64,000 bases of DNA. Origin: Selaginella tamariscina (lineage: Eukaryota; Streptophyta; Lycopodiopsida; Selaginellales; Selaginellaceae). Shown here one piece after another: positions 1 to 64,000 of the stretch. Below the pieces are notes generated by a model, which saw only the letters and a program-made list of their open reading frames with translations, was not told the DNA's origin and searched no databases. Every line of letters starts with the position of its first letter. Position 1 is the stretch's first letter. The translations under genes were made by a program, and so were the position numbers. The DNA lies in assembly GCA_003024785.1 (NCBI GenBank), contig PUQB01000159.1:352001-416000 (forward strand), written 5' to 3'.

Positions 1-3000
1 ATGTACAAGATGAGCAGCACCCGGATGGGCAAAACCACCCCATAATGACTTATGGGGGGGAGTGGGACAAATGATTGGATGAAGGAAGTATTCAACAAGT
101 ACCTTGGAGGGAGGAGACCTTGCACAATAGAACCCAAAGGGAGGGAAGCTCATGCTATAGGTAGGAAACTCGAAGTAGTGATGATAGCGAATGGAGTGAT
201 GGAGGATGAGAGCCAAAGATTCTGCATGCTCTAGGAAGCAAGGAGTGTGGTGTAGTAAACCCAAGGCCAATGTCACTTAGAAGGGCGAGGTAGACTAGTT
301 GTGGATGCCCAAAAAGAGGAAGGAAGAGCCTCATCTAGAGGGCCCTAATAGGGAGGGGCAATAACCATCGACGAAAAGACCTCCACACTAGGAGTTCAAT
401 ATATTGAATGACATAGCAGGTTAGGGTGAGTACCATAACAAAACCCAAGGCTTCGCAAGGCCGAGTAGCACATGGGAAGACCACCTACAAGAAGGCAACT
501 AGATATTTAACGAACTGACTAATTGGGAAGAGGTGCTAGTGAGGGTGACTGCTTTGTGGCCACCCAAAACTAGATTTTGTCCCATGGCAAGGGAATTTGC
601 CTAGGCGAGTGAGACCATGTTGACCACGCAAGGAGATTCTGCAAGGTCATATGATACAGTTGCAGCAACCAATAGACGAGAGGACACCATCTCAAGCCAA
701 GGAGAATCCACCTAGGTAACTAAGGCCATCATAAGAATGTGAGGGGATTTTGCAAGATCGCATGGTCCTACCAAGACCATTGTACATGGGGATATTGTCA
801 ATGTAGAGTGTTGCATTGCCAATAAAGAAGCCAGCCTCATGAAAGGGACTTCTAAGAGATAGTTAGGAGAAGCCCATCATGATCACCATCCCCAATAGGA
901 AGGTCGGGACCGTAAAGGAAGGATAAGGTGCCCACATGGCACCAAGACGTTGACCTCAACATGTATGAAATTGAGGAATCAGCTCTAGAGATTCCTCAGG
1001 AATGTTGAGGGGCTAGAACATAGGATCTAGTAGTCTTACTAGCCCATGCACTTAGCAAGATGCAAAAGAGCATGATGCCTTTACATGCGTTCTAAGAAGC
1101 AAAGGCTGAAGACATAGAACATCATGAACACAAGTTTGAACATGTGTGTGAGCTAAGAAGCATGACCGAAGCTAAACGCATTTGCACCTTGGACAAGAAA
1201 GCACATACATAGTGAATGCGACTCCAAGAGGCCAACAAAGGAGCTCGGTGGAACACCATTCGGAAAGTGTTCCTGGACCCCTTCCACATAGAGAAGAGTG
1301 AGGAAAAGGTAATCCACAAATTAGTTAACTTGAAGCAGAGGGTAGAAGAGTGTCAATGATTACATGATCTGCATGCTTGGATGCATCACCTAGCTAAGAT
1401 ACCCATCGATCAACCTCATTAAAAAGATGTGGTATCAAAATGGATTGCAATTAGAGATTTGCAAATCGATTGGGTTAGTCAATGATCGGATGTTCATTAA
1501 ACTGTAGATATGCCAAGAAAGTAAAGAAGTGAGAGGCCAAGAAGCGCCAAAAAAGAAGAAATAGGACAAGTTCAAAGACAAGGGGTGAATGCTACCACCA
1601 TGAACGAAGAGAACCTCCCAGACACCCAAGGCTGACACAAAAGGAGCAATGTTCAAAGAGTCAAGTAGTGGGGGCAAAAACCACAAAGAGAAGAATAAGG
1701 ATCAACAATCAGAAAGGCCGACTTGACCACCACCCTCGCCAAGTTGGGTTACAAAGAATGAAGAGATAAATATTGTAAGGTATGCAATCTTCGAGGATCC
1801 CATGACTACTATAGGATGGCCAAGCTTATGGGTAAAACTTCATCACATATAGCCACCATGATAGTTGAGCGGAAGCCAGAGTAGATGTGCTTAACCAATG
1901 GACCAAGGCCGATAAATTGATTAACATGATTAGCCTCACAAAAGGTCATGCTCAGGGGAATGTTGACGGTTGTCACAATCTCTGGAGTTCTAGCCATATT
2001 GACAAAGGCACAACAATAAGGATAGATGGCCAAAGCATCAAGAGACGATTTGTACACTATGCAATAGGTACCACTTGCTATACCACTAGTCTTAAATCTT
2101 TATGATCAAGCCAATGTTGGAGGCACACATGTCGGGGACAACAAAGGCAACTAGTGATTTGACCACCTCCACATTGACACTAGCCTTTGCACCATATGCC
2201 AATCATGTAGCAGCGATACCACTAGAACTATAATGTGGGGCCATCACAAGGTCTTAGACTCAACAAGTCACAAGGGCCACCCAACTTGTCGAATTGGAAA
2301 ATGAGGACAATGGAAAGTTTGGGGAGGAGGAGGTTGTTGACAAATCCTTCAAGCCTGGCTAGTGGGTCAAGAAGCAAGCTAAAGTGGAGGCAGCAACAAA
2401 ACATGTGAGATTTGCCCAGAGCTAGGGACTAGTGGCGATGGGACCCCAAGAGAGCATCATAGCAAAGGTCTAGGAGACCCATGTGTCATTGACCATAGAC
2501 GAGTTACTTTGTATGTTGCCTGGACTACAAAGTTCTGGCTCGAGAACTACTCGTACCAACTTCAGGACTATTGAGGGTCTCAACCACAACAGTAGACTTC
2601 GTAGATGATGTACCAGCCATATGAGTTCAAATTGTAGGTTGCACCATCTACAATGTCATCGTGGACAAGAGCTCTAGCATGAACAACTTGTCAGCAAAAC
2701 TTCACCAAGAGTTGGAAATGTAACCTTCGTAACCCTCACTATTCCTTGTGCCCATGGTAAACCAAACCAACGTGGTACTCAAGGGGATTGTAAAAGAGTA
2801 GAAGTCAAAGTCCAGAGCATCCAATTCTGAATCAATATCGTCATCCTTGACATGCATTCAAAAGGGAGATTCGACTTGCTACTAGGATGGCCCTATCTAT
2901 GAGGATCGAAGGTACAACATGACTAGGAGCACTAGCAAGTAAGTTTCCCATAAAGGATGGATTATATCCATAGCCCTAGAACAAGTCCGGACACCACCAC

Positions 3001-3175
3001 CAGAGGCTTGACTGTAAGATTACCACGTGCCAAACTAGAATGAGGGGCTAGACGATGATGAAGAGGCATCAATTTTGGTTTGTCTACCAAATTTGTTCAT
3101 ATAGGAGATGCAGACCTCATGTATAAAGTGTGAGAAACTGTTGTAGCTTACCACGTGACTAGGATGGAGGAAAAG
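1..3175 (+). pseudogene. Decayed gag-protease region of the outer Ty3/gypsy element
   Basis: No long frame is open, but short peptides match the minus-strand copy at 6.4-9.2 kb in the same order. At 160-235 the frame reads R-K-L-E-V-V-M-I-A-N-G-V-M-E-D-E-S; the minus copy reads R-K-L-E-A-A-M-T-A-Q-G-V near 9,090. Around 473-560 both copies read MGRPPTRRQLD. Near 1,130 the frame reads E-H-K-F-E-H-V-C-E-L-R-S, as does a gag segment at 8,160. Around 2,640-2,890 is an aspartic-protease remnant: I-V-D-K-S-S-S-M-N (flap-side Asp kept, Thr-Gly lost) followed by I-V-I-L-D-M-H-S-K-G and L-L-L-G-W-P, the usual downstream protease motifs. The order gag then protease fits Ty3/gypsy. The left end is cut by the window. 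Confidence 0.6.
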
Positions 3176-3837
3176 ATGGTGGTCGTTGGGGACTCCACAG
3201 CCCAAATTCGGAGTGAATTAGGTAATCTTGGTAGTTGTTAGGACGATGTTGCCAACACCCAATCCTGAGGTTCTGAGCTTCGGGTCTGGCCATTACTTCA
3301 GGATGTACAAAAAAGTGTTATGTTGGGCTCTACTTAGATGTTGTGAGGGTTTTGTACCAGTGGATTAGATATCCCTTCCTAGTGGGCTCCCTCTGAGGAA
3401 GGAGCAGGAAGAGGAGAGAAAGAAAGAAGATTTGAGGAGGTGGGCAATGGTAGACAGAAGAGATATGTATATATTACTTTAGAAGTACAAGGTGGCCTCT
3501 TCCCTAGAGATGGCCGGAATAAGACACACAAGAAGATGTTGCTCACCTTCTCGCTTATATAGTGGGTTGGGTGGTACTAAGACGTAGGCCAAATGGAATT
3601 CCCCCATTGGGTCATTGCCCTATGATGGGGTCTTATCTTACTGACTTAATGCACCTCTTTCACAAGTGATGTTCTTAGTACCTTGGTGGTTGATTCAAAC
3701 GTTTGGATCTAGCCTACTAACAGCGCTACCTGACAACCATCACTATTGGTCTATACCTATTGTATGTCACTTGCTCCACCGTTCAGCCTCCCTTCTGAAC
3801 TACTAATCATTTGACGATGGTCAAACCAATGTCAACA
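3176..3837. repeat. LTR (left copy) of the minus-strand Ty3/gypsy element
   Basis: This block is similar in direct orientation to 10396-10762 plus 11666-11875. Shared landmarks are GGGACTC..ACA near the left end, ATGTTGCCAA.ACCCAAT, CAGGATGTA.A, GGGCTCCCTCTGAGGA, TATATGTATATATTAC, AAGACACACAAGAAGATG, then TATAGTGGGTTGGGTGGTAC and GGGTCTTATCTTACT, ending GGTCAAACCAATGTCAAC. The two copies flank minus-strand gag-pol remnants, so LTRs are the simplest reading. Exact ends and the target duplication could not be fixed because the copies have diverged. Confidence 0.55.
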
Positions 3838-4639
3838 TGATGCCCAAACTTACTTGTTGGCATGTCCTCGGGCCATGTGGCCTTCATCCCTGTCCTATGT
3901 CGTAGTGCTTGCGATAGGTGGTGGCTTCGTTCTTTATTGTAGCGAATTTCAATTTCAAGGTGGCAATTGTTGCATCCCACAACTCAATAGCCCCTTATAG
4001 CTTAGTCATATTTCTTGCTTGTTTCTCTTGAGTTTGTGCTAGTTGTGCCTCCAACGTTTGGACTTGCTTGAGCGTGTTTTGTAGCCCCTCTTCCTTAATT
4101 GCGACCTGTTGCTCCTAATGGTGTGTGTGCCCCTCTAACTCCTCAACGGTAGTTGTAGCTGGTCTAGTTGGGCTTTGGGTACTCAAATGTGCTCCACCCC
4201 CTTGTCTTGCTGGAATGAGACGATTGCCATCTGTTCTTCTAACATGGCCCCTCTTGATGGTCGCGTGCTTTACCCTGGTTGGACAGCTCTCAATCTCACT
4301 CAGTAAGCTAGGTGATGCATTAGCGCAGTTCCTCTTTGGCCACTGCCAGCTTCTCTTGGGTTTCCCTGAGCTCCCTCTCCCTCTGCTTAAGCCTTGTCTT
4401 GAGCTCGTAGTTTTGCCATTCCTTCACTATGGCATGCTCGTAGTCATGCTTGAGTTGGTCTTGGGGCCATTGTACCTATCATGTAGCTTGTCAAGGCCCA
4501 TAGCTAGTGGGCTCCAACCTCCTATGCATACTTCTGCCCCGTCTCTACAATCTCCCACTATTGGACTCCCTAGAGGACCTATTCCTTGTATTCCTTGGTT
4601 TCCTTATGTGTGACCCAACACTGTTTTGTGATCTTACCT

Positions 4640-6560
4640 ACTATTGCATCGTGCTCCTTGGCCTCCAAGTTGTTGTAAGCTGCCACCACTTTCCCAATTT
4701 GGTCAAAGGCCTTTGCGAGTTGGAGGTGAGTCGAAGAAGCCCATTGCTTGCTGGCATGGAAGTGTTAGTAGGTATCTCCAAGCACATCCTTGGAATCTTC
4801 CCCCTCGTCTCTAGGTCGATTGGTCGTGACAGTCTTGTAGGGTTTTCGTCCGCTGCATGCACACCTATGTTGGGTTTGGTGGTAATTGGGGACCTACCGC
4901 CATAGGAATTGTTGGTATGGGTTCTATGGTTGGGGGTCTTGCTCCTTCTTGTAAGGTTTCTTGAACCTGAGCCATTCATGCTCCTAAGATACGTCATCCT
5001 TCACCTGCTTCCCTAATGACTTTGAGGCTTCCGTGAACTTGTTCCCCATGCTTGTTCATGAGTTGGGGATGGTACCTTCCATGGTGTGATGGCCTCAAGG
5101 TCATAGGCTAGGTGAAGGGCCTGGCTCCAATTGTGGTTTTGAGGTCATTCATTACGCCCATAAGATGGATGGAATATCTTCCCCCTGCCGTGGTTTGTTG
5201 TGGTAGAGCTTCTTTAAGATGGTCACCAATGTCTTGTTCATGGACTTGATTTATCCATTCCTTTGTGGGTAATCACTTGTTGGCGTGCGGTGCTTGATAA
5301 CGAACAACTATTTCGTTAATGAAGTGACTCCCTTAGTCCAATATTATCTCTAGTGAACAGCCGACCCTTATCAAGATGTTTCCATGGGTGAACTTTGCCG
5401 TCTGCTTTGTTGTTGCTTCCTTGAGCGATCTGTTGCCATGACAATGTATTTGGAGTGTGTTGTGTGGGCCTTCAAGTTGATTGAGTCTACGAAGTCTAGG
5501 CCCACTTCTTGAGCACTGTCATTCCTATTGATGGGTGGTACTCCATGCCTTGGCCGCCGTTGATCTGCCAATTTTCTAACAGTTGTTGCATCCTCACTGC
5601 CCTGATGGCGTCTTAGAAGATCATGGGCCCCATAGTCCTATCTGTAGAATCTACATGTCTATCCTCTCCCCTGAAGTGTCCAACACCCAATCCCATTTGT
5701 GTTGAACCAAGGATCTCATGGTTTTCCCCTACTAGAAGACATCTTCAGAGAATGTCATCTCCCTGCTGCTTATATAGCTGATCTTCGATCAGTTGGAACA
5801 ACAGAGCCTTTTAGGCTAGGTCCGGGTTGTTGCGGTATCATTGTTGGTGACTAGGCCTCGTATTAGGCTTCAGCTTGTGTTGACACAACTCTGGCGGTAT
5901 TCCCCTCAGGTTGTAATACATGCAGGTGAGAGCCTCTATGTGGCCATAGAGGCTGTTGGTGATCCATTCCTAAGCTCTAGTTCTGTGTGAGCATTGATGT
6001 GCACCAATTGAGGTTCCTCGTCCACACCTACATTGACTTGTTTGATTGCCGCCTTGGGGTCATGATCTACTCGTACATAGGCTCGTTGTAGTATTCCTCT
6101 TGAGCAGGCAAAGTGATGTGCCTCAGTTCCTTGCACAAAATGGGCCACCTCATGACTTGCACTTTTGGGGCTTCCTTCTTGGCTTCCAACATGGTCACAT
6201 GTTATGTTGCCTCCTGCTGGAGATCTACATCTCCTACGATGAACAAGTCCTATAAGCAAGCGAGGATGACCACTCTTTGCGTCATTAAAGCCCCTCACTC
6301 CAATCTGGCACGTGGTATTTCTATGGTTGGGACTTCGGAAGTGGTGCCTGGACTTGCTTTGTTTAGTCCCTTTTTGGTGGGGAATCTTACTTGCTAGTGC
6401 TCTCACTCATGTTGCACCTTTGTGCCCCTGACCATGGATGGCCCAAGAGTAGATTAACCCCCTTGTCACATGCATGTCAAGGATGACAACATTATCAGGA
6501 ACTTGGCGCTCTAAATCTTGATTTATACCTTCCTCATGATGCCCTTGGGTGTTAGGTTTG
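4640..6560 (-). pseudogene. pol remnant (protease, connector, integrase) of the minus-strand element
   Basis: Near 6,530-6,440 the minus strand keeps V-V-I-L-D-M-H-V, the protease-distal motif also seen in the plus copy at 2,850. From 6,050 to 5,936 it reads P-K-A-A-I-K-Q-V-N-V-G, then P-Q-L-V-H-I-N-A-H-T-E-L, the protease-RT connector that is also found at 12,000-12,080 on the plus strand. At 5571-5371 it reads G-L-D-F-V-D-S-I and Y-I-V-M-A-T-D, the beginning of an integrase catalytic core including its first Asp. The polymerase fingers, palm and RNase H are absent. Downstream minus-strand frames (4997-4641) are probably integrase C-terminal remnants. Confidence 0.5.
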
Positions 6561-7039
6561 CTATATGTACGAGGAAGTCCAGGGGTGGCATTCAGCTCTT
6601 GGTGGAGCTCTGCCTATGATGTTCACACCCGAACTCTGTCCATGATAATGTTACCAATAGTGTGGCCCACAACTTAGACTGGTATGGTTGGCACATCATC
6701 CAAAAAATCTACTACTGTCATTGCAACTTGGTGGAGCTATGGTTGGTCCATGCAATTCTCAAGTGAGGACTTCATATAGTCCATGGGATAAGCGGAGTAG
6801 CTCACCTAGGGTTACTAATACCTGGGTTTCTCGTATTTTACTTGCAAGGCTTTTTTGTATCCCTATTGTTCCCCTTGATCCTTGGCCCTAAGCGAGTCTT
6901 ATTTGCTCCAGGTGGCCTCCACTTTGGCGTGCTTCTAAGCCTACTATTCTAGCCCAAAGGGTTTGCTGCTAGTTCCTCCTCAATGTACTCTCCATCGTCT
7001 TTGTTCTCTAGGTCAATTGGTTGTCTCACCTCTTTTGGC

Positions 7040-9422
7040 TATCGAGCTCGTGACCTTGTGATTGCTATGTATTGTAGTCTGGTGGTACCACCGCTACATG
7101 GTTGGCTTGTGGCATAGAGGTCGATGTTGAGGAAGAGGTGGTCATGCCGTTTGTTGCCTTCACGGTTCTTAGCACTTGGGCCTCCAACATTGGTTTGATC
7201 ATGGAGATCCAGGAGTAATGGTAAAGTGGGTGCTAACCGCTGAATAGGGCACAAATCAAGTTTTGATGTTCTAACCGTTTATCCCTATCATCGTACCTCG
7301 GTCCATATGGTTGTCACTTTCGAGAACATGACCTTTGGTTGCGCTCCCCCGACCGCGACCTTGCAGATTGGTCATTCTTGTCGGTCCTATGTCCTTGGCC
7401 CCTTTGATTGTCCATGTTTACCTCCAACTTTTGTTCAATTGCGCCTGAGGTAGCATGTTGCTCATGAGCTTGGCCAAAGATAGTAGTCGTTGTGTTGTGA
7501 AATCCACAATGTTAAATACCCTACAGTACTTGTCTTTGCATGCTGTGTATCCAGTGTTACCTTTCTAGGCTGCAGCCCTATGGGCCTCTCTTTGTGGTAG
7601 TTGTCCTTGCTCTTTGATTCTCGAGTGTTGTTCCCTTCTCACGGGCCTCGAGGCATCCGAGAGGTTCTCCTCGTCCATAGTAGTGTCGTTCGGCCCTTTG
7701 ACAATAGATTTGTCTTATGTTTTCCTTTCTTTGTGCCTCTTGGCTTCCCGCTTCTCAGTTTATTTGGCATATTGAAGTAGCTTGTCAAACGTTCAGTTGT
7801 CATCCAGCCCAATCCATTTGCGAATCTTTGGTTACAATTCCTTCCGGTAGCACATTCTTAGTAAGGTCGACCAATGGATCTCTTAGCTAGACGATATATC
7901 CCGAAATGCAAACTATGTATTCGTTGATCGACTCCATTGCTTTTTGTTTCAAGTTAGCTAGCTTATGGATTACCTCCTCCTTGCTCTTCTCTTCTTGAAA
8001 AGTGTTCAGGAACATTCTCTGAGTAGTCTCCCATCAATCTCTCTTCATTTTCCTTATGGAATCACATCCACCAGGCATGTGCCTTCTTGTCTCTGTGAAT
8101 GTGCTTAGCTTCTTTTGGTTGTTAATTATGCTTCTCACCTTGCACACTTGTTCAAACTTGTGCATGTGCTGGTCAATGTCTTTGCCCCTTGCTCTTTGAA
8201 ATGGAGGTAAATGCACTATCATTGTGCTCTCGTGCATCCGATTGAGTGTGTGGGCTACACTTGTGACTTCTCGTTGCTCTAAGGAAGTATTTTATTATGA
8301 TCCCTCAGCTTTAAACGGTGAAGGTCTATGTCTTGGTACCTTGCGCAGGCACCTTTTTCCTCCTTCACACACGCTCCCTTCCATTTAGGGTTGAAGACAG
8401 GATGAGCTCCTCCTGAATTTCCCTTGGAGGCCCCCTTTGTAGGACCGGCATGTTTGCTAGCAGTGTGGCACTCAATTGGATGGTATCCCATCATCCAACA
8501 ATTGTCTTGGCAGGATTGTGTGAGTTTACGAAAATCCCTCCTAGTGTCATGACGGTTGTAGCTGTTGGGGCAGATTCTTCTTGCCCTTAGACAGTATCCC
8601 TTGATCTCTTGGTTGTGTGGCTTTGCCATATGCGTTTGCAAAATCCCCTTGCGTGGTTGGTATAGTCTTGCTCGCCCTGGGACAGAATCCCCTCGTCCTT
8701 AGTCCAAAGTGAACATTGTGTGGCCCCCTCACTTGCACTCCTTCCCAGTTTGTCATCTTGTCAACGTCTAGTTGCCTTCTTGTGGGTGGCCTTCCCATGT
8801 GTTGTCTGGCCATGTGGAGCCTCAGGCCACCATTCTAGTACTCACCCTGGTTTGTTGCATCGTCCAATCTATGAAATTCTTGTGCGAAGGTCTCTGTTGG
8901 TGGTGGCGCACCTCCCTATAGGGGCCTTTCGGATGAGCTCTTCTTCCCTGTTTTTGGGCATCCACAGCCAGCTTGCCTTGCCCTGTTGGGTGATAGTTGC
9001 CCTAAGTTTACTACCTTGTGTCCTCGTAGTGTTGGCCATGCGGAACCTCCAGCTCTCATCCATTGTCACTCCTTGCGCTGTCATTGCTGCTTCAAGTTTC
9101 CTACTCCACGTAGGCTTTCTATGTCCTAGGGTTCTTCTGTGCGAGGTCTCCTCTATTGGGGTACTTGTTGAATATGGGTTCAACTATGTGGTGTGGGGGT
9201 TCATTGTAACCGTCATTTTCATCTATGTTAAGAGGAGGTGGAGGGCTTCCTTTGTCTCATGGTTGACGGTGGTTTGACCATTGTCAAACCACCAGCCGAC
9301 GCGAACAAGCGCAGGGATGGAGTGGCCAAGTAGTGAGGGTGCAACAAGTACGAACTAACAACAACAATTGTCAAGTGGCGCTTAACCCAAGCGTTGATCC
9401 GATTGTCCGAATCATTTACCAA
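7040..9422 (-). pseudogene. gag remnant of the minus-strand Ty3/gypsy element
   Basis: Gag packages the element RNA. Several minus-strand fragments in different frames cover this stretch: 9183-8869 (R-K-L-E-A-A-M-T-A-Q-G-V), 8813-8547 (MGRPPTRRQLD), 8641-8279 and 8237-8034 (M-H-K-F-E-Q-V-C-K-V-R-S, with I-V-H-L-P-P-F just before). They match, in the same order, the plus-strand gag remnant at the start of the window. Frame changes and stops break it. No CCHC zinc knuckle could be identified with confidence. Confidence 0.5.
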
Positions 9423-10395
9423 GGTATTTGGGATAGCACGCGTGAGGGAGGCGCATAAATGCTACAAGCAGGACGCTGGCACAGGGCGACAGACCAATGG
9501 GAGTGTGCCACATGTACCTAGGGTCTAGCACTAGATAACCCACTATATAAGCAGGAGGGTTTGTAGTGGGTCGGGGTCCTTCTAGTCCGTCTTCTTCTTT
9601 GTATCTTGCTCCACCTTCTCTAGGGTAGCTTTGTATTTGGGCATACAATATATATATATATTATATATATTTACTCACCACCTTTTCTAGTCATTCTTCT
9701 TTGCCTTGCTCCTAGTCCCACGACATATAGTCAGAGCAGGTAAAACACCCCACCTAGGAGAACTCCTCACCTGTACACGGACCCTCGCGGCGTTTGGGTA
9801 GATGCCATCACACACCTTTTAGTGCTCCCTAGGGTAAGTCTGGATCACCGAGGCGGACCCCAGGACTGGACACTACCATAGTGTCCTAGCAACCATCGAG
9901 ACTTCATAGAACCACCACACTTGACTTGCGGAGTCCCTGACAATTATCTTGCCATCCATCCCGCTCTACTTCATAAGACGTTGTTGGGCGGTCTCATCCA
10001 TCTAGGTGTTGCTCATTCTTGCAAGTTCCTACACCTAAGATTTCATTAGGACGTGATAGGGGTTCTTCATACATTTCTTCATCGTCTATGGCTTGTGATC
10101 AACTTCAATGGTGTTGTGCCAGGTCCTCCACTTCTTGTGAGGTTAGCCATGTGATATTTGCATTGTGAACTCCAACGGGTGAGGCTGGGACCAACTGTGG
10201 CATTCGGGGTACCTTCCTGCCCTATGTTGACCTCTCTTAGTCGACATGACGCATTCTCCTTGCTAGTTGGTATTGATTGATCTCTAATTGTTTGAATGAG
10301 TTAATCCTGACTCTCCAATCTCTTCTTCATGCAGCAACTCTACTTGCTATGGTAAACTCTATCTGTTTATGACAACTATCCCTTCGTGGTCACCA

Positions 10396-11875
10396 CAAAT
10401 GGTCATCAGGGACTCTACAAGTCAGATGTGAGGTAACTTAAATAGTCTCGGTGGTCGCCAAGACATTGTTGCCAATGCCCAATACCGGGGTTCCGAGTAA
10501 GGGATCCAACCATTAATTCAGGATGTAGAGGAAGGTGTTGTGGTGGCCTCTACCCGGATGTCATGAAGGTCCATGTACCAGTGGACTAAAGCTCCCCTCC
10601 TGGTGGTGCATGGGCTCCCTCTGAGGAGGAGCATGAAGAGGAAAGGAAGGAGATTTGGGGAGGTGGGCAATGGTAGACAAAAAGATATGTATATATTACC
10701 TTTTAGAAGTACAAGGTGGCCCCTTCCCCAAAGATGGTAGAAACAAGACACACAAGAAGATGGACTAGAAGGACCCCTACCCCTTACTTACCTTTGTTTC
10801 ATCTCAACCTTGCACATGCAGACCATTGTGTTCCCTAGATGTGGAGTCGTCAGAGCACTATTACCAACACAAACCTTCAGACGTGCAGAGGGTACCCCCT
10901 AGGGGGTCCACATGGAGCCTCTCGGTGGTTGTGTGCTTGGAGGGAGTTTTACTGATGTAGTCCACCCTTATGGTCGATAGACGAATTGAGTTCATTGGGT
11001 CTAATGGCAGATAGAATGTTGTGGTTGTCTGCGAGTTCCCATGGCCGGCAACCAGCCAATGGTCACCTTGTAGCATATTATGGAGGAGGAGAAGAACTAT
11101 AATGTATTCAGGAAAAAAGAATACTTCCACCTCCCATATGAAAGGGAAGAGCCTATCTAACTATGCTAAGATCTATGCTACATTGGGTTGGGTGCTCCCT
11201 AGTTGTTGGTGAGCCAGGGGCACCCATGTTGTTTGCTATTGTGGGAGATCTTGCTAAAAAACCTATATGTTCCTCTGTGAATCGATGCCCCTTGTGTTGA
11301 AACCAATCTCCTTTTATAGTTTGATCGACACTTGTCACGTGGTCCAATAGTTGGCAGTCAACCATGTCACCATCATTCACCTACTTCCTAGAATCTTATG
11401 ATGGCCACATGTATCATCCTTCCTCATGATGACCTACCACCATCACTGCCATAACTAGGGCTCTAATGCCCTTGGTTGTCTTTTCGTGGACCTTTGGCCT
11501 TCCTCCTGGGACCTCTGCACCTCCTCTACGAGACCCATGCACATCCTCTGCGGGACCCTCACACCTTTTTCACGAGACCCCCGCACCTCCTCCTTGGGAC
11601 CTCTATGGTTGTCCCCCTATGGACCTCCACCTTGTTGTTGAGGAGCACCTAGCTATCAACCAACCTTCCTACTTATATAGTGGGTTGGGTGGTACTAGGA
11701 CGTAGGCTAGATGGCATTTCCTCACTGGGCCGCTGCCCTATGATAGGGTCTTATCTTACTAACTTAATGCACCTCCCTCACGCGTGTTATCCTTAGTACT
11801 TTGGGTTGATCCATTCTAAACTACCGCTCATTCATGCCTAATGGTTGTTTGAGAATGATCAAACCATAATCAACT
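10396..11875. repeat. LTR (right copy) of the minus-strand Ty3/gypsy element, with extra internal segment
   Basis: 10396-10762 and 11666-11875 together match the left LTR at 3176-3837. The matching halves are separated by about 900 bp (10763-11665) with no counterpart on the left. The break falls right after AAGACACACAAGAAGATG in both copies. Either this copy received an insertion or the left copy lost a segment; I see no inverted ends or coding capacity that would name the extra segment. The copy ends in GATCAAACCATAATCAAC just before the outer element's connector coding resumes. Confidence 0.5.
10763..11665. other. Unexplained 0.9-kb segment inside the right LTR
   Basis: This stretch has no recognisable protein. 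It includes proline-rich-looking repeats of GGGACCTC(C)..GCACCTCCTC around 11,500-11,640 that are nucleotide repeats rather than a convincing gene. It interrupts the alignment between the two LTR copies. I see no target-site duplication or inverted ends that I would trust. Confidence 0.35.
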
Positions 11876-12520
11876 ATATAGAAACACCAAAGGCACACGT
11901 ACCAAAGTGGCCAATACTATGGATGGAGTTGAGGCACAATGTTCCACCAACCCATGGAGAATACCACAATAAACCCACATACAAATGGAACATAACCCCT
12001 AATGCGGCGATCATGCAAGTCAACATGGGTACGAATGTGAAACCTCAATTGGTACAACTTAATGCCCATGCAAGCCCAAGACTCAAGGGACGAATCACTG
12101 AGTACCTCCAAACCCACAAGGAGGTGTTTGCTTGGATGTACCACAACCTGAGGGGGGTGATACGAATTGTATTCCTTCATGGATGACTTTAGTGGGCACA
12201 CCAAGTCATGGTTGCAACTGAGGACCAAGCCAAGACATCATTCATCACAATTTAGTGAGTATTGCCAGACAACCTCATGGACTTTGTCTATGTTCATGGA
12301 TGACTTCATGACTTACATACCAGTAGAGGACCATGTGGAGTACCTCAAATGGGTGTTTAAGCATTACCATGATTTTTGGATATCCCTTAACCCATCAAAA
12401 TGTGTGTTCAAGATGATGACATGGAAGCTATTGGGACACATCATATCTAGAAAGGGCATCACAATAGACCTAAGGATAGTGTGGGTGATAGCAAAGACCA
12501 AAACATCACCAAGCTAAGTG
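11876..12520 (+). pseudogene. pol remnant (connector and RT) of the outer Ty3/gypsy element
   Basis: The frame reads T-P-K-A-H-V-P-K-W-P, then A-I-M-Q-V-N-M-G and P-Q-L-V-Q-L-N-A-H-A, then E-V-F-A-W-M-Y, the plant Ty3/gypsy connector just before RT. After a frame change it continues to M-F-M-D-D-F (12,293-12,310), the RT catalytic F/Y-x-D-D box with both Asp kept, then H-V-E-Y-L-K-W-V-F and N-P-S-K-C-V-F, L-L-G-H-I-I-S-R-K-G-I. About 100 residues of fingers and palm between the connector and the MDD box are missing, so it is deleted as well as frameshifted. Confidence 0.7.
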
Positions 12521-12829
12521 GTTATTGGGTAGGGTTATACACCAAATTCATTAGGCAGTATGTGACAAAGCCCAACCAATGACTGAACTGTTCACTAAGG
12601 AGACACTATATGAATGGATGGTCAACCAACAGAGGACACTTAAAGACAAAGCATTTAGCTGATGAAGGCATCCATTCTCATTCTACATATTAGAATAAGT
12701 AGTTCTATTTATAAACAGACTGGTCCAACATGGAGGTTGGTGATGTTTTATCATAGGAAGACAAAGCACATATGTTGTGCCCCATCACATAGAGGAACCT
12801 ACTCATGACGTTGGTTAAGTGTAACTATT

Positions 12830-13060
12830 TGGCAAAGGACAAAGAACACATGACAATGATTTATGAGTCTCAAAGTTCTGTCATTATCTCTTGAGCAACC
12901 ACTTCTTATCGATAGTGAATCACCACACCTTGCTCTACCTTGTTAACAAGCTGCAACTTACTTAATGACCAACAATGTGGATCCTCATTCTGTAGGAATT
13001 CAATTTCATTGTGATTCATAAGGCAAGTAAGTTGCATGTCTTCCTTGATCTTTGTCAGTG
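12830..13060 (+). pseudogene. RNase H remnant of the outer Ty3/gypsy element
   Basis: Between stops the plus strand reads N-Y-L-A-K-D-K-E-H-M-T-M-I-Y-E (12,828-12,872), then V-N-H-H-T-L-L-Y-L-V-N-K (12,915-12,950), then E-F-N-F-I-V-I-H-K-A-S-K-L-H-V (13,000-13,040). These are the late RNase H motifs (the D-H-x-A/S-L-x-Y-L-V segment with its Asp changed to Asn, and the aromatic-rich segment before the last acidic site). It follows the RT remnant in the expected order and strand. Confidence 0.6.
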
Positions 13061-14899
13061 GCAAACAACCCAAATCCATGCCGCTACTCAACATATCAAA
13101 TGCTAACCTTTTTGAATCCATGGTGGAACAACATGACATGTCAAAAACCGCATGCTGGCAAACAACATGGATGTCCCACAACAAACAATATTGTTACCTC
13201 AACAAGAGATTTAACGGGCTACTGAGGATGTCCCTAGCCACAAACATAGCCTTATTCGAAGAACTTGCCATTCTAGTTGATCAGAGACCAGCTATATAAG
13301 TGTGGGAGAGATGACATTCTCCAAAGATGCCCTTAGGGTGGGAAATTCTCAAGATCCTCGGGGTAGCACACGCAAGACTTGGTGCAGGACACTTCTAGGG
13401 GGATAGGAAATCCTGCAGACGAGATTATGGTGGTTAATGATCTTTCAAGATGCCACTAAGATAGCAAGGAGCTACAAGGATTGCCAGTGTGGACATTTTG
13501 AAGGCATGGATTACCACCCATCATAGCACATGCACATGAGAATTAACCAATGAAAAAAACTCCATGTTAGGCGAAGAAAATTTGGTGGCGTTTAAGAAAA
13601 TCTTCTTTAATAACATCTTTCATTGCAAGCCCATAATGTCTTTCCACTATCTCCATGATTGGGTTATATTCTACATTAGGCATCATTTAACTTATTCTTC
13701 AAGTTCAAACTCTCCTCTAAGTTATAAGAAGTTGTGAACTATGTAACAATCACTTACTACCCTTGGAGCTAAAGGCAATTAATTGGACAATCTTTTTAAA
13801 ATACCAAATGCATTTCCATTACTACTCTAGCTTTATTTACATGTTTATTAAAGAGTTTTATATTCTCATCTTATTGACTTTGTTGCCACCCAAAGGGTTT
13901 AAGCATGAACCTTGTTGAAGCATATATAGAATCACAAACTAAATATGGCTTAACAACATTATCTCTTATTCATTAGAAATACAACAAGTTTTAAATTTAT
14001 AGTAAATAACACTATTCCAAATGTTTAGATCATTTTGCCCACCAAAGGCATTTATAGTAACATCCTTATTTACATCAAAATTTTGAGCTTGATATGAGTG
14101 CTATCCATTTCCCCAACAATTTGGGATAAAGAAAAAAATCCCCAATAATTTGAACTATTTTATTTTTATCTAAGTTCTAATAAACATATGCCATAACTTA
14201 TCCACTAAAATATTCACATTTCCTTATCATTGAACCTCCTATACCATATAACATACTAATTAGCTCTGCTTTTTCATTATGTGCAAACCTTAATAAAACT
14301 ACAGCTAAGGCTTTTTCTACTTAAATTGGTTTATTTACCCAATTGATTGTTGTTCATTAAGCAGGTGGTTGAATGAGATTAACTAATACTTTAAAAGAAT
14401 CTCTAGACATTTTATACATGTATTTGTATATATAGTTTTGTGCTAAATCCTCTCCTAACAAATCCTTTTATGTATTCTTGTAAAAATGTGTATTGACGTA
14501 GAATTTACACCCAAGAATGTTTGGCTCTTTCTTTTCAAACGTACATAATATATGAAAACAAGTAATATGTATCATGCTAAACAATAAGAATTTTAAACCT
14601 ACGAAAGGAGAATTTGAATTCATAAACATATTAAGCATAGAACACATTAAAAAAAGAAACTCCATGTCAACAAATTATAAAAAAACCTCATTTACTTGCA
14701 TATATAAGTGTAATGTATTTAATACATTCTAGGAAATGGCAATTTAATTTAAATTTAAAATGATATATTCTTTTCAAGTACATGTATCTCATTGATGAAA
14801 AATCGATGGCCCATGTGCATAGCTGGCAAAACTGTGTAATATTAAATGAAAATATTATAAGAGTATTCTCTAAGTCCACCATGCAAAGTCCATCCACTG
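13061..14899. other. AT-rich spacer, no gene seen
   Basis: This 1.8-kb stretch is AT-rich, especially from 13,700 on, and contains no frame with a recognisable domain. It separates RNase H from integrase of the outer element, where only a few hundred bases of coding sequence would be expected, so part of it is probably a further insertion. I could not find its ends. Confidence 0.5.
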
Positions 14900-15793
14900 A
14901 CTATCCATGTATGTGCGCTATAAGTTGGGATGTCAACATTCGAGAAGTGTGGGCTAGATTTCGTAATACTGATCAACTCAAAAGGCCCACCTAACACACT
15001 TTAGATACATTATCGTGGCAATGAATTATGCCACAAAGTGGGTCGAGTGAAGGCCTTGAAAGAGACAACAACGAGGTAGATGGTTAAGTTCATTTACATG
15101 AACATCTGTCATGACCCAATATAAGATACATGATACAGGATGCAAGATATAGGATATGGGTTTATAGGATATACCTACAAGATAAGGGACATTATTTTTA
15201 GCTCATGACGAGATTAGCTCTTGGAGTATATTTTAGCTCATGCCTATATTAGCCCTTGGAGTTGTGAGCATAAAAGCTTTGACCTAATTGTTGTGTAATC
15301 AGTTACTATCAACACCGTCATTCTATGATCGTTCTTGTCTTGTTCTTGTTTTGCTCCTTGCCTCCTGTTCTGTCTTATTCTTAGTTCTTGTTCTACTCTT
15401 GAGTCAAGCCTCCTTGCTCTTGGATCATGACTTGACAACATCATGACGAGATTTGGCTATCTGCTGAAGCTAATGACAAACCAAGGGAGTCACTTCATTT
15501 ACAAAACAATCCGTGAGTTGGTCAACATGTTCATCATCAACCACCATACGTCAATGGCATACTACCCACAAGGGAATGGATAGGTAGAATCTATTAACAA
15601 GACCATCCTCAAGAAGCTCTGCCACAACAAACCTTGACAGTGGAAGAGATGTTATCATCTATCTTATGGATATACTAGACGACCTTCAAAATGGCAATTG
15701 GAGCCACACCCTTTTGCCTAATATATGGCCTAAAAGCCATCATGTATGGGAATTCATCATCCCTAGCTTATGAACAAGCTTGGCCAACATGAT
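14900..15793 (+). pseudogene. Integrase remnant of the outer Ty3/gypsy element, interrupted by a solo LTR
   Basis: Before the solo LTR the frames read V-I-L-I-N-S-K-G, then A-T-K-W-V-E/G-x-V-K-A-L-K-E-T-T-T and M-V-K-F-I-Y-M-N-I. After it they read M-T-R-F-G-Y-L-L-K-L, N-Q-G-S-H-F-I, H-H-T-S-M-A-Y-Y-P-Q-G-N-G, V-E-S-I-N-K-T-I-L-K-K-L. This is the Ty3-type integrase core through the conserved Tyr-Pro-Gln-Gly-Asn-Gly and the catalytic-Glu region (V-E-S). The second catalytic Asp site reads N-Q-G-S, Asp to Asn. In-frame stops show decay. Coding stops at the left edge of the full-length element. Confidence 0.75.
15107..15437. repeat. Solo LTR with 5-bp target duplication ACATC
   Basis: It begins TGTCATGACCC and ends ACTTGACA, like the LTRs of the full-length element 350 bp downstream, and shares with them the GATACAGGATGCA repeats, the GAGCATAAAAGCT promoter segment and CAGTTACTATCAAC. 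ACATC lies immediately on both sides (15102-15106 and 15438-15442). It sits inside integrase coding sequence, whose frame resumes after it. At 331 bp it is shorter than the 560-bp LTRs and clearly diverged, so it is an older relative left by LTR-LTR recombination. Confidence 0.85.
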
Positions 15794-16359
15794 TGTCACA
15801 ACCCGATATAGGATACAGGATGCAGGATACATGATACAGGATGCAGGATTTCGGATATAGGATACGGGTTACAGGATATGCCTGCAGGATATTCCTACAG
15901 GATATACCTATAGGATTCCTATAGGATATGCCTATAGGATATGCTACAGGATATGCCTAAAGGATAAGGGACACTATTCTTAGCTCATGACTAGATTTAG
16001 CTCCATGACTAGATTAGCTTGGAGTTGTGAGCATAAAAGCTCCGACTAATTGTTGTACGATCAGTTACTATCAACGCCAGTCATTCTACGATTATTCTTG
16101 TTCCTTGTTCTTGTCTTGTTCTTGTCTTACTCTTGCCTCCTGCTCCTGTCTTGCTCCGGATCCTGTGTTCCTGTCTTGTTCCTGGATCCGTCCTGCGCTT
16201 CCTGTCTTGCTCCCGGATCCTATCCTGATCCTGTCCTGCTCCTGGATCCGTCCTGTTCCTGTTCCTAGTTCCTGTCCTGCTCTCGGTCCTGTTCCTGAGT
16301 CAAGCCTTCCTGTTCTCGGAATCCTACTCGCTTCCTGGTTCCTGGATCGTGGCTTGACA
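15794..16359 (+). repeat. 5' LTR of the full-length element
   Basis: Starts TGTCACAACCC and ends GTGGCTTGACA. U3 begins with short imperfect tandem repeats built from A/TACAGGATAT and TATAGGATAT (about 15,800-15,965), a possible enhancer. A TATA-like CATAAAAG lies at 16032-16039. The second half is very rich in CCTG/TTCCTG and GGATCC runs. It differs from the 3' copy by a few substitutions and small indels. Confidence 0.92.
16032..16074 (+). promoter_or_regulatory. Predicted LTR promoter and transcript start
   Basis: CATAAAAG (16032-16039) is a TATA-like box. About 28 bases further, at 16062, begins CAGTTACTATCAA, which starts with a CA initiator dinucleotide and is exactly complementary to 16362-16374 downstream of the LTR. 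The spacing fits a Pol II start at 16062-16063. The same arrangement is kept in the 3' LTR (CATAAAAG 21321-21328, CAGTTAC from 21352) and in the solo LTR. Confidence 0.65.
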
Positions 16360-16361
16360 GT

Positions 16362-16374
16362 TTGATAGTAACTG
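16362..16374 (+). other. Putative self-primer binding site
   Basis: TTGATAGTAACTG, two bases after the end of the 5' LTR, is the perfect reverse complement of CAGTTACTATCAA (16062-16074), the predicted first 13 nt of the element RNA. In the Tf1/sushi group the RNA 5' end folds back on the primer-binding site and is cleaved to prime reverse transcription. Position and length fit that mechanism. I do not recognise the usual plant initiator-Met tRNA site here. Confidence 0.7.
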
Positions 16375-16457
16375 CTTTCATAGCTCTCGTTTCCTAGCTA
16401 CTTTTTTTTCCTTGATTCTTTTCCTTCGTTTTTCTCCTTTCTTTCTTTCATAAGATC

Positions 16458-17430
16458 ATGGCTGATTTTGAGCACTTTCAACGCGAGCACCAAATGTTGC
16501 TTCATGAGCTGGCCACTTTGCGCCAAGTGGTCACCGATCTGCAAGGCTCCACCCATGCGGCACATGCAGCTGCTGATGCATCCTCCAAGGCTGCTGCGCA
16601 GGCTCTCTCTCAGGCATCGGTGGTTCCTTCTTCATCGAACTTTTCTCCGGAGCCGAAGATCAGCATGCCAGAAAGTTCAGTGGCAACCGTGCCGATTTCC
16701 AAGGTTTCCTGAATCAGATCCGGCTCTTGATCCGCATGCAACCACGCCGCTACTCGACGGATGCACAAAAGGTTGGCCTTTTGGCATCCTTACTAAGTGG
16801 ATCTCCACGAGCTTGGGTTGCTCCCTTGCTGGAGCGTGACGACCCATTGATGGAAGACTTTGAAGGTTTCGTGGCTGCCTTTGAAGCCTGTTTTGGAGAT
16901 CCTGATAAGTACCGTTCTGCATGCACAAGTTACGGAAGCTCACACAAGGATCCAGACCAGCTTCCGTTTATGCATCCGAATTTCAGCAATTGTGCACGAA
17001 CATTCCATGGGACGAGACTGCATTGATCGAACACTTCCGTTTTGGGCTGAGGGATGATGTGAAGGACCTTCTCCTTACGTTACCGGACTCTGCGGAGATC
17101 ATGCAACAGGCCGTTCGCTGCGACAACCGTTTGTTCGAGCGCCGTCAGGAAAAATTCCGTCAGCAGTTCCTGCCAGCCAATCCTGTAGCCGTAGCACATG
17201 TTCCTACGACACCTTCTGGAGCAGTTCCTATGGAGGTTAACAAATCCAAGCGTGGCCCACTTTCAACTGCTAGAAGCAACGTCGTCGGGGTGAGAACCTA
17301 TGCTTGTATTGTGGTGAGCAGGACACAAGGTGGCGGAATGTCCTAATAAAGCCAGAAAGTTCAAGACGCGTGAAGCCGAAGCTGAAGTTCAGTCGGAAAA
17401 CTTCAATGTCCACTTCGTCTAGGAGCCGCG
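16458..17430 (+). pseudogene. gag of the full-length element
   Basis: The start at 16458 gives M-A-D-F-E-H-F-Q-R-E-H, a coiled-coil-like N-terminus (L-R-Q-V-V-T-D-L-Q-G-S), 99 bp after the LTR. After frame changes it continues through the capsid-like segment (K-V-G-L-L-A-S-L-L-S-G-S-P-R-A-W at 16,770-16,815 and F-E-G-F-V-A-A-F-E-A-C-F-G-D near 16,870), F-R-F-G-L-R-D-D-V-K-D-L-L (17,038-17,076), to a CCHC zinc knuckle: C-L-Y-C-G-E, then in the next frame G-H-K-V-A-E-C-P near 17,300-17,345. Shifts near 16,700, 16,930 and 17,320 break it; each could be a single-base indel. Confidence 0.8.
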
Positions 17431-19150
17431 AAGTTGGACGTAGGTGCAGGCTCCATTGGTGCTGCTCATACCATTCCATCACTCAAGTTTCCTGTACACA
17501 TTCGCCTCAATAACCGAGAGCTCAAGGAGTTTGCCCTGTTAGACACTGGTGCAAATGCATGTTTCATGGATGACACTTTTAGCTCAGCATGGCATTCCGG
17601 TGGTGAAGTTGAAGCGTGCAGTTCCTGTAGAGGTGGCCGATGGTCGTTTGATTGCTTCTCGCAGTTACCCACGCTACCACACCTCTCTCTTGCAGTCATG
17701 GCGCATTCAACTGTTCGATTTCCTTCAACTTGATCAAGACTCGGTCGACTCCCATCATTTTTGGCATGCCATGGTTCGTTGTTGCAAATCCGCAGATCGA
17801 CTGGAGGTCTAGGACGCTCACGTTTTCCTCTCCAGCAGCCAGGATCAATCCTGTACCTTCCTGCGTGCAGGATACATCCTTGGTGTCTGAGGCAGTACAA
17901 GCTACAGGATTGACCGTGCCTGTTCCTACCAGTGTTGAAGACTCTTCCTCGACAGGATTCACCTCCTGTCAGTTCCTCAGCACATCCGCAGGTTCTCTCC
18001 ACTCCTGTAAGTTTGCGGATTCCTATACAGGGTTCTTCCAATCCTGTATCAGTGTCGAAGGTTCCTCCTCAACAGGATCCACCTCCTGTTGGTTCGTCAG
18101 CACACTCACAGGCTTCCCTCACTCCTGTGCAACCACGGACTTGTACAGGATTCTTCCAATCCTGTACACTCGTCAACATCCACACAGGTTTCTCCCAATC
18201 CTGCCTCCTTTTGTTACTCTGCTTCCGTTCCACCCCCAAGATCCTTCCTCTTTTTCAGTCACAGCTCCCTCCTGCTCCTCTCCGAGTTCTTACCACTACC
18301 ATGCATGAACTTACCACTGATCCTGCTCCTTTTCCACCTTTTTGCCTTTCAAGTAACTCCTACGTCCTCTTCTACCTTTCCTGTGTCTGACTCTCCTGTT
18401 TTTCAATCTCCTTCCTACTCCTTTTCTTCTCCTCCTTCTTCTCTACCATCCAAGTACCACGACTTTAAGGATGTTTTTGACAAGCACAAGGCTACAGTTC
18501 TTCCTGTTCACAAGTCTACGACTGTCCTATTGATCTTACAGAAGGAAAGACTCCACTGTTCGGACCGATTTACGCATTGTCACCCACAGAGTTGGAGGTT
18601 CTTTGCCAGTACATCGAGGACAACTTGGCATCCGGCTTCATTTGTCATTCAAAGTCCCCTGCAGGAGCACCTATTTTCTTTGTCAAGAAGAAGGATGGGA
18701 GCTTACGTTTGGTTGTGGACTACAGGGGTTTGAATCAAGTTACTATTCGGAATCGGTACCCGTTGCCATTGATCCCAGAACTTCTCGATCGGCTGCGAGG
18801 AGCAAAGGTGTTCACGAAGATCAACTTACGAGGGGCCTACAACCTTGTACGGATTCGTCCAGGCGATGAGTGGAAGACTGCTTTTCGTACAAGGTATGGA
18901 CACTTCAAGTACACGGTAATGCCCTTTGGCCTTACCAATGCCCCAGCCGTGTTCCAACACATGGTGAACGACATCTTTCGTGACTTCTTGGACCAGTTTG
19001 TGATGATCTACCTCGACAACATTTTGATTTTCTCCAAGGAGCATGCATTTACAACACTCAAGGACACCTTCACGACAGCTCCAATTTTAGCACATCCTGA
19101 TCCTTCTCGACCTTTCTTCGTTGAAGTAGATGCCTCGGATTTGCAGTAGG
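17431..19150 (+). pseudogene. Protease and reverse transcriptase of the full-length element
   Basis: The protease active site reads L-L-D-T-G-A-N-A-C-F-M-D (17,540-17,575). A long spacer rich in CCTGT/ACAGG follows. RT is open at 18577-19149: [44 protein letters not shown] (first catalytic Asp of F-x-K-x-D-L is Asn), [13 protein letters not shown] and [11 protein letters not shown]. The last is the Y-x-D-D box with the second Asp also changed to Asn. The frame then jumps from S-K-E-H straight to A-F-T-T-L-K, so the RT thumb and connection, over 100 residues, are deleted in frame. A stop at 19147 precedes RNase H. Confidence 0.85.
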
Positions 19151-20720
19151 TCTATCCTATCAAGTTGGAGAAGACAAGTTGCTTCATCCTGTAGCTTTTC
19201 ACTCTCGTAAGTTCCTTTCGGCGGAGATCAATTACGAGATTCATGACAAGGAACTCAAGGCCATTGTGGATTCGTTCGAGGAGTGGCGGCATTTCCTGAA
19301 GGTGCTGCGCATCCTGTACAAGTTCTTACGGATCACAAGAACCTGGAGTATTTTCAAACGGCTCGAGTTCTCAGTCGACGACAGGCTAGGTGGGCGAGTT
19401 CCTATCACGTTTTATTTCGTCATTGTCTACAGGCCCGGTTTTCGGAATGGCAAGGCGGACGCATTGTCTAGGCGCTCTTACCTTGCACCGGTCCGGATCC
19501 TGCATATGACTGTCAAAGACAAGTGTTGTTGGGTCCTGATCGATTCCGGCTTGCGGCACTACAGGTTCATCAGGCTCCAGCAATTCAACACTTTACAGGA
19601 CATCCGTTCGCAGTTGGCTACAGACGACTTGGCAAGAATGTGTTCTCACACATTAGTCCTGACATTGCAAGTTCCTCTTCCTCCAGTTCCCGTCAGACTA
19701 CACGCTGTTTGCCATACAGGACGGACTCCTGTACCGGGAAGGTCTCCTGTACGTTCCTGTTGGTGTTTGCAGGACTCGTGTGGTACAGGATTGTCATGAT
19801 ACCCCGGCTACAGGACATTTTGGTGTGGCCAAGACAGTTGAGTTGGTGACTCGCAACTATTGGTGGCCTGGGTTGCGAGGTTTTGTGGAAAGGTTTGTAC
19901 GGAGTTGTGACACCTGCAACAGGTCGAAGATGCCTCGTCATGCACCCTCTGGTCTTCTTCGTCCTCTTCCTGTTCCTTCTGCTCCTTGGAGATCCATTTC
20001 TATGGATTTCCTCACAGATCTTCCTCCTTCTCGCGGATTTGATGCAGTTCTTGTGGTGGTTGACCGTTTCACCAAACAGGCTCATTTCCTACCATGTAAC
20101 AAGACTGCTACAGGCAGACAACTGCTGAGTTGGTGATCCGCGAAGTGTTCCGACACCATGGTCTTCCTGAGAGCATTGTTTCTCGAGGTCCACAATTCAT
20201 GTCCAAGTTTTGGCGAGAGCTTCTTCGGAGTCTACAGGTTAAAGCGGATCTTTCTTCAGGATATCACCCGCAAACGATGGGCAGTCAGAACGCACAATTC
20301 AGACCTTGGAGCAATATCTTCGTGCTTCATCAGTTACCAACAGGATAATTGGTTGGACCTTCTTCCTATGGCGGAGTTTGCCTACAACAACTCCATTCAC
20401 GCATCTACAGGCCAGACACCTTTCTTTGCTCTTACAGGCCACCATCCACGTTTTGACTTTGCTCCTCCTGCTTCTCCTTCTTCCGCTCCTGCAGTACAGG
20501 ATCGTCTCCAATCTTCGTCAGGTACAGGATGATCTCCGGTTCATCTTCAGCAGGCACAGGAACGGTACAAGCATCATGCTGATGCTCACCGTCAACCGGC
20601 ACCTGCATACAAGATTGGTGATCTCGTGTGGCTTCTTCGTCGACACATTCGCACCAACAGGCCTTCTTCTAAGTTGGATTTTCAACGATTGGGCCCTTAC
20701 AGGATCGTGAGGTAAATCCT
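19151..20720 (+). pseudogene. RNase H and integrase of the full-length element
   Basis: RNase H residues are clear: [26 protein letters not shown] (19,180-19,270), then [10 protein letters not shown] in another frame. The integrase zinc domain has [10 protein letters not shown] and C-D-T-C-N-R-S-K (19,795-19,935). The core follows: I-S-M-D-F-L-T-D-L-P (first Asp kept), V-V-D-R-F-T-K-Q-A-H-F-L-P-C and E-S-I-V-S-R-G-P-Q-F-M-S-K-F-W. In that segment the usual Asp between Ser and Arg is missing as a whole codon, so the second catalytic residue is lost. A frame change destroys the region after Y-H-P-Q-T, including the catalytic Glu. Confidence 0.85.
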
Positions 20721-20750
20721 GTAGCTTTCCGACTCGAGTTACCATCCACG

Positions 20751-21062
20751 GTGAAACTTCATCCTGTGTTTCACACCTCCTTGTTGGAGCCGTATCATCC
20801 TTCTTCTCTTCCTGGTCGTGCTTCTTCTCCTCCCCCTCCTGTGGTCATTGCTGGTGAACCTGAGTACGAAGTTGCAGCCATCCTTGATTCTCGTCTTCAT
20901 CGCCGCCAACTTCAATACTTGGTGGATTGGAAAGGTTATTTGCCTACCGATCGCACTTGGGAACCTGCATCCAACTTACTCCATGCTTCTTCCAAAGTTG
21001 CTGCCTTCCATCGGCATTATCCTGCTAAACCAGGTCCTAAGACTCGTGGAACTCGTCCTTAG
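20751..21062 (+). pseudogene. Integrase tail with C-terminal chromodomain
   Basis: The frame begins K-L-H-P-V-F-H-T-S-L-L-E-P-Y and continues to E-Y-E-V-A-A-I-L-D-S-R, Y-L-V-D-W-K-G-Y and R-T-W-E-P-A-S-N-L, a chromodomain with its aromatic residues (Y of Y-L-V, W of D-W-K-G-Y and W of T-W-E-P). Chromodomains on integrase are thought to steer insertion to modified chromatin. The stop at 21060-21062 overlaps the start of the purine tract, so nothing is missing at the 3' end. Confidence 0.88.
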
Positions 21063-21073
21063 GGAGGAGGTGC

Positions 21074-21631
21074 TGTCACAATACAGGATACAGGATGCAG
21101 GATACAGGATTCCGGATACAGATACAGGATGCAGGATTTCGGATACAGGATACGGGTTACAGGATATGCCTGCAGGATATTCCTACAGGATATACCTATA
21201 GGATATTCCTATAGGATATGCCTATAGGATATGCTACAGGATATGCCTAGAGGATAAGGGACACTATTCTTAGCTCATGACTAGATTAGACTCATGACTA
21301 GATTAGCTTGGAGTTGTGAGCATAAAAGCTCCGACCTAATTGTTGTACAATCAGTTACTATCAACACCAGTCATTCTACGATTATTCTTGTTCCTTGTTC
21401 TTGTCTTGTTCTTGTCTCTTTGCCTCCTGCTCCTGTCTTGCTCTGGATCCTGTCTAGTTCCTGTCTTCCTGGATCCGGTCCTGCCTTTCCTGTCTTGCTC
21501 CCGGATCCTATCCTGTCCTGTCCTGCTCCTGGATCCGTCCTGTTCCTGTTCTTCTGTCTCCTGTTCCTGAGTCAAGCCTTCCTGTTCTCGGAATCCTACT
21601 CGCTTCCTGGTTCCTGGATCGTGGCTTGACA
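21074..21631 (+). repeat. 3' LTR of the full-length element
   Basis: Starts TGTCACAATACAGG and ends GTGGCTTGACA, followed by the target copy ATGAT (21632-21636). The U3 repeats, the TATA-like CATAAAAG and CAGTTACTATCAAC are all kept. It is 8 bp shorter than the 5' LTR. The preceding purine tract AGGGAGGAGG (21061-21070) is the likely plus-strand primer. Confidence 0.92.
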
Positions 21632-21636
21632 ATGAT

Positions 21637-22080
21637 CACTGAAGAGCCGGTGGTCACCAATTGAAGGTTAGAGCAAGTGGATCAGCTTGACAAGGAGTGG
21701 TTTGTGGCACAATTGACCAGAGAGACTCACCATCAGCAAGTGAAGTAGGGAGAGACCAGAAAAGGAAGCTCCGGAGGTATGAACCAAAACAGTGGGTGTG
21801 GTGGTACAAGAAGTCATAAGAACTTTGAAATGACAAGTTCAAACTAGGATGGAAAGGACCATATGAGATCCTCGAGGTTTTCAACAATGAGACAGTAGTA
21901 TTGGGCCTCAATGAATAGCCACTAAGGCAAAAGATCAATAGGAACCACCTGAAATTGTACATCCACATGGTTGAGACCCAAGCAATGAACCACGATGTGG
22001 AGGAGCAACTATGGTAGAACTGCCGAATGAGGGACACTAGCAAGGGGGTTGGTACTAGAGGAATGGTGAACACCTAGCAA
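21637..22080 (+). pseudogene. C-terminal integrase tail of the outer Ty3/gypsy element
   Basis: Directly after the target duplication, plus-strand frames read W-K-G-P-Y-E-I-L-E-V-F-N-N-E-T-V-V-L (about 21,850-21,905), then P-L-R-Q-K-I-N-R-N-H-L-K-L-Y (about 21,920-21,962). This is the G-P-Y/F type end of a Ty3 integrase, several stops included. It completes the integrase interrupted at 15,793. Confidence 0.65.
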
Positions 22081-22265
22081 GGGAGCCAATCCCTAGAAGA
22101 CACATGAGTGGCCATCTCATAGGGTCATGAGGTCCACGAGGGTGGACCACTTGCGTGAGGGACATGCTACACAAGCAATGATGGTCGGGTAGTACCATTA
22201 TTACGCAATTAAGACGCAGAGATAAATGTACATGTCATATCAAATGACATCACTAGAACTATTAA

Positions 22266-24423
22266 TAGTAGAACCTGTCTAAATTAAACCTGTGTAAATT
22301 AAAACTCTCTCTAAATTAAATAAAAATCATGGTTTCGACTCGGGCCCCATACTTAAATTAAAACCCTCTAAAATTTAAAAATTAAACACTATGCCTTAGT
22401 CCTGACAATTTTCTAAATTGAATTTTCTTATATATGGCACATGGAAATAGATAATCTAACCTATTCTAACTCAATAAAAAGGTACTAGACACGAGAAAAA
22501 AAGTCAGAGATGGATTTCTGCTTCATTTGACGTGTCTTGATAAGGCTAGCCTTGTCCTTCATATTGCGGAGGGTTGCAATGAAGTCTACGCTGTGCTCAT
22601 CTTGTTGTAGCCAGAAAGTCTCCAATGACTTGAGCTTCTTGAGTGCCTCGGAAGGAGTGACCCTAATTGGTTCAATACTGTCATCATCGTCTACACCCTT
22701 AGCATCATTTGCAGTAGGTTCATAAGCATGGAGGCGGTCTTTAACAAGGTCATCAACTGTTGGCACAAAGGCAACAACTTCCTCCTCCGGGTAGTTAAGT
22801 AGGAAGTCAATGGCCATGGGGTTTTGGTGGACCTGACCTGGGACTGCAAGTCTTGTGTGACCTCGTTGTCAATGAGGTCCTCTTTAGGGACATCTTGTGC
22901 AATGGCCTTAGTTTGGATCTTGCAATGACGGAAACAATTGCAAATTGTCTCTTGCTTTACATAAGAAGTCCATGCTGGGACAACCATGCAAATCATTTGA
23001 AGCACATGAATCTTCTCACGAGCTTCAACATGGTCTTCGAGATGCTGAAGCAGGAGGTGGTTCAAATGCCTGCAATAGTATGCCCTGAAGCTTCTGATAA
23101 CTCCTGCATCACATGGTTGGATTTTTGATGTGGTCTTTGGTGGGAGGTAAAAGACAATCGTGTTCTACAACTGAATGTGATGTCTACCAATGGGATGTGA
23201 GCACTATAGTTTGTCAAGGAGCAAAAGAACCTTTCAGTTTTCCATGCACCAATCAAAAGCTTTGAGCCATTCTACAAAGATTGCTTGGGTCATCCATGCC
23301 TTGGTGTTGCTTTGGTATGTGCACTCGAGGTTAGCCTTGTTGACATTTTTAAAGCAACAAGGATTCTTGTACTTTCTGGTAATCCACAAGGGCAGCTTGT
23401 AGGAGCCATCCCCATTGCAACAAACAACCAGCGTAATTCACTCCTTGTTTTGCTTGCATCCCTTAAGCTGCTTGGTAGCCAATGAGTTGTCTGCCTATTT
23501 AGAAAAGATGATCAGTAAATTGAGCATGAGCAAGATGTAGGTCAACAAATGTACTCACCTACATGCGGTAAAAGAGACATGTTTCATCCATGTTGTATAT
23601 ATCACATAGAGCATACTTGTTGAGAGTCTCCCTGATTGTAGGCAGAGCATTGTTAACCACAACCATGTCAATAGAGCCGCTCTCCCCAAAGCGTCAGAAA
23701 GAACAAATCCCATGGCATTCCTTAAAAGCCTCAAGCCAGTCATTCAAGAACTGGAACGGCAAGTCCTTTTAAACTCAATAACTTGAAAATGTAAATGTAT
23801 GTTTTTAACACTTTTGTTTCTAGTAGTAGGGGATGTCTGGTTGACTGTGGTTTGACCACTGTCAAACTGCTGGCGCAAACAAGCAACAAGACGAAGATTG
23901 CCTCGGGTGTTATACCGTGTAACATCTAACCTAGTGTCACATCTTTATGTGACATTATTTCCCAAGATGCGAGCTCCAATCTCTATGAGGAGGTCTTAAC
24001 TCATATTGACTTGGTCTTGGTTTGTCGTGAACCACTAAAAAAGGGCTGACTCCATGTCCGGATACCTAACTATCCTCTAGAGCTTGGTATCCATGTTTGC
24101 ATTTTCAGATCTACCAAGGAGCTCAATAGAACACTTGAGAGTGTTGGTGATTGTGCCTCCACTGACAATGATTTGATGGTTTTCTTGTAACCACTTGATA
24201 AGCTCCTTGTGTGTCAGATTCAGATTCTTCTCCTTGTGCTGACACAACATGATGTGGATCTGACATAGTTGTGTGCTTAGTTCCACGCAGACCCATTGAG
24301 TACAAAAAGTACCACAAGTATAGTATTATATGATCTTGTATTCTACCCTCTCTTATTTAAAACCCTCTCTAAATCAAACACTACCGTCAGTCCCAAAGTG
24401 TTTAATTTACATAGGTTCTATTG
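22266..24423 (-). mobile_element. Decayed pogo/Tigger-type DNA transposon with terminal inverted repeats
   Basis: The left end TAGTAGAACCTGTCTAAATT (22266 on) matches the reverse complement of the right end CAATAGAACCTATGTAAATT (ending 24423) at 20 of 24 positions, including AGAACCT and TAAATTAAAC. Both ends are followed inside by further TTAAATTAAAACCCTCT-like sequence. The enclosed minus-strand remnant is pogo-like (next entry). TA target duplication is plausible but not clean on the left. Within it, 23,840-23,965 carries a patch also found near 9,265 and in inverted form at 46,920, probably a later insertion. Confidence 0.8.
22485..24320 (-). pseudogene. Pogo/Tigger transposase remnant (CENP-B-like HTH plus DDE domain)
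   Basis: Read on the minus strand, the N-terminal remnant (24286-24077) has L-T-H-K-E-L-I-K-W-L-Q-E-N-H and I-T-N-T-L-K, the CENP-B/Psq-like DNA-binding helix-turn-helix. In the middle, around 23,630-23,570, a frame reads D-I-Y-N-M-D-E-T-C-L-F-Y-R-M, the first catalytic Asp box of the DDE_1 domain. The C-terminus (22817-22485) is an acidic segment ending Q-M-K-Q-K-S-I-S-D-F-F, like the tails of plant Tigger proteins. Frames are broken throughout, so it cannot encode an active enzyme. Confidence 0.75.
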
Positions 24424-25300
24424 TACCATAATAACACCACCATCTTAAAATGGCAATAGTAAAAGTAGCTAAGAGAATGTAGGCTCTCTCTTCGTCTTTT
24501 TCAGCATGTACTAGTGGGCTCATTATATTAACTATATTAAAAATTATAAATATAAAACTTAATTTTCAAACAAAACTATATAAAAACCACGTACAAGACC
24601 AATTTTTGTATTTTAATAATTTTTAAAGACAAAATGCACTGTTCAAAACCATATTTTAAAGCTCAAACCATAATTTAAACCATGTTTATTGTACAAAACC
24701 ACACACACGCTATCTTAACTATATAGGATTTACACCATGTAAAAAATTATATAAACTCATATACATAAAAAAAGAAAAACCATATAATTTTAAAAACTAA
24801 TCTGTTGTAAACCTTTAGGTATTAGTTGTAACCTTCGTCACCCTAAAAGAGTTGTAATCTTGGGTGAGGGTGATTACTCAAGGGGTAAGTGATAATGTCT
24901 TAGCTCTATGATATGATATGTGTAGAGCACATGTTTCCTTGGTAGGGTTTAAGGCATATGTTTGTCTAAGTCACCAGGGGAAAGATTCTAAAATTTTCTC
25001 ATGTTATCCTAAGGATCCCTCTTTCTTGATCTAGCCTTGACCATTGCTAGCTAATTTAGGGGACTTATGGTGAAACTCTAAGTCTCGTACTTACTTTGGC
25101 ATTTGAGTCAAACTTTTATGTGTTGGCTCTTTGGGTCAAAACTTTGACAAACATGATCATAATACTTATTTATTTTAAACTATAAAATAGCTATAATTTA
25201 TTTATTTTTAATAAAGGCAATGTTGCATGGCACATATTTATGTGAATATTATGACATAACTATCAAAGTTTTGTCAGATTTTATAATACTGCTTGGAGTA
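24424..25300. repeat. Spacer with a dispersed repeat shared with 47.3-47.6 kb
   Basis: 24,424-24,837 is AT-rich with no gene. From about 24,838 to 25,130 the sequence follows 47,340-47,560: shared stretches include GGGTGAGGGTGATT, CTCAGAAG/ACTCAAGGG, GGTTTAAGGCA/GGTTAAGGCA, TGTCTA, GATTCTAA, TTATCCT, AGGGGACTTA and ACTCTAAGTC. Both copies are noncoding, so this is an old dispersed repeat. 25,131-25,300 is AT-rich with nothing recognised. Confidence 0.55.
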
Positions 25301-26780
25301 TCGACCCTGAAAGAGCCTTCAACAAGACTATTGCTTGTTGCTTCTTGATGCAGAGAAGGTGTACGATAGGGTGGATTGGAGATTCTTAAAGGCGGTGATG
25401 GCTAAGAAAGGAATCCTGTAGTAGTTTATCAGTGGGTCTCGCTTTTGTACTGTTCTTCCAGAAGCTGCCTATTGCTAACGGGCAAATGGGCCCAAGCATG
25501 GAACTCAACCGTTCAGTTAGACAGGGATGTCCGCTTGCTCTGTACTTGTTCCTTATGCAAGCAGAGGCACTACATGCACATTTATCTACTCTGAGACCAA
25601 TTAGACCGCACGGCATCCCACTTCCAGAGTGTGTAGGCGGATTGGAGGACTTGGGACCCCCTGCAATGAGATGTGCTAGATAGCTTATTCGCAGACGATG
25701 CTAGATTGCTTGCTCTTGGAGACGAGAAAACCTGAATAATATAAAGAGGCTTCTGGAGCGCTTCAACTTGGCGGTTGGTTCTAAGACTAACTGGGGAAAG
25801 TCACGAGGCATATGGTTAGGGGATGGTGGTCCGCCGGAGTGGGGGAGCGAGTGGGGCTTCCAGTGGGTAGAACGAGGGGCCACTACTCGCTATTTGGGCT
25901 TTCAACTTGGTGCAACATACAACTCGACCCGCCAGAGCTTGTTTGTCCTGGACTGTGTGGCAAACCACCTCAACCAATGGGGGTGAAGGAGGTTATCTTT
26001 CTCAGCCCGTGCCATTGTCGCTAATGGTGTGCTACTCGATAGCTTGTGCTTTTTTGCAGGTGCTTGGAATATCAATGTAGAGACCATGCGTAGGATTGAA
26101 ACTTTGTTACGCATGTACATCTGGAAAGGCATAGGGAAATGTGCAAAGTACCAGGCTCATGTCCGATGGGACTCTCTCACGATGCCAAAGGAGGAAGGAG
26201 GTCTGAGTTTGATCCCACCAATAGAGGCTGCGCGAGCTTTGTTGGTGAAGTTGGTGATCAGGGGGCTGACTCCGAGACAACAGCCATGGAAGGTGATGCT
26301 GAGGGACATGATCACACGAGTCCGGCCAACGAGAGGCTCGGGGAGAACTGCATAGTGGGTTCAAGATAGCATGTGGTTCTTGGTGACATCACTGCTCAAG
26401 CTACTGGTATTGTGAGAGTCCTTTACAGGGAAGATGCTGGGAACGTGGGAGAAGCTTAAGGAAGCTCTACAGCCAATGGTTCTGGGTCACAGGGCAGAGT
26501 ATTTGAGACATCCAATCTTCCTGCATGAGCTGATGCGTTCGAAGGAGGGATGGGTGCTGGGTGAGGAAAGGATGCCGCAAGCAATGAGGGACTGTTTTAG
26601 GTGCTGGCACGAAGCAGGACTAAGAACCGTTCAACACTTGGAAGACCTACGACCAGAGGATGGGGATTCGGTGAGTTGGTGGGTACATCGGTGGGAGGGA
26701 CACCAATCGAGGGCACTTTCAAGGTCGGTACTCCAAGCAGTCAAGGCACTTGCATACGCTAGGGACATGCTACGTGGCAG
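25300..26780 (+). pseudogene. LINE-type reverse transcriptase remnant
   Basis: Near 25,345-25,400 the frame reads L-L-L-D-A-E-K-V-Y-D-R-V-D-W-R-F-L, the D-A-x-K-A-Y-D-R-V box of non-LTR reverse transcriptases, with the first catalytic Asp. It continues through R-Q-G-C-P-L-A-L-Y-L-F (25,522-25,554), another LINE hallmark, and later through fragments ending in a Trp- and Leu-rich C-terminal region (26434-26799). The F-A-D-D box is recognisable but frameshifted near 25,690 (reading S-Q-T-M-L/F-A-D-D-A). It is a truncated, frameshifted copy with no 5' end, and it ends abruptly against the gypsy remnant at about 26,780. Confidence 0.75.
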
Positions 26781-26784
26781 CTGC

Positions 26785-28500
26785 GAAGATCAACTATGAG
26801 ATTTATGACAAGGAACTTCTAGCTATTGTGGATTGCTTTCAAGAGTGGCAAAGGTTTCTTGAAGGTTCCCTGCACAAGGTAACCATCTTCATTTATCATC
26901 AGAACTTGGTTTACTTCTCACAGGCTCAAGTTCTAAATTGATCTCGAACTTGTTGAACCTATTAGATCCTCTCTCAGTTTGACTTTGAGATCAAGTATCA
27001 ACCCAACACTCAGCAAGTTTAATCCAACATGCTTTTATGACAAGTGTATTTGGCACTGCATGCTAGTGATGTCAAATTTGACCAACAAAAGCAAGTGGTA
27101 TTTGGTCCCAAACGCCTCCAAGCACCTGCCATTCATGTTGCACCCTTTGACTCTGGCCTTCTTAACACAATACGCTCTAAACTCTTCTTTGAGCCACTAG
27201 CTCAGGATATCTTGAGTCACCTTGTAAGTAACACTTCATCCGTCTCACGACCCGACTACAATCTATTCCAATTTGCTAATAGTTTGCTTCTTTGTAATGA
27301 CTTGGTTTATGTTCTATTGGGTGACACTAGACTTTAAGTGCTACAGTCTCATCACAACACTCCGATTGCTAATCACTTTGGAGTTACAAAAATAGTAAAA
27401 CTAATCAACTGTAACTATTGGTGGCCCCAACTATGCCAATCGATGGAAGAATTTATTTGTACATGTGACATTTGTGCTCGCTCTAAAATTCTTCATCATC
27501 ACTCGTATGGTCTCCTCCAACTGCTTCCAGCTCCAATAACACCTTGGTCTTGCATCTTAATGGACTTTGTGATTGATTGCTGTCAACTCATATTTAACAC
27601 TATTACCATCATCATGGACCATTTTATTAAGATGGATCACTTCCTACCATGTACAAAGACTATCACTAGTGAAGAGAGAGCTAACTTAGTTAACTCCTCA
27701 ACAATATTGTCAACGATTAGGTCCACAATTTATCACCAAGTTCTGGCAACAACTTTTAGAGCTACTCAAGATCAAGAGGTAGTTATCTTCGGGTTATCAT
27801 CCAAAATTCGATGGTCAATCAAAACACATTATCCAAGCCCTCAACAATATTTATGTTGCTTCATCAACTACCACATGATGATTAGTTATTGCTACTGCCC
27901 TTAGCTAAGTTCTCCTACAACAACTCCAAACATGCATCAATTGGTATGTCACCCATATATGCCTTGACATGTCAACATCCAAGATGGAGTTTTGATATAC
28001 CCAAGAGTTTGGTAAATCTGTATGTTGAAGATCAACTTAACCGTCTCCAGTTTGTCCAAGCTATGTTTCATCAACATCTTCATGTCTGGCTTCTTCGATG
28101 CAACATCAAGACTGCACAGCCTTATGAAAAGTTTGAAACGCCTTGGTCTATTTTTGGTGGCATGTCATATCAACAATGTGGCTTATCAGTTGGAGCTTCT
28201 TTCTTCAATACACATCCATCCAATATTCCATGTTTCTCTTTTTGAGCCATACCATCCAAACACACTCCATGATCGACTTTTACCACCTCCAGCTTCAGTT
28301 ACAATTAATAATGATTTGAAATACAAAGTCAACAAAAGTTTGAACTCCAAGTTCCTTTGCTACCGACTCTATTACTTGGTTGACTAGGTTGGCTACCCTA
28401 TAGGTGAACATTCTTGTAAACCTACAACAAATTTTCAACACGCTCGCGATGACATCAACAAGTTTCATCTCAGGTATTAGGACAAGCCCGGCTCTTAAAA
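26785..28500 (+). pseudogene. Second chromovirus remnant (RNase H, integrase, chromodomain)
   Basis: It starts with A-K-I-N-Y-E-I-Y-D-K-E-L-L-A-I-V (26,785-26,830), the same RNase H segment as the full-length element, then a zinc domain (27,338 on: S-H-H-N-T-P-I-A-N-H-F-G, N-Y-W-W-P-Q-L, C-D-I-C-A-R-S-K) and a core with I-L-M-D-F-V-I-D and H-F-L-P-C. The tail has L-A-K-F-S-Y-N-N-S-K-H-A-S-I-G and a decayed chromodomain (L-Y-Y-L-V-D before a stop at 28,385). It belongs to the same broad group as the full-length element but is far more diverged and lacks gag and RT. Confidence 0.8.
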
Positions 28501-28524
28501 GGGGGGTGGTGCGACGATTTGACA

Positions 28525-28777
28525 TGTCACACGGATACAAATAAGAATATAAATAAGGATATGGATACAAATAAAAATAAGGATATGGATAAGAACCGTT
28601 AAAGTTAACCAAGTCCATGGATCACTAAATTTAGTTAAGTCCAAATTTGGCTTCCCTTATAATATATAAGGGTGGACATGATTGGGGTTAAACATTTCGA
28701 TTCAATACTAGTTTAGGAATTGAGCCTCTTGTCTTATTCTCAGCTTGTTTCCTATCTTTTTGATTTGGTTCCTGACA
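28525..28777 (+). repeat. Possible 3' LTR of the second chromovirus remnant
   Basis: A purine tract AAAAGGGGGGTGG (28,497-28,509) is followed by TGTCACACGGATAC and a stretch ending GGTTCCTGACA at 28777, matching the TGTCAC...TGACA termini of the nearby element. Inside is TATAATATATAAGGG, a TATA-like promoter, and repeats of GGATA(T/C)GGATA. No partner LTR is present, so this rests on the termini and position only. Confidence 0.45.
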
Positions 28778-29981
28778 TAAGGAACACCTCTAGTCAAGTG
28801 TGCCAATAAGCATGCCTAACTAAAAAATTTAAACTCCCTTTCATAGATACTTGTGTTGTACTATATTAATATCATCTTAGTATCATGTGTACTACATGAC
28901 ATTACTTATTAGATCTTATATTGTCATAGCCCCTTACAATTAAATAGTTAGACCTAGTGCTATAAACATTGTTGATGAGATTTCCAACTTTGGATGCCCT
29001 CACTTGAAAACTCTTTTAGGTGCCCAATTCACACACATTTAATCAAGTGCATTAATATAGTGCTCACAACATGAGTTAGGATGCATGTGCAACTAGATGT
29101 ATGTGTTAGTTCATAACATGGTAAAATTACAGGGGAAGTAACCCTTAGGTGTGATGTACCCAACAGGGCACATGAATGGCATAATGAGTATGTCTTAACA
29201 ATACAAGTTGAGTTTGCACCACTAAAGAAAGTAAAGCACTCTATTGGTCTTTTCTGTACTTCTTTTATACCATATCTACATTATTTAAATGATGAAACAA
29301 CACCCACCATAAGAGTATTATCCCTCTCTTCTTAGTTAGAAAGACAAAAGATCCTTTATACTACTTAACTAGGTGACACATGATGTACATGAATGACAAG
29401 AACCGTGAGACCCCTCCACCACCACCATATTCCACTAACTAAGCTTATTTCTTAGTAAGTTCAACAAAAGTTAAGCTAACCCTAGGTTCTTTTAAAACTT
29501 CAAAGAACCCAACATGTCGAACTTCAAATATTACCAATGTTGCACATGATTCTCATGGTTTAACAAGTAATAAACAAGAGGTGAACACAATAATCAAGTT
29601 CAACGTTCTTATGAAAAATTTAATAAGCCAATGGTCTCCAATTGGTCTTCCCATAAATAGGTTAAGATTTAATGAAGGTGACATACTAGTATTGTGAAAG
29701 CTTTATACTAATCAAGCTATATGTTGTATATTTTGAGCCTAAATCCTTGGTGTGCTTCATAATCACATATGTGCCACCTTAATTTCCCAAGCCATAGGTC
29801 TTTCACATATTTTTCATGAACTAACAAGGATGGATGATTGACAATTTAGCGGTTGCCAAGCACATGCCAAAGAAGATACATATTGCTATCACCCATATTC
29901 TGAAACACGATGATACAAGTGGGTAGAATGTGATTTAAGGGTGAACAAATTTAGTGTAGGTAGCAATGGTTGGGAATTCAT
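28778..29981. other. AT-rich spacer, no gene seen
   Basis: Noncoding AT-rich DNA between the chromovirus remnant and the left edge of the large inverted-repeat element. No frame over 60 codons, no RNA gene and no clear repeat. Confidence 0.5.
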
Positions 29982-29988
29982 ATGCCAA

Positions 29989-30009
29989 GTTGTAACTAAA
30001 ATGGGCATG
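29989..30009 (+). repeat. Left terminal inverted repeat of the 14.65-kb element
   Basis: GTTGTAACTAAAATGGGCAT plus one G. Its reverse complement occurs at 44612-44632 with one difference. Just inside is a small hairpin, AAATGGG ... CCCATTT (about 29,999-30,024). Confidence 0.6.
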
Positions 30010-30483
30010 GCTATAGTCCCATTTCCTAATAATTAGCAATTTTAGCTATTTAATTAGCATTTTCTAATATTAAAGGAATATTCTTTAGAATATATGTTTG
30101 AAAAGAGAATATTCTTTAGAATATTCTATTTTGTATTCTAAATAAATTATAGCATTCATTGAACAAAAATTAATAACATTATAAAAGTAGAATGTATTAA
30201 ATTATATAATATATTGCCTAATATAACAATTAAGGAAGAGCATAAGAGGTACATTATATAAATATTGATGTTGTTATTAAAATATTAATATTTAAATATA
30301 ACATTATTAATTAAAAATTTGTAGTAGTAATAATATATATATAAAATCCTATAATAATATAGTCAATCTTCCATATCATTTTTTAAATTTATATAGTTAA
30401 GTATACAATTTGGTACTATTATTAAAGAGTTTATAATAATTATGAATATTAAATATATGATATTTTATAATTTTGTAATTGCT
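30010..30483. other. AT-rich subterminal region
   Basis: Very AT-rich with GGAATATTC, AGAATATTCT and TTTAGAATAT motifs at 30,088-30,135. Similar GAATATTC motifs occur near the right end (44,440-44,470), so they could be subterminal binding sites. They also occur elsewhere in the AT-rich DNA here, including outside the element. Confidence 0.35.
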
Positions 30484-33400
30484 TTAAGCTTCAGAAAACA
30501 TACATTCCCTTGCAGTTTTGTTAATCGTGACTTTATCAACGCTTCTTGACATCCACCCATATCGAATGGATTTAACATTTATAAAACATGCTGGGTCTTT
30601 TTGATTGGGAGACCATGTTTTCTCTAGGCATCCATTATATCTTTCGCTCTCCTTCTCGTGTCGCCTTTTTTGTGGTTTGAACCATGCAACCTTAACAATA
30701 CTATTTTTTGTGATTACTTCAGGTGTGTCGATAATTTGACCCATCCAAATAGGCTGATTATATGACGCATCTGGAGTAATGAGAACCATCATTAGTTTTT
30801 GAAGATCCTTGCAGCAATCAAAGTATGCTTTAGGTTTTTGGTTCCTTTGTCCAACAAAGTGTGGGGTTTGCACTTCCACATCACTACTGGCTTCTATGTC
30901 GTCTGTGCTCAGTGATGTCATTTCAATCTCCTCTCGCCACCTTGTTTTAGGCCAAAAGGGTGTTGCAATTCTGTACTTGTGACAGTAGGCCCTTCCAACT
31001 CTCGAACAACAGTCTCCCAATAGTTGACCACATGCTTATATAGTTCTGAGTAACCAGTTGCCTTATCAGAATTCTTTGGCATCGATTTTTGAACCCATGC
31101 CACATATTTTTTGATGCCATCAATAATAACCTCTTGTTCCTTGAGCTGGGCACTCAATGGAATAGGGTCTGGTTGTCCTTCTGGGAGAAGTGGCTTTCCA
31201 TCCTCTCCACTTTTGAAGAGCATTAAGCCCTCTTTCGGTAACCACTCCTGCTCTGATGGCCGTAACTTGTACTGCATAATAGGTATACCATCTCGTATGG
31301 AGAAAAAGAATTGTAGCGGCACAAGGTGACCAACTAAAGAATCACTCCCTTCTTTTATATACTCCTTGAGAAATTTTTTGAAGTCTGGCACCTCAGTCAC
31401 AAGCAAAGCACAACTTTTTTTGGAGATGCAATTTTCAAAAAGATTCATCATATGCGGTAAGGTAAGTGCACTTGTCCTTTTTGTAGAGTTGGAGACCTTG
31501 CTGAAGAACGCATCAATATCTTCATGAGTGTGACCAACCATAAGGAAACTGAGCGTGATTGTTTCAAACACACCTTTGGCAACAAGCATTGACAAGTATG
31601 CTAGCACATATCTAGAAAATAAAAGTAAGTATGAGCTTGAGAAACCCTTAAGTAAAATGATTTACCTATTTTTGTTCTCGCCTGCACAATTATCCATCTG
31701 TAAAAGCAAATGACGAGGAAGCTTATTTGATGTTGAGGACACATGTACACTATTTGAGCTAGATCCCTCCACTGAACCTGAACTCTCAACAGGGCCATCT
31801 GTTTTTTGTGCAGGTTGCTGACAATGCCTCTCATATTCCCAAGTAGCCTCAAGTGCAGATGTTCATGAGAGCATTATGTAAAGGTTGAAGGTGTTGTTTC
31901 TTCACTTTGAGATCACTGATAGGACTTGTCTGTGAGTGGGCTTCAAGGTTTCTGAAACACATGGCTAACGACCCAATAGTGAAATTGGAGTCGCTAGACC
32001 AATGTGGAAGTGAAAAGTGTCCATATGACTCACAACCGTGTCCATGTGTTAGCACACCTGTCAATGAAATCGGAAGTTTCATGACATTTCCAAGGCACTT
32101 TGGTGTTGCAAAGAGCTTTGGAATGCTGGTCTTTGAATGATCCATCTTGTCATGGATCAAGCACAGGTACTCTGATGGGCGTGACACAGAAAGCATGCGG
32201 TGTGCATAGTACTGAGACCGGCAAGTTTGTTGTGCAATCATGTGGGCCTCCATCTTCCTTTGAATGGTAGTGATCTCCACCAAGGTTTTTGCACAAGCCT
32301 CTGCAGCCTTCAATGATGTACAAGTGTCACACTTAGAAAAGCTAGAGTGTTTTGCAATCTCCACATCCTTAAAATGAGTATTCCATATGTTGTTGAAGGT
32401 ACCAGTGCAGATTGCTTGGAGCCCCATCAAACTGAGGCACTTGTTCACATGTTCACACAGTTTCAATTGAGTGTAGATTGAAGGTAAAACCTTGAGATTT
32501 TCCCTGACCCCTGCATTTGTGGTTCGGCATTTGTGAGGCATCCTGTCTGCATTTGCTTCCACAAAAGCCTTGAGTATCTCTATGGCTGCCATGATGTGAG
32601 AGCGGGTTTTGACCAAGCCAGTGTTCCCATGAACTGAGGTTCGCGCTCCATCTAGCCACTCATCCCTCCGACGGTAGAACGTGGTCTTTGGGATCCCGTA
32701 TATACTGTACCAAGCTTTGAAGCAGATGGCCACCTTATTAAATACCATGGATGTACTCTGATAACCTGTGTCCGAGGCCATTCCATCAATACACCCAGTT
32801 AGTGCAGCATATACAAACTCATGCCTTTGCTTTTGGGTGAGCATACGAAAGACATGTCTACATTGGGTAATTTCATTCCGGTCTGCCATCTGACAACACT
32901 TCTTCTTGCAACAGTCAATCGTGGAAATGCTCGTAACACTTTCGGAAGATGTAGGATCCATCTTTACCCTCTTGCCTGAAACTTGCAGGGGAAGATCTAC
33001 AACCCATGAATCGCCTTTTTCTTACAATAGGACCAATGCAAGGAACCTCTTCAAATATGAGTTGTTCTTCCGGGTTGTTATTATTGAAATCCAACCCAGA
33101 ATATGTTGAACCATCTTGCCGTCTTAATTCAGATGTTCGCCACCTCACGAGGGATCCAGGATACAATGTGCCATTAGGTGAAACCTCTGTCACAACTACA
33201 CCCACGAAGTCGGACCCTAGTTTCTCTTCTGACACTGCTTCCATTGGATTTATAGCTGTGATGATGCCTCTTCCGACTTCAATCTCACGAAGAAAGAGAA
33301 TCACCTCATCCATACAGCAGGCAAGCCATCATCTGGTAAACTCGTGCTACTATTTGTTTGTGACTCTGCATATTCTGTGTCAGCCTTGACTTCATCCAAA

Positions 33401-33612
33401 TTCCACAATACAGGAGAACCCTCCTCAAATTCCATTCCCAGAACCTCAACATGCTTGTAAATGGTGTTCACCCATACGTACACACAAGATCCTTGGGAAA
33501 TATTGTGACATGATGCATTATTATCTCGAACTTCCACAGTTCCAGTGCCAACTATCTCGTTGTTCCGAAGAAGACATACTTTATCTCCAGTATTAAACAT
33601 ATTGTCCTGCAC
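30484..33612 (-). CDS. DUF7869-type protein, candidate transposase of the 14.65-kb element
   Basis: About 1,000 residues encoded leftward in six collinear blocks. The first block (33612-33301) has F-N-T-G-D-K-V-C-L-L-R-N-N and V-Y-V-W-V-N-T-I-Y, resembling the small domain in En/Spm-related plant proteins. The main block (32961-31849) has a Cys-rich start (D-C-C-K-K-K-C-C-Q), a helix-turn-helix-like G-I-P-K-T-T-F-Y-R-R-R, a C-D-T-C knuckle and L-I-H-D-K-M-D-H-S-K-T (near 32,145). Across an intron (31612-31665) follow Q-M-D-N-C-A-G-E-N-K-N-R and F-L-M-V-G-H-T-H-E-D-I-D. These three motifs define DUF7869. Their spaced acidic residues look like an RNase H-fold DDE nuclease; that function is inference. 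Junctions near 33305, 32950, 31855 and 30955 each need one extra base to stay in frame. The start at 33612 is the first Met of the leading block. Confidence 0.75.
31612..31665 (-). other. 54-nt intron in the DUF7869-type gene
   Basis: On the minus strand the donor GTAAATC follows N-K-N-R (codon AG|A split) and the acceptor TTTTCTAG precedes ATATGTGCTAGC. Splicing joins G-E-N-K-N-R to Y-V-L-A-Y-L-S in frame across two family motifs, so the intron is well supported. Confidence 0.85.
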
Positions 33613-33749
33613 ATAAATAATTGTATTATTTATGATATCTGTTTATGCAATTTTTAAGAAATCTGAATTACGGTTACTTAATAATATGCATATGCAATAA
33701 TACATAATTATGTTTAGAGATAATATCTCATGTTTGATTAATACAACTG
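33613..33749 (-). promoter_or_regulatory. Upstream region of the DUF7869-type gene
   Basis: AT-rich 140 bp between the first Met of the leftward gene and the first palindrome of array 1. It probably contains the promoter or 5' leader; no certain TATA box can be singled out. Confidence 0.3.
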
Positions 33750-34560
33750 ATGGGCGGGATTAATCCCGCCCACGAATCCCTCCGACGAGGAACGGTCGGC
33801 GGGATTAATCCGCCGCCGACTCAACCCCTTCGGAGAGAGTCGGCGGGATTAATCCCGCCTTGGACTCCCTCCGACAAGGAAGAGCCGGCGGGATTAATCC
33901 CGGCCTCTTCCTCCTCGGGGGAGTCCGGCGGGATTAATCCCGCCGACTCCTCCGACGAGGAAGAGTCCGGCGGGATTAATCCCGCCGACTCCTCTCGGGG
34001 GGAGTCCGGCGGGATTAATCCCGCCGCGACAGGAGGGAGTCCGGCGGGATTAATCCCGCCGACTCATCCTCGCCGGAGAGAGTCGGCGGGATTAATCCCG
34101 CCGGACTCCCCCGAGGAGGAAGAGGCGGCGGGATTAATCCCGCCGGCTCTTCCTTGTCGGAGGGAGTCCAAGGCGGGATTAATCCCGCCCACAATTCTTA
34201 CGACGGGGAATGGGTGGCGGGATTAAACCCGCACATAACTCTCTCCAAAACTATGATTTCAAAGAGATCTCGGGATAAATCCTGTCCCCAAATCTTTAAA
34301 ACAGGGAAGTGGTGGCGAGATTAATCCCGCCACCCCTTCCCTGCCTCCTAAAATGGTTGGCGGGATTAATCCCGCCGACAACTCTTTCTAATAAATTCTG
34401 GTAACTCTTCATCAGTTGAGAAGGTTATCGACGGGATTAATCCCGCCACTCTTTTTCAGTGGCGGAGAAGCATTGCCCGGGAGATGGTGGCGGGATTAAT
34501 CCCGCCACTCTTCAAAGAGGCAAAAAGAAATGGCCGGATTAATCCCGCCGCCCGGTTAAC
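33750..34560. repeat. Palindrome array 1 (about 18 copies)
   Basis: The unit core is the perfect 18-bp palindrome GGCGGGATTAATCCCGCC, repeated with few changes at intervals of about 39-45 bp (starts near 33753, 33798, 33842, 33887, 33927, 33969, 34008, 34043, 34085, then more widely to 34531). The spacers in the first half are themselves near-palindromes of the type GACTCCTCC-GAC-GAGGAAGAGTC. The array lies immediately upstream of the leftward gene. Copies toward the right are more degenerate. Confidence 0.95.
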
Positions 34561-36720
34561 CTAGAATATTAAGTTAAAAGGATATTTAAACGGATAAATC
34601 CCTAACGGAATATATTATAATCCTAATGCATTCTAAACCCCTAAATTGTAATTTTAAGAGAGAATGTAAGAGAGTGAATCTTTAATAAGTTTTTTAAATT
34701 TGTTTATAATACTTACTTGTAAACAGCACTGAAGGCGCCGTGCTTTCCTATAAAGAATAGCACCCAATTTAATCTCGCCCTGAGATGATCACTATGAAGA
34801 AAAAAGAAGATCTAAAGAGTGAAAAATACAGAAATGAAGAAACCCTTGCCGGAGAAAGAACCAGATCTGAATTTGAGTGGGAAATTAAATGCATTTTCAA
34901 ATTTACATGTCAGACCGACAATACATATGTCAGAAATTCAAATTTTTTAAAAAGAACAGAAAATAAAATTTAAGATGAGTTGACACAAATATCCGACACT
35001 CTGACATATATACTCTCCAGTTCCAATGAGTATTTTAAAATTGCATTTAATGTTATTCAAGTGATTCAAGCTGTTTAATATTACGAAATTTTAGACTATA
35101 TTCTACATTCTTAGTATTCAAGTATATTTATATTATATATATATATATATAATATATACTTATACAATAAATAAATTGATATATTATTATGTATCATTTA
35201 AAATATATTCATAGTCTGTTTATTATTATTATTTTCTTAATTACTCGAGTATTTAGTTTTCATTTCCTAGTATCAATGGGATATTCTTTAATATTTTATT
35301 AATATTTGAAGAATATTCTAATATTAAACCTGATTATCATAATTAAATTAGTCTTGTTCTTAATTATTGCAGTAATTATTCTACATTTGTATATATTAAT
35401 GGGATTTTCTCAATTAATTTGTTATTATTTCAAGAATATTCATGTGTTAAACCTTATTATCAATATTAAATTAATACACACTATGAACATATTTTAAATT
35501 ATACATAATAATACATCATTTTATCTAATATATAGTCATATATAGTTTTAATAATATATATTAATATCATTTCCTTAATTACTTGAGTAATTAATCTTCT
35601 TTATATTAATGGGATATTCTTTATTATTTTCTTATTATTCCAAGAATATTCCAATATTAAACATGATTATGATTAATTTAGTTAATTATTTGAGTACTTA
35701 ATTTACATTTGTATATATTAATGGGATTTTCTCAATTAATTTCTTATTATTTCAAGAATATTTCAATGTTAAACCTTTTTATCAATATTAAATTAATATA
35801 TATTATTAAAACTATATATGGCTATATATTAGATAAAATCATATATTATTATGTATAATTTAAAATATGTTCCTAGTGTGTTTATTAATATTATTTTCTT
35901 AATTATTCGATGTTTGTTTTGCACACATATATAAACACAATCATAAATTTACACACGCATTACAAGAACTTACAAAAACACATATGCACACACATGCACA
36001 ACCCTAAACCAAACTGAAGAAATAGTTGCTTCTTTATTGAAAACATCATGTTCAACGCATGTATGATATATGTACTCAATCTGTGTGACTGTATGTAACA
36101 CATTGAATTTACATGTGTAATATTTATATTAAGCTTGTTGGGAGCAAACCCTAAACCCTAAACCCTAATATGTAACACAATGAATTTACTCATGTAATAT
36201 GTATGTATGTCTGTGTGTATACACGTGTGCATGTATATATGTGTACTCTGTATGTATATATGTGTACTTTCTGTCTTCTCTCATACATACACACCATGCA
36301 TGATCCATGTTAATATGTACTGTCTCTCTTCTCTCAAACATATACACCATGCATGATCTATAATATGTACTCGGTCTCTCTAATATTATGTACTAATATG
36401 TGTGTATGTCTGTGTGTATACACGTGTGTATGTATATATTATGTGTATTAATATATGCAATGTGTATGTATGTATTGATACACATGAAACTTTAACACTC
36501 TCATGGACACACACATGTTAAATCCCTGCATGATTTATATTTTTGAGGTGTATGTGATACACCCACGCACACGCACGCGCTAATAATATAATGAAAGAAT
36601 ATTCGTTTAGGGCGAATCTATATTTTATTCTTTTTAGGGTTTAAGTATATTCTCAGAAGGAATATTCTATTAGGGTTAATATATATATTTAATTCCTTTA
36701 GGGTTTAGGTATATTCTTAG
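34561..36720. other. AT-rich spacer with a short telomere-like run
   Basis: Mostly AT-rich noncoding DNA. Near-duplicate stretches around 35,270-35,480 and 35,600-35,800 share TATTAATGGGAT(A/T)TTCT and TTATTATTTCAAGAATATT, so this is a local duplication. At 36,144-36,169 there are three CCCTAAA units. A repeated ACACCATGCATGATC block occurs near 36,290 and 36,345. No gene is seen. Confidence 0.6.
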
Positions 36721-37184
36721 GGTTTCAAGAGGCGGCGGCTGTGAAATCGGCGGCGGCGGCTGTGCACACAGGTGAGATCTGTGTGTGTGTGTGTGTGTAT
36801 GTATGTATATATGTATAGGAGTGTGCGTATTTATTTATTAGTTTTATCTCTCGCACACACACGCACACTCCTGTGTATGTATATGTGTGTGTGGGTGTGT
36901 GTTTGTTTATCTGTATGATTTTATTTGTTTCGCTCACACACGCATACACACGATATACATATACACATATATATACCTATATACTATACATACATATATT
37001 ATGTGTACCAGTATCTGTAAATTTTTTTTTATTGATCTATCTCTCCCACACACACGCACACTGCTTTACACACACACACACACAACACACACACCACACA
37101 TATATATATATATATATATATTATGTGTACCAGTATCTGTAAATTTTTTTATTGATCTATCTCTCCCACACACACGCGCACTGC

Positions 37185-37220
<36 letters not shown>

Positions 37221-38020
37221 ATATATATATATATTATGTGTACCATATCTGTAAATTTTTTTTATTGATCTATCTCTCCCACACACACGCGCACTGCTTT
37301 ACACACACACACACACATATATATAATATATATATATATATATTAATCAATGCATATTAACAAATAGTATACAACACTAGTTTATATATATCTATATATT
37401 CATATGGGTTATATATCTATATACACACTATATATATGTGTGTGTTTATCTGTATAATTTATTTATTTATTAGTTTTATCTCTCGCACACACACGCACAC
37501 TCCTGTGTATGTATATGTGTGTGTGTGTGTGTTTTGTTTATCTGTATGATTTTATTTGTTTCGCTCACACACGCATACACACAATATACATATACACATA
37601 TATATATACCTATATACATATACATACATACACATAGTTTATATATATGCTTATATATTCACAGACTCTCTCTCTTTTCTTAGATTATATATCTATACAC
37701 ACATATATATGTGTGTGTTTATCTGTAATTTTATTTATTTATTAGTTTTATCTTTCGCCACACACGCACATCCTGTGTATATATATGTGTGTGTGTGTGT
37801 TGTTTATCTGTATGATTTTATTTGTTTCGCTCACACGCATACACACGATATACATATACACACATATATATACCTATGTACACACATATTAGGTGTACCA
37901 GTACTGTATAATTTTATTTATTTATCTATCTCTTGCACAACACGTACACTCCTATACATACATACATACATACATATATATTATTATACACACACACATA
38001 TATATGTGTGTGTGTTTTAT
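36721..38020. repeat. Higher-order microsatellite block of (CA)n, (TG)n and (TA)n
   Basis: Not a simple microsatellite. A unit with GTGTACCA(G)TATCTGTAAATTTTT, TTATTGATCTATCTCTCCCACAC and CACTGCTTTACACACA repeats three times (about 37,000, 37,121 and 37,236). A longer unit with GTTTATCTGTATGATTTTATTTG and TCGCTCACAC recurs near 36,900, 37,540 and 37,805. Open frames across it are made only of repeat-encoded His-Thr and Tyr-Ile runs and are not genes. Confidence 0.9.
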
Positions 38021-38033
38021 CTCGCTAAGCCCC

Positions 38034-39485
38034 TCGAGCGGGGATTAATCCCGCCGCTATAGGTTTATAGCCTCGGCGCGGGATTAATCCCGCCGCTATA
38101 TGGTTGGCCATGGCGGCGGGATTAATCCCGCCGCGAGGGCCCCTCACGCAGGCTATGGCGGCGGGATTAATCCCGCCGCTCACCCATGCCCTGCGCGGAA
38201 TGCGGCGGGATTTATCTCGCCGGCAATGGCCTGAAGGTTTTAATGGGCGGGATTAATCCCGCCGGATTCCGCGCAGGGCATTTACAGGGGATGGGCGGCG
38301 GGTAATCCCGCCGCCGAGGGCCATGGGCGGCGGGATTAATCCGCCGCTCTTCGGTTTGTCGTAGAGCGGCGGGATTAATTCCGCCGCCCAGGGAATTCAC
38401 GCAGGACATGAACGGCGGATTAATCGGCCCCACACTCATGCCCTTCACAGAGGGCGGCGGGATTAATCCCGCCGCTCAGGCACTTCCGCTGGATATAAGC
38501 GGCGGGATTAATCCGCCCCCACCCATCCCTGTTCAAAATGCCGTAGCCAATTATATGTGTGAGCGCATGATTACGAGAGGGCGGCGGATTAGCCTCCGAA
38601 CCTTCATTACCGGTGGCGAGATTAATCTCCGAACCTTCATTACCCCATTGGTATGTTGAATCAATCCCGACTAACTCTGTCTGAGACGGAGAAGGTTTAC
38701 AAAATACCAATGGAGGGAACTGAGAAGGGTGGTGGGATTAATTTCACCATCCCTTACATGGTGGGCGGGATTAATCCGCCGCGTACGCATGCCCTGCGCG
38801 GAATCGGGCGGGATTTATCCCGCCGCCATTGGCCTGCCTGAAGGGCCTAGGCGGCGGATTAATCCCGCAAGATTTCGACAGGGCATTGACGTTCGGCGGG
38901 ATTAATCCGCGACTAAGGCCCGAGTGAAGGGCTGGAGGCGGGATTAATCCCGCCGGACGCCAATTCCCTACTCAGAATCGGGCGGGATTAATCCCGCGCA
39001 TTGGCCTGTCTGAAGTGCCTAGGCGGCGGGATTAATCCCGCCCGATTCCGCGAAGGAAATTGGGTCGGGCGGATTAATCCCGCCACATAGGGACGAGTGA
39101 AGGCCCTGGGCGGCGGGATTAATCCCGCCGAGTCTTTAATGCCTGTTGGAGGAATGAATCCCGCCACCCTTCCTTTGTTTTCTCCATTGGTGAGTCGGAC
39201 CAATCCAAACGTTTCTATCTGAGACGTAGAAGGTTTTCAACATACCAATGGAGAGAATTGGGAAGAGTGGGGAAATTCATTTAACCATCACTTACATGGT
39301 GGGCGAGATTAATCCCGCCTCCTTTCTGGAGTCACTGAAGGGTGTGAGAAAATAAATCCTGCCCAGTTCTCTGAGACTGAGAAGGTGGCAAGATTAATTC
39401 CGCACTCCCGTTCAAGGCCTCCAGAAAGGTGCGAGATTAATCCCGCCCACTCTTTCATGAGGCATTGAGGGTGGCGAGATTAATT
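38034..39485. repeat. Palindrome array 2 (about 30 copies)
   Basis: The same 18-bp palindrome GGCGGGATTAATCCCGCC with variants such as GGCGGGATTTATCTCGCC and shortened GGCGGATTAATCC. Spacing is again about 38-47 bp (for example near 38075, 38115, 38160, 38205, 38246). The spacers here differ from array 1: they share GCCCTGCGCGGAAT, GGCCTG(CCTG)AAG and CATTCCGCG. Two gaps at about 38,640-38,720 and 39,175-39,300 carry a related block, CCATTGGT(A/G)TG ... GAGACG(G/T)AGAAGGTTT, seen twice. It ends about 340 bp upstream of the rightward gene. Confidence 0.95.
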
Positions 39486-39822
39486 TTCATGTGAATATAT
39501 ATGTGTATTAGTATATATAAGTTGCATATCTCATTTTATTTACTTTTATCATCTTATCATAATATTTCGAGTAAAAGCTAGGAATCTATGTAAACTGTCT
39601 AGAGCTCACATTTGTTGGTTCTAAAACGAAATGTTATCTTTCTTTTTGCACTAACACAAATGTGAGCTTCGGACAGTTAATTACGTCTACTTCTTCTCTG
39701 TGTATTATTTTTGTATATTCGGGTTTATACAAGTGTGTGTGCGTTTTTATATAATTTATATTTATAGTGTATTATTTTGCAGAAGGACGATTTGATCAAA
39801 CAAGGAGATCGAGTCATTTAGT
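39486..39822 (+). promoter_or_regulatory. Upstream region and probable 5' leader of the ParB-like gene
   Basis: AT-rich 340 bp between array 2 and the first plausible start. TATATTTATAGTG lies at 39,759-39,771 and a possible leader acceptor TTTTGCAG at 39,775-39,782. It also contains CTAACACAAATGTGAGCTTCGGACAG, which forms an inverted repeat with CTGTCTAGAGCTCACATTTG 50 bp earlier. Confidence 0.35.
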
Positions 39823-42800
39823 ATGGAGTCGTCATCAAATTCTGGGTAAGAATTAAAATAAAATCTGTTTACTCGGATACTTGAAACTAATCATTTTGTA
39901 TTCAGATGTGGAATTGAAGTGACATTAAAGACAAGGCAGGAGAAGAGATGGGCAGGGGGATTCTGGAATCAACTTGGCCATATTTTAAGATAAATGGGAA
40001 GCGCATTGGAGCAACCATGGCTGCTGTCAAATTAACCTCTGTCACATCTCATGGACAAGCAAAACAATTAGATTCGCTAGTCAAGCACCCGAAAGCAGGC
40101 TGCGAACCCAGATTGGACGATGCTCGACACATATGCCTTGTTCCATCCAATGTCACGTTCTCGGATCCAGAGGTCGTCAGTTACAACATTAATTCGGGTG
40201 GTTTTGTCGACTTGTGGATAATGACGTTCACGTGTTCACTAATGATGTTGACCTTGGAGTTCTTCTTCAACTCAACGAAAGCCCATCTATGGAGGGGATC
40301 CATCTGGATGTCTACTTCGAAATCTTCAGACTCATCGAGTAGGTGTATTGTCAGGAGATATTGCTTCACAATACAGAAAATCAGCAAGGAGCAATCTTCC
40401 CTCTTCACATTGAAGAAGAACACAGCGACATCATAATGGAGATTGAGAGGGTGGCTCGGTCTCAGGTTCTCTACAGATCACGTTCAATTTGCTTAGGAGC
40501 TTGGGAGCTGGAAGAGTGCCGAGAACACTAGAACAGCTGCAGTCGGGGATCACACATGTTGATTCGGATCGCAAAAGAAAATCATCAATCGTTTTGTCAG
40601 CTGCACCTGTGGCATCTCATGCTGCAATAAGTCACAAGGAAATGATGTTGGATGATAAGATTTATCCTTGTAGGGTTAAATATTGCAGCGTCAACCCAAA
40701 CTTCAATTACAGGCCACTCAACCAGGAACGTGTAGCTGAGCTCATGGAGAAGATGAAGGACGACAATTCTTATACCGTTCCACATAATGCTGTTTTGTGT
40801 CCATACTATGAAAGAAGGAAGGGTGCTGACAAAGTCTGGATCACAACACCAGAACAACTCATGAAGATTCAGACGGAGAATAAAAATCTATCAAGTACTA
40901 CATCATTAGTGGCCAGCACACAATAACGGCAGCCCAACGACTTCTCGATGAACACAACAAAGGAACGATGGCAACAAAACTTTCCGAGCATACCCGTGAG
41001 AAGCTGACAAAAAGATCGGCGTTTTTAGCTAAGCCGAATCTCACAATCGAGCAGTACCATAAGTTATCGGCGGAATGGGACGCTGCCGACACCAACCACT
41101 ACAACAGCAAAATATGGGAGAAGTTTAAACACACGCGAGCCGTGTGGGAATCTCTTCAGCGACCACAAAGAGCTACCGCAGGGAATACACAATCTGCGGA
41201 ATACCGGGTAAGCAAATTGTTTGGGCGGGATTTATCTCGCCGGTATATTAATCTGTCTTTTTCCTCAGAGAGTTGAAGAAATTGCAGCAGTTGATTTTGC
41301 CCAGGTGGGCGGGAAGGAAACATCCTTTCTGATGATGTTGATTTCTTGCCCCGAAGATAGGATCTTTGCCAAATGGTTGGGGATTATGGAATCCTTTTCA
41401 AAAGGAACACTGAAGAAGAAGCAGACAAGTGAAGGGGAGCCCTCAGAAAAGTCTGCAAAGAAACCCAGTAAGACGCCGAAGGCTAAGTCTGTTCAATCTA
41501 CAAAGGATGTAGACAACGATTTCAAGCTCACATGGTTGAAGCCTTTAAATGGAACAACGATGGAGGAGATGGAAGTCTTGGCTGATTTGGTGATCGATGG
41601 CAAACTACAAATTAATAACAGCAGCCCAACCTCTCCTTTTCATCTCAAGGCAATGGAGTTGAAGACGGTCAGGCATTTCAAGGAGTGGTTGGGAATACAC
41701 TGCCACAAACTGGGTTGGACCTCGACTTCAACATATGAAGAGGTCAGCAAATATTTGCATGTGACGAACGATGATATGCTTGTCGAATGGGTGAACCAAT
41801 CGGAAGATCTAGGCAAGAATCTATTGCACGCCAACGCCAAAAAGGAGAACATTGGGATGACGCCTTCTCTTATGGCAGTCCTTCAGCAGCGGAGAACCGA
41901 ATTGAACCTTATAAAGGAGGATGCTACGAATCACGACAAGCCCTACAGATGTTTGTTGTTAGATTCGGAGACTTTATGGGGTAACATCACTGCTTGTAGG
42001 AAACCGTTTCAATTGTTCGTGATGGATCGGCGGGTGTCAAAAAATCTTTCGACAGATAGGGCACTAGAGGATCTGGTGGAGAAACTTAGCCGTGCAAGCA
42101 TATACATAGAAGGTATTTATTATTGAATTCATGCTTGCGCTCTTCACTGATACCTACTTTTTCAGGTATTTATTTCTTGATTCTTGCTCATGTCACCGAT
42201 ACTTTTGCCTTCGCCTTCGCCAAGAAGAATAGACATCGTTGGACAGGATTTTATATGAACGATGCTAATCCCAAGTGCATTGATACGTTGTTCACTTGGT
42301 TGTTAGGAATGCGCCAAACAATTTCAAGCTTCCAAATGACTGGCCAGGCATCTGTTTGCACTCCAACGGCCCTGAACCTCCATCCGATACACCGATAGGT
42401 ATGAGTGACGTATTCGGCAATGTACGTTATCCAAACATTACAAGTCAAGCGGCACGGAGCATCGTCAACTTGATCAGGGGTCCTCACAGTGATGCGTGGG
42501 TTTTTGACTACTGCACTAGGGGGTCCGTCTTGAAGGAGTGTTACCTTCGGCATACATGTGTGTTTGCCGTTGAAAAGGATAAGACCATGGTTGAGGACCT
42601 GAACAAGTGGATAGATTGGGTCTCAACTGAGTACCCCAACGATCCATAAAGGCGTATTTGAGAAAGTTCCCTCCAGATAAGTGCGATAGCTCTGAAGGTG
42701 AATCTGGTTCAATCTCGGAGTCTGAGAACGAACTTCAATCAGATATTAGACCGGAAGTTATCTCGAGGAGTACAGAACATTCGCACACTCCAGGACCCAT

Positions 42801-42909
42801 GGAAACATCAATAGAAGATGCAGAAGATCTTGAACCATCTCACAAGCGGCTTAGACCTTCTTCGCCTCACTCAGAAGGTAATAGCGAAGAAGAATTGATA
42901 ATGAATTGA
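39823..42909 (+). CDS. ParB-like domain protein with degenerate DNA-methyltransferase motifs
   Basis: I do not recognise the N-terminal part (to about 40,640). A ParB/sulfiredoxin-like domain follows: F-N-Y-R-P-L-N-Q-E-R-V-A-E-L-M-E-K-M (40,702-40,755) and, after a frame change in an A5 run at 40,882-40,886, Y-Y-I-I-S-G-Q-H-T-I-T-A-A-Q-R-L (from 40,896), like the ParB G-x-H-R box. A Lys-rich linker comes next. C-terminally, L-L-L-D-S-E-T-L-W-G (near 41,955) sits where beta-class N4/N6 methyltransferases have D-P-P-Y/W, and V-F-D-Y-C-T-R-G-S (42,500) where they have F-x-G-x-G followed by an acidic V-E-K-D. The order (motif IV before I) is beta class, but both motifs are degenerate, so catalysis is doubtful. 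Introns 41208-41268 and 42113-42165 keep frame. Five or six single-base shifts and one in-frame TAG (40340) remain. It ends in an acidic tail. Confidence 0.6.
41208..41268 (+). other. 61-nt intron containing one copy of the palindrome
   Basis: GTAAGCAAATTG...TTTTTCCTCAG, phase 0, joins S-A-E-Y-R to R-V-E-E-I-A. Its centre (41,222-41,242) is GGGCGGGATTTATCTCGCCGG, a single copy of the array palindrome with two changes. Confidence 0.85.
42113..42165 (+). other. 53-nt intron in the ParB-like gene
   Basis: GTATTTATTATTG...CTACTTTTTCAG splits a Gly codon and joins Y-I-E-G to I-Y-F-L-I-L in frame. The exon sequence after it begins with GTATTTATT, the same as the intron start. Confidence 0.75.
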
Positions 42910-43364
42910 TAGAGTGATGAATAGTTGTAAATGAGTGTAACATAAGGCATTTTTGTATATTTCTTTTATATTTGTACAGAAAATAAATTCTCAAGGATTA
43001 ATGAAGCTTTTAGTTCAAACATGGGTCACACATTAACAAGGTAAATAATATACCTTGATAATTTTAAGGTCAGCTAATTATCATTTTGCAGATGTAATGA
43101 AATAATTGAGAACATGGATTTTCAGCATTGCCATGAGGTAAGAGAGGGGTTTGGCGACAATTTCTTGTGCCACATGTCAGAATGACAGAGTTCATGCAGG
43201 AAATGGATAATAATGCAGCTCAAAACATCGTTACCATGGGGGCCACTTCATTTCATCATCATTTTATTGGCTTCAGTTCCGAAATCAATTTCTTCAGCGC
43301 ATGCAATATCTGAATCTTGTAAGGATGATGTACAATTAAATGATGAAGGGATAGGCAACGAATA
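42910..43364 (+). other. Gap between the ParB-like and phosphatase genes
   Basis: Contains a likely 3' end of the ParB-like gene (ATTTTTGTATATTTCTTTTATATTTGTAC then AATAAA at about 42,983) and a candidate first exon for the phosphatase (ATG at 43,113, then H-C-H-E and the donor GTAAGAGAGG). No palindrome copy is present. Confidence 0.4.
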
Positions 43365-44350
43365 GTGGCAACGGATAAATGTGAAAGGGAGCAAACAAGT
43401 GATTTGCAAAGTATTCAAGAGGCAACGCTATCTCATGTTACTCATGGCCATATTGTGTTGTTGGATGTCAATGGTGTTCTGCTTCATCGACAAAGGCCCC
43501 AGGATAGAAAAACAGAAATCAAACAAGGAGATTTCATTCCTTGTCATGGTAAATTTCGATATGATATTATTTTTCGTCCAGGGTTGGATCGTCTCTTTCA
43601 AAAGCTTAAGGAGATGGGTGCGCTTGTGGGGATTTGGTCATGCATGCAGATTCATAACTTAACACCGCTGTTGATTTACTTAAGAAACATTGTAGTGTTG
43701 CAGAAGAGGTGATTCGTAAAGATTGGATTTTTGACCAGCGAATGTGTCATAAACCTCTCGAATTTCACAATATAAGAAAGGAAAGCAAGCCATACTTCTT
43801 CAAGAATGAAAGAATAATTGGGACTCATGGGGAGATCAGTCGCTTAAGGATAATGAAGAACGCACAGATGTTAGTAGTAGACGACTCTCCTCAGAAGGCT
43901 ATGCTCAACCAAAACATTGCTTGTATTCATCCAATCACTTTCGATCCATATTCTGATACCGATATCATGGATGAGCTAGTGAACTACTTGGATACGTGCC
44001 TCAGAAAGAAGAATCTCGAAAATTTTTGTGAGCAGTATCCACCGTATCATACATTTCCTGAAGCTTTTCTTTCTCGTGATATTGAATTTTATAAAATGAA
44101 GGATAGCAACCGGGCGCTTTATAATATTATTCTTAAGGAACGTCAGTTTTTAGATGAGCCTTTATGCAGACCTTCTCTTATCACATCTTATGTATTAACA
44201 AGGATGGCAACTCCCAATTGCATTCGTGAGAGTGTTAAGTGGTGGCAACAACATCAAGATATTGACCAAAATGATTTGATTAATCCGGAGAGTGATGATT
44301 TAGACAAAATGAAAAGATTTCTTTGTATGATAGAAAGAAAGTATTTATAA
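43365..44350 (+). CDS. FCP1-like HAD-family phosphatase (one frameshift)
   Basis: HAD phosphatases use an N-terminal Asp as nucleophile; the FCP1/SCP branch removes phosphate from proteins such as the Pol II tail. Motif I is V-L-L-D-V-N-G-V-L-L (43,455-43,484), with Asn in place of the second Asp, a form I associate with a plant FCP1-like subfamily. Motif II region is V-G-I-W-S-C-M, and the late acidic motif is L-V-V-D-D-S-P-Q-K-A (43,871-43,900). The frame changes near 43,659, where one base is missing: the new frame continues directly with N-T-A-V-D-L-L-K-K-H-C-S, so the protein is otherwise continuous, about 325 residues. The first listed start is GTG; a Met or upstream exon may lie before it (MDFQHCHE at 43,113 is followed by a GTAAGAG donor). 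It is the last gene before the right end of the element. Confidence 0.8.
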
Positions 44351-44611
44351 AAAATTAACATGTTGATAAGAAAATGATTTCATTTGTAATTATGTTTGAT
44401 AGTATTTCTTCATTATTGTAAACTATTTTTAGAATAATATGAATATTCTAAGATATTTTAGGAATATTCCTTACTAAGTAAGGTTATTGAAGGATTAATT
44501 AATTAATTAATTAATATTTAAGGCTTAATTACATATTAATTAAATGATTAATTAATAATTAAAACTTAAGTATTAATTAGTAATTTATTTTATATTCCCA
44601 TTTTCACGTAT
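44351..44611. other. AT-rich subterminal region, right side
   Basis: Very AT-rich with runs of TTAATTAATTAATTAA (about 44,495-44,515) and GAATATTC motifs near 44,440-44,470, mirroring the left subterminal region. No gene. Confidence 0.4.
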
Positions 44612-44632
44612 CATGCCCACTTTAGTTACAAC
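44612..44632 (-). repeat. Right terminal inverted repeat of the 14.65-kb element
   Basis: CATGCCCACTTTAGTTACAA plus C, reverse complement of the left repeat at 29989-30009 with one mismatch. It is followed by GTGC and then ATTCAT (44637-44642), the candidate target-site copy. Confidence 0.6.
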
Positions 44633-44636
44633 GTGC

Positions 44637-46025
44637 ATTCATTTATACAAAAGGTTAGGACATGTTTATAACCAGCACTAGAAATGGTCGTTAATAAGTT
44701 CCTTCACATCTAACACCGAGCTTTTTCTTGTAGAGCTTCCAGCGTGGTAGAGTTTTCACCATGGATTGGTGTGGATCCCCCACAATTGAGGCACCAAGAT
44801 ATCAACCTATTAGGAAATGAGGGGCATGCGTGGAGTGAAGGTTGGTCAGTACTAAACATGAGGCCCTCTTGGATAGCACATACAACAACAAATGACTAGT
44901 CGATCTTTGCCATACTTTGCCCTCGCTTTGTCAATAGTGCTGCTGAACAATTTATAATGATTCAGATCTACCACATATAAGCAAAATACCGATATATGTT
45001 GATTCTTTACATATGTGAAAAAAGGAAGTATTTTCTATTTTTAAATTATATTTTACATAATTTAATTTAAGTATATTAAATACAATTTATTTAAAATGAC
45101 ATTTAATTAAAAATGACATTTTAAATATTATAACCTTTCAACACTTTTCAACTAGAATAATCTAGAACATTCTACTCGTTTTAGAATAATTTAGAATATT
45201 CTACTCGTTTTAGAATAATCTAGAATATTTTATTTCAATTTGGGGCAAATAGGATTAGGATTAGGCTAGGGTTTGTGTTAATGTAGGAAATCACTTATGA
45301 TACATTAACACCATCTTCACGTTTAACATTTTCGATCATGCTCCTCACCTTCAATCTTGTTCTTCTACTAAGGTTTATTAAAATCTATTAGCAATCCATA
45401 TAGAACTAACATCCTTGTTCCCCAAATGTGTGGCTCCCCCACATTAATGAATATTGGTGAAGGTTCAATCAAATAATTTAGCCCTCTTTATAAAACTAAT
45501 GCATGCAACCTCTAAGGATAACCCTCACTCTTATAGCTACAATGTGTGTTTTCTGATCTATTTAATCACATGAAGCTCGTGGTAATCACAAATAACATCG
45601 GCTTTGATCACCTTTTGCAACTCTTCAATAAAATGAATATAAGAGCTTGGAGGGAAACAATAGCAATTAAAGAAATTTATGAAAATCATGCATAGGCTTA
45701 TGTAAAGCTCTCTATATACTATGAGAAGGTTTGGAGAGCAATCATGAAAGTAAAGTATTCATGAAAAGGATAAGATATGGTTTTCAAATGGTTGTTTGTT
45801 ACTTTTGGAGCATACTTAATCGATTTTTCATGTTATAGGTTTTGATTGTTGGATAAACTCTCTTAAGAGTCACTTCTTAGGCTGCTAATTGAGTTTACTG
45901 GTTTGATATGAAATGAGCACTATATCTTTTAGCATGACATGGTTGATACTAAGAATGACACAGATTGGGAATGGTTTCATTAGCACTAGAAGGATGTAAT
46001 AAATGATGAAGATTGCTTGACATTC
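44637..46025. other. AT-rich spacer with a short tandem repeat, no gene seen
   Basis: At 45,150-45,235 a unit ATTCTACTCGTTTTAGAATAATCTAGAAT repeats about two and a half times. The rest is noncoding AT-rich DNA. GGATTAGGATTAGGCTAGGG at 45,250 resembles the TTAGGG-rich ends of the next element. Confidence 0.5.
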
Positions 46026-46032
46026 CTTTCTA

Positions 46033-46500
46033 TCATAGTTTCTATTATGACTCCCCTTTACTTTGGACATGATTGTTGTTACCTACTGTACTATGTTGAT
46101 AAGCCCTAGGTGTAGAAGAAACAGACCTGCTTAGTGCACTTGGATATCTAGTGATGGTCCGGCCGGGTGTCATTAAGTATTTGCAAAAAACTCTGGGCGA
46201 AGCTAACACTTCCATCTAGAAAACTCTTACCCTGATTTTCCGTGTCCCAGTTAGGTTTTTGGTGGTTCGGTGAGTCGACATGTTGGATATGGTAGAAACA
46301 CCCTTAGGGTTGACCTAACCTAGGTTGCCCTAACCCCACGCCCTAAACCCCTTAGGTTAAGTTTAGGGGTTAATGAGTCATTAATTAACTCTCCAAGTAT
46401 ATTTCTTTAGGAATGAGATTTCGTGCTAGCCCACTTATGTAAAAAAAAATGGGGGCTCTGTCATATAAATAAGTAGTATATAAGAGTGAGGGTTTCTGGG
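46033..46500 (+). repeat. Left long terminal inverted repeat
   Basis: Begins near TCATAGTTTCTATTATGAC and pairs with 48350-48812 by eye at roughly 75-80 percent, with small indels. The inner part is rich in CCCTAA/TTAGGG-like words (46,300-46,380). Confidence 0.8.
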
Positions 46501-47615
46501 TTCATGATTGAGCTTGTTACTCTTCTTCCGGTGCAAGCTCTAGCTTGTGTTGTCAAGGCAACCCTGTTATGCCGCCCTAACTTTCCAGATGACAGGGTTC
46601 CCACCTTCATGGTAGCTTACCCTTAACGTTGGCGAATCCATGCCTGGGAGGTCTTGTCGGAATGCACGTTCCAAGAGGCAAAGGTTGAGGCTTGTCTCCA
46701 GCCTCCTCCTCCACGTCAAGATAGGTGTAGCACTCACAATCAAGTAAGGCACATCCGTGTCCTTGTTCAACTGTGGGCGTGAGATCTTGTTTGATAGTTC
46801 ACGTTGCCTAGTTCCTGAGGTTCATTGAGGGGTTCTAGAGTTGGCATTTAGGAGCCACGTTTGTGGCACTTGGTGCAACTCTTGAATCTAAGGGCTATGG
46901 CATGATAGCCCACATCGTGGAAGACAGTGTCACATGAAGATGTGACACTGGGCTAGATGTCACACGATACAATGCCCGAGGCATGCCCTTTGTGTCTTGG
47001 TTTATTGCCAAGGGGTTGAATACTCTAGTAAACAAGCATGCTTGTGCTTGCACTAGGGTGCTAAGCCTTGGGCATCAGTCCGAGAGAGGTTAGGTCTTAC
47101 AACTAGGTGTGCTTTGGCACACTTGGCTAGGGATGTTCTCTTAAAATTCAAGTTGAACACCTAAGCTTGTTAGTAGAAGCTCTTTTGTCAAGCACTCGTA
47201 AGGTCATGTACTTAGGGTTTTTCAAACCTAGCCTTAGGGAGGTTGCTTAGTAGAACACTCGTGTCCACCTACGGCCCTACTCGTTCTCACTAAGGGTATG
47301 ACTTGTCCACTCAAACCCTTAGGGTTAGTCGTGGTCCAGGGTACCCCTGTCGCCCTAAAGTGGTGTACTCCCGGATGAGGGTGATTCCTCAGAAGTGCAA
47401 CTCTATCACGAGGGATGTGTGAAACTCTCCTTTGTGGGGTTAAGGCAAGAGCCTGTCTAGGTTTACTGGACATGATTCTAAGTCTTTCGGTTATCCTCTA
47501 GGGTTCAGGGATGGTCATTCTAGGGGACTTAGGGTGGGACTCTAAGTCTTCTGTGTCGAGTTTTTACCTGTGCCACAAAGGCTTGCCAGGTGCCACCCTG
47601 GAATCCCTCTCTTGG

Positions 47616-47902
47616 AAACCCACGAAACCTGGTAAAGTAACCCGTATTAGGAAACCCAAGCCTTAGGAAGTCAAACCCCTTGTGAATTAAGATAACGGAC
47701 TAGCCGAGCTTTAGGTGTCGTTCCTAGCTTGCGTGGTTGAGGCGGCTGGAGCAAGTGGAAACCCCACGAACCTGGTAAAGTAACCCGTATTAGGAACCCA
47801 AGCCTTAGGAAGTCAAACCCCTTGTGAATCAGGATACACGGACTAGCCGAGCTTTAGTGTCGTTCCTAGCTTGGCGTGGTTAAGGCGGCTGGAGCAAGGC
47901 CT
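47616..47902. repeat. Tandem duplication of about 140 bp
   Basis: Two copies beginning GAAACCC(C)ACGAA(A)CCTGG and containing AGTAACCCGTATTAGGAA, GCCTTAGGAAGTCAAACCCC, GACTAGCCGAGCTTTAG and GTTCCTAGCTTG, ending GGCGGCTGGAGCAAG. They differ by few substitutions and several single-base indels. Confidence 0.9.
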
Positions 47903-48210
47903 CAACCACTAGTTTTGTGGAACGTGAACTCGGGTAATGTCTTTGAGCTTGCGGGCAGTTTTCGGACCAAGGAATCTGACTATCTCCTTGGAAGTGACGT
48001 GCCCCTATTCAAAGGCAAGATCCTGCCAACGATATGGATAGCTAACCCTAGGGGGGTTACCCCGATAAGGATAGTCTAACCTAGGGTGGGTTGTACCCCT
48101 GTTGTGTGGAAGTTTGGGCGTACACAACGGAGGTTGCACCTTGACGACACAAGCTTAGCTTGCACCGGTAGAGGATCGAACGCGGACCTTGACGACACAA
48201 GCTTAGCTTG

Positions 48211-48277
48211 CACCGGTAGAGGATCAAACCCGGGTCGTCCGCTGACAAGAAAATACTCACCACTATACTACATCGAC
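48211..48277 (-). tRNA. tRNA-Asp-like sequence, probably a pseudogene or SINE-type head
   Basis: On the minus strand it reads GTCGATGTAGTATAGTGGTG, then AGTATT, an anticodon-like CTTGTCAGC (GUC, Asp), then GACCCGGGTTTGATCCTC. That gives an A box (TAGTATAGTGGTGAG) and a B box (GGTTTGATCC) spaced as in tRNA-Asp. The 3' acceptor side (ACCGGTGC) does not pair with the 5' GTCGATG, so a working tRNA is unlikely. A second B-box copy with 50 bp around it lies just next to it (48,130-48,190). Confidence 0.5.
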
Positions 48278-48349
48278 ATGCACACAAAAGAAATATATGT
48301 CAGAAACAAGAATACCTTCCAGCAGAAGAAGGAAATTCTGTGTATCCAT

Positions 48350-48812
48350 TGCAGGATAGCTCACTACATATACTCTACCTTATTTATGTGACGGACCCCC
48401 CCCCTGTTTACCTAAGTGAGTAAGTGGGCTGGCACGGAAATGCCAACCCTTAGAGAAAATGGTTGTCCTAACCTAATCCTAAACCTAACCCCTAGGGGGG
48501 GGGTTAGGACGTGGGGTTAGGCAGCCCTAGGGTTAGGTTCAACCCTAGGGTGTCCCTAACCCTTATTTTGACAAGCTATAATTTGCAAAGAACCCTAACT
48601 GGAACGTCAAAATGGGGGAGGGTTCTCTAAATGGAAGTGCTACTTCGCTTAGAGTTTCTTGCAAATACCTAACGGACACCCGGTCGGACCATCAACTAGA
48701 TACCCAAGTGCACTATGCAGGCCTTTTCTTACATCTAGGGTTCGTCACATAATCCAATAGGTAACAACAGTCAAACCTCAAAGTAAAGGGTCGAGTCATA
48801 GTAAAAAACTAT
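48350..48812 (-). repeat. Right long terminal inverted repeat
   Basis: Inverted counterpart of 46033-46500. Contains CCTAACCTAATCCTAAACCTAACCCC and an eight-G run around 48,495 in the TTAGGG-like part, with a C9 run near 48,395. Confidence 0.8.
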
Positions 48813-48819
48813 GACATTC

Positions 48820-49972
48820 TGCCTAATTGGCCCCTAGCCAACTCTTAGGGTTAACTTGGAAGACTTAGCGTTGCTCACACAAGTGTGATGCTGAATGGCC
48901 ATTAGTAGCCATGTGTTGCCACATGTTAGCTCTTTGAATTAAAACTCTGACACTTTCTAATTGGCAGAAATGTGTTATTGAGTGGTGCAATAAATTTTAA
49001 TCAAGTGGAACATGGTTATTGCATAAAGCACTTAGTAGAGAACTTCTTGAAGAAATTCAAGAGTTTAGAGCTTTATGGAAGGCTGCTTTTTGAAAAAGTA
49101 ATGAATAAAATGTGTGTGAAAAGACCTCATGAATTTATCTACTATAGATAAAAATGCATTGGGCAATTACTTTGGAAGGAAAACACTTTGGACATTTAAT
49201 ATTTAATATAATAGTCTCTCAATACTTAATTACTTAAGGCACATAAGTTGTCAATCTGAGTATGCTGAAAATAATCAAATTAAAATTGATAACTTGATTC
49301 TTTTAACAACGATTTAAAGGGCATAAAGTTTGGATGATACTAGTGATATGGCTTCCATTAATTTAGTGGATATTATTAAGGGTGAAATTCATGAAGTATG
49401 CAGTCATGCTTACTATTACATTGTTCGTCAAGTTAATATGACAATATTTAATATTCACTTAAAGCACCACATTTGAGTGTGGGCTTATCAAAAAGTGTTC
49501 TTATTTTGATCGACAAGATTAATATTTTGTGTACTCATGCAGCCATGTTCTTGAGAGGAATGTATGCAATTTATGCCCATCGTTATTACTCATTTAAGGC
49601 TTACTATGGGCATATATAGATGTTATCTATCTTTTTGATCTAAAAGGCTTATGCAAAAATAATACACAACCATTGTAAACATGTCATCCTTCAAGTCGTC
49701 AAAAATGTACAAATTGAAGAAATTGATCGAGTGAAGCAGGATTCCCATTGTAAACAATGCCACTAAATTAACATAATTCATAAACTTTTAGGCATCCAAT
49801 TTGATTAGTATATTTTGGTTTCTTTATTTTTTTATTTTCCTTGAAATATATGTTAACAAGTAAAATATTTTAAACTATTCTAATTGAAGAATGTTAAAAG
49901 GTTGAATAAGGGTATTCAAAATTTCATAAAGACAAATTATAATTCAAGAATAAATTTGTAATTATGCAAAGT
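48820..49972. other. Spacer, no gene seen
   Basis: AT-rich noncoding DNA between the long-inverted-repeat element and the RING gene. Short frames such as E-L-L-E-E-I-Q-E-F-R-A-L-W around 49,040-49,080 hint at an old coding fragment that I cannot name. Confidence 0.45.
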
Positions 49973-50558
49973 TTAAGGGGTATAAAGGTCATAACCCCTC
50001 ACAAGATACGCCAGTGACATAAAATTAACTTGGCACGCTGGGCATTTCTTATACTTAAGTAGCCATGGGAGGATACAGTCCTCATGGAACAGATGTTCAC
50101 AAGACATTCTCACTACCGTGTCCAGGATTTTAGTTCTAGGAATCACTTTAAAGCACAAACAACATACTGGGAAGCCCACAGGACAATCACACAGGCAAAT
50201 AGGCTTTGTATGGTCAAGATGTTTGCAAGCATCTCCTTAACTCGGTCACCAGGACGAAACTCCTCGTTGCAAATGGTACACTTCCATAGATTGCTAGGTA
50301 TGCTCGTCCATACCATCACTGCTGGATCCACGCTCTCTGCAATAGGTGTGTTGGAATTGGCATCTTCATGATGTTCACTCTTTTGCTCCACGCTCTCCTC
50401 GATAGGTGTGTCCGAATTGAGCTTGGTTCATCTTCAGGGTGTTCACTAAGACTCTTGGGATCGTAATCTTCAGATTCTTCTGGGATTTCACAGGGATCAC
50501 TCATCAATGCAACCATTTCAGCTTCACTGAAGCACTCCTCATTCCCAGTCTGGACCAT
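49973..50558 (-). CDS. RING-type zinc finger protein, candidate ubiquitin ligase
   Basis: The C-terminus (50179-49973) is a RING-H2-type finger: C-C-L-C-F-K-V-I, then M-S-C-E-H-L-F-H-E-D-C-I-L-P-W-L and C-P-A-C. RING proteins bring E2 enzymes to substrates. Before it lies W-K-C-T-I-C-N-E-E-F-R-P-G-D (50,290-50,250), a second C-x2-C start; its partner Cys/His (H-L-D-H-T-K, C-L-C-D-C) appear in the next frame. The N-terminus (start Met at 50558) is acidic (M-V-Q-T-G-N-E-E-C-F-S-E-A-E) with a repeated N-S-D/N-T-P-I-E/A-E-S-V segment. Two single-base shifts (near 50,410 and 50,220) break the frame. I cannot tell error from real decay. About 190 residues if joined; short and intronless. Confidence 0.7.
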
Positions 50559-51559
50559 TGACAGCTATTGGAAGGAATCCTCTAAGTGTAAAGAAAAGGG
50601 TGGAAAGGGTGAGAATTGTGTAAGAAAGCACGTACTCTTTACATATATGTGTGTTCCGCTTACCCTGTAACAACACTTACTACAAATGCCCTTTTACACA
50701 TCCATGTAGTTCAGGAATCCCTAGGGCATTGAGTGCCAATTTATCCTCTCGATCGAGTGTTCGTGATTTTTTGTGATTCATGATTATGTACGTTAAAATC
50801 ACAATGCCACGTAAGCCCTAATTATAGAATGAGGTTGCCAGAGTGGAAATGCTGCCACGATGGCAATGCCGGTTCCAGGTAGCATCCGACGTGTGTCCTG
50901 TCGCCGTCAGGAAACGGAAGAGAAAAAAAAAAATAAAAATGAGAAGAGAATTAAAAATACAATAAGAAAACAACATATTAAGAAAAGGGAAAAAAGGGGG
51001 AGAAAGAGGGGCACTTGTTGTTTTGCACTGTTCACTATTTTGGCTATGGTAGACTCTTTCTTAGGCGCTCCACATGGCGGCTCTGAGCTAGGGCAACACA
51101 TGGGCTCTACAAATTCCGCCCCGGTTAAGCAAATTTCTTGTAAGTTTATTGTAGTTTAGCAGGTTTAGTTGATGCTTTAGAATGTTTGCCAGGAAATTTT
51201 GAAGCTGTAGGATGAGCATAATTTCTTAGAGTTTAGTAGGTTTTTAATGCGGTCGGAAACAGTCGGGGTTTAAAGTTTTGATAATGGAGTCTATAGAGAA
51301 ACAGGTGAATCGGGGGTAGGTGGCCAGAATAAAGAGGCAGAAGTAGCTGCAAACGAACCGGGGATTTCCAGGTGTGCGTGTGTTGAGGTTTATAAACTTT
51401 AGAATCTATAGGTGCGGTATTACATGCATAATTCTACTATAAACCATCAAACAGGACATCAGCATATGCTAGAATATCCATAGTAGTTGATACTATATAT
51501 ATCCTACATGTGTGTAAGAGTGTACAGTGTATTGGTCATATATTTTGCTTGGTTAGCAG
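50559..51559. promoter_or_regulatory. Divergent intergenic region between the RING and Agenet genes
   Basis: About 1 kb separates the RING gene start (minus) from the first well-supported exon of the Agenet gene (plus). It may hold both promoters and 5' leader exons of the Agenet gene. An A-rich tract (50,915-51,005) and TATATATATCC (51,493-51,503) are visible. Possible leader splice sites are present, but I could not identify the Agenet start codon. Confidence 0.4.
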
Positions 51560-52524
51560 GAATGATGAGCAGTTAGAAGTATTACCAATTACACAACCAA
51601 CAAGTGAACCAGGTTTAACATGCTCGGGTTTAGACACCGGCCTCCAGATCGAGGACTTCATCAAGGACGTTACGGACAACGAGCCAACAAAGAATGTCGG
51701 GGATAAACCGGCAACAGGATCTGTACATAGTGAGAGGCATTACTACTACCGCTGTGGACAACAAGCCGACAAAAAGTGTCGGGATAAACCGGCAACAGGA
51801 GCTGTACAGAGTGAGACCATTACTACTACCACTGTTCGAGTCGAGGAGGAGCGTTCGTACTGTGAAAGTCACCAGGGAAGTTGACAAGCCAGCAACTGAG
51901 AACCCAACACTCGAGAATTGCCTGTCTCCGACAATCCGACCACAGCGGATGCTCCCAAGATTGTGGAGGCTACTAAGGATGTACCGAATACTGTGCAGGA
52001 GAATATTCAAACTGTCCCGGTTACAACGACAGAGGGTGAAAACGAGGAGACAATCGATGGAGCTGCACTTTCAGGAGCAAACACCGATAAACGCCGGTGA
52101 ACGTGGATAAAAAAAGTGAACACTAACCTGGAGCAGGAAGACTCTGATAAACCACAGGTAAACACTGACCGGGAACAGGTAAACACTGACAAACCAGCGG
52201 GAAACGTTGATAAACACCCCCGAACAGTGATCAACAGTCTGTAACTGCCGGAAGAACACCGGTAAACACTACTGGAACGCCAGTAAACAGTGATAAAACA
52301 CCGGTAGCTACTTCAAAGAAAGCCCCAAAGTCATGTGTGGTTAACAGGGTTAGTGACGCTCAGCAGAGTCAAGCATACTCCACAGAGAAAACGCCTCAGT
52401 CAACGGAGAATCCCCACAGTTAAACGAGAGTCAACCTAGGACAACAGATGGTCAAGCCAGTCCAGCGGAAGCTCAGAAGCCTGTGAAAACTGGAGCAAAG
52501 AGAGGACGCAAGCCTGGAAAAAGG

Positions 52525-52594
<70 letters not shown>

Positions 52595-53380
52595 TATATA
52601 ATATATGTTGTACAGGTCAGAGAAAGGGGCTAAGGAAGCTACTAAGAGCAGGTCAAATTCTGGAGAGCCTAAACACTTGCAAGTTACATTCGACCTCACT
52701 ACCCAGCCTTTTAGTGATCCACAACAAGTCCAATTACGTGCTCAAATCCTCGTTTATGGGTCTATAATGTAAGTCAAACATAATGCATCTTGCTCTCTCT
52801 CTTCTCTCTCTCTCTCTCCTCCGTGTTTCACACGCACACGCACACGCACAAGTTAGACTCAGAATATATTTCATATGTGCTCGTATTGTTTTACTTCTCA
52901 ATACTTGTCTAAATTTATATACACTAACAACGATAACAACGATAATAACGATGTGTTTGTGTGTGTGTGCGCATGCGTACGTGCGTGTGCTGATAAACTT
53001 TTAACATTGACAGACAAGGCTCTCTACCGGAAGAAGCCTTGATGGGAGCTGCTTTCACAGACATATCTAAAGGTAAACTAAATAAACTAAAGATGTTAAA
53101 TGATCAGATACGTTGTGGTGTACGTGCGCGTTAATTTTGTATTGTAGTTCGAAGTTTGGAGTCATTTGAAAGCCATTTTAACGCATCAAGGAGTGTATGG
53201 GAGAAAACATGGAAGATGGCGGCAGAGCGTATCAATAAGATAGCCAAAACACCAACAAATGCTGCAAATCTTCCTCCTGCTCCTCCAAGTAAATCGAAGT
53301 CCACCAAGAAAAGTAGTCCTAAACCTTCTACATCTGTGATTGTTCAATCAAGTCCTTCAGGTATACTAATTATAATTATA

Positions 53381-53427
<47 letters not shown>

Positions 53428-53950
53428 TGTTTCTTTCCCAGACTTTCCTGCCGTTTCCCCACTTGCAAGCACTGTGATGAACATGGCTTCTGTTACTATT
53501 TCTTCATGGAATTCTGCACGAGCCCGCTCTCCTGCTTCTGCTCCTGTTCCTGTCCCTGCCCCAGAAAGGTGAGAATATACATGTATGCATTTATTTACAT
53601 GCATATATATTTGTAGAACAAGTATACATGTGTGCTACAGTTGGCAGTTTAGGCCTCCGAGGTTCCCATTCATACCACCGTTGAGCTCAACACCTGCACA
53701 ACAGCAGCCAGTTCTCAATGTACCCTGGGGAGCCAATGTCACACAGTTCTCGTCTCCTGTGCGCACAGCATGGCTTGGGCAAACTTCATATGTTCCTCCC
53801 ATTACTTCACCAGTACCTCCTGTTGTGTTGTTAGCGCACATTTAACTGAAACCAGCAAAGGAACTAAAAGAAGGAGGAGTCAGGTTTACATATGAGTGTG
53901 TTAATTATATATTCATACTATATACTTTTATATATCGTACCCACACACGT

Positions 53951-54006
<56 letters not shown>

Positions 54007-54186
54007 TTTACACTAGAAAATGTAGATATTGCATGTGTTGTTATGCTACTCACCACACACACACACACACACTTTTGTACTTATATATGATACTTGCAGC
54101 AAGAGTCCTCCCAGGTTCAGGCAACGAGTGCAGCTCCTTCTGGGACTTCTGGCGTTGTTGGTGATGTCTCCCCCGCAACAGCAGGT

Positions 54187-54247
<61 letters not shown>

Positions 54248-54452
54248 ATGCACACAAGGTTTATTGCTTAGTAACAGGACTTCTTGAAGAGAATAATGCG
54301 AGAGGAGATGTGGAGAGTATGCCTCCCGAAGAGCTGGTTAATAGACTGGAATCTGCAAAACGGACGGCTGAAGAAGCAGCATCTACTGCAGCTTCTGTTG
54401 TGGAAAGAAGTCAGTGTGTCTGGGATGAAATCAAAGATAAACGGAAGCAGGT

Positions 54453-54512
<60 letters not shown>

Positions 54513-55673
54513 AAACCTGTTTGTGGAAGTGTGTGTGTGTGTGTGTGTGTGTGTGCAGAGCAACCGAAGTACAGTTTCTCATTGTCATCCATCATTGTAT
54601 GGACATTATATAATTTTGTACATGTATAAAGTATGTGTACATATAGTCAGGAATGTGTATGTCACTCAACTATATGACATGTGTATATTATATACATGCA
54701 TGTATAACATATTATATGGACATTATCCTATATATGGATATGAATCTGTTCATACATACACATAAAGAACGTATGTATTGTATAGATGATGTATATACAT
54801 ATGTGTGCTTATTCTAACATTCAAGTAATGACATGTATGTTCATTTATGTATATATGCGTGAATATATTAATGTTTATGCAGAACAACATATCCAGCAAA
54901 GAGGCACAACTTGCTGCCTCATTAGCAGCGGTTACAGCGGCAGCATCCGTGGCAAAGGCGGCAGCTGCCGCTGCACACGTGGCATTTGCAGCAGCATTAC
55001 AGGCCAGAGCGATGGCAAAGGAGCTTATAAGTGAACACAACACGGAAGATCCAACCGTCACACACGTTGCGCAAGATCCGGCGGTCAGAGTCAGGTCTGC
55101 CATTAACGACGCTAAACACGTAATTAAGGAGGGGGTTAAGGATTTTTCCATGGTATATTCCAAGGCTGCTAATCTTGAAGCTGTTATACGTGCTGCTGAG
55201 CTTGCTGCAGAGGCTGCTTCTCAAGCAGGTAGATACTCATATTATATAGTAATCACTCAAGCAGGTAGATACTCATATTATATAGTAATCACTCAAGCAG
55301 GTAGATACTCATATTATATAGTAGGTAGATACTCATATTATATAGTAATCACCATTTACATTTTACGTAGATATTATTTTAATTGAACATTTAACAATAT
55401 TCGATCAAGTAGTAAACGGGGAACAAATACATACACATTTACATGTGATCTTTTATATATAAATGATGATACATATACATATAAAATACACGTATAGATT
55501 GTGTATTTGTTCTCCCATTAACTCTTTAATTAAATATAGAGAAAATTTATTTTTATTTATTATGCTCATACCAGGTTCTGTTATGTCCATTGGTGATCCT
55601 AACTCTTTGTCTTTGCCGGCCATCGATAAGCCAAAGGTATTTTATAAATATTTAAGTATGTGTGCATGTATTC

Positions 55674-55713
<40 letters not shown>

Positions 55714-56314
55714 AACGTGTGTATATATGTTGTATACATAATTACATATCATACACTGTACCATTATATCAATTTATATACGTATGTACACACCTCAATA
55801 ATTACTTGCACCGGTTTTTTATGAAGAAAGAGAATTACATAATATGTGGTACTACATGTACATCGTAGCAATATATACAGCAGGATATATGTAAACACAC
55901 ACACACATATGCACGCACGCGTGTTTCTGAGATGCTAAATTGTAGTATTTGTCACATTCAACATCCATATGTATTATATACATAAGTTTAATTTATACGT
56001 ATATGATACATGTGAGTCGTATATGTACATATAGACTGACTTAGGTAGTTTTATTTATATACATTGTTATAAAAGGGGAAGGTTGGTGGGAAAAGGAAGC
56101 CGAGGTCAAAACCAGCTGATAGAAAAGGTGATAAAGAGGGTCAAATCGAGAATCCCACAGAAAGAAGAAGGCTGATGCAGATAATAATGTTAATGCAAGA
56201 AAGGCACAAGGTGGTGACGAAGCTGAAGCTGAGCCTTCTGAAGGAATGGTTGAAGATAAACAGCAGAGCGCCAGAAACGAGGAAATCGTTGTTGGGTCAC
56301 ACATTGAGGTTTTG

Positions 56315-56346
<32 letters not shown>

Positions 56347-57463
56347 TGTCGTATGCCTGTATATGTTACAACTTGTCATGCTATATGTCTCACAAGAGTA
56401 AGACATGTCAAAATGTTGAGATATACGAGTATATGTATGTTTGTATCTGCGAGTGTATTGTATTACTATGTTTGCGTTTGGGTGTATTATATAGAGATAT
56501 TGTATTGTGCATATATGTACGATACACATACATACATATGGTTTTGTGAATATAGATTGTTCCGGATGAAGAGGGACTTCAGAATGTGTGGTTTTCAGCA
56601 AAGGTTAAAGCTATTAAGGTTGACGAGGCTTTAGTTGTTTATGACGAGCTTCTCAACGATGAAGGTTTGTATATATTATAAACATGTACACACACACACA
56701 CCCATAGACATATACCATAACTCAGTTTTAGAAGCCAAACCGCATGTATGTGGGTGACACTATCTTCTGATATGTGTGTGTGTGTGTGTGTGTGTGTATG
56801 CTTTATATAATCATGTATATGATTGCTCAGTTATCTACAAAGTGTCATTAGACAACATATATACACACACATACATACATGTTAATATCTCTCAGATGTG
56901 TGGTAATGTATAATACGTTTATGGGTGATATATTGTAGGAGATGGAAAATTAGAGGAATGGATAGATCTAAGAAGTCAAAATGGGAATATCCCACGAGTA
57001 CGAATAGCTCATCCTGTGACACAAGAGGGTGCAATGCGTAAGAGGAGAAGGGCTGCTACGGGAACGCAAATATGGATGAAAGATGACCATGTCGATGTAT
57101 GGATGAGGGACGGGTAAGTTTATAATTATTTAAACTTTTAAACCGTTTTAACTTACATATTATGATTAAATATCTTTAATACTTTTAATGAGCATTTAGT
57201 TCTAATTAATTATATTACGACCTTTCCATGATTTACTAAGTCTGTGTACATGTAAACATGAACATTTATGTAAATATGTTTGATAAAACAATATGAACGA
57301 TTTTATATGATATATTTATATATTTCTTTTAACGAATGTATATGAACAGATGGTGGGAAGGCATCGTGCAATCTGTTGTCGAAGATGAAAACCTGGTTAC
57401 TGTGTACTTTCCAGGCAAGTATTTACACGCGTATGTACTTGTAATACATATGAACTGTATGAA

Positions 57464-57499
<36 letters not shown>

Positions 57500-58295
57500 C
57501 GTTATTTTGGTTTTTAGGTGATGGAGATACAGAAGTTACGAAGTCGTGGAATTTAAGGCCTACACTTGTCTGGGACGGTAATGCATGGGTTCTTTGGAAC
57601 AATATAAGACACGTAAGTCATCATTTTAATTAACATTTTCGTTCTAATTAAGTTAGCTAATTAAATAGTTTAAGTGCTTGATATCGCATATTTCCACACC
57701 AGGTAACTAATATGTAGCTGATAGATATAAGTATATAGACACAGGTATATATGTATATATACAGATTTATTATACATATATTAATAGTTAATGTTTTTCA
57801 GGATGTTGGAATACAAAGTTTAGAGGCACCACAGGAAGAGTTTGAAACTTCAACACGAAACGGAAGAAGTTAACTGAGACACCATTTAGTGAGAGCCCCA
57901 AATCTCGAACCACTGTGAAACCAACAAAGAGAAAGAAGTTTTCTGAAGTTATTGAAAAGGATAAGAAATTGCAAGAAAAGGTATTAATTAATCAGTTAAT
58001 ATATAATTTACTATAATGTTATATGTAAACACACACACACACACACGTGTGTGTGTGTGTGTAAACTGTGTTTGTTTTTTAATAGGAGTTAGAGAAATCA
58101 AGTAAGCCTTACAAGGTCTTTAAGAAGAACGCTTTGAAGAAAACTTCACCAAAGAACAAAAGGAACAAAGTGACACTCAAAATTGCTGGTAATTTATTTA
58201 AAATTATTTTAGTTTTATAAATACGTATATTTAAATTTAAATATTTAATTATGGCAGGTGAGGTGTGGATAATCAGCAAAGTGGAAAATATGTAA
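51560..58295 (+). CDS. G2484-1: G2484-1-like Agenet/Tudor domain protein (multi-exon)
   Basis: Recognised as the plant G2484-1 type, a large nuclear Agenet protein (Agenet is a plant Tudor-like chromatin reader). Exons with matching phases: about 51560-52523 (acidic N-terminus ending K-R-G-R-K-P-G, AT-hook-like), 52616-52768 (V-Q-L-R-A-Q-I-L-V-Y-G), 53014-53072, 53148-53360 (W-E-K-T-W-K), 53442-53568, 53641-53883 (W-Q-F-R-P-P), 54100-54184, 54278-54451 and 54883-55228 (Ala-rich helical segments, L-A-A-E-A-A-S-Q-A-G), 55576-55636 (M-S-I-G-D-P), about 56077-56309, 56556-56664, 56939-57113, 57350-57414, 57518-57612, 57802-57980, 58086-58188, 58258-58295. Tandem Agenet units lie at 56556-57612: E-G-L-Q-N-V-W-F-S-A-K, W-W-E-G-I-V, W-N-L-R-P-T-L-V-W. 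The first exon has frame breaks and TAA at 53841 is in frame. The N-terminal Met is not found; family length would be far over 1,500 residues. Confidence 0.85.
51672..51834 (+). repeat. Coding tandem repeat in the Agenet gene, two units
   Basis: Two units of about 80 bp, each with GACAAC(G/A)AGCC, GTCGGG(G)ATAAACCGGCAACAGGA, CTGTACA and ATTACTACTACC. A further run of V-N-T-D-type repeats (GTAAACACTGAC) follows at 52,110-52,310. The unit lengths differ by one or two bases, so the units fall in different frames, which suggests missing bases. Confidence 0.75.
52529..52592. repeat. (GT)n(GA)n compound microsatellite at an intron start
   Basis: The donor GTACTG is followed directly by a (TG)n run and then a (AG)n run, filling most of a 92-nt intron between 52523 and 52616. 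Confidence 0.95.
53382..54060. repeat. Microsatellites in the middle introns of the Agenet gene
   Basis: (GT)n at 53,382-53,419 in the intron before exon 53442; (TA)n at 53,956-54,005 and (CA)n at 54,053-54,072 in the intron before exon 54100. Frames through them are repeat artefacts. Confidence 0.95.
54187..54256. repeat. (TC)n(AC)n compound microsatellite at an intron start
   Basis: The donor GTTCTCTCTC leads into (CT)n and then (CA)n. This is the reverse complement type of the (GT)n(GA)n blocks at 52,529 and 54,453, inserted in the opposite orientation in a neighbouring intron. Confidence 0.95.
54452..54882 (+). repeat. Intron with (GT)n(GA)n and second (GT)n block
   Basis: The intron starts GTGTGTGT directly at the splice donor after K-R-K-Q, changes to (GA)n to 54,509, and has a further (GT)n at 54,531-54,556. 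The remainder is ATGTATAT-rich. The acceptor TTTATGCAG precedes exon 54883. Confidence 0.9.
55222..55346 (+). repeat. 36-bp tandem repeat that copies an exon end and its splice donor
   Basis: CAAGCAGGTAGATACTCATA plus 16 more bases is repeated at 55222, 55258 and 55294, then a shortened copy at about 55,322. CAAGCAG is the end of the exon (S-Q-A-G) and GTAGAT the donor, so three equivalent donors lie 36 bp apart. Use of a downstream donor would add 12 codons per unit without a stop. Confidence 0.9.
57415..57517 (+). other. GC-AG intron inside the second Agenet unit
   Basis: The exon ends T-V-Y-F-P with TTCCAG and the intron begins GCAAGT, so the donor is GC rather than GT, with an otherwise strong consensus. 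The acceptor TTTTTAG precedes GTGATGG, and joining gives F-P-G-D-G-D-T-E-V-T in frame. A (CA)n run fills the middle. Confidence 0.8.
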
Positions 58296-58447
58296 TGGTT
58301 TAACATTTTAAAGTTAACATAATTTGTTTTTGACCGATGACTAATAGCGAATATGTAAAGATGATAAATTGTCTTTGTTTAACAAATATATTTATTAAAC
58401 TGGATTAGGTTTAGGTTACGGTGTGTAGGGTTTTTTCAAAAGGGAAA
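58296..58447 (+). promoter_or_regulatory. Short gap between Agenet and BRCT-RING genes
   Basis: Only 152 bp lie between the stop of one gene and the first start of the next on the same strand. It must hold the 3' end signal of the first and the start region of the second. AATATATTTATTAAAC is present at 58,385-58,400. Confidence 0.4.
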
Positions 58448-58599
58448 ATGCGGGATGGGGCTGTGGCGGGGATGGGATCGGCCATGGTGTGCATCACAGG
58501 CTACAAAGGCATACAGAAATCGAGGCTCATTGCGCTCATCAGGAGATGTGGCGCGCTCTATTCAGCAGATCTCACATCCAGGAACACACATTTGGTATG

Positions 58600-58676
<77 letters not shown>

Positions 58677-59985
58677 TTTGGGCATTTCATTTTTGGGTTT
58701 TAGTCACATTGCATTATTGTTTTCATTTGTGGGTTTTGAACAGTTTCTTAAATATATGATATTTTGTAGTGTCGATACTGAGATGCTTTGTGAACTTAGA
58801 AATATAATATTATACCTGTATTTCATACGTATCTGCATCGTATGCATATATGCATGATATATGTGTAATACACTGCATATATTATCTTTTTTATGACAAT
58901 TTGCTGCACTGAAGTTGTCTACTCCATATTTATACTGTATGGATATATATGCACGCACATATATGAGATGTCATATTGTTCAGAGTTATGATTTCATGTC
59001 GTTCAGATAGACACAAACACACACACACACATATATATGTATATGTATGTCAGTATAATAAGGTATGATAGACTAGATAAAGGATATGTAATATGTTTCA
59101 AATACACGCAGATGTTATTAAGACTTTACACGCATATGTTATTAAGACTTCACACACATACGTTAATGAAGGTTTATATTGGTGTTAGATTTGCTGGAGT
59201 TTTAGCGGGGATAAGTACATTTAGCTAAAAAACGTGGAAAACTTACTATTAACCATAGATGGCTTGAAGATTCGTTAGAAGCTGGACGTCGGCTGTCAGA
59301 AGACCCTTACACACACAAGTGGTAAGCAGACAAATAGCAGAACCATTAAATAATAGAAACTAAACAGGCGTATATGTTATATATACAGTCTGTAGTAGTA
59401 CGACAGACGTAAATATATATATGAGGACAGTATTATTACATAGATACGTCTTGACATGTTTTGAACAGTGGGGAGGAAGTTGGGCCTGTAAATTACAAGG
59501 AAGAGAAAGTAAGCAGTTTTAAAGAGATTTGTCTAGAGACAGCTGGAACGCAAACAAGTTATGTGAAAGAGTTGGATTTGGGTACTAGAAAGAGCTGCTC
59601 TTGAGATGAACAAAGGAAACATTCATTACATTCATCACAGAAAAGGAGATTGTCTTCACATGACAAAGAGAACTTAATCCGTAATGCTCATTAATACTTG
59701 ATGTTTGTGTGTGTGTGCAACACACGTATATGTATGTGTGCGAATTAAGCATTTTTACTTTTCAGTATTGTTTTGCAGGTAATAGAGGCTTTAGACAAGA
59801 CTCCGGGGTCAATAGACAGCAATCCAGTACTCGCAGAGATGGGAAAAGAGTAAGTAAAAACTTGCTATTTGGACAGGACTATGTACTTACATATAATATA
59901 TGTGTGTGCTGTATAAGTGCATAGTCAAACGTATAGACATACATCTACGTTTAATTATTACATATATATATATATATATATATAA

Positions 59986-60032
<47 letters not shown>

Positions 60033-61361
60033 ATGTATGTTTGTTTTGACATCGTGATTTCTCCATTATTTCAGCGTCTCAGTCTTGTTTCAGTAAAGAG
60101 ACTGCAGTCTACAGTGGAAGTAAGCCTTACACTTTATATGTAATATGCATAACTATATTTACAATATACATATGGTATCATCTAATATTTCGTGCACATC
60201 TAGCGACAGACAACGCACACTCCCTCTCACAGACGCTGTTGTGTTATGATCAGGGCTTAAATCATAGTGAAGAAAACCGAGAACAGTTCACACCACACAG
60301 AGACCGGGAAAAGGTATGTGGTGCATATAACACACCCATACCTATTTATATATAGATTTTGCAGGTTTTAGGACAAGAATCTACATTGAAGAACTGCTTA
60401 GACGCAAAGGCAAACGTAAAGCCAGTAGTTTGCCGAATAAAAGGCTGAAACAAAAGAAGGTAAACAGCTACCTCCATACCGAAGTACCACATTCACCAGA
60501 TAAGGTATGTTATGATACAATGTATAGTGCAGCAATTCCTGACTTTACAATATTTGCAAATACATATATACACATGTGGTACACACACCATAGAGTATTT
60601 GAGTACTTTTGATTCTTTGTGATTAGTGTGAAAGGCCTTCCTCTTCAGCTGAAGTGAGGAAGATCAACGACAGGATGTGCTTCCCGAAATACGGGAAGAA
60701 ACACAAGAATCGGATTCGATACTGAAGGCTTATTCAGTGGAAGATTCTCTGGGGATGTTCTCGGGGTTTTCAAATGGGGATGTCCAGTGTGTGATTTGTC
60801 ACACTGAGTGTAAGTCTACAGTGGAGGGTATTCTGCATTGCGGGCATGAGTTTTGCTTCGACTGCATTAAACGGTGGAGCCATCATTCTGTAAGTATATG
60901 ATATAGTTATATGCATATATGTAAGTATACAGATTTACACACACAGGCAGACAGCATATGTACACAATAACGAAGTTAACTTGCCTAAAATGTGATAGGT
61001 ACATATGTTATGTATACCTTTATGCATACTGATATATGCATGCTTGGGAAGAGGGAAATGCTATACGCATGAATTTTCGTTTTTGTGTAACTAGCTTGTT
61101 TTCTAGCTGCACACACACACATGGACTTTTTATTTAGTTATTACTGTATGTGTATACTAGGCGTGTGTGTAACTGTAACTAGTTTATATTGCAGGAGAAG
61201 AATACTCCAACTTGTCCACTGTGTAAGGCACCATTTGAGTTCATAACGAAGAGGGAATCGTTCATATCACTAGAGAGTGACGAATCGGAACAAAAGTTTA
61301 TTGAAACTGTGGTCATGATCAGGGAAGACCGCAGTATAAAACAAAGCTTCGAATGGCCACC

Positions 61362-61445
<84 letters not shown>

Positions 61446-63195
61446 GCACACACACGCACGCATATATAGTAAAGCCTCTATAATTTATTCAATAACTGCA
61501 TAATTTAATATTATTTTCTCGTCTTTGTTTAACTTAAAATGTCTTCAGTCCCAAATTTCTTTTCTTTGTAAAAGAACCTGTATGATTTAATAATGTTTAG
61601 TAATTCAGTTTTTATGTAACCTAATAATTAACTTGTATAAATTAATAGTCTAATAAATATAATTATTATTATCTGGCAACATTGTATATGATTACATACT
61701 TCAATATATATAATATAATAATTGTGTTAGCATTATTTCTGCGGTTTATTTAGGTACTAGTGTCCAGGTTTATATAATTTTTCAACTATATTATATGGTT
61801 ATTATACTAGTGCTTGCTCTCTCTCTCACACACATGCACGCACACGCAATGTATCTGTGTTAGTTAGTATTATTATGTGCAGATAACTACCTGTAATTTA
61901 TTCACAATTAACGACAAGTATTATAAATGATTACAATAATGTTTATTAATGTTGAAGTACTACTATTTGTAATTTGATTAAGTTTATATGAACGATTCCA
62001 GGTTAACTGTTGCATTATTTGCCGCGGGAGTGACACAGAGGATCTTTTGTTAATATGCAACTGTTGCCACTCAAGAGCAGTTCACACTTTCTGTTTAGAT
62101 CCTCCTTGGTCGAACGTGTTTTCCCCATGGGTATGTAACCTTTGCTATAGATAAATCATTTATTGATATTATAATTATTATACTCATATTATAATAATTT
62201 AATGATGTTTTATACTTAACAAGAATATGGTCATAGATATATCATAATGTCCGACTACACGTGAGTGAAAAAGAATGTTGTTTGTATGTTGTCTTATATT
62301 CATTGGCAATGCCATATGTATGTATGCACTTGTTAAATGCATTCAATTGTTACACATGGTTCAACACATACATACATACATATAGTAGATGGTTAGCATA
62401 TACATAAGTATTCTCTTTGCGATTTTTCTCTTGTTTATATTGAGTTCAAACTTAATTATAATTTAAATTACTTAGTATATTATTTTAAATTTATATTATT
62501 CTTGTTTCATAATCATTATAGGATATTTTTGAAGTGTTATATTATATAACATATATATAGAGAACTTTTTTAATTCTAAACATAGATTATTCCAATTCTT
62601 GAACCTCAATGTGTTATCTGACACACACACACACACACACACACCACACACATGCATGTGTGTGTGTGTGTGGTGTGTGTGTGTAGTTTGGAATTCTGGT
62701 CTTCCAAAAATATTTAATAATTAAAATAACGATGCACACATACATACAGAAACATGTGTCTCTGCTACGTAGGTCTACATGTATGTAAGTGTCTAAATAC
62801 TTAAGAAAATAAGATATATACATGCACATTTGTGTTTGTGTCCCTGTAATATGTCTTTACAACTACATTATGTATATACATACATACATACATACAACAT
62901 AATATATATATTATATATATATATAGATGCTCTTGTTCCCCATTAAACTGTGTAATTAATCTGCATACACATACATATAGATATTTCACATATTATGTAT
63001 TATCTTGGAAGTAATATCACACACACACACGTTGAATTATACATAAGTAACAAAAGTCAGCGAGATATATACTTAACAAATAAATAAATGACAATATCAG
63101 CTATTAAAATTATATATTGTATATATGTATACAGTAGAATTTAATTTTTTGTCTTTGACACATTACATATTTTAGACTTGCAGCCACGTCGGATT
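58448..63195 (+). CDS. BRCT-RING-PHD protein (multi-exon, At1g67180-like)
   Basis: The first exon (58448-58594) starts M-R-D-G-A-V-A-G-M-G and contains M-V-C-I-T-G-Y-K-G-I-Q-K-S-R-L-I, R-C-G-A and T-H-L. Exon 59189-59321 finishes the BRCT fold: I-C-W-S-F-S-G-D-K-Y, then in the next frame A-K-K-R-G-K-L-T-I-N-H-R-W-L-E-D-S, A-G-R-R-L. Exon 59469-59508 follows (S-G-E-E-V-G-P). Further small exons fit at 59779-59849, 60075-60119, 60204-60313, 60365-60459. Exon 60627-60889 has C-V-I-C, C-G-H-E-F-C and C-I-K-R-W; exon 61195-61362 adds C-P-L-C, completing a RING. Exon 62002-62130 is PHD-like: C-C-I-I-C, I-C-N-C-C, H-T-F-C-L-D-P-P-W. This domain set matches a plant BRCT/RING family probably acting in chromatin or DNA repair as an E3. 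One frame break near 59,220. The 3' end is uncertain and may lie beyond the window. Confidence 0.85.
58601..58674. repeat. (TA)n(GA)n compound microsatellite in BRCT gene intron 1
   Basis: Starts seven bases after the donor GTATGA. Same compound architecture as in the neighbouring gene, here with TA instead of GT. Confidence 0.95.
59962..60030. repeat. (TA)n tract in an intron
   Basis: Long TA repeat, partly palindromic at its centre (TATAATATATATTATA), between exons 59779-59849 and 60075-60119. Confidence 0.95.
61363..62001 (+). other. Intron between RING and PHD exons with (CT)n(CA)n
   Basis: The donor GTAAGC runs straight into (TC)n at 61,368-61,433 and (AC)n to 61,458. A smaller (TC)n(AC)n lies at 61,817-61,850. 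The rest is AT-rich without coding signal. Confidence 0.85.
62131..63175. other. AT-rich probable intron with microsatellites
   Basis: Holds an inverted microsatellite at 62,622-62,685: (CA)n with CACATGCATGTG at its centre and then (TG)n, able to form a long hairpin. No further domain seen. Confidence 0.55.
63176..63195 (+). CDS. Possible 20-nt microexon ending the PHD finger
   Basis: Flanked by TTTTAG and GTAAGT. In phase with exon 62002-62130 it gives S-P-W, then T-C-S-H-V-G, resembling the W-x-C end of a PHD finger. One Cys of the expected C-x2-C pair is not matched. Suggestive only. Confidence 0.35.
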
Positions 63196-64000
63196 GTAAG
63201 TTGTTCATAAGTGTATTTCACATGAGATTTACTGTAATTAATAGAATTTTCCATTTAATGTATTATAACGTACTATTTAGTAAAACAATCACACACACAC
63301 ACATATATATATAAATGTTGCACACATAGACTTTCATCGGAATAGTTGTATACATAGTTTAACATTTATATAAAACATTTACTTAAGTGGTAGATTTTTA
63401 ATCATAGGCTGATTTATTTAGACCTATATTTAGAATTATAGTTAGAATGTAACTGATGTATATGTATATATACATACATACATACATATAGAGACACACA
63501 CACACACACACGAAGGGCTATTGTGTTATATATGTATTTTACTGTATTATATAACCACAGTATATATAGTTGTATACATATTATTTTATACATATATAAA
63601 ATATGTATAAACTCTTAATAAAGTCATCTTCTGTATATATTGGATATTTTGTATTTTAAAATGTAATAAATGCAATGGGCTGAAGTCACCGACTTAATTG
63701 AAATATTCTATTAACTTAACTTAAATATTCGTGATAAATTAGATTAAATTATATGATTAACCTTTTTTGTATACATCATTTTTTATAATGAATTTTTCAA
63801 TCTATCTTTATTATAAAAATATCTTAATTATTAAAACTTATAATATATATTTTAATAAAGAAAGAAGAAAAAACATAACCCTTTTACTATTTTTAATTAA
63901 AGATTAGAGTTTCTTAATATATTTTGTTAATTGGTATAAATATATTTATTATATTAATTTATAAATTAATATCACTAAGATTAAAGGATTTGACATACTG
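63196..64000. other. AT-rich end of window, nothing recognised
   Basis: AT-rich with (CA)n at 63,290-63,303 and 63,495-63,510 and ATACATACATACATA runs. It could be intron or the 3' side of the BRCT-RING-PHD gene. Confidence 0.5.

Follow-up and report, generated by a model that had tools for sequence, protein, structure and literature searches.

A giant, putatively Sola-like DNA transposon with internal palindrome arrays in Selaginella tamariscina

The closest known system to the locus described here is Sola1-1_Ec32 of Ectocarpus, a giant DNA transposon of 21.5 kb with a gene on the strand opposite to its transposase (PMC12477816). According to the available text of that paper, this second gene encodes a protein of 1104 aa with ParB-like DNA-binding and DNA-methyltransferase domains, and similar ParB/methyltransferase proteins are said to be on record for transposons of green algae and red algae (PMC12477816). 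The Sola superfamily is described as having a 4-bp target duplication, terminal inverted repeats (TIRs) of at least 11 bp, a DDD transposase and some members larger than 15 kb, and it occurs in the moss Physcomitrella (PMC10741241). In the VANDAL/VANC anti-silencing elements of Arabidopsis, an element-encoded protein was shown to bind a motif of the element (PMC5735166); VANDALs are MuDR elements (PMC12730594). The initial annotation of the Selaginella locus knew of no family of eukaryotic elements with such genes and arrays. This does not hold as a claim of novelty, since the Ectocarpus Sola1 element has a ParB-like and methyltransferase gene (PMC12477816), and the gene content is therefore not unprecedented.

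Boundaries, target sites and copies of the element

It is strongly supported that positions 29982-44638 of the window (the whole 64,000-nucleotide stretch analysed) are one copy of a large DNA transposon. The single mobile unit, previously an inference, is now borne out by common ends, differing flanks, end spacing, target duplications and empty sites. The inverted repeat reported at both edges was confirmed: the 21-nt inner repeat is GTTGTAACTAAAATGGGCATG on the left (29989-30009) and GTTGTAACTAAAGTGGGCATG on the right (reverse complement of 44612-44632), and 20/21 bases are identical. Together with the outer ATGC(C)AA and ATGCAC, the TIRs are about 27 bp long (27-28 bp). The left TIR, ATGCCAAGTTGTAACTAAAATGGGCATG, lies at 29982-30009 on the forward strand, and the right TIR lies at 44612-44638 on the reverse strand (reverse complement ATGCACGTTGTAACTAAAGTGGGCATG). 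The left tip of the window copy, ATGCCAA, has one base more than most copies. The left edge of the initial annotation stood, as all 39 scored genome matches other than the window copy begin at query positions 76-83, which correspond to 29975-29982. Its right edge (44636) was 2 bp short. Both ends were available for 29 copies; of these, 24 have GTGCAT as the right tip, four have a close variant of it and one (L034) lacks it. Because the GTGCAT tip recurs across copies, the AT at 44637-44638 is part of the element. A genome search whose query stopped two bases past the element was set aside as evidence for a sharp right edge. The flanks outside both tips vary from copy to copy. Convergent neighbouring ends were separated by 13-16.5 kb in 18 of 28 cases among the first 100 places, and the size of the giant element ranges from 14.3 to 15.2 kb.

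The target duplication of the window copy is the 4-bp TCAT (29978-29981 and 44639-44642), in a register taken from 29 copies. In this fixed register, the 4-mers at the element edges matched in 13/29 copies compared to 15/812 cross-pairs. The sequence ATTCAT is present outside each previously annotated edge (29976-29981 and 44637-44642), but it is not the duplication; a 6-bp duplication was rejected because the best fixed-register 6-mer match was 3/29. Empty sites had been proposed as a check, and two insertions into sister copies expose them, each with a single copy of a target that is 4 bp long and not ATTCAT. A match in 20/29 copies at offset 1,1 reflects the TGCA within the terminal ATGCAA/GTGCAT and not the flank. 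A target motif of NNAT, suspected from the first copies, was dropped in view of the later duplications AAGA, TCTA and AACG. The locus combines the features that define TIR cut-and-paste transposons, namely shared precise inverted termini, a constant-length duplication, an empty site and a predicted RNase-H-fold transposase.

Other copies were sought with the end sequence, and the exact inner 21-mer had 2926 matches in the 300.7-Mb genome, both ends counted, compared to 0 in the backward control. The family size derived from this number is about 1,460 copies (perhaps 1,500), which is an estimated share near 7% of the genome, assuming that every copy is full length. The element was recently active and spread recently; substitution divergence among eight copies was 0.14-0.31%. 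All three genes have broken reading frames in the window copy, and the frames are open in some other copies. Some copies are rearranged or nested, and several besides the window copy have broken frames. Searching the same genome with the transposase of a relative (P0006) gave at least 47 matches of uniform score and length, from the 44 scored among 6811 candidates. At least six of these adjoin known ends of the same family, and a second family was not recognised among the matches listed. At no fewer than 41 places in this search, the transposase span is fully open save for one intron-like stop (TAA). The broken, rearranged and nested copies would fit a non-autonomous or dead repeat, with genes that are host pieces in a segmental or satellite-like duplication. 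This is highly improbable in view of the target duplications, the empty sites, the near-zero substitution divergence and the many places with an otherwise open transposase span.

Outward-reading genes

All genes read outward, as annotated initially, with the DUF7869 gene leftwards and the ParB/methyltransferase-like and FCP1/NIF-like genes rightwards. The DUF7869 gene has two exons on the reverse strand, exon 1 at 31666-33600 with D391 and D541, and exon 2 at 30484-31611 with the third acidic cluster, GHTHEDID. A GT...AG intron (31612-31665, reverse strand) lies between them. The open reading frame at 30918-31661 matched Pfam PF25273 (4.4e-27). Residue numbers follow the 925-aa reading of copy C1004. 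Over 61 aligned rows, D391, D541 and D581/D583 were nearly invariant, and position 580 was E in 52/61. The acidic residues fit DDD/E, and the conservation of E580 leaves both DDD and DDE compatible. The predicted structure of a relative, P0008, has an RNase-H fold with structural matches of middling Z, and a Foldseek search with a transposase relative gave no match at E ≤ 0.001. The fold and the conserved acidic residues of its relatives mark the DUF7869 protein as a probable DDD/E transposase of the RNase-H type. This result supports reading DUF7869, a widespread domain of unknown function, as a DDD/E transposase. The enzyme would act on the TIRs of about 27 bp to give the 4-bp target duplication, with putative cut-and-paste excision.

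Named relatives of the DUF7869 protein come from bryophytes, sea cucumber and bivalves, and a literature search found no paper mentioning DUF7869. Both observations would suit an as yet unnamed superfamily defined by the DUF7869 transposase and distinct from Sola. We hold this to be possible but doubtful, since the 4-bp duplication and giant size point to Sola, a ParB-methyltransferase gene is described in a Sola1 element (PMC12477816), and Sola is recorded in Physcomitrella (PMC10741241), while a Physcomitrium protein (P0028) is among the DUF7869 matches. The element appears best placed as Sola-like, a placement made from its features and not from a comparison of transposase sequences.

The gene with ParB-like and DNA-methyltransferase-like parts spans 39823-42909 on the forward strand. 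Splice signals in the sequence suggest exons at 39823-39845, 39906-41207, 41269-42112 and 42166-42909, which would encode about 975 aa. The three large exons are open in copy C803, and third-codon-position bias was seen in 1/3 comparisons. At the motif level, the product resembles ParB plus a DNA methyltransferase. No ParB or methyltransferase domain was matched in Pfam, NCBIfam, PHROG or PDB sequences. Among 5.8 billion proteins, the gene had no homologue at E ≤ 0.001, and its ParB-like part had none at E ≤ 10. The AF2 model of the ParB-like exon had a pLDDT of 34 and was unusable as a fold.

The FCP1/NIF-like phosphatase-fold gene lies at 43182-44350 on the forward strand and is open in copies C1133 and C803. 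Pfam PF03031 (NIF) matched it in C1133 (7.3e-12; 45.7 bits compared to a cut-off of 21.8). The first motif of FCP1-type phosphatases is expected to be DxD, and DVNG stands in its place here. Against PDB sequences, nine rows were returned at E ≤ 1, all of them p27. This putative phosphatase gene would most likely be an acquired passenger or accessory gene.

Palindrome arrays and their possible role

The 18-bp palindrome GGCGGGATTAATCCCGCC occurs 27,128 times genome-wide and 0 times in the control, with about 0.0006 expected from the dinucleotides of the window. Because of this difference and that for the 21-mer (2926 compared to 0), chance is excluded for the repeats. At ≤4 mismatches, 42 sites lie inside the element and 0 in the rest of the window. 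Two arrays sit between the divergent genes as first described, upstream of the transposase gene and the ParB/methyltransferase-like gene. The left array (33753-34549) has a spacing of mostly 35-45 bp, and about 150 bp separate its nearest unit from the transposase ATG downstream. The right array (38038-39447) has the same palindrome and comes within about 375 bp of the ATG of the ParB/methyltransferase-like gene, which likewise lies downstream. Between the arrays is an AT-rich central spacer (34550-38037) that contains microsatellites and a short run of CCCTAAA; no gene was recognised in it. The CpG observed/expected ratio was 1.07-1.11 in the arrays, 0.40 in the transposase gene, 0.73-0.77 in the other element genes and central spacer, and 0.49 outside the element.

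On the whole, we think it fairly likely that the locus is a giant Sola-like cut-and-paste transposon with arrays that serve as docking sites for its own ParB/methyltransferase-like protein. Both arrays would most likely have this role, although the link from array to protein, taken separately, is tentative. The array-bound protein, perhaps methylating the arrays, might spare the promoters from silencing or autoregulate the transposase, and would be functionally comparable to VANC of the Arabidopsis VANDAL elements.

The arrays lie directly upstream of both gene starts, like promoter elements, and their CpG ratio is as in an unmethylated promoter. Within the same mobile element, they could bind the transposase, as internal accessory sites, or a host transcription factor, with the ParB/methyltransferase-like gene unrelated. 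We regard this alternative as somewhat doubtful. For each pair of exact ends the genome has a mean of 18.5 perfect sites, which would exceed the need of an ordinary promoter, and the arrays lie about 3.8-9.5 kb inside the element, whereas transposase binding sites are usually subterminal.

A further extension of the docking-site reading is a self-addressing transposon, in which the element's ParB-type protein binds the roughly 27,000 palindromes across the host genome and marks the promoters of its own family as exempt from silencing; this protein might be a DNA methyltransferase, either still working or repurposed. We consider this rather unlikely. If true, self-addressing would have allowed a single family of 15-kb elements to expand to about 7% of the genome, and it would be a eukaryotic ParB-parS-type system for epigenetic self-recognition. 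By the estimate above, this young family accounts for 7% of a 300-Mb genome, and its palindrome occurs 27,128 times in that genome. If the arrays dock the element's own protein, the escape of a giant transposon from silencing becomes directly testable, with a candidate protein, an exact site and thousands of natural targets.

Comparison with known transposons

En/Spm (CACTA) elements have CACTA termini, a 3-bp duplication and GC-rich control regions, and their TnpA binds repeated sites. Like them, the Selaginella element is a multi-gene plant transposon with GC-rich control regions and repeated sites for an element-encoded DNA-binding protein (putative here). It is not a CACTA element, however, since its ends are ATGCA... 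and its duplication is 4 bp; its repeated sites are also internal and its transposase is of another family. The VANC21 motif is non-palindromic, has 9 bases and is repeated in a single orientation (PMC5735166), in contrast to the 18-bp palindrome here. Binding was shown for VANDAL (PMC5735166), whereas it is inferred for the Selaginella element. The 4-bp target duplication, large size and long TIR are shared with Sola (PMC10741241). The Sola transposase is described as DDD (PMC10741241), while the residues of the Selaginella transposase fit DDD or DDE.

The available text of PMC12477816 does not mention palindrome arrays for Sola1-1_Ec32, and a word search of the paper found no "phosphatase". 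The two elements also differ in host lineage, and the ParB and methyltransferase domains of the Selaginella element are recognised by motif only. Sola-1 is listed at 0.17% of the genome in that paper (PMC12477816), compared to about 7% estimated for the Selaginella family. The two elements share, on the available description, their giant size and a ParB/methyltransferase-like gene opposite the transposase, with a product of about 975 aa in Selaginella compared to 1104 aa in Ectocarpus (PMC12477816).

Ends, copy number and target sites of the mobile unit

The initial annotation proposed a transposon at 29982..44636 of the window, bounded by a 21-nt inverted repeat and carrying outward-reading genes, and this was correct in nearly every detail. 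GTTGTAACTAAARTGGGCATG lies inverted at both edges with 20 of 21 positions identical. The DUF7869 gene reads leftward, and the ParB/methyltransferase-like (39823-42909) and FCP1/NIF-like (43182-44350) genes read rightward. Similarity runs outward past the 21-mer through ATGC(C)AA / ATGCAC, giving a terminal repeat of 27-28 bp.

The 300.7-Mb assembly (1391 contigs) was searched with both edges. With a 601-bp query for the left edge, the window matched throughout and the other 39 of the best 40 of 965 candidates began at query positions 76-83, the proposed edge. For the right edge, 40 matches spanned the whole query. These show copies and not the edge itself, because the query stops only two bases past the element; the edge is evident from the flanks beyond the tip, which differ among copies. 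The right tip was GTGCAT in 24 of 29 copies. The left tip of these 29 was variable (ATGCAA, ATGCAAA, ATGCCAA, ATGGCAA, ATGTAA and others), which may mean that one end is processed less precisely than the other.

Exact 21-mer matches numbered 1482 + 1444 = 2926, and the backward control gave 0. If every end belonged to a 14.7-kb element, this would amount to an estimated ~1,463 copies or 7.2% of the assembly, a figure in which not all copies are full length and from which decayed ends are missing. Among the first 100 places listed, 28 neighbouring ends were convergent and 18 of these were 13-16.5 kb apart, compared to 4 of the 37 other neighbours. Both exact repeats were found at 7 of 10 fetched loci, separated by 14,293-15,197 bases with the tips excluded. 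The right repeat of copy C125 had a one-base change, and C918 and C678 were left out, being without a matching right end.

Target duplication was examined in 29 copies: the 18 pairs (all those with 13-16.5 kb spacing among the first 100 places listed), eight of the ten fetched loci, the window, L005 and L008. L007, whose right end was not found, was dropped. In a fixed register, the four bases outside the 6-bp tips were identical in 13/29 own pairs versus 15/812 cross pairs. On visual inspection, a duplication is also present in the window, L005, L032 and L064 if the tip is allowed to differ by one base in length. The other 12 of 29 have none, and L038, L052 and L062 among them could have one if a shift or filler bases are allowed. 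In C811 and L008 the two flanks come from different places. Two insertions sit within sister copies, and further copies directly show the sequence without the insertion. The empty site of C528 is CACAG-ATAT-ACATAC and that of L005 is TTTAAA-ATAT-GTTC, with ATAT duplicated in each. Because of the duplication register and the empty sites, the ATTCAT previously taken as the duplication outside each edge is revised: on the right it is TCAT, the true duplication, plus the element's own terminal AT. The high-copy mobile unit is real, and its ends, duplication and empty sites are shown.

Recent spread and rearrangement

The spread of the element was recent. Across eight copies including the window (28 pairs), substitutions accounted for a mean difference of 0.14% over the left 3.7 kb and 0.31% over the right 4.7 kb, and gapped identity between copies was ~97-98%. 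Indels are therefore much commoner than substitutions and, thus, many broken frames may be assembly errors, perhaps including those of the window copy. When the present assembly was searched with the transposase of a relative (P0006), at least 41 places had the entire transposase span open in one frame but for one TAA, which is consistent with a short intron. At least six of these places (C80, C84, C414, C471, C875 and C918) are beside previously found ends of the element family.

Of 16 left flanks examined (L002-L028), 6 fell within further members of this family, at 0.7-10% divergence. The chance of this is 5e-4 if the family makes up 7% of the genome and 0.08 at 20%. It is possible that self-insertion is preferred or that the family is larger than counted. 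C811 (L021/L022) and C918 (L019/L020) have a second inverted copy, whole or partial, adjoining the element or close to it; no duplication is common to the two flanks of C811. Both loci can be read as rearrangement between copies.

Palindrome arrays

Two arrays of one palindrome (33753-34549 and 38038-39447) lie between the divergent genes. The left one begins ~150 bp upstream of the transposase start codon, and ~375 bp separate the end of the right one from the downstream ATG of the ParB/methyltransferase-like gene. When the 36 window units with GATTAATC were aligned on their centre, 18 positions per unit were conserved at 1.1-2 bits, the inner 8 being fixed by seed choice, and the surroundings had at most 0.38 bits. 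Unit spacing in eight copies was mostly 38-47 bp or about double. Tandem duplication by itself should not preserve an exact 18-bp palindrome while the spacers are lost. This pattern suggests selection for sites that a dimeric protein would bind.

The whole genome contains 27,128 exact palindromes (control, 0). Of the first 100 sites listed, all on contig C1, 86 lie inward of an exact terminal repeat at a distance of up to 15.3 kb, and such intervals make up 6.7% of the C1 stretch examined; the other 14 fall into three clusters that have no exact repeat close by. The CpG observed/expected ratio of the arrays was 1.07-1.11. It was 0.49 outside the element and, within it, 0.77 for the central spacer, 0.40 for the transposase gene and 0.73 for the other genes. 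Ten units remain in an older copy (L007 flank, ~10% diverged), eight with 1-3 changes, many of G-to-A or C-to-T type. An extra palindrome with 2 mismatches (41224-41241) is inside an intron of the ParB/methyltransferase-like gene.

The central spacer contains a short CCCTAAA telomere-like run (36147-36168). In C803 (L023/L024), 824-882 aa frames are open on both strands of the spacer (element ~5885-8544), probably reflecting a long simple repeat. Outside the transposon, retroelement reverse transcriptase/RNase H and integrase zinc-binding domains were found at 18481-19799 and 27338-27904.

Gene content and related systems

The identification of DUF7869 as a DDD/E transposase is well supported; no paper on DUF7869 was found in the literature searched. 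Four exons are proposed for the right-hand gene, giving a reading of ~975 aa. By motif resemblance, it has ParB-like features (VNPNFNYRPLNQERVAELMEKM ... IISGQHTITAAQRL) and a methyltransferase-like tail (AWVFDYCTRGSVLKECYLRHTCVFAVEKD). Catalysis by this tail is doubtful because the DPPY-type motif expected for a methyltransferase is not evident. None of the profiles, PDB sequences or homologues searched supported either name. Compared to an older copy (L_C678), differences were 8, 6 and 26 at codon positions 1, 2 and 3, and in this one comparison the gene behaves as under selection. The signal was weak or absent in C811_tail (M1 50, 40, 51; M2 11, 8, 19) and L_L008 (M3 8, 8, 6). All summed, the counts were 77, 62 and 102 (p 0.006). 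The NIF/FCP1 domain of the last gene exceeds the Pfam cut-off in copy C1133. With differences of 3, 2 and 5 by codon position, this gene offers too small a sample for a judgement.

The palindromes may be bound by a protein that the element encodes, the ParB/methyltransferase-like one being the simplest candidate. Such binding would regulate or protect the two promoters adjoining the arrays.

A 21.5-kb Ectocarpus Sola1 element has been described whose second gene, opposite the transposase, has ParB-like and DNA-methyltransferase domains (PMC12477816). Sola elements are described as having a DDD transposase and a 4-bp duplication, as sometimes exceeding 15 kb and as occurring in Physcomitrella (PMC10741241). 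Content of this kind is therefore already known, and the element probably belongs to Sola. Its copy number is unusual, and it has an FCP1-like gene and genome-wide palindrome arrays. For the putative array-binding protein, the nearest proven parallel is VANC: it recognises motifs, densely packed and often in tandem, within the non-coding regions of the VANDAL family that encodes it, and clears those regions of methylation (PMC5735166).
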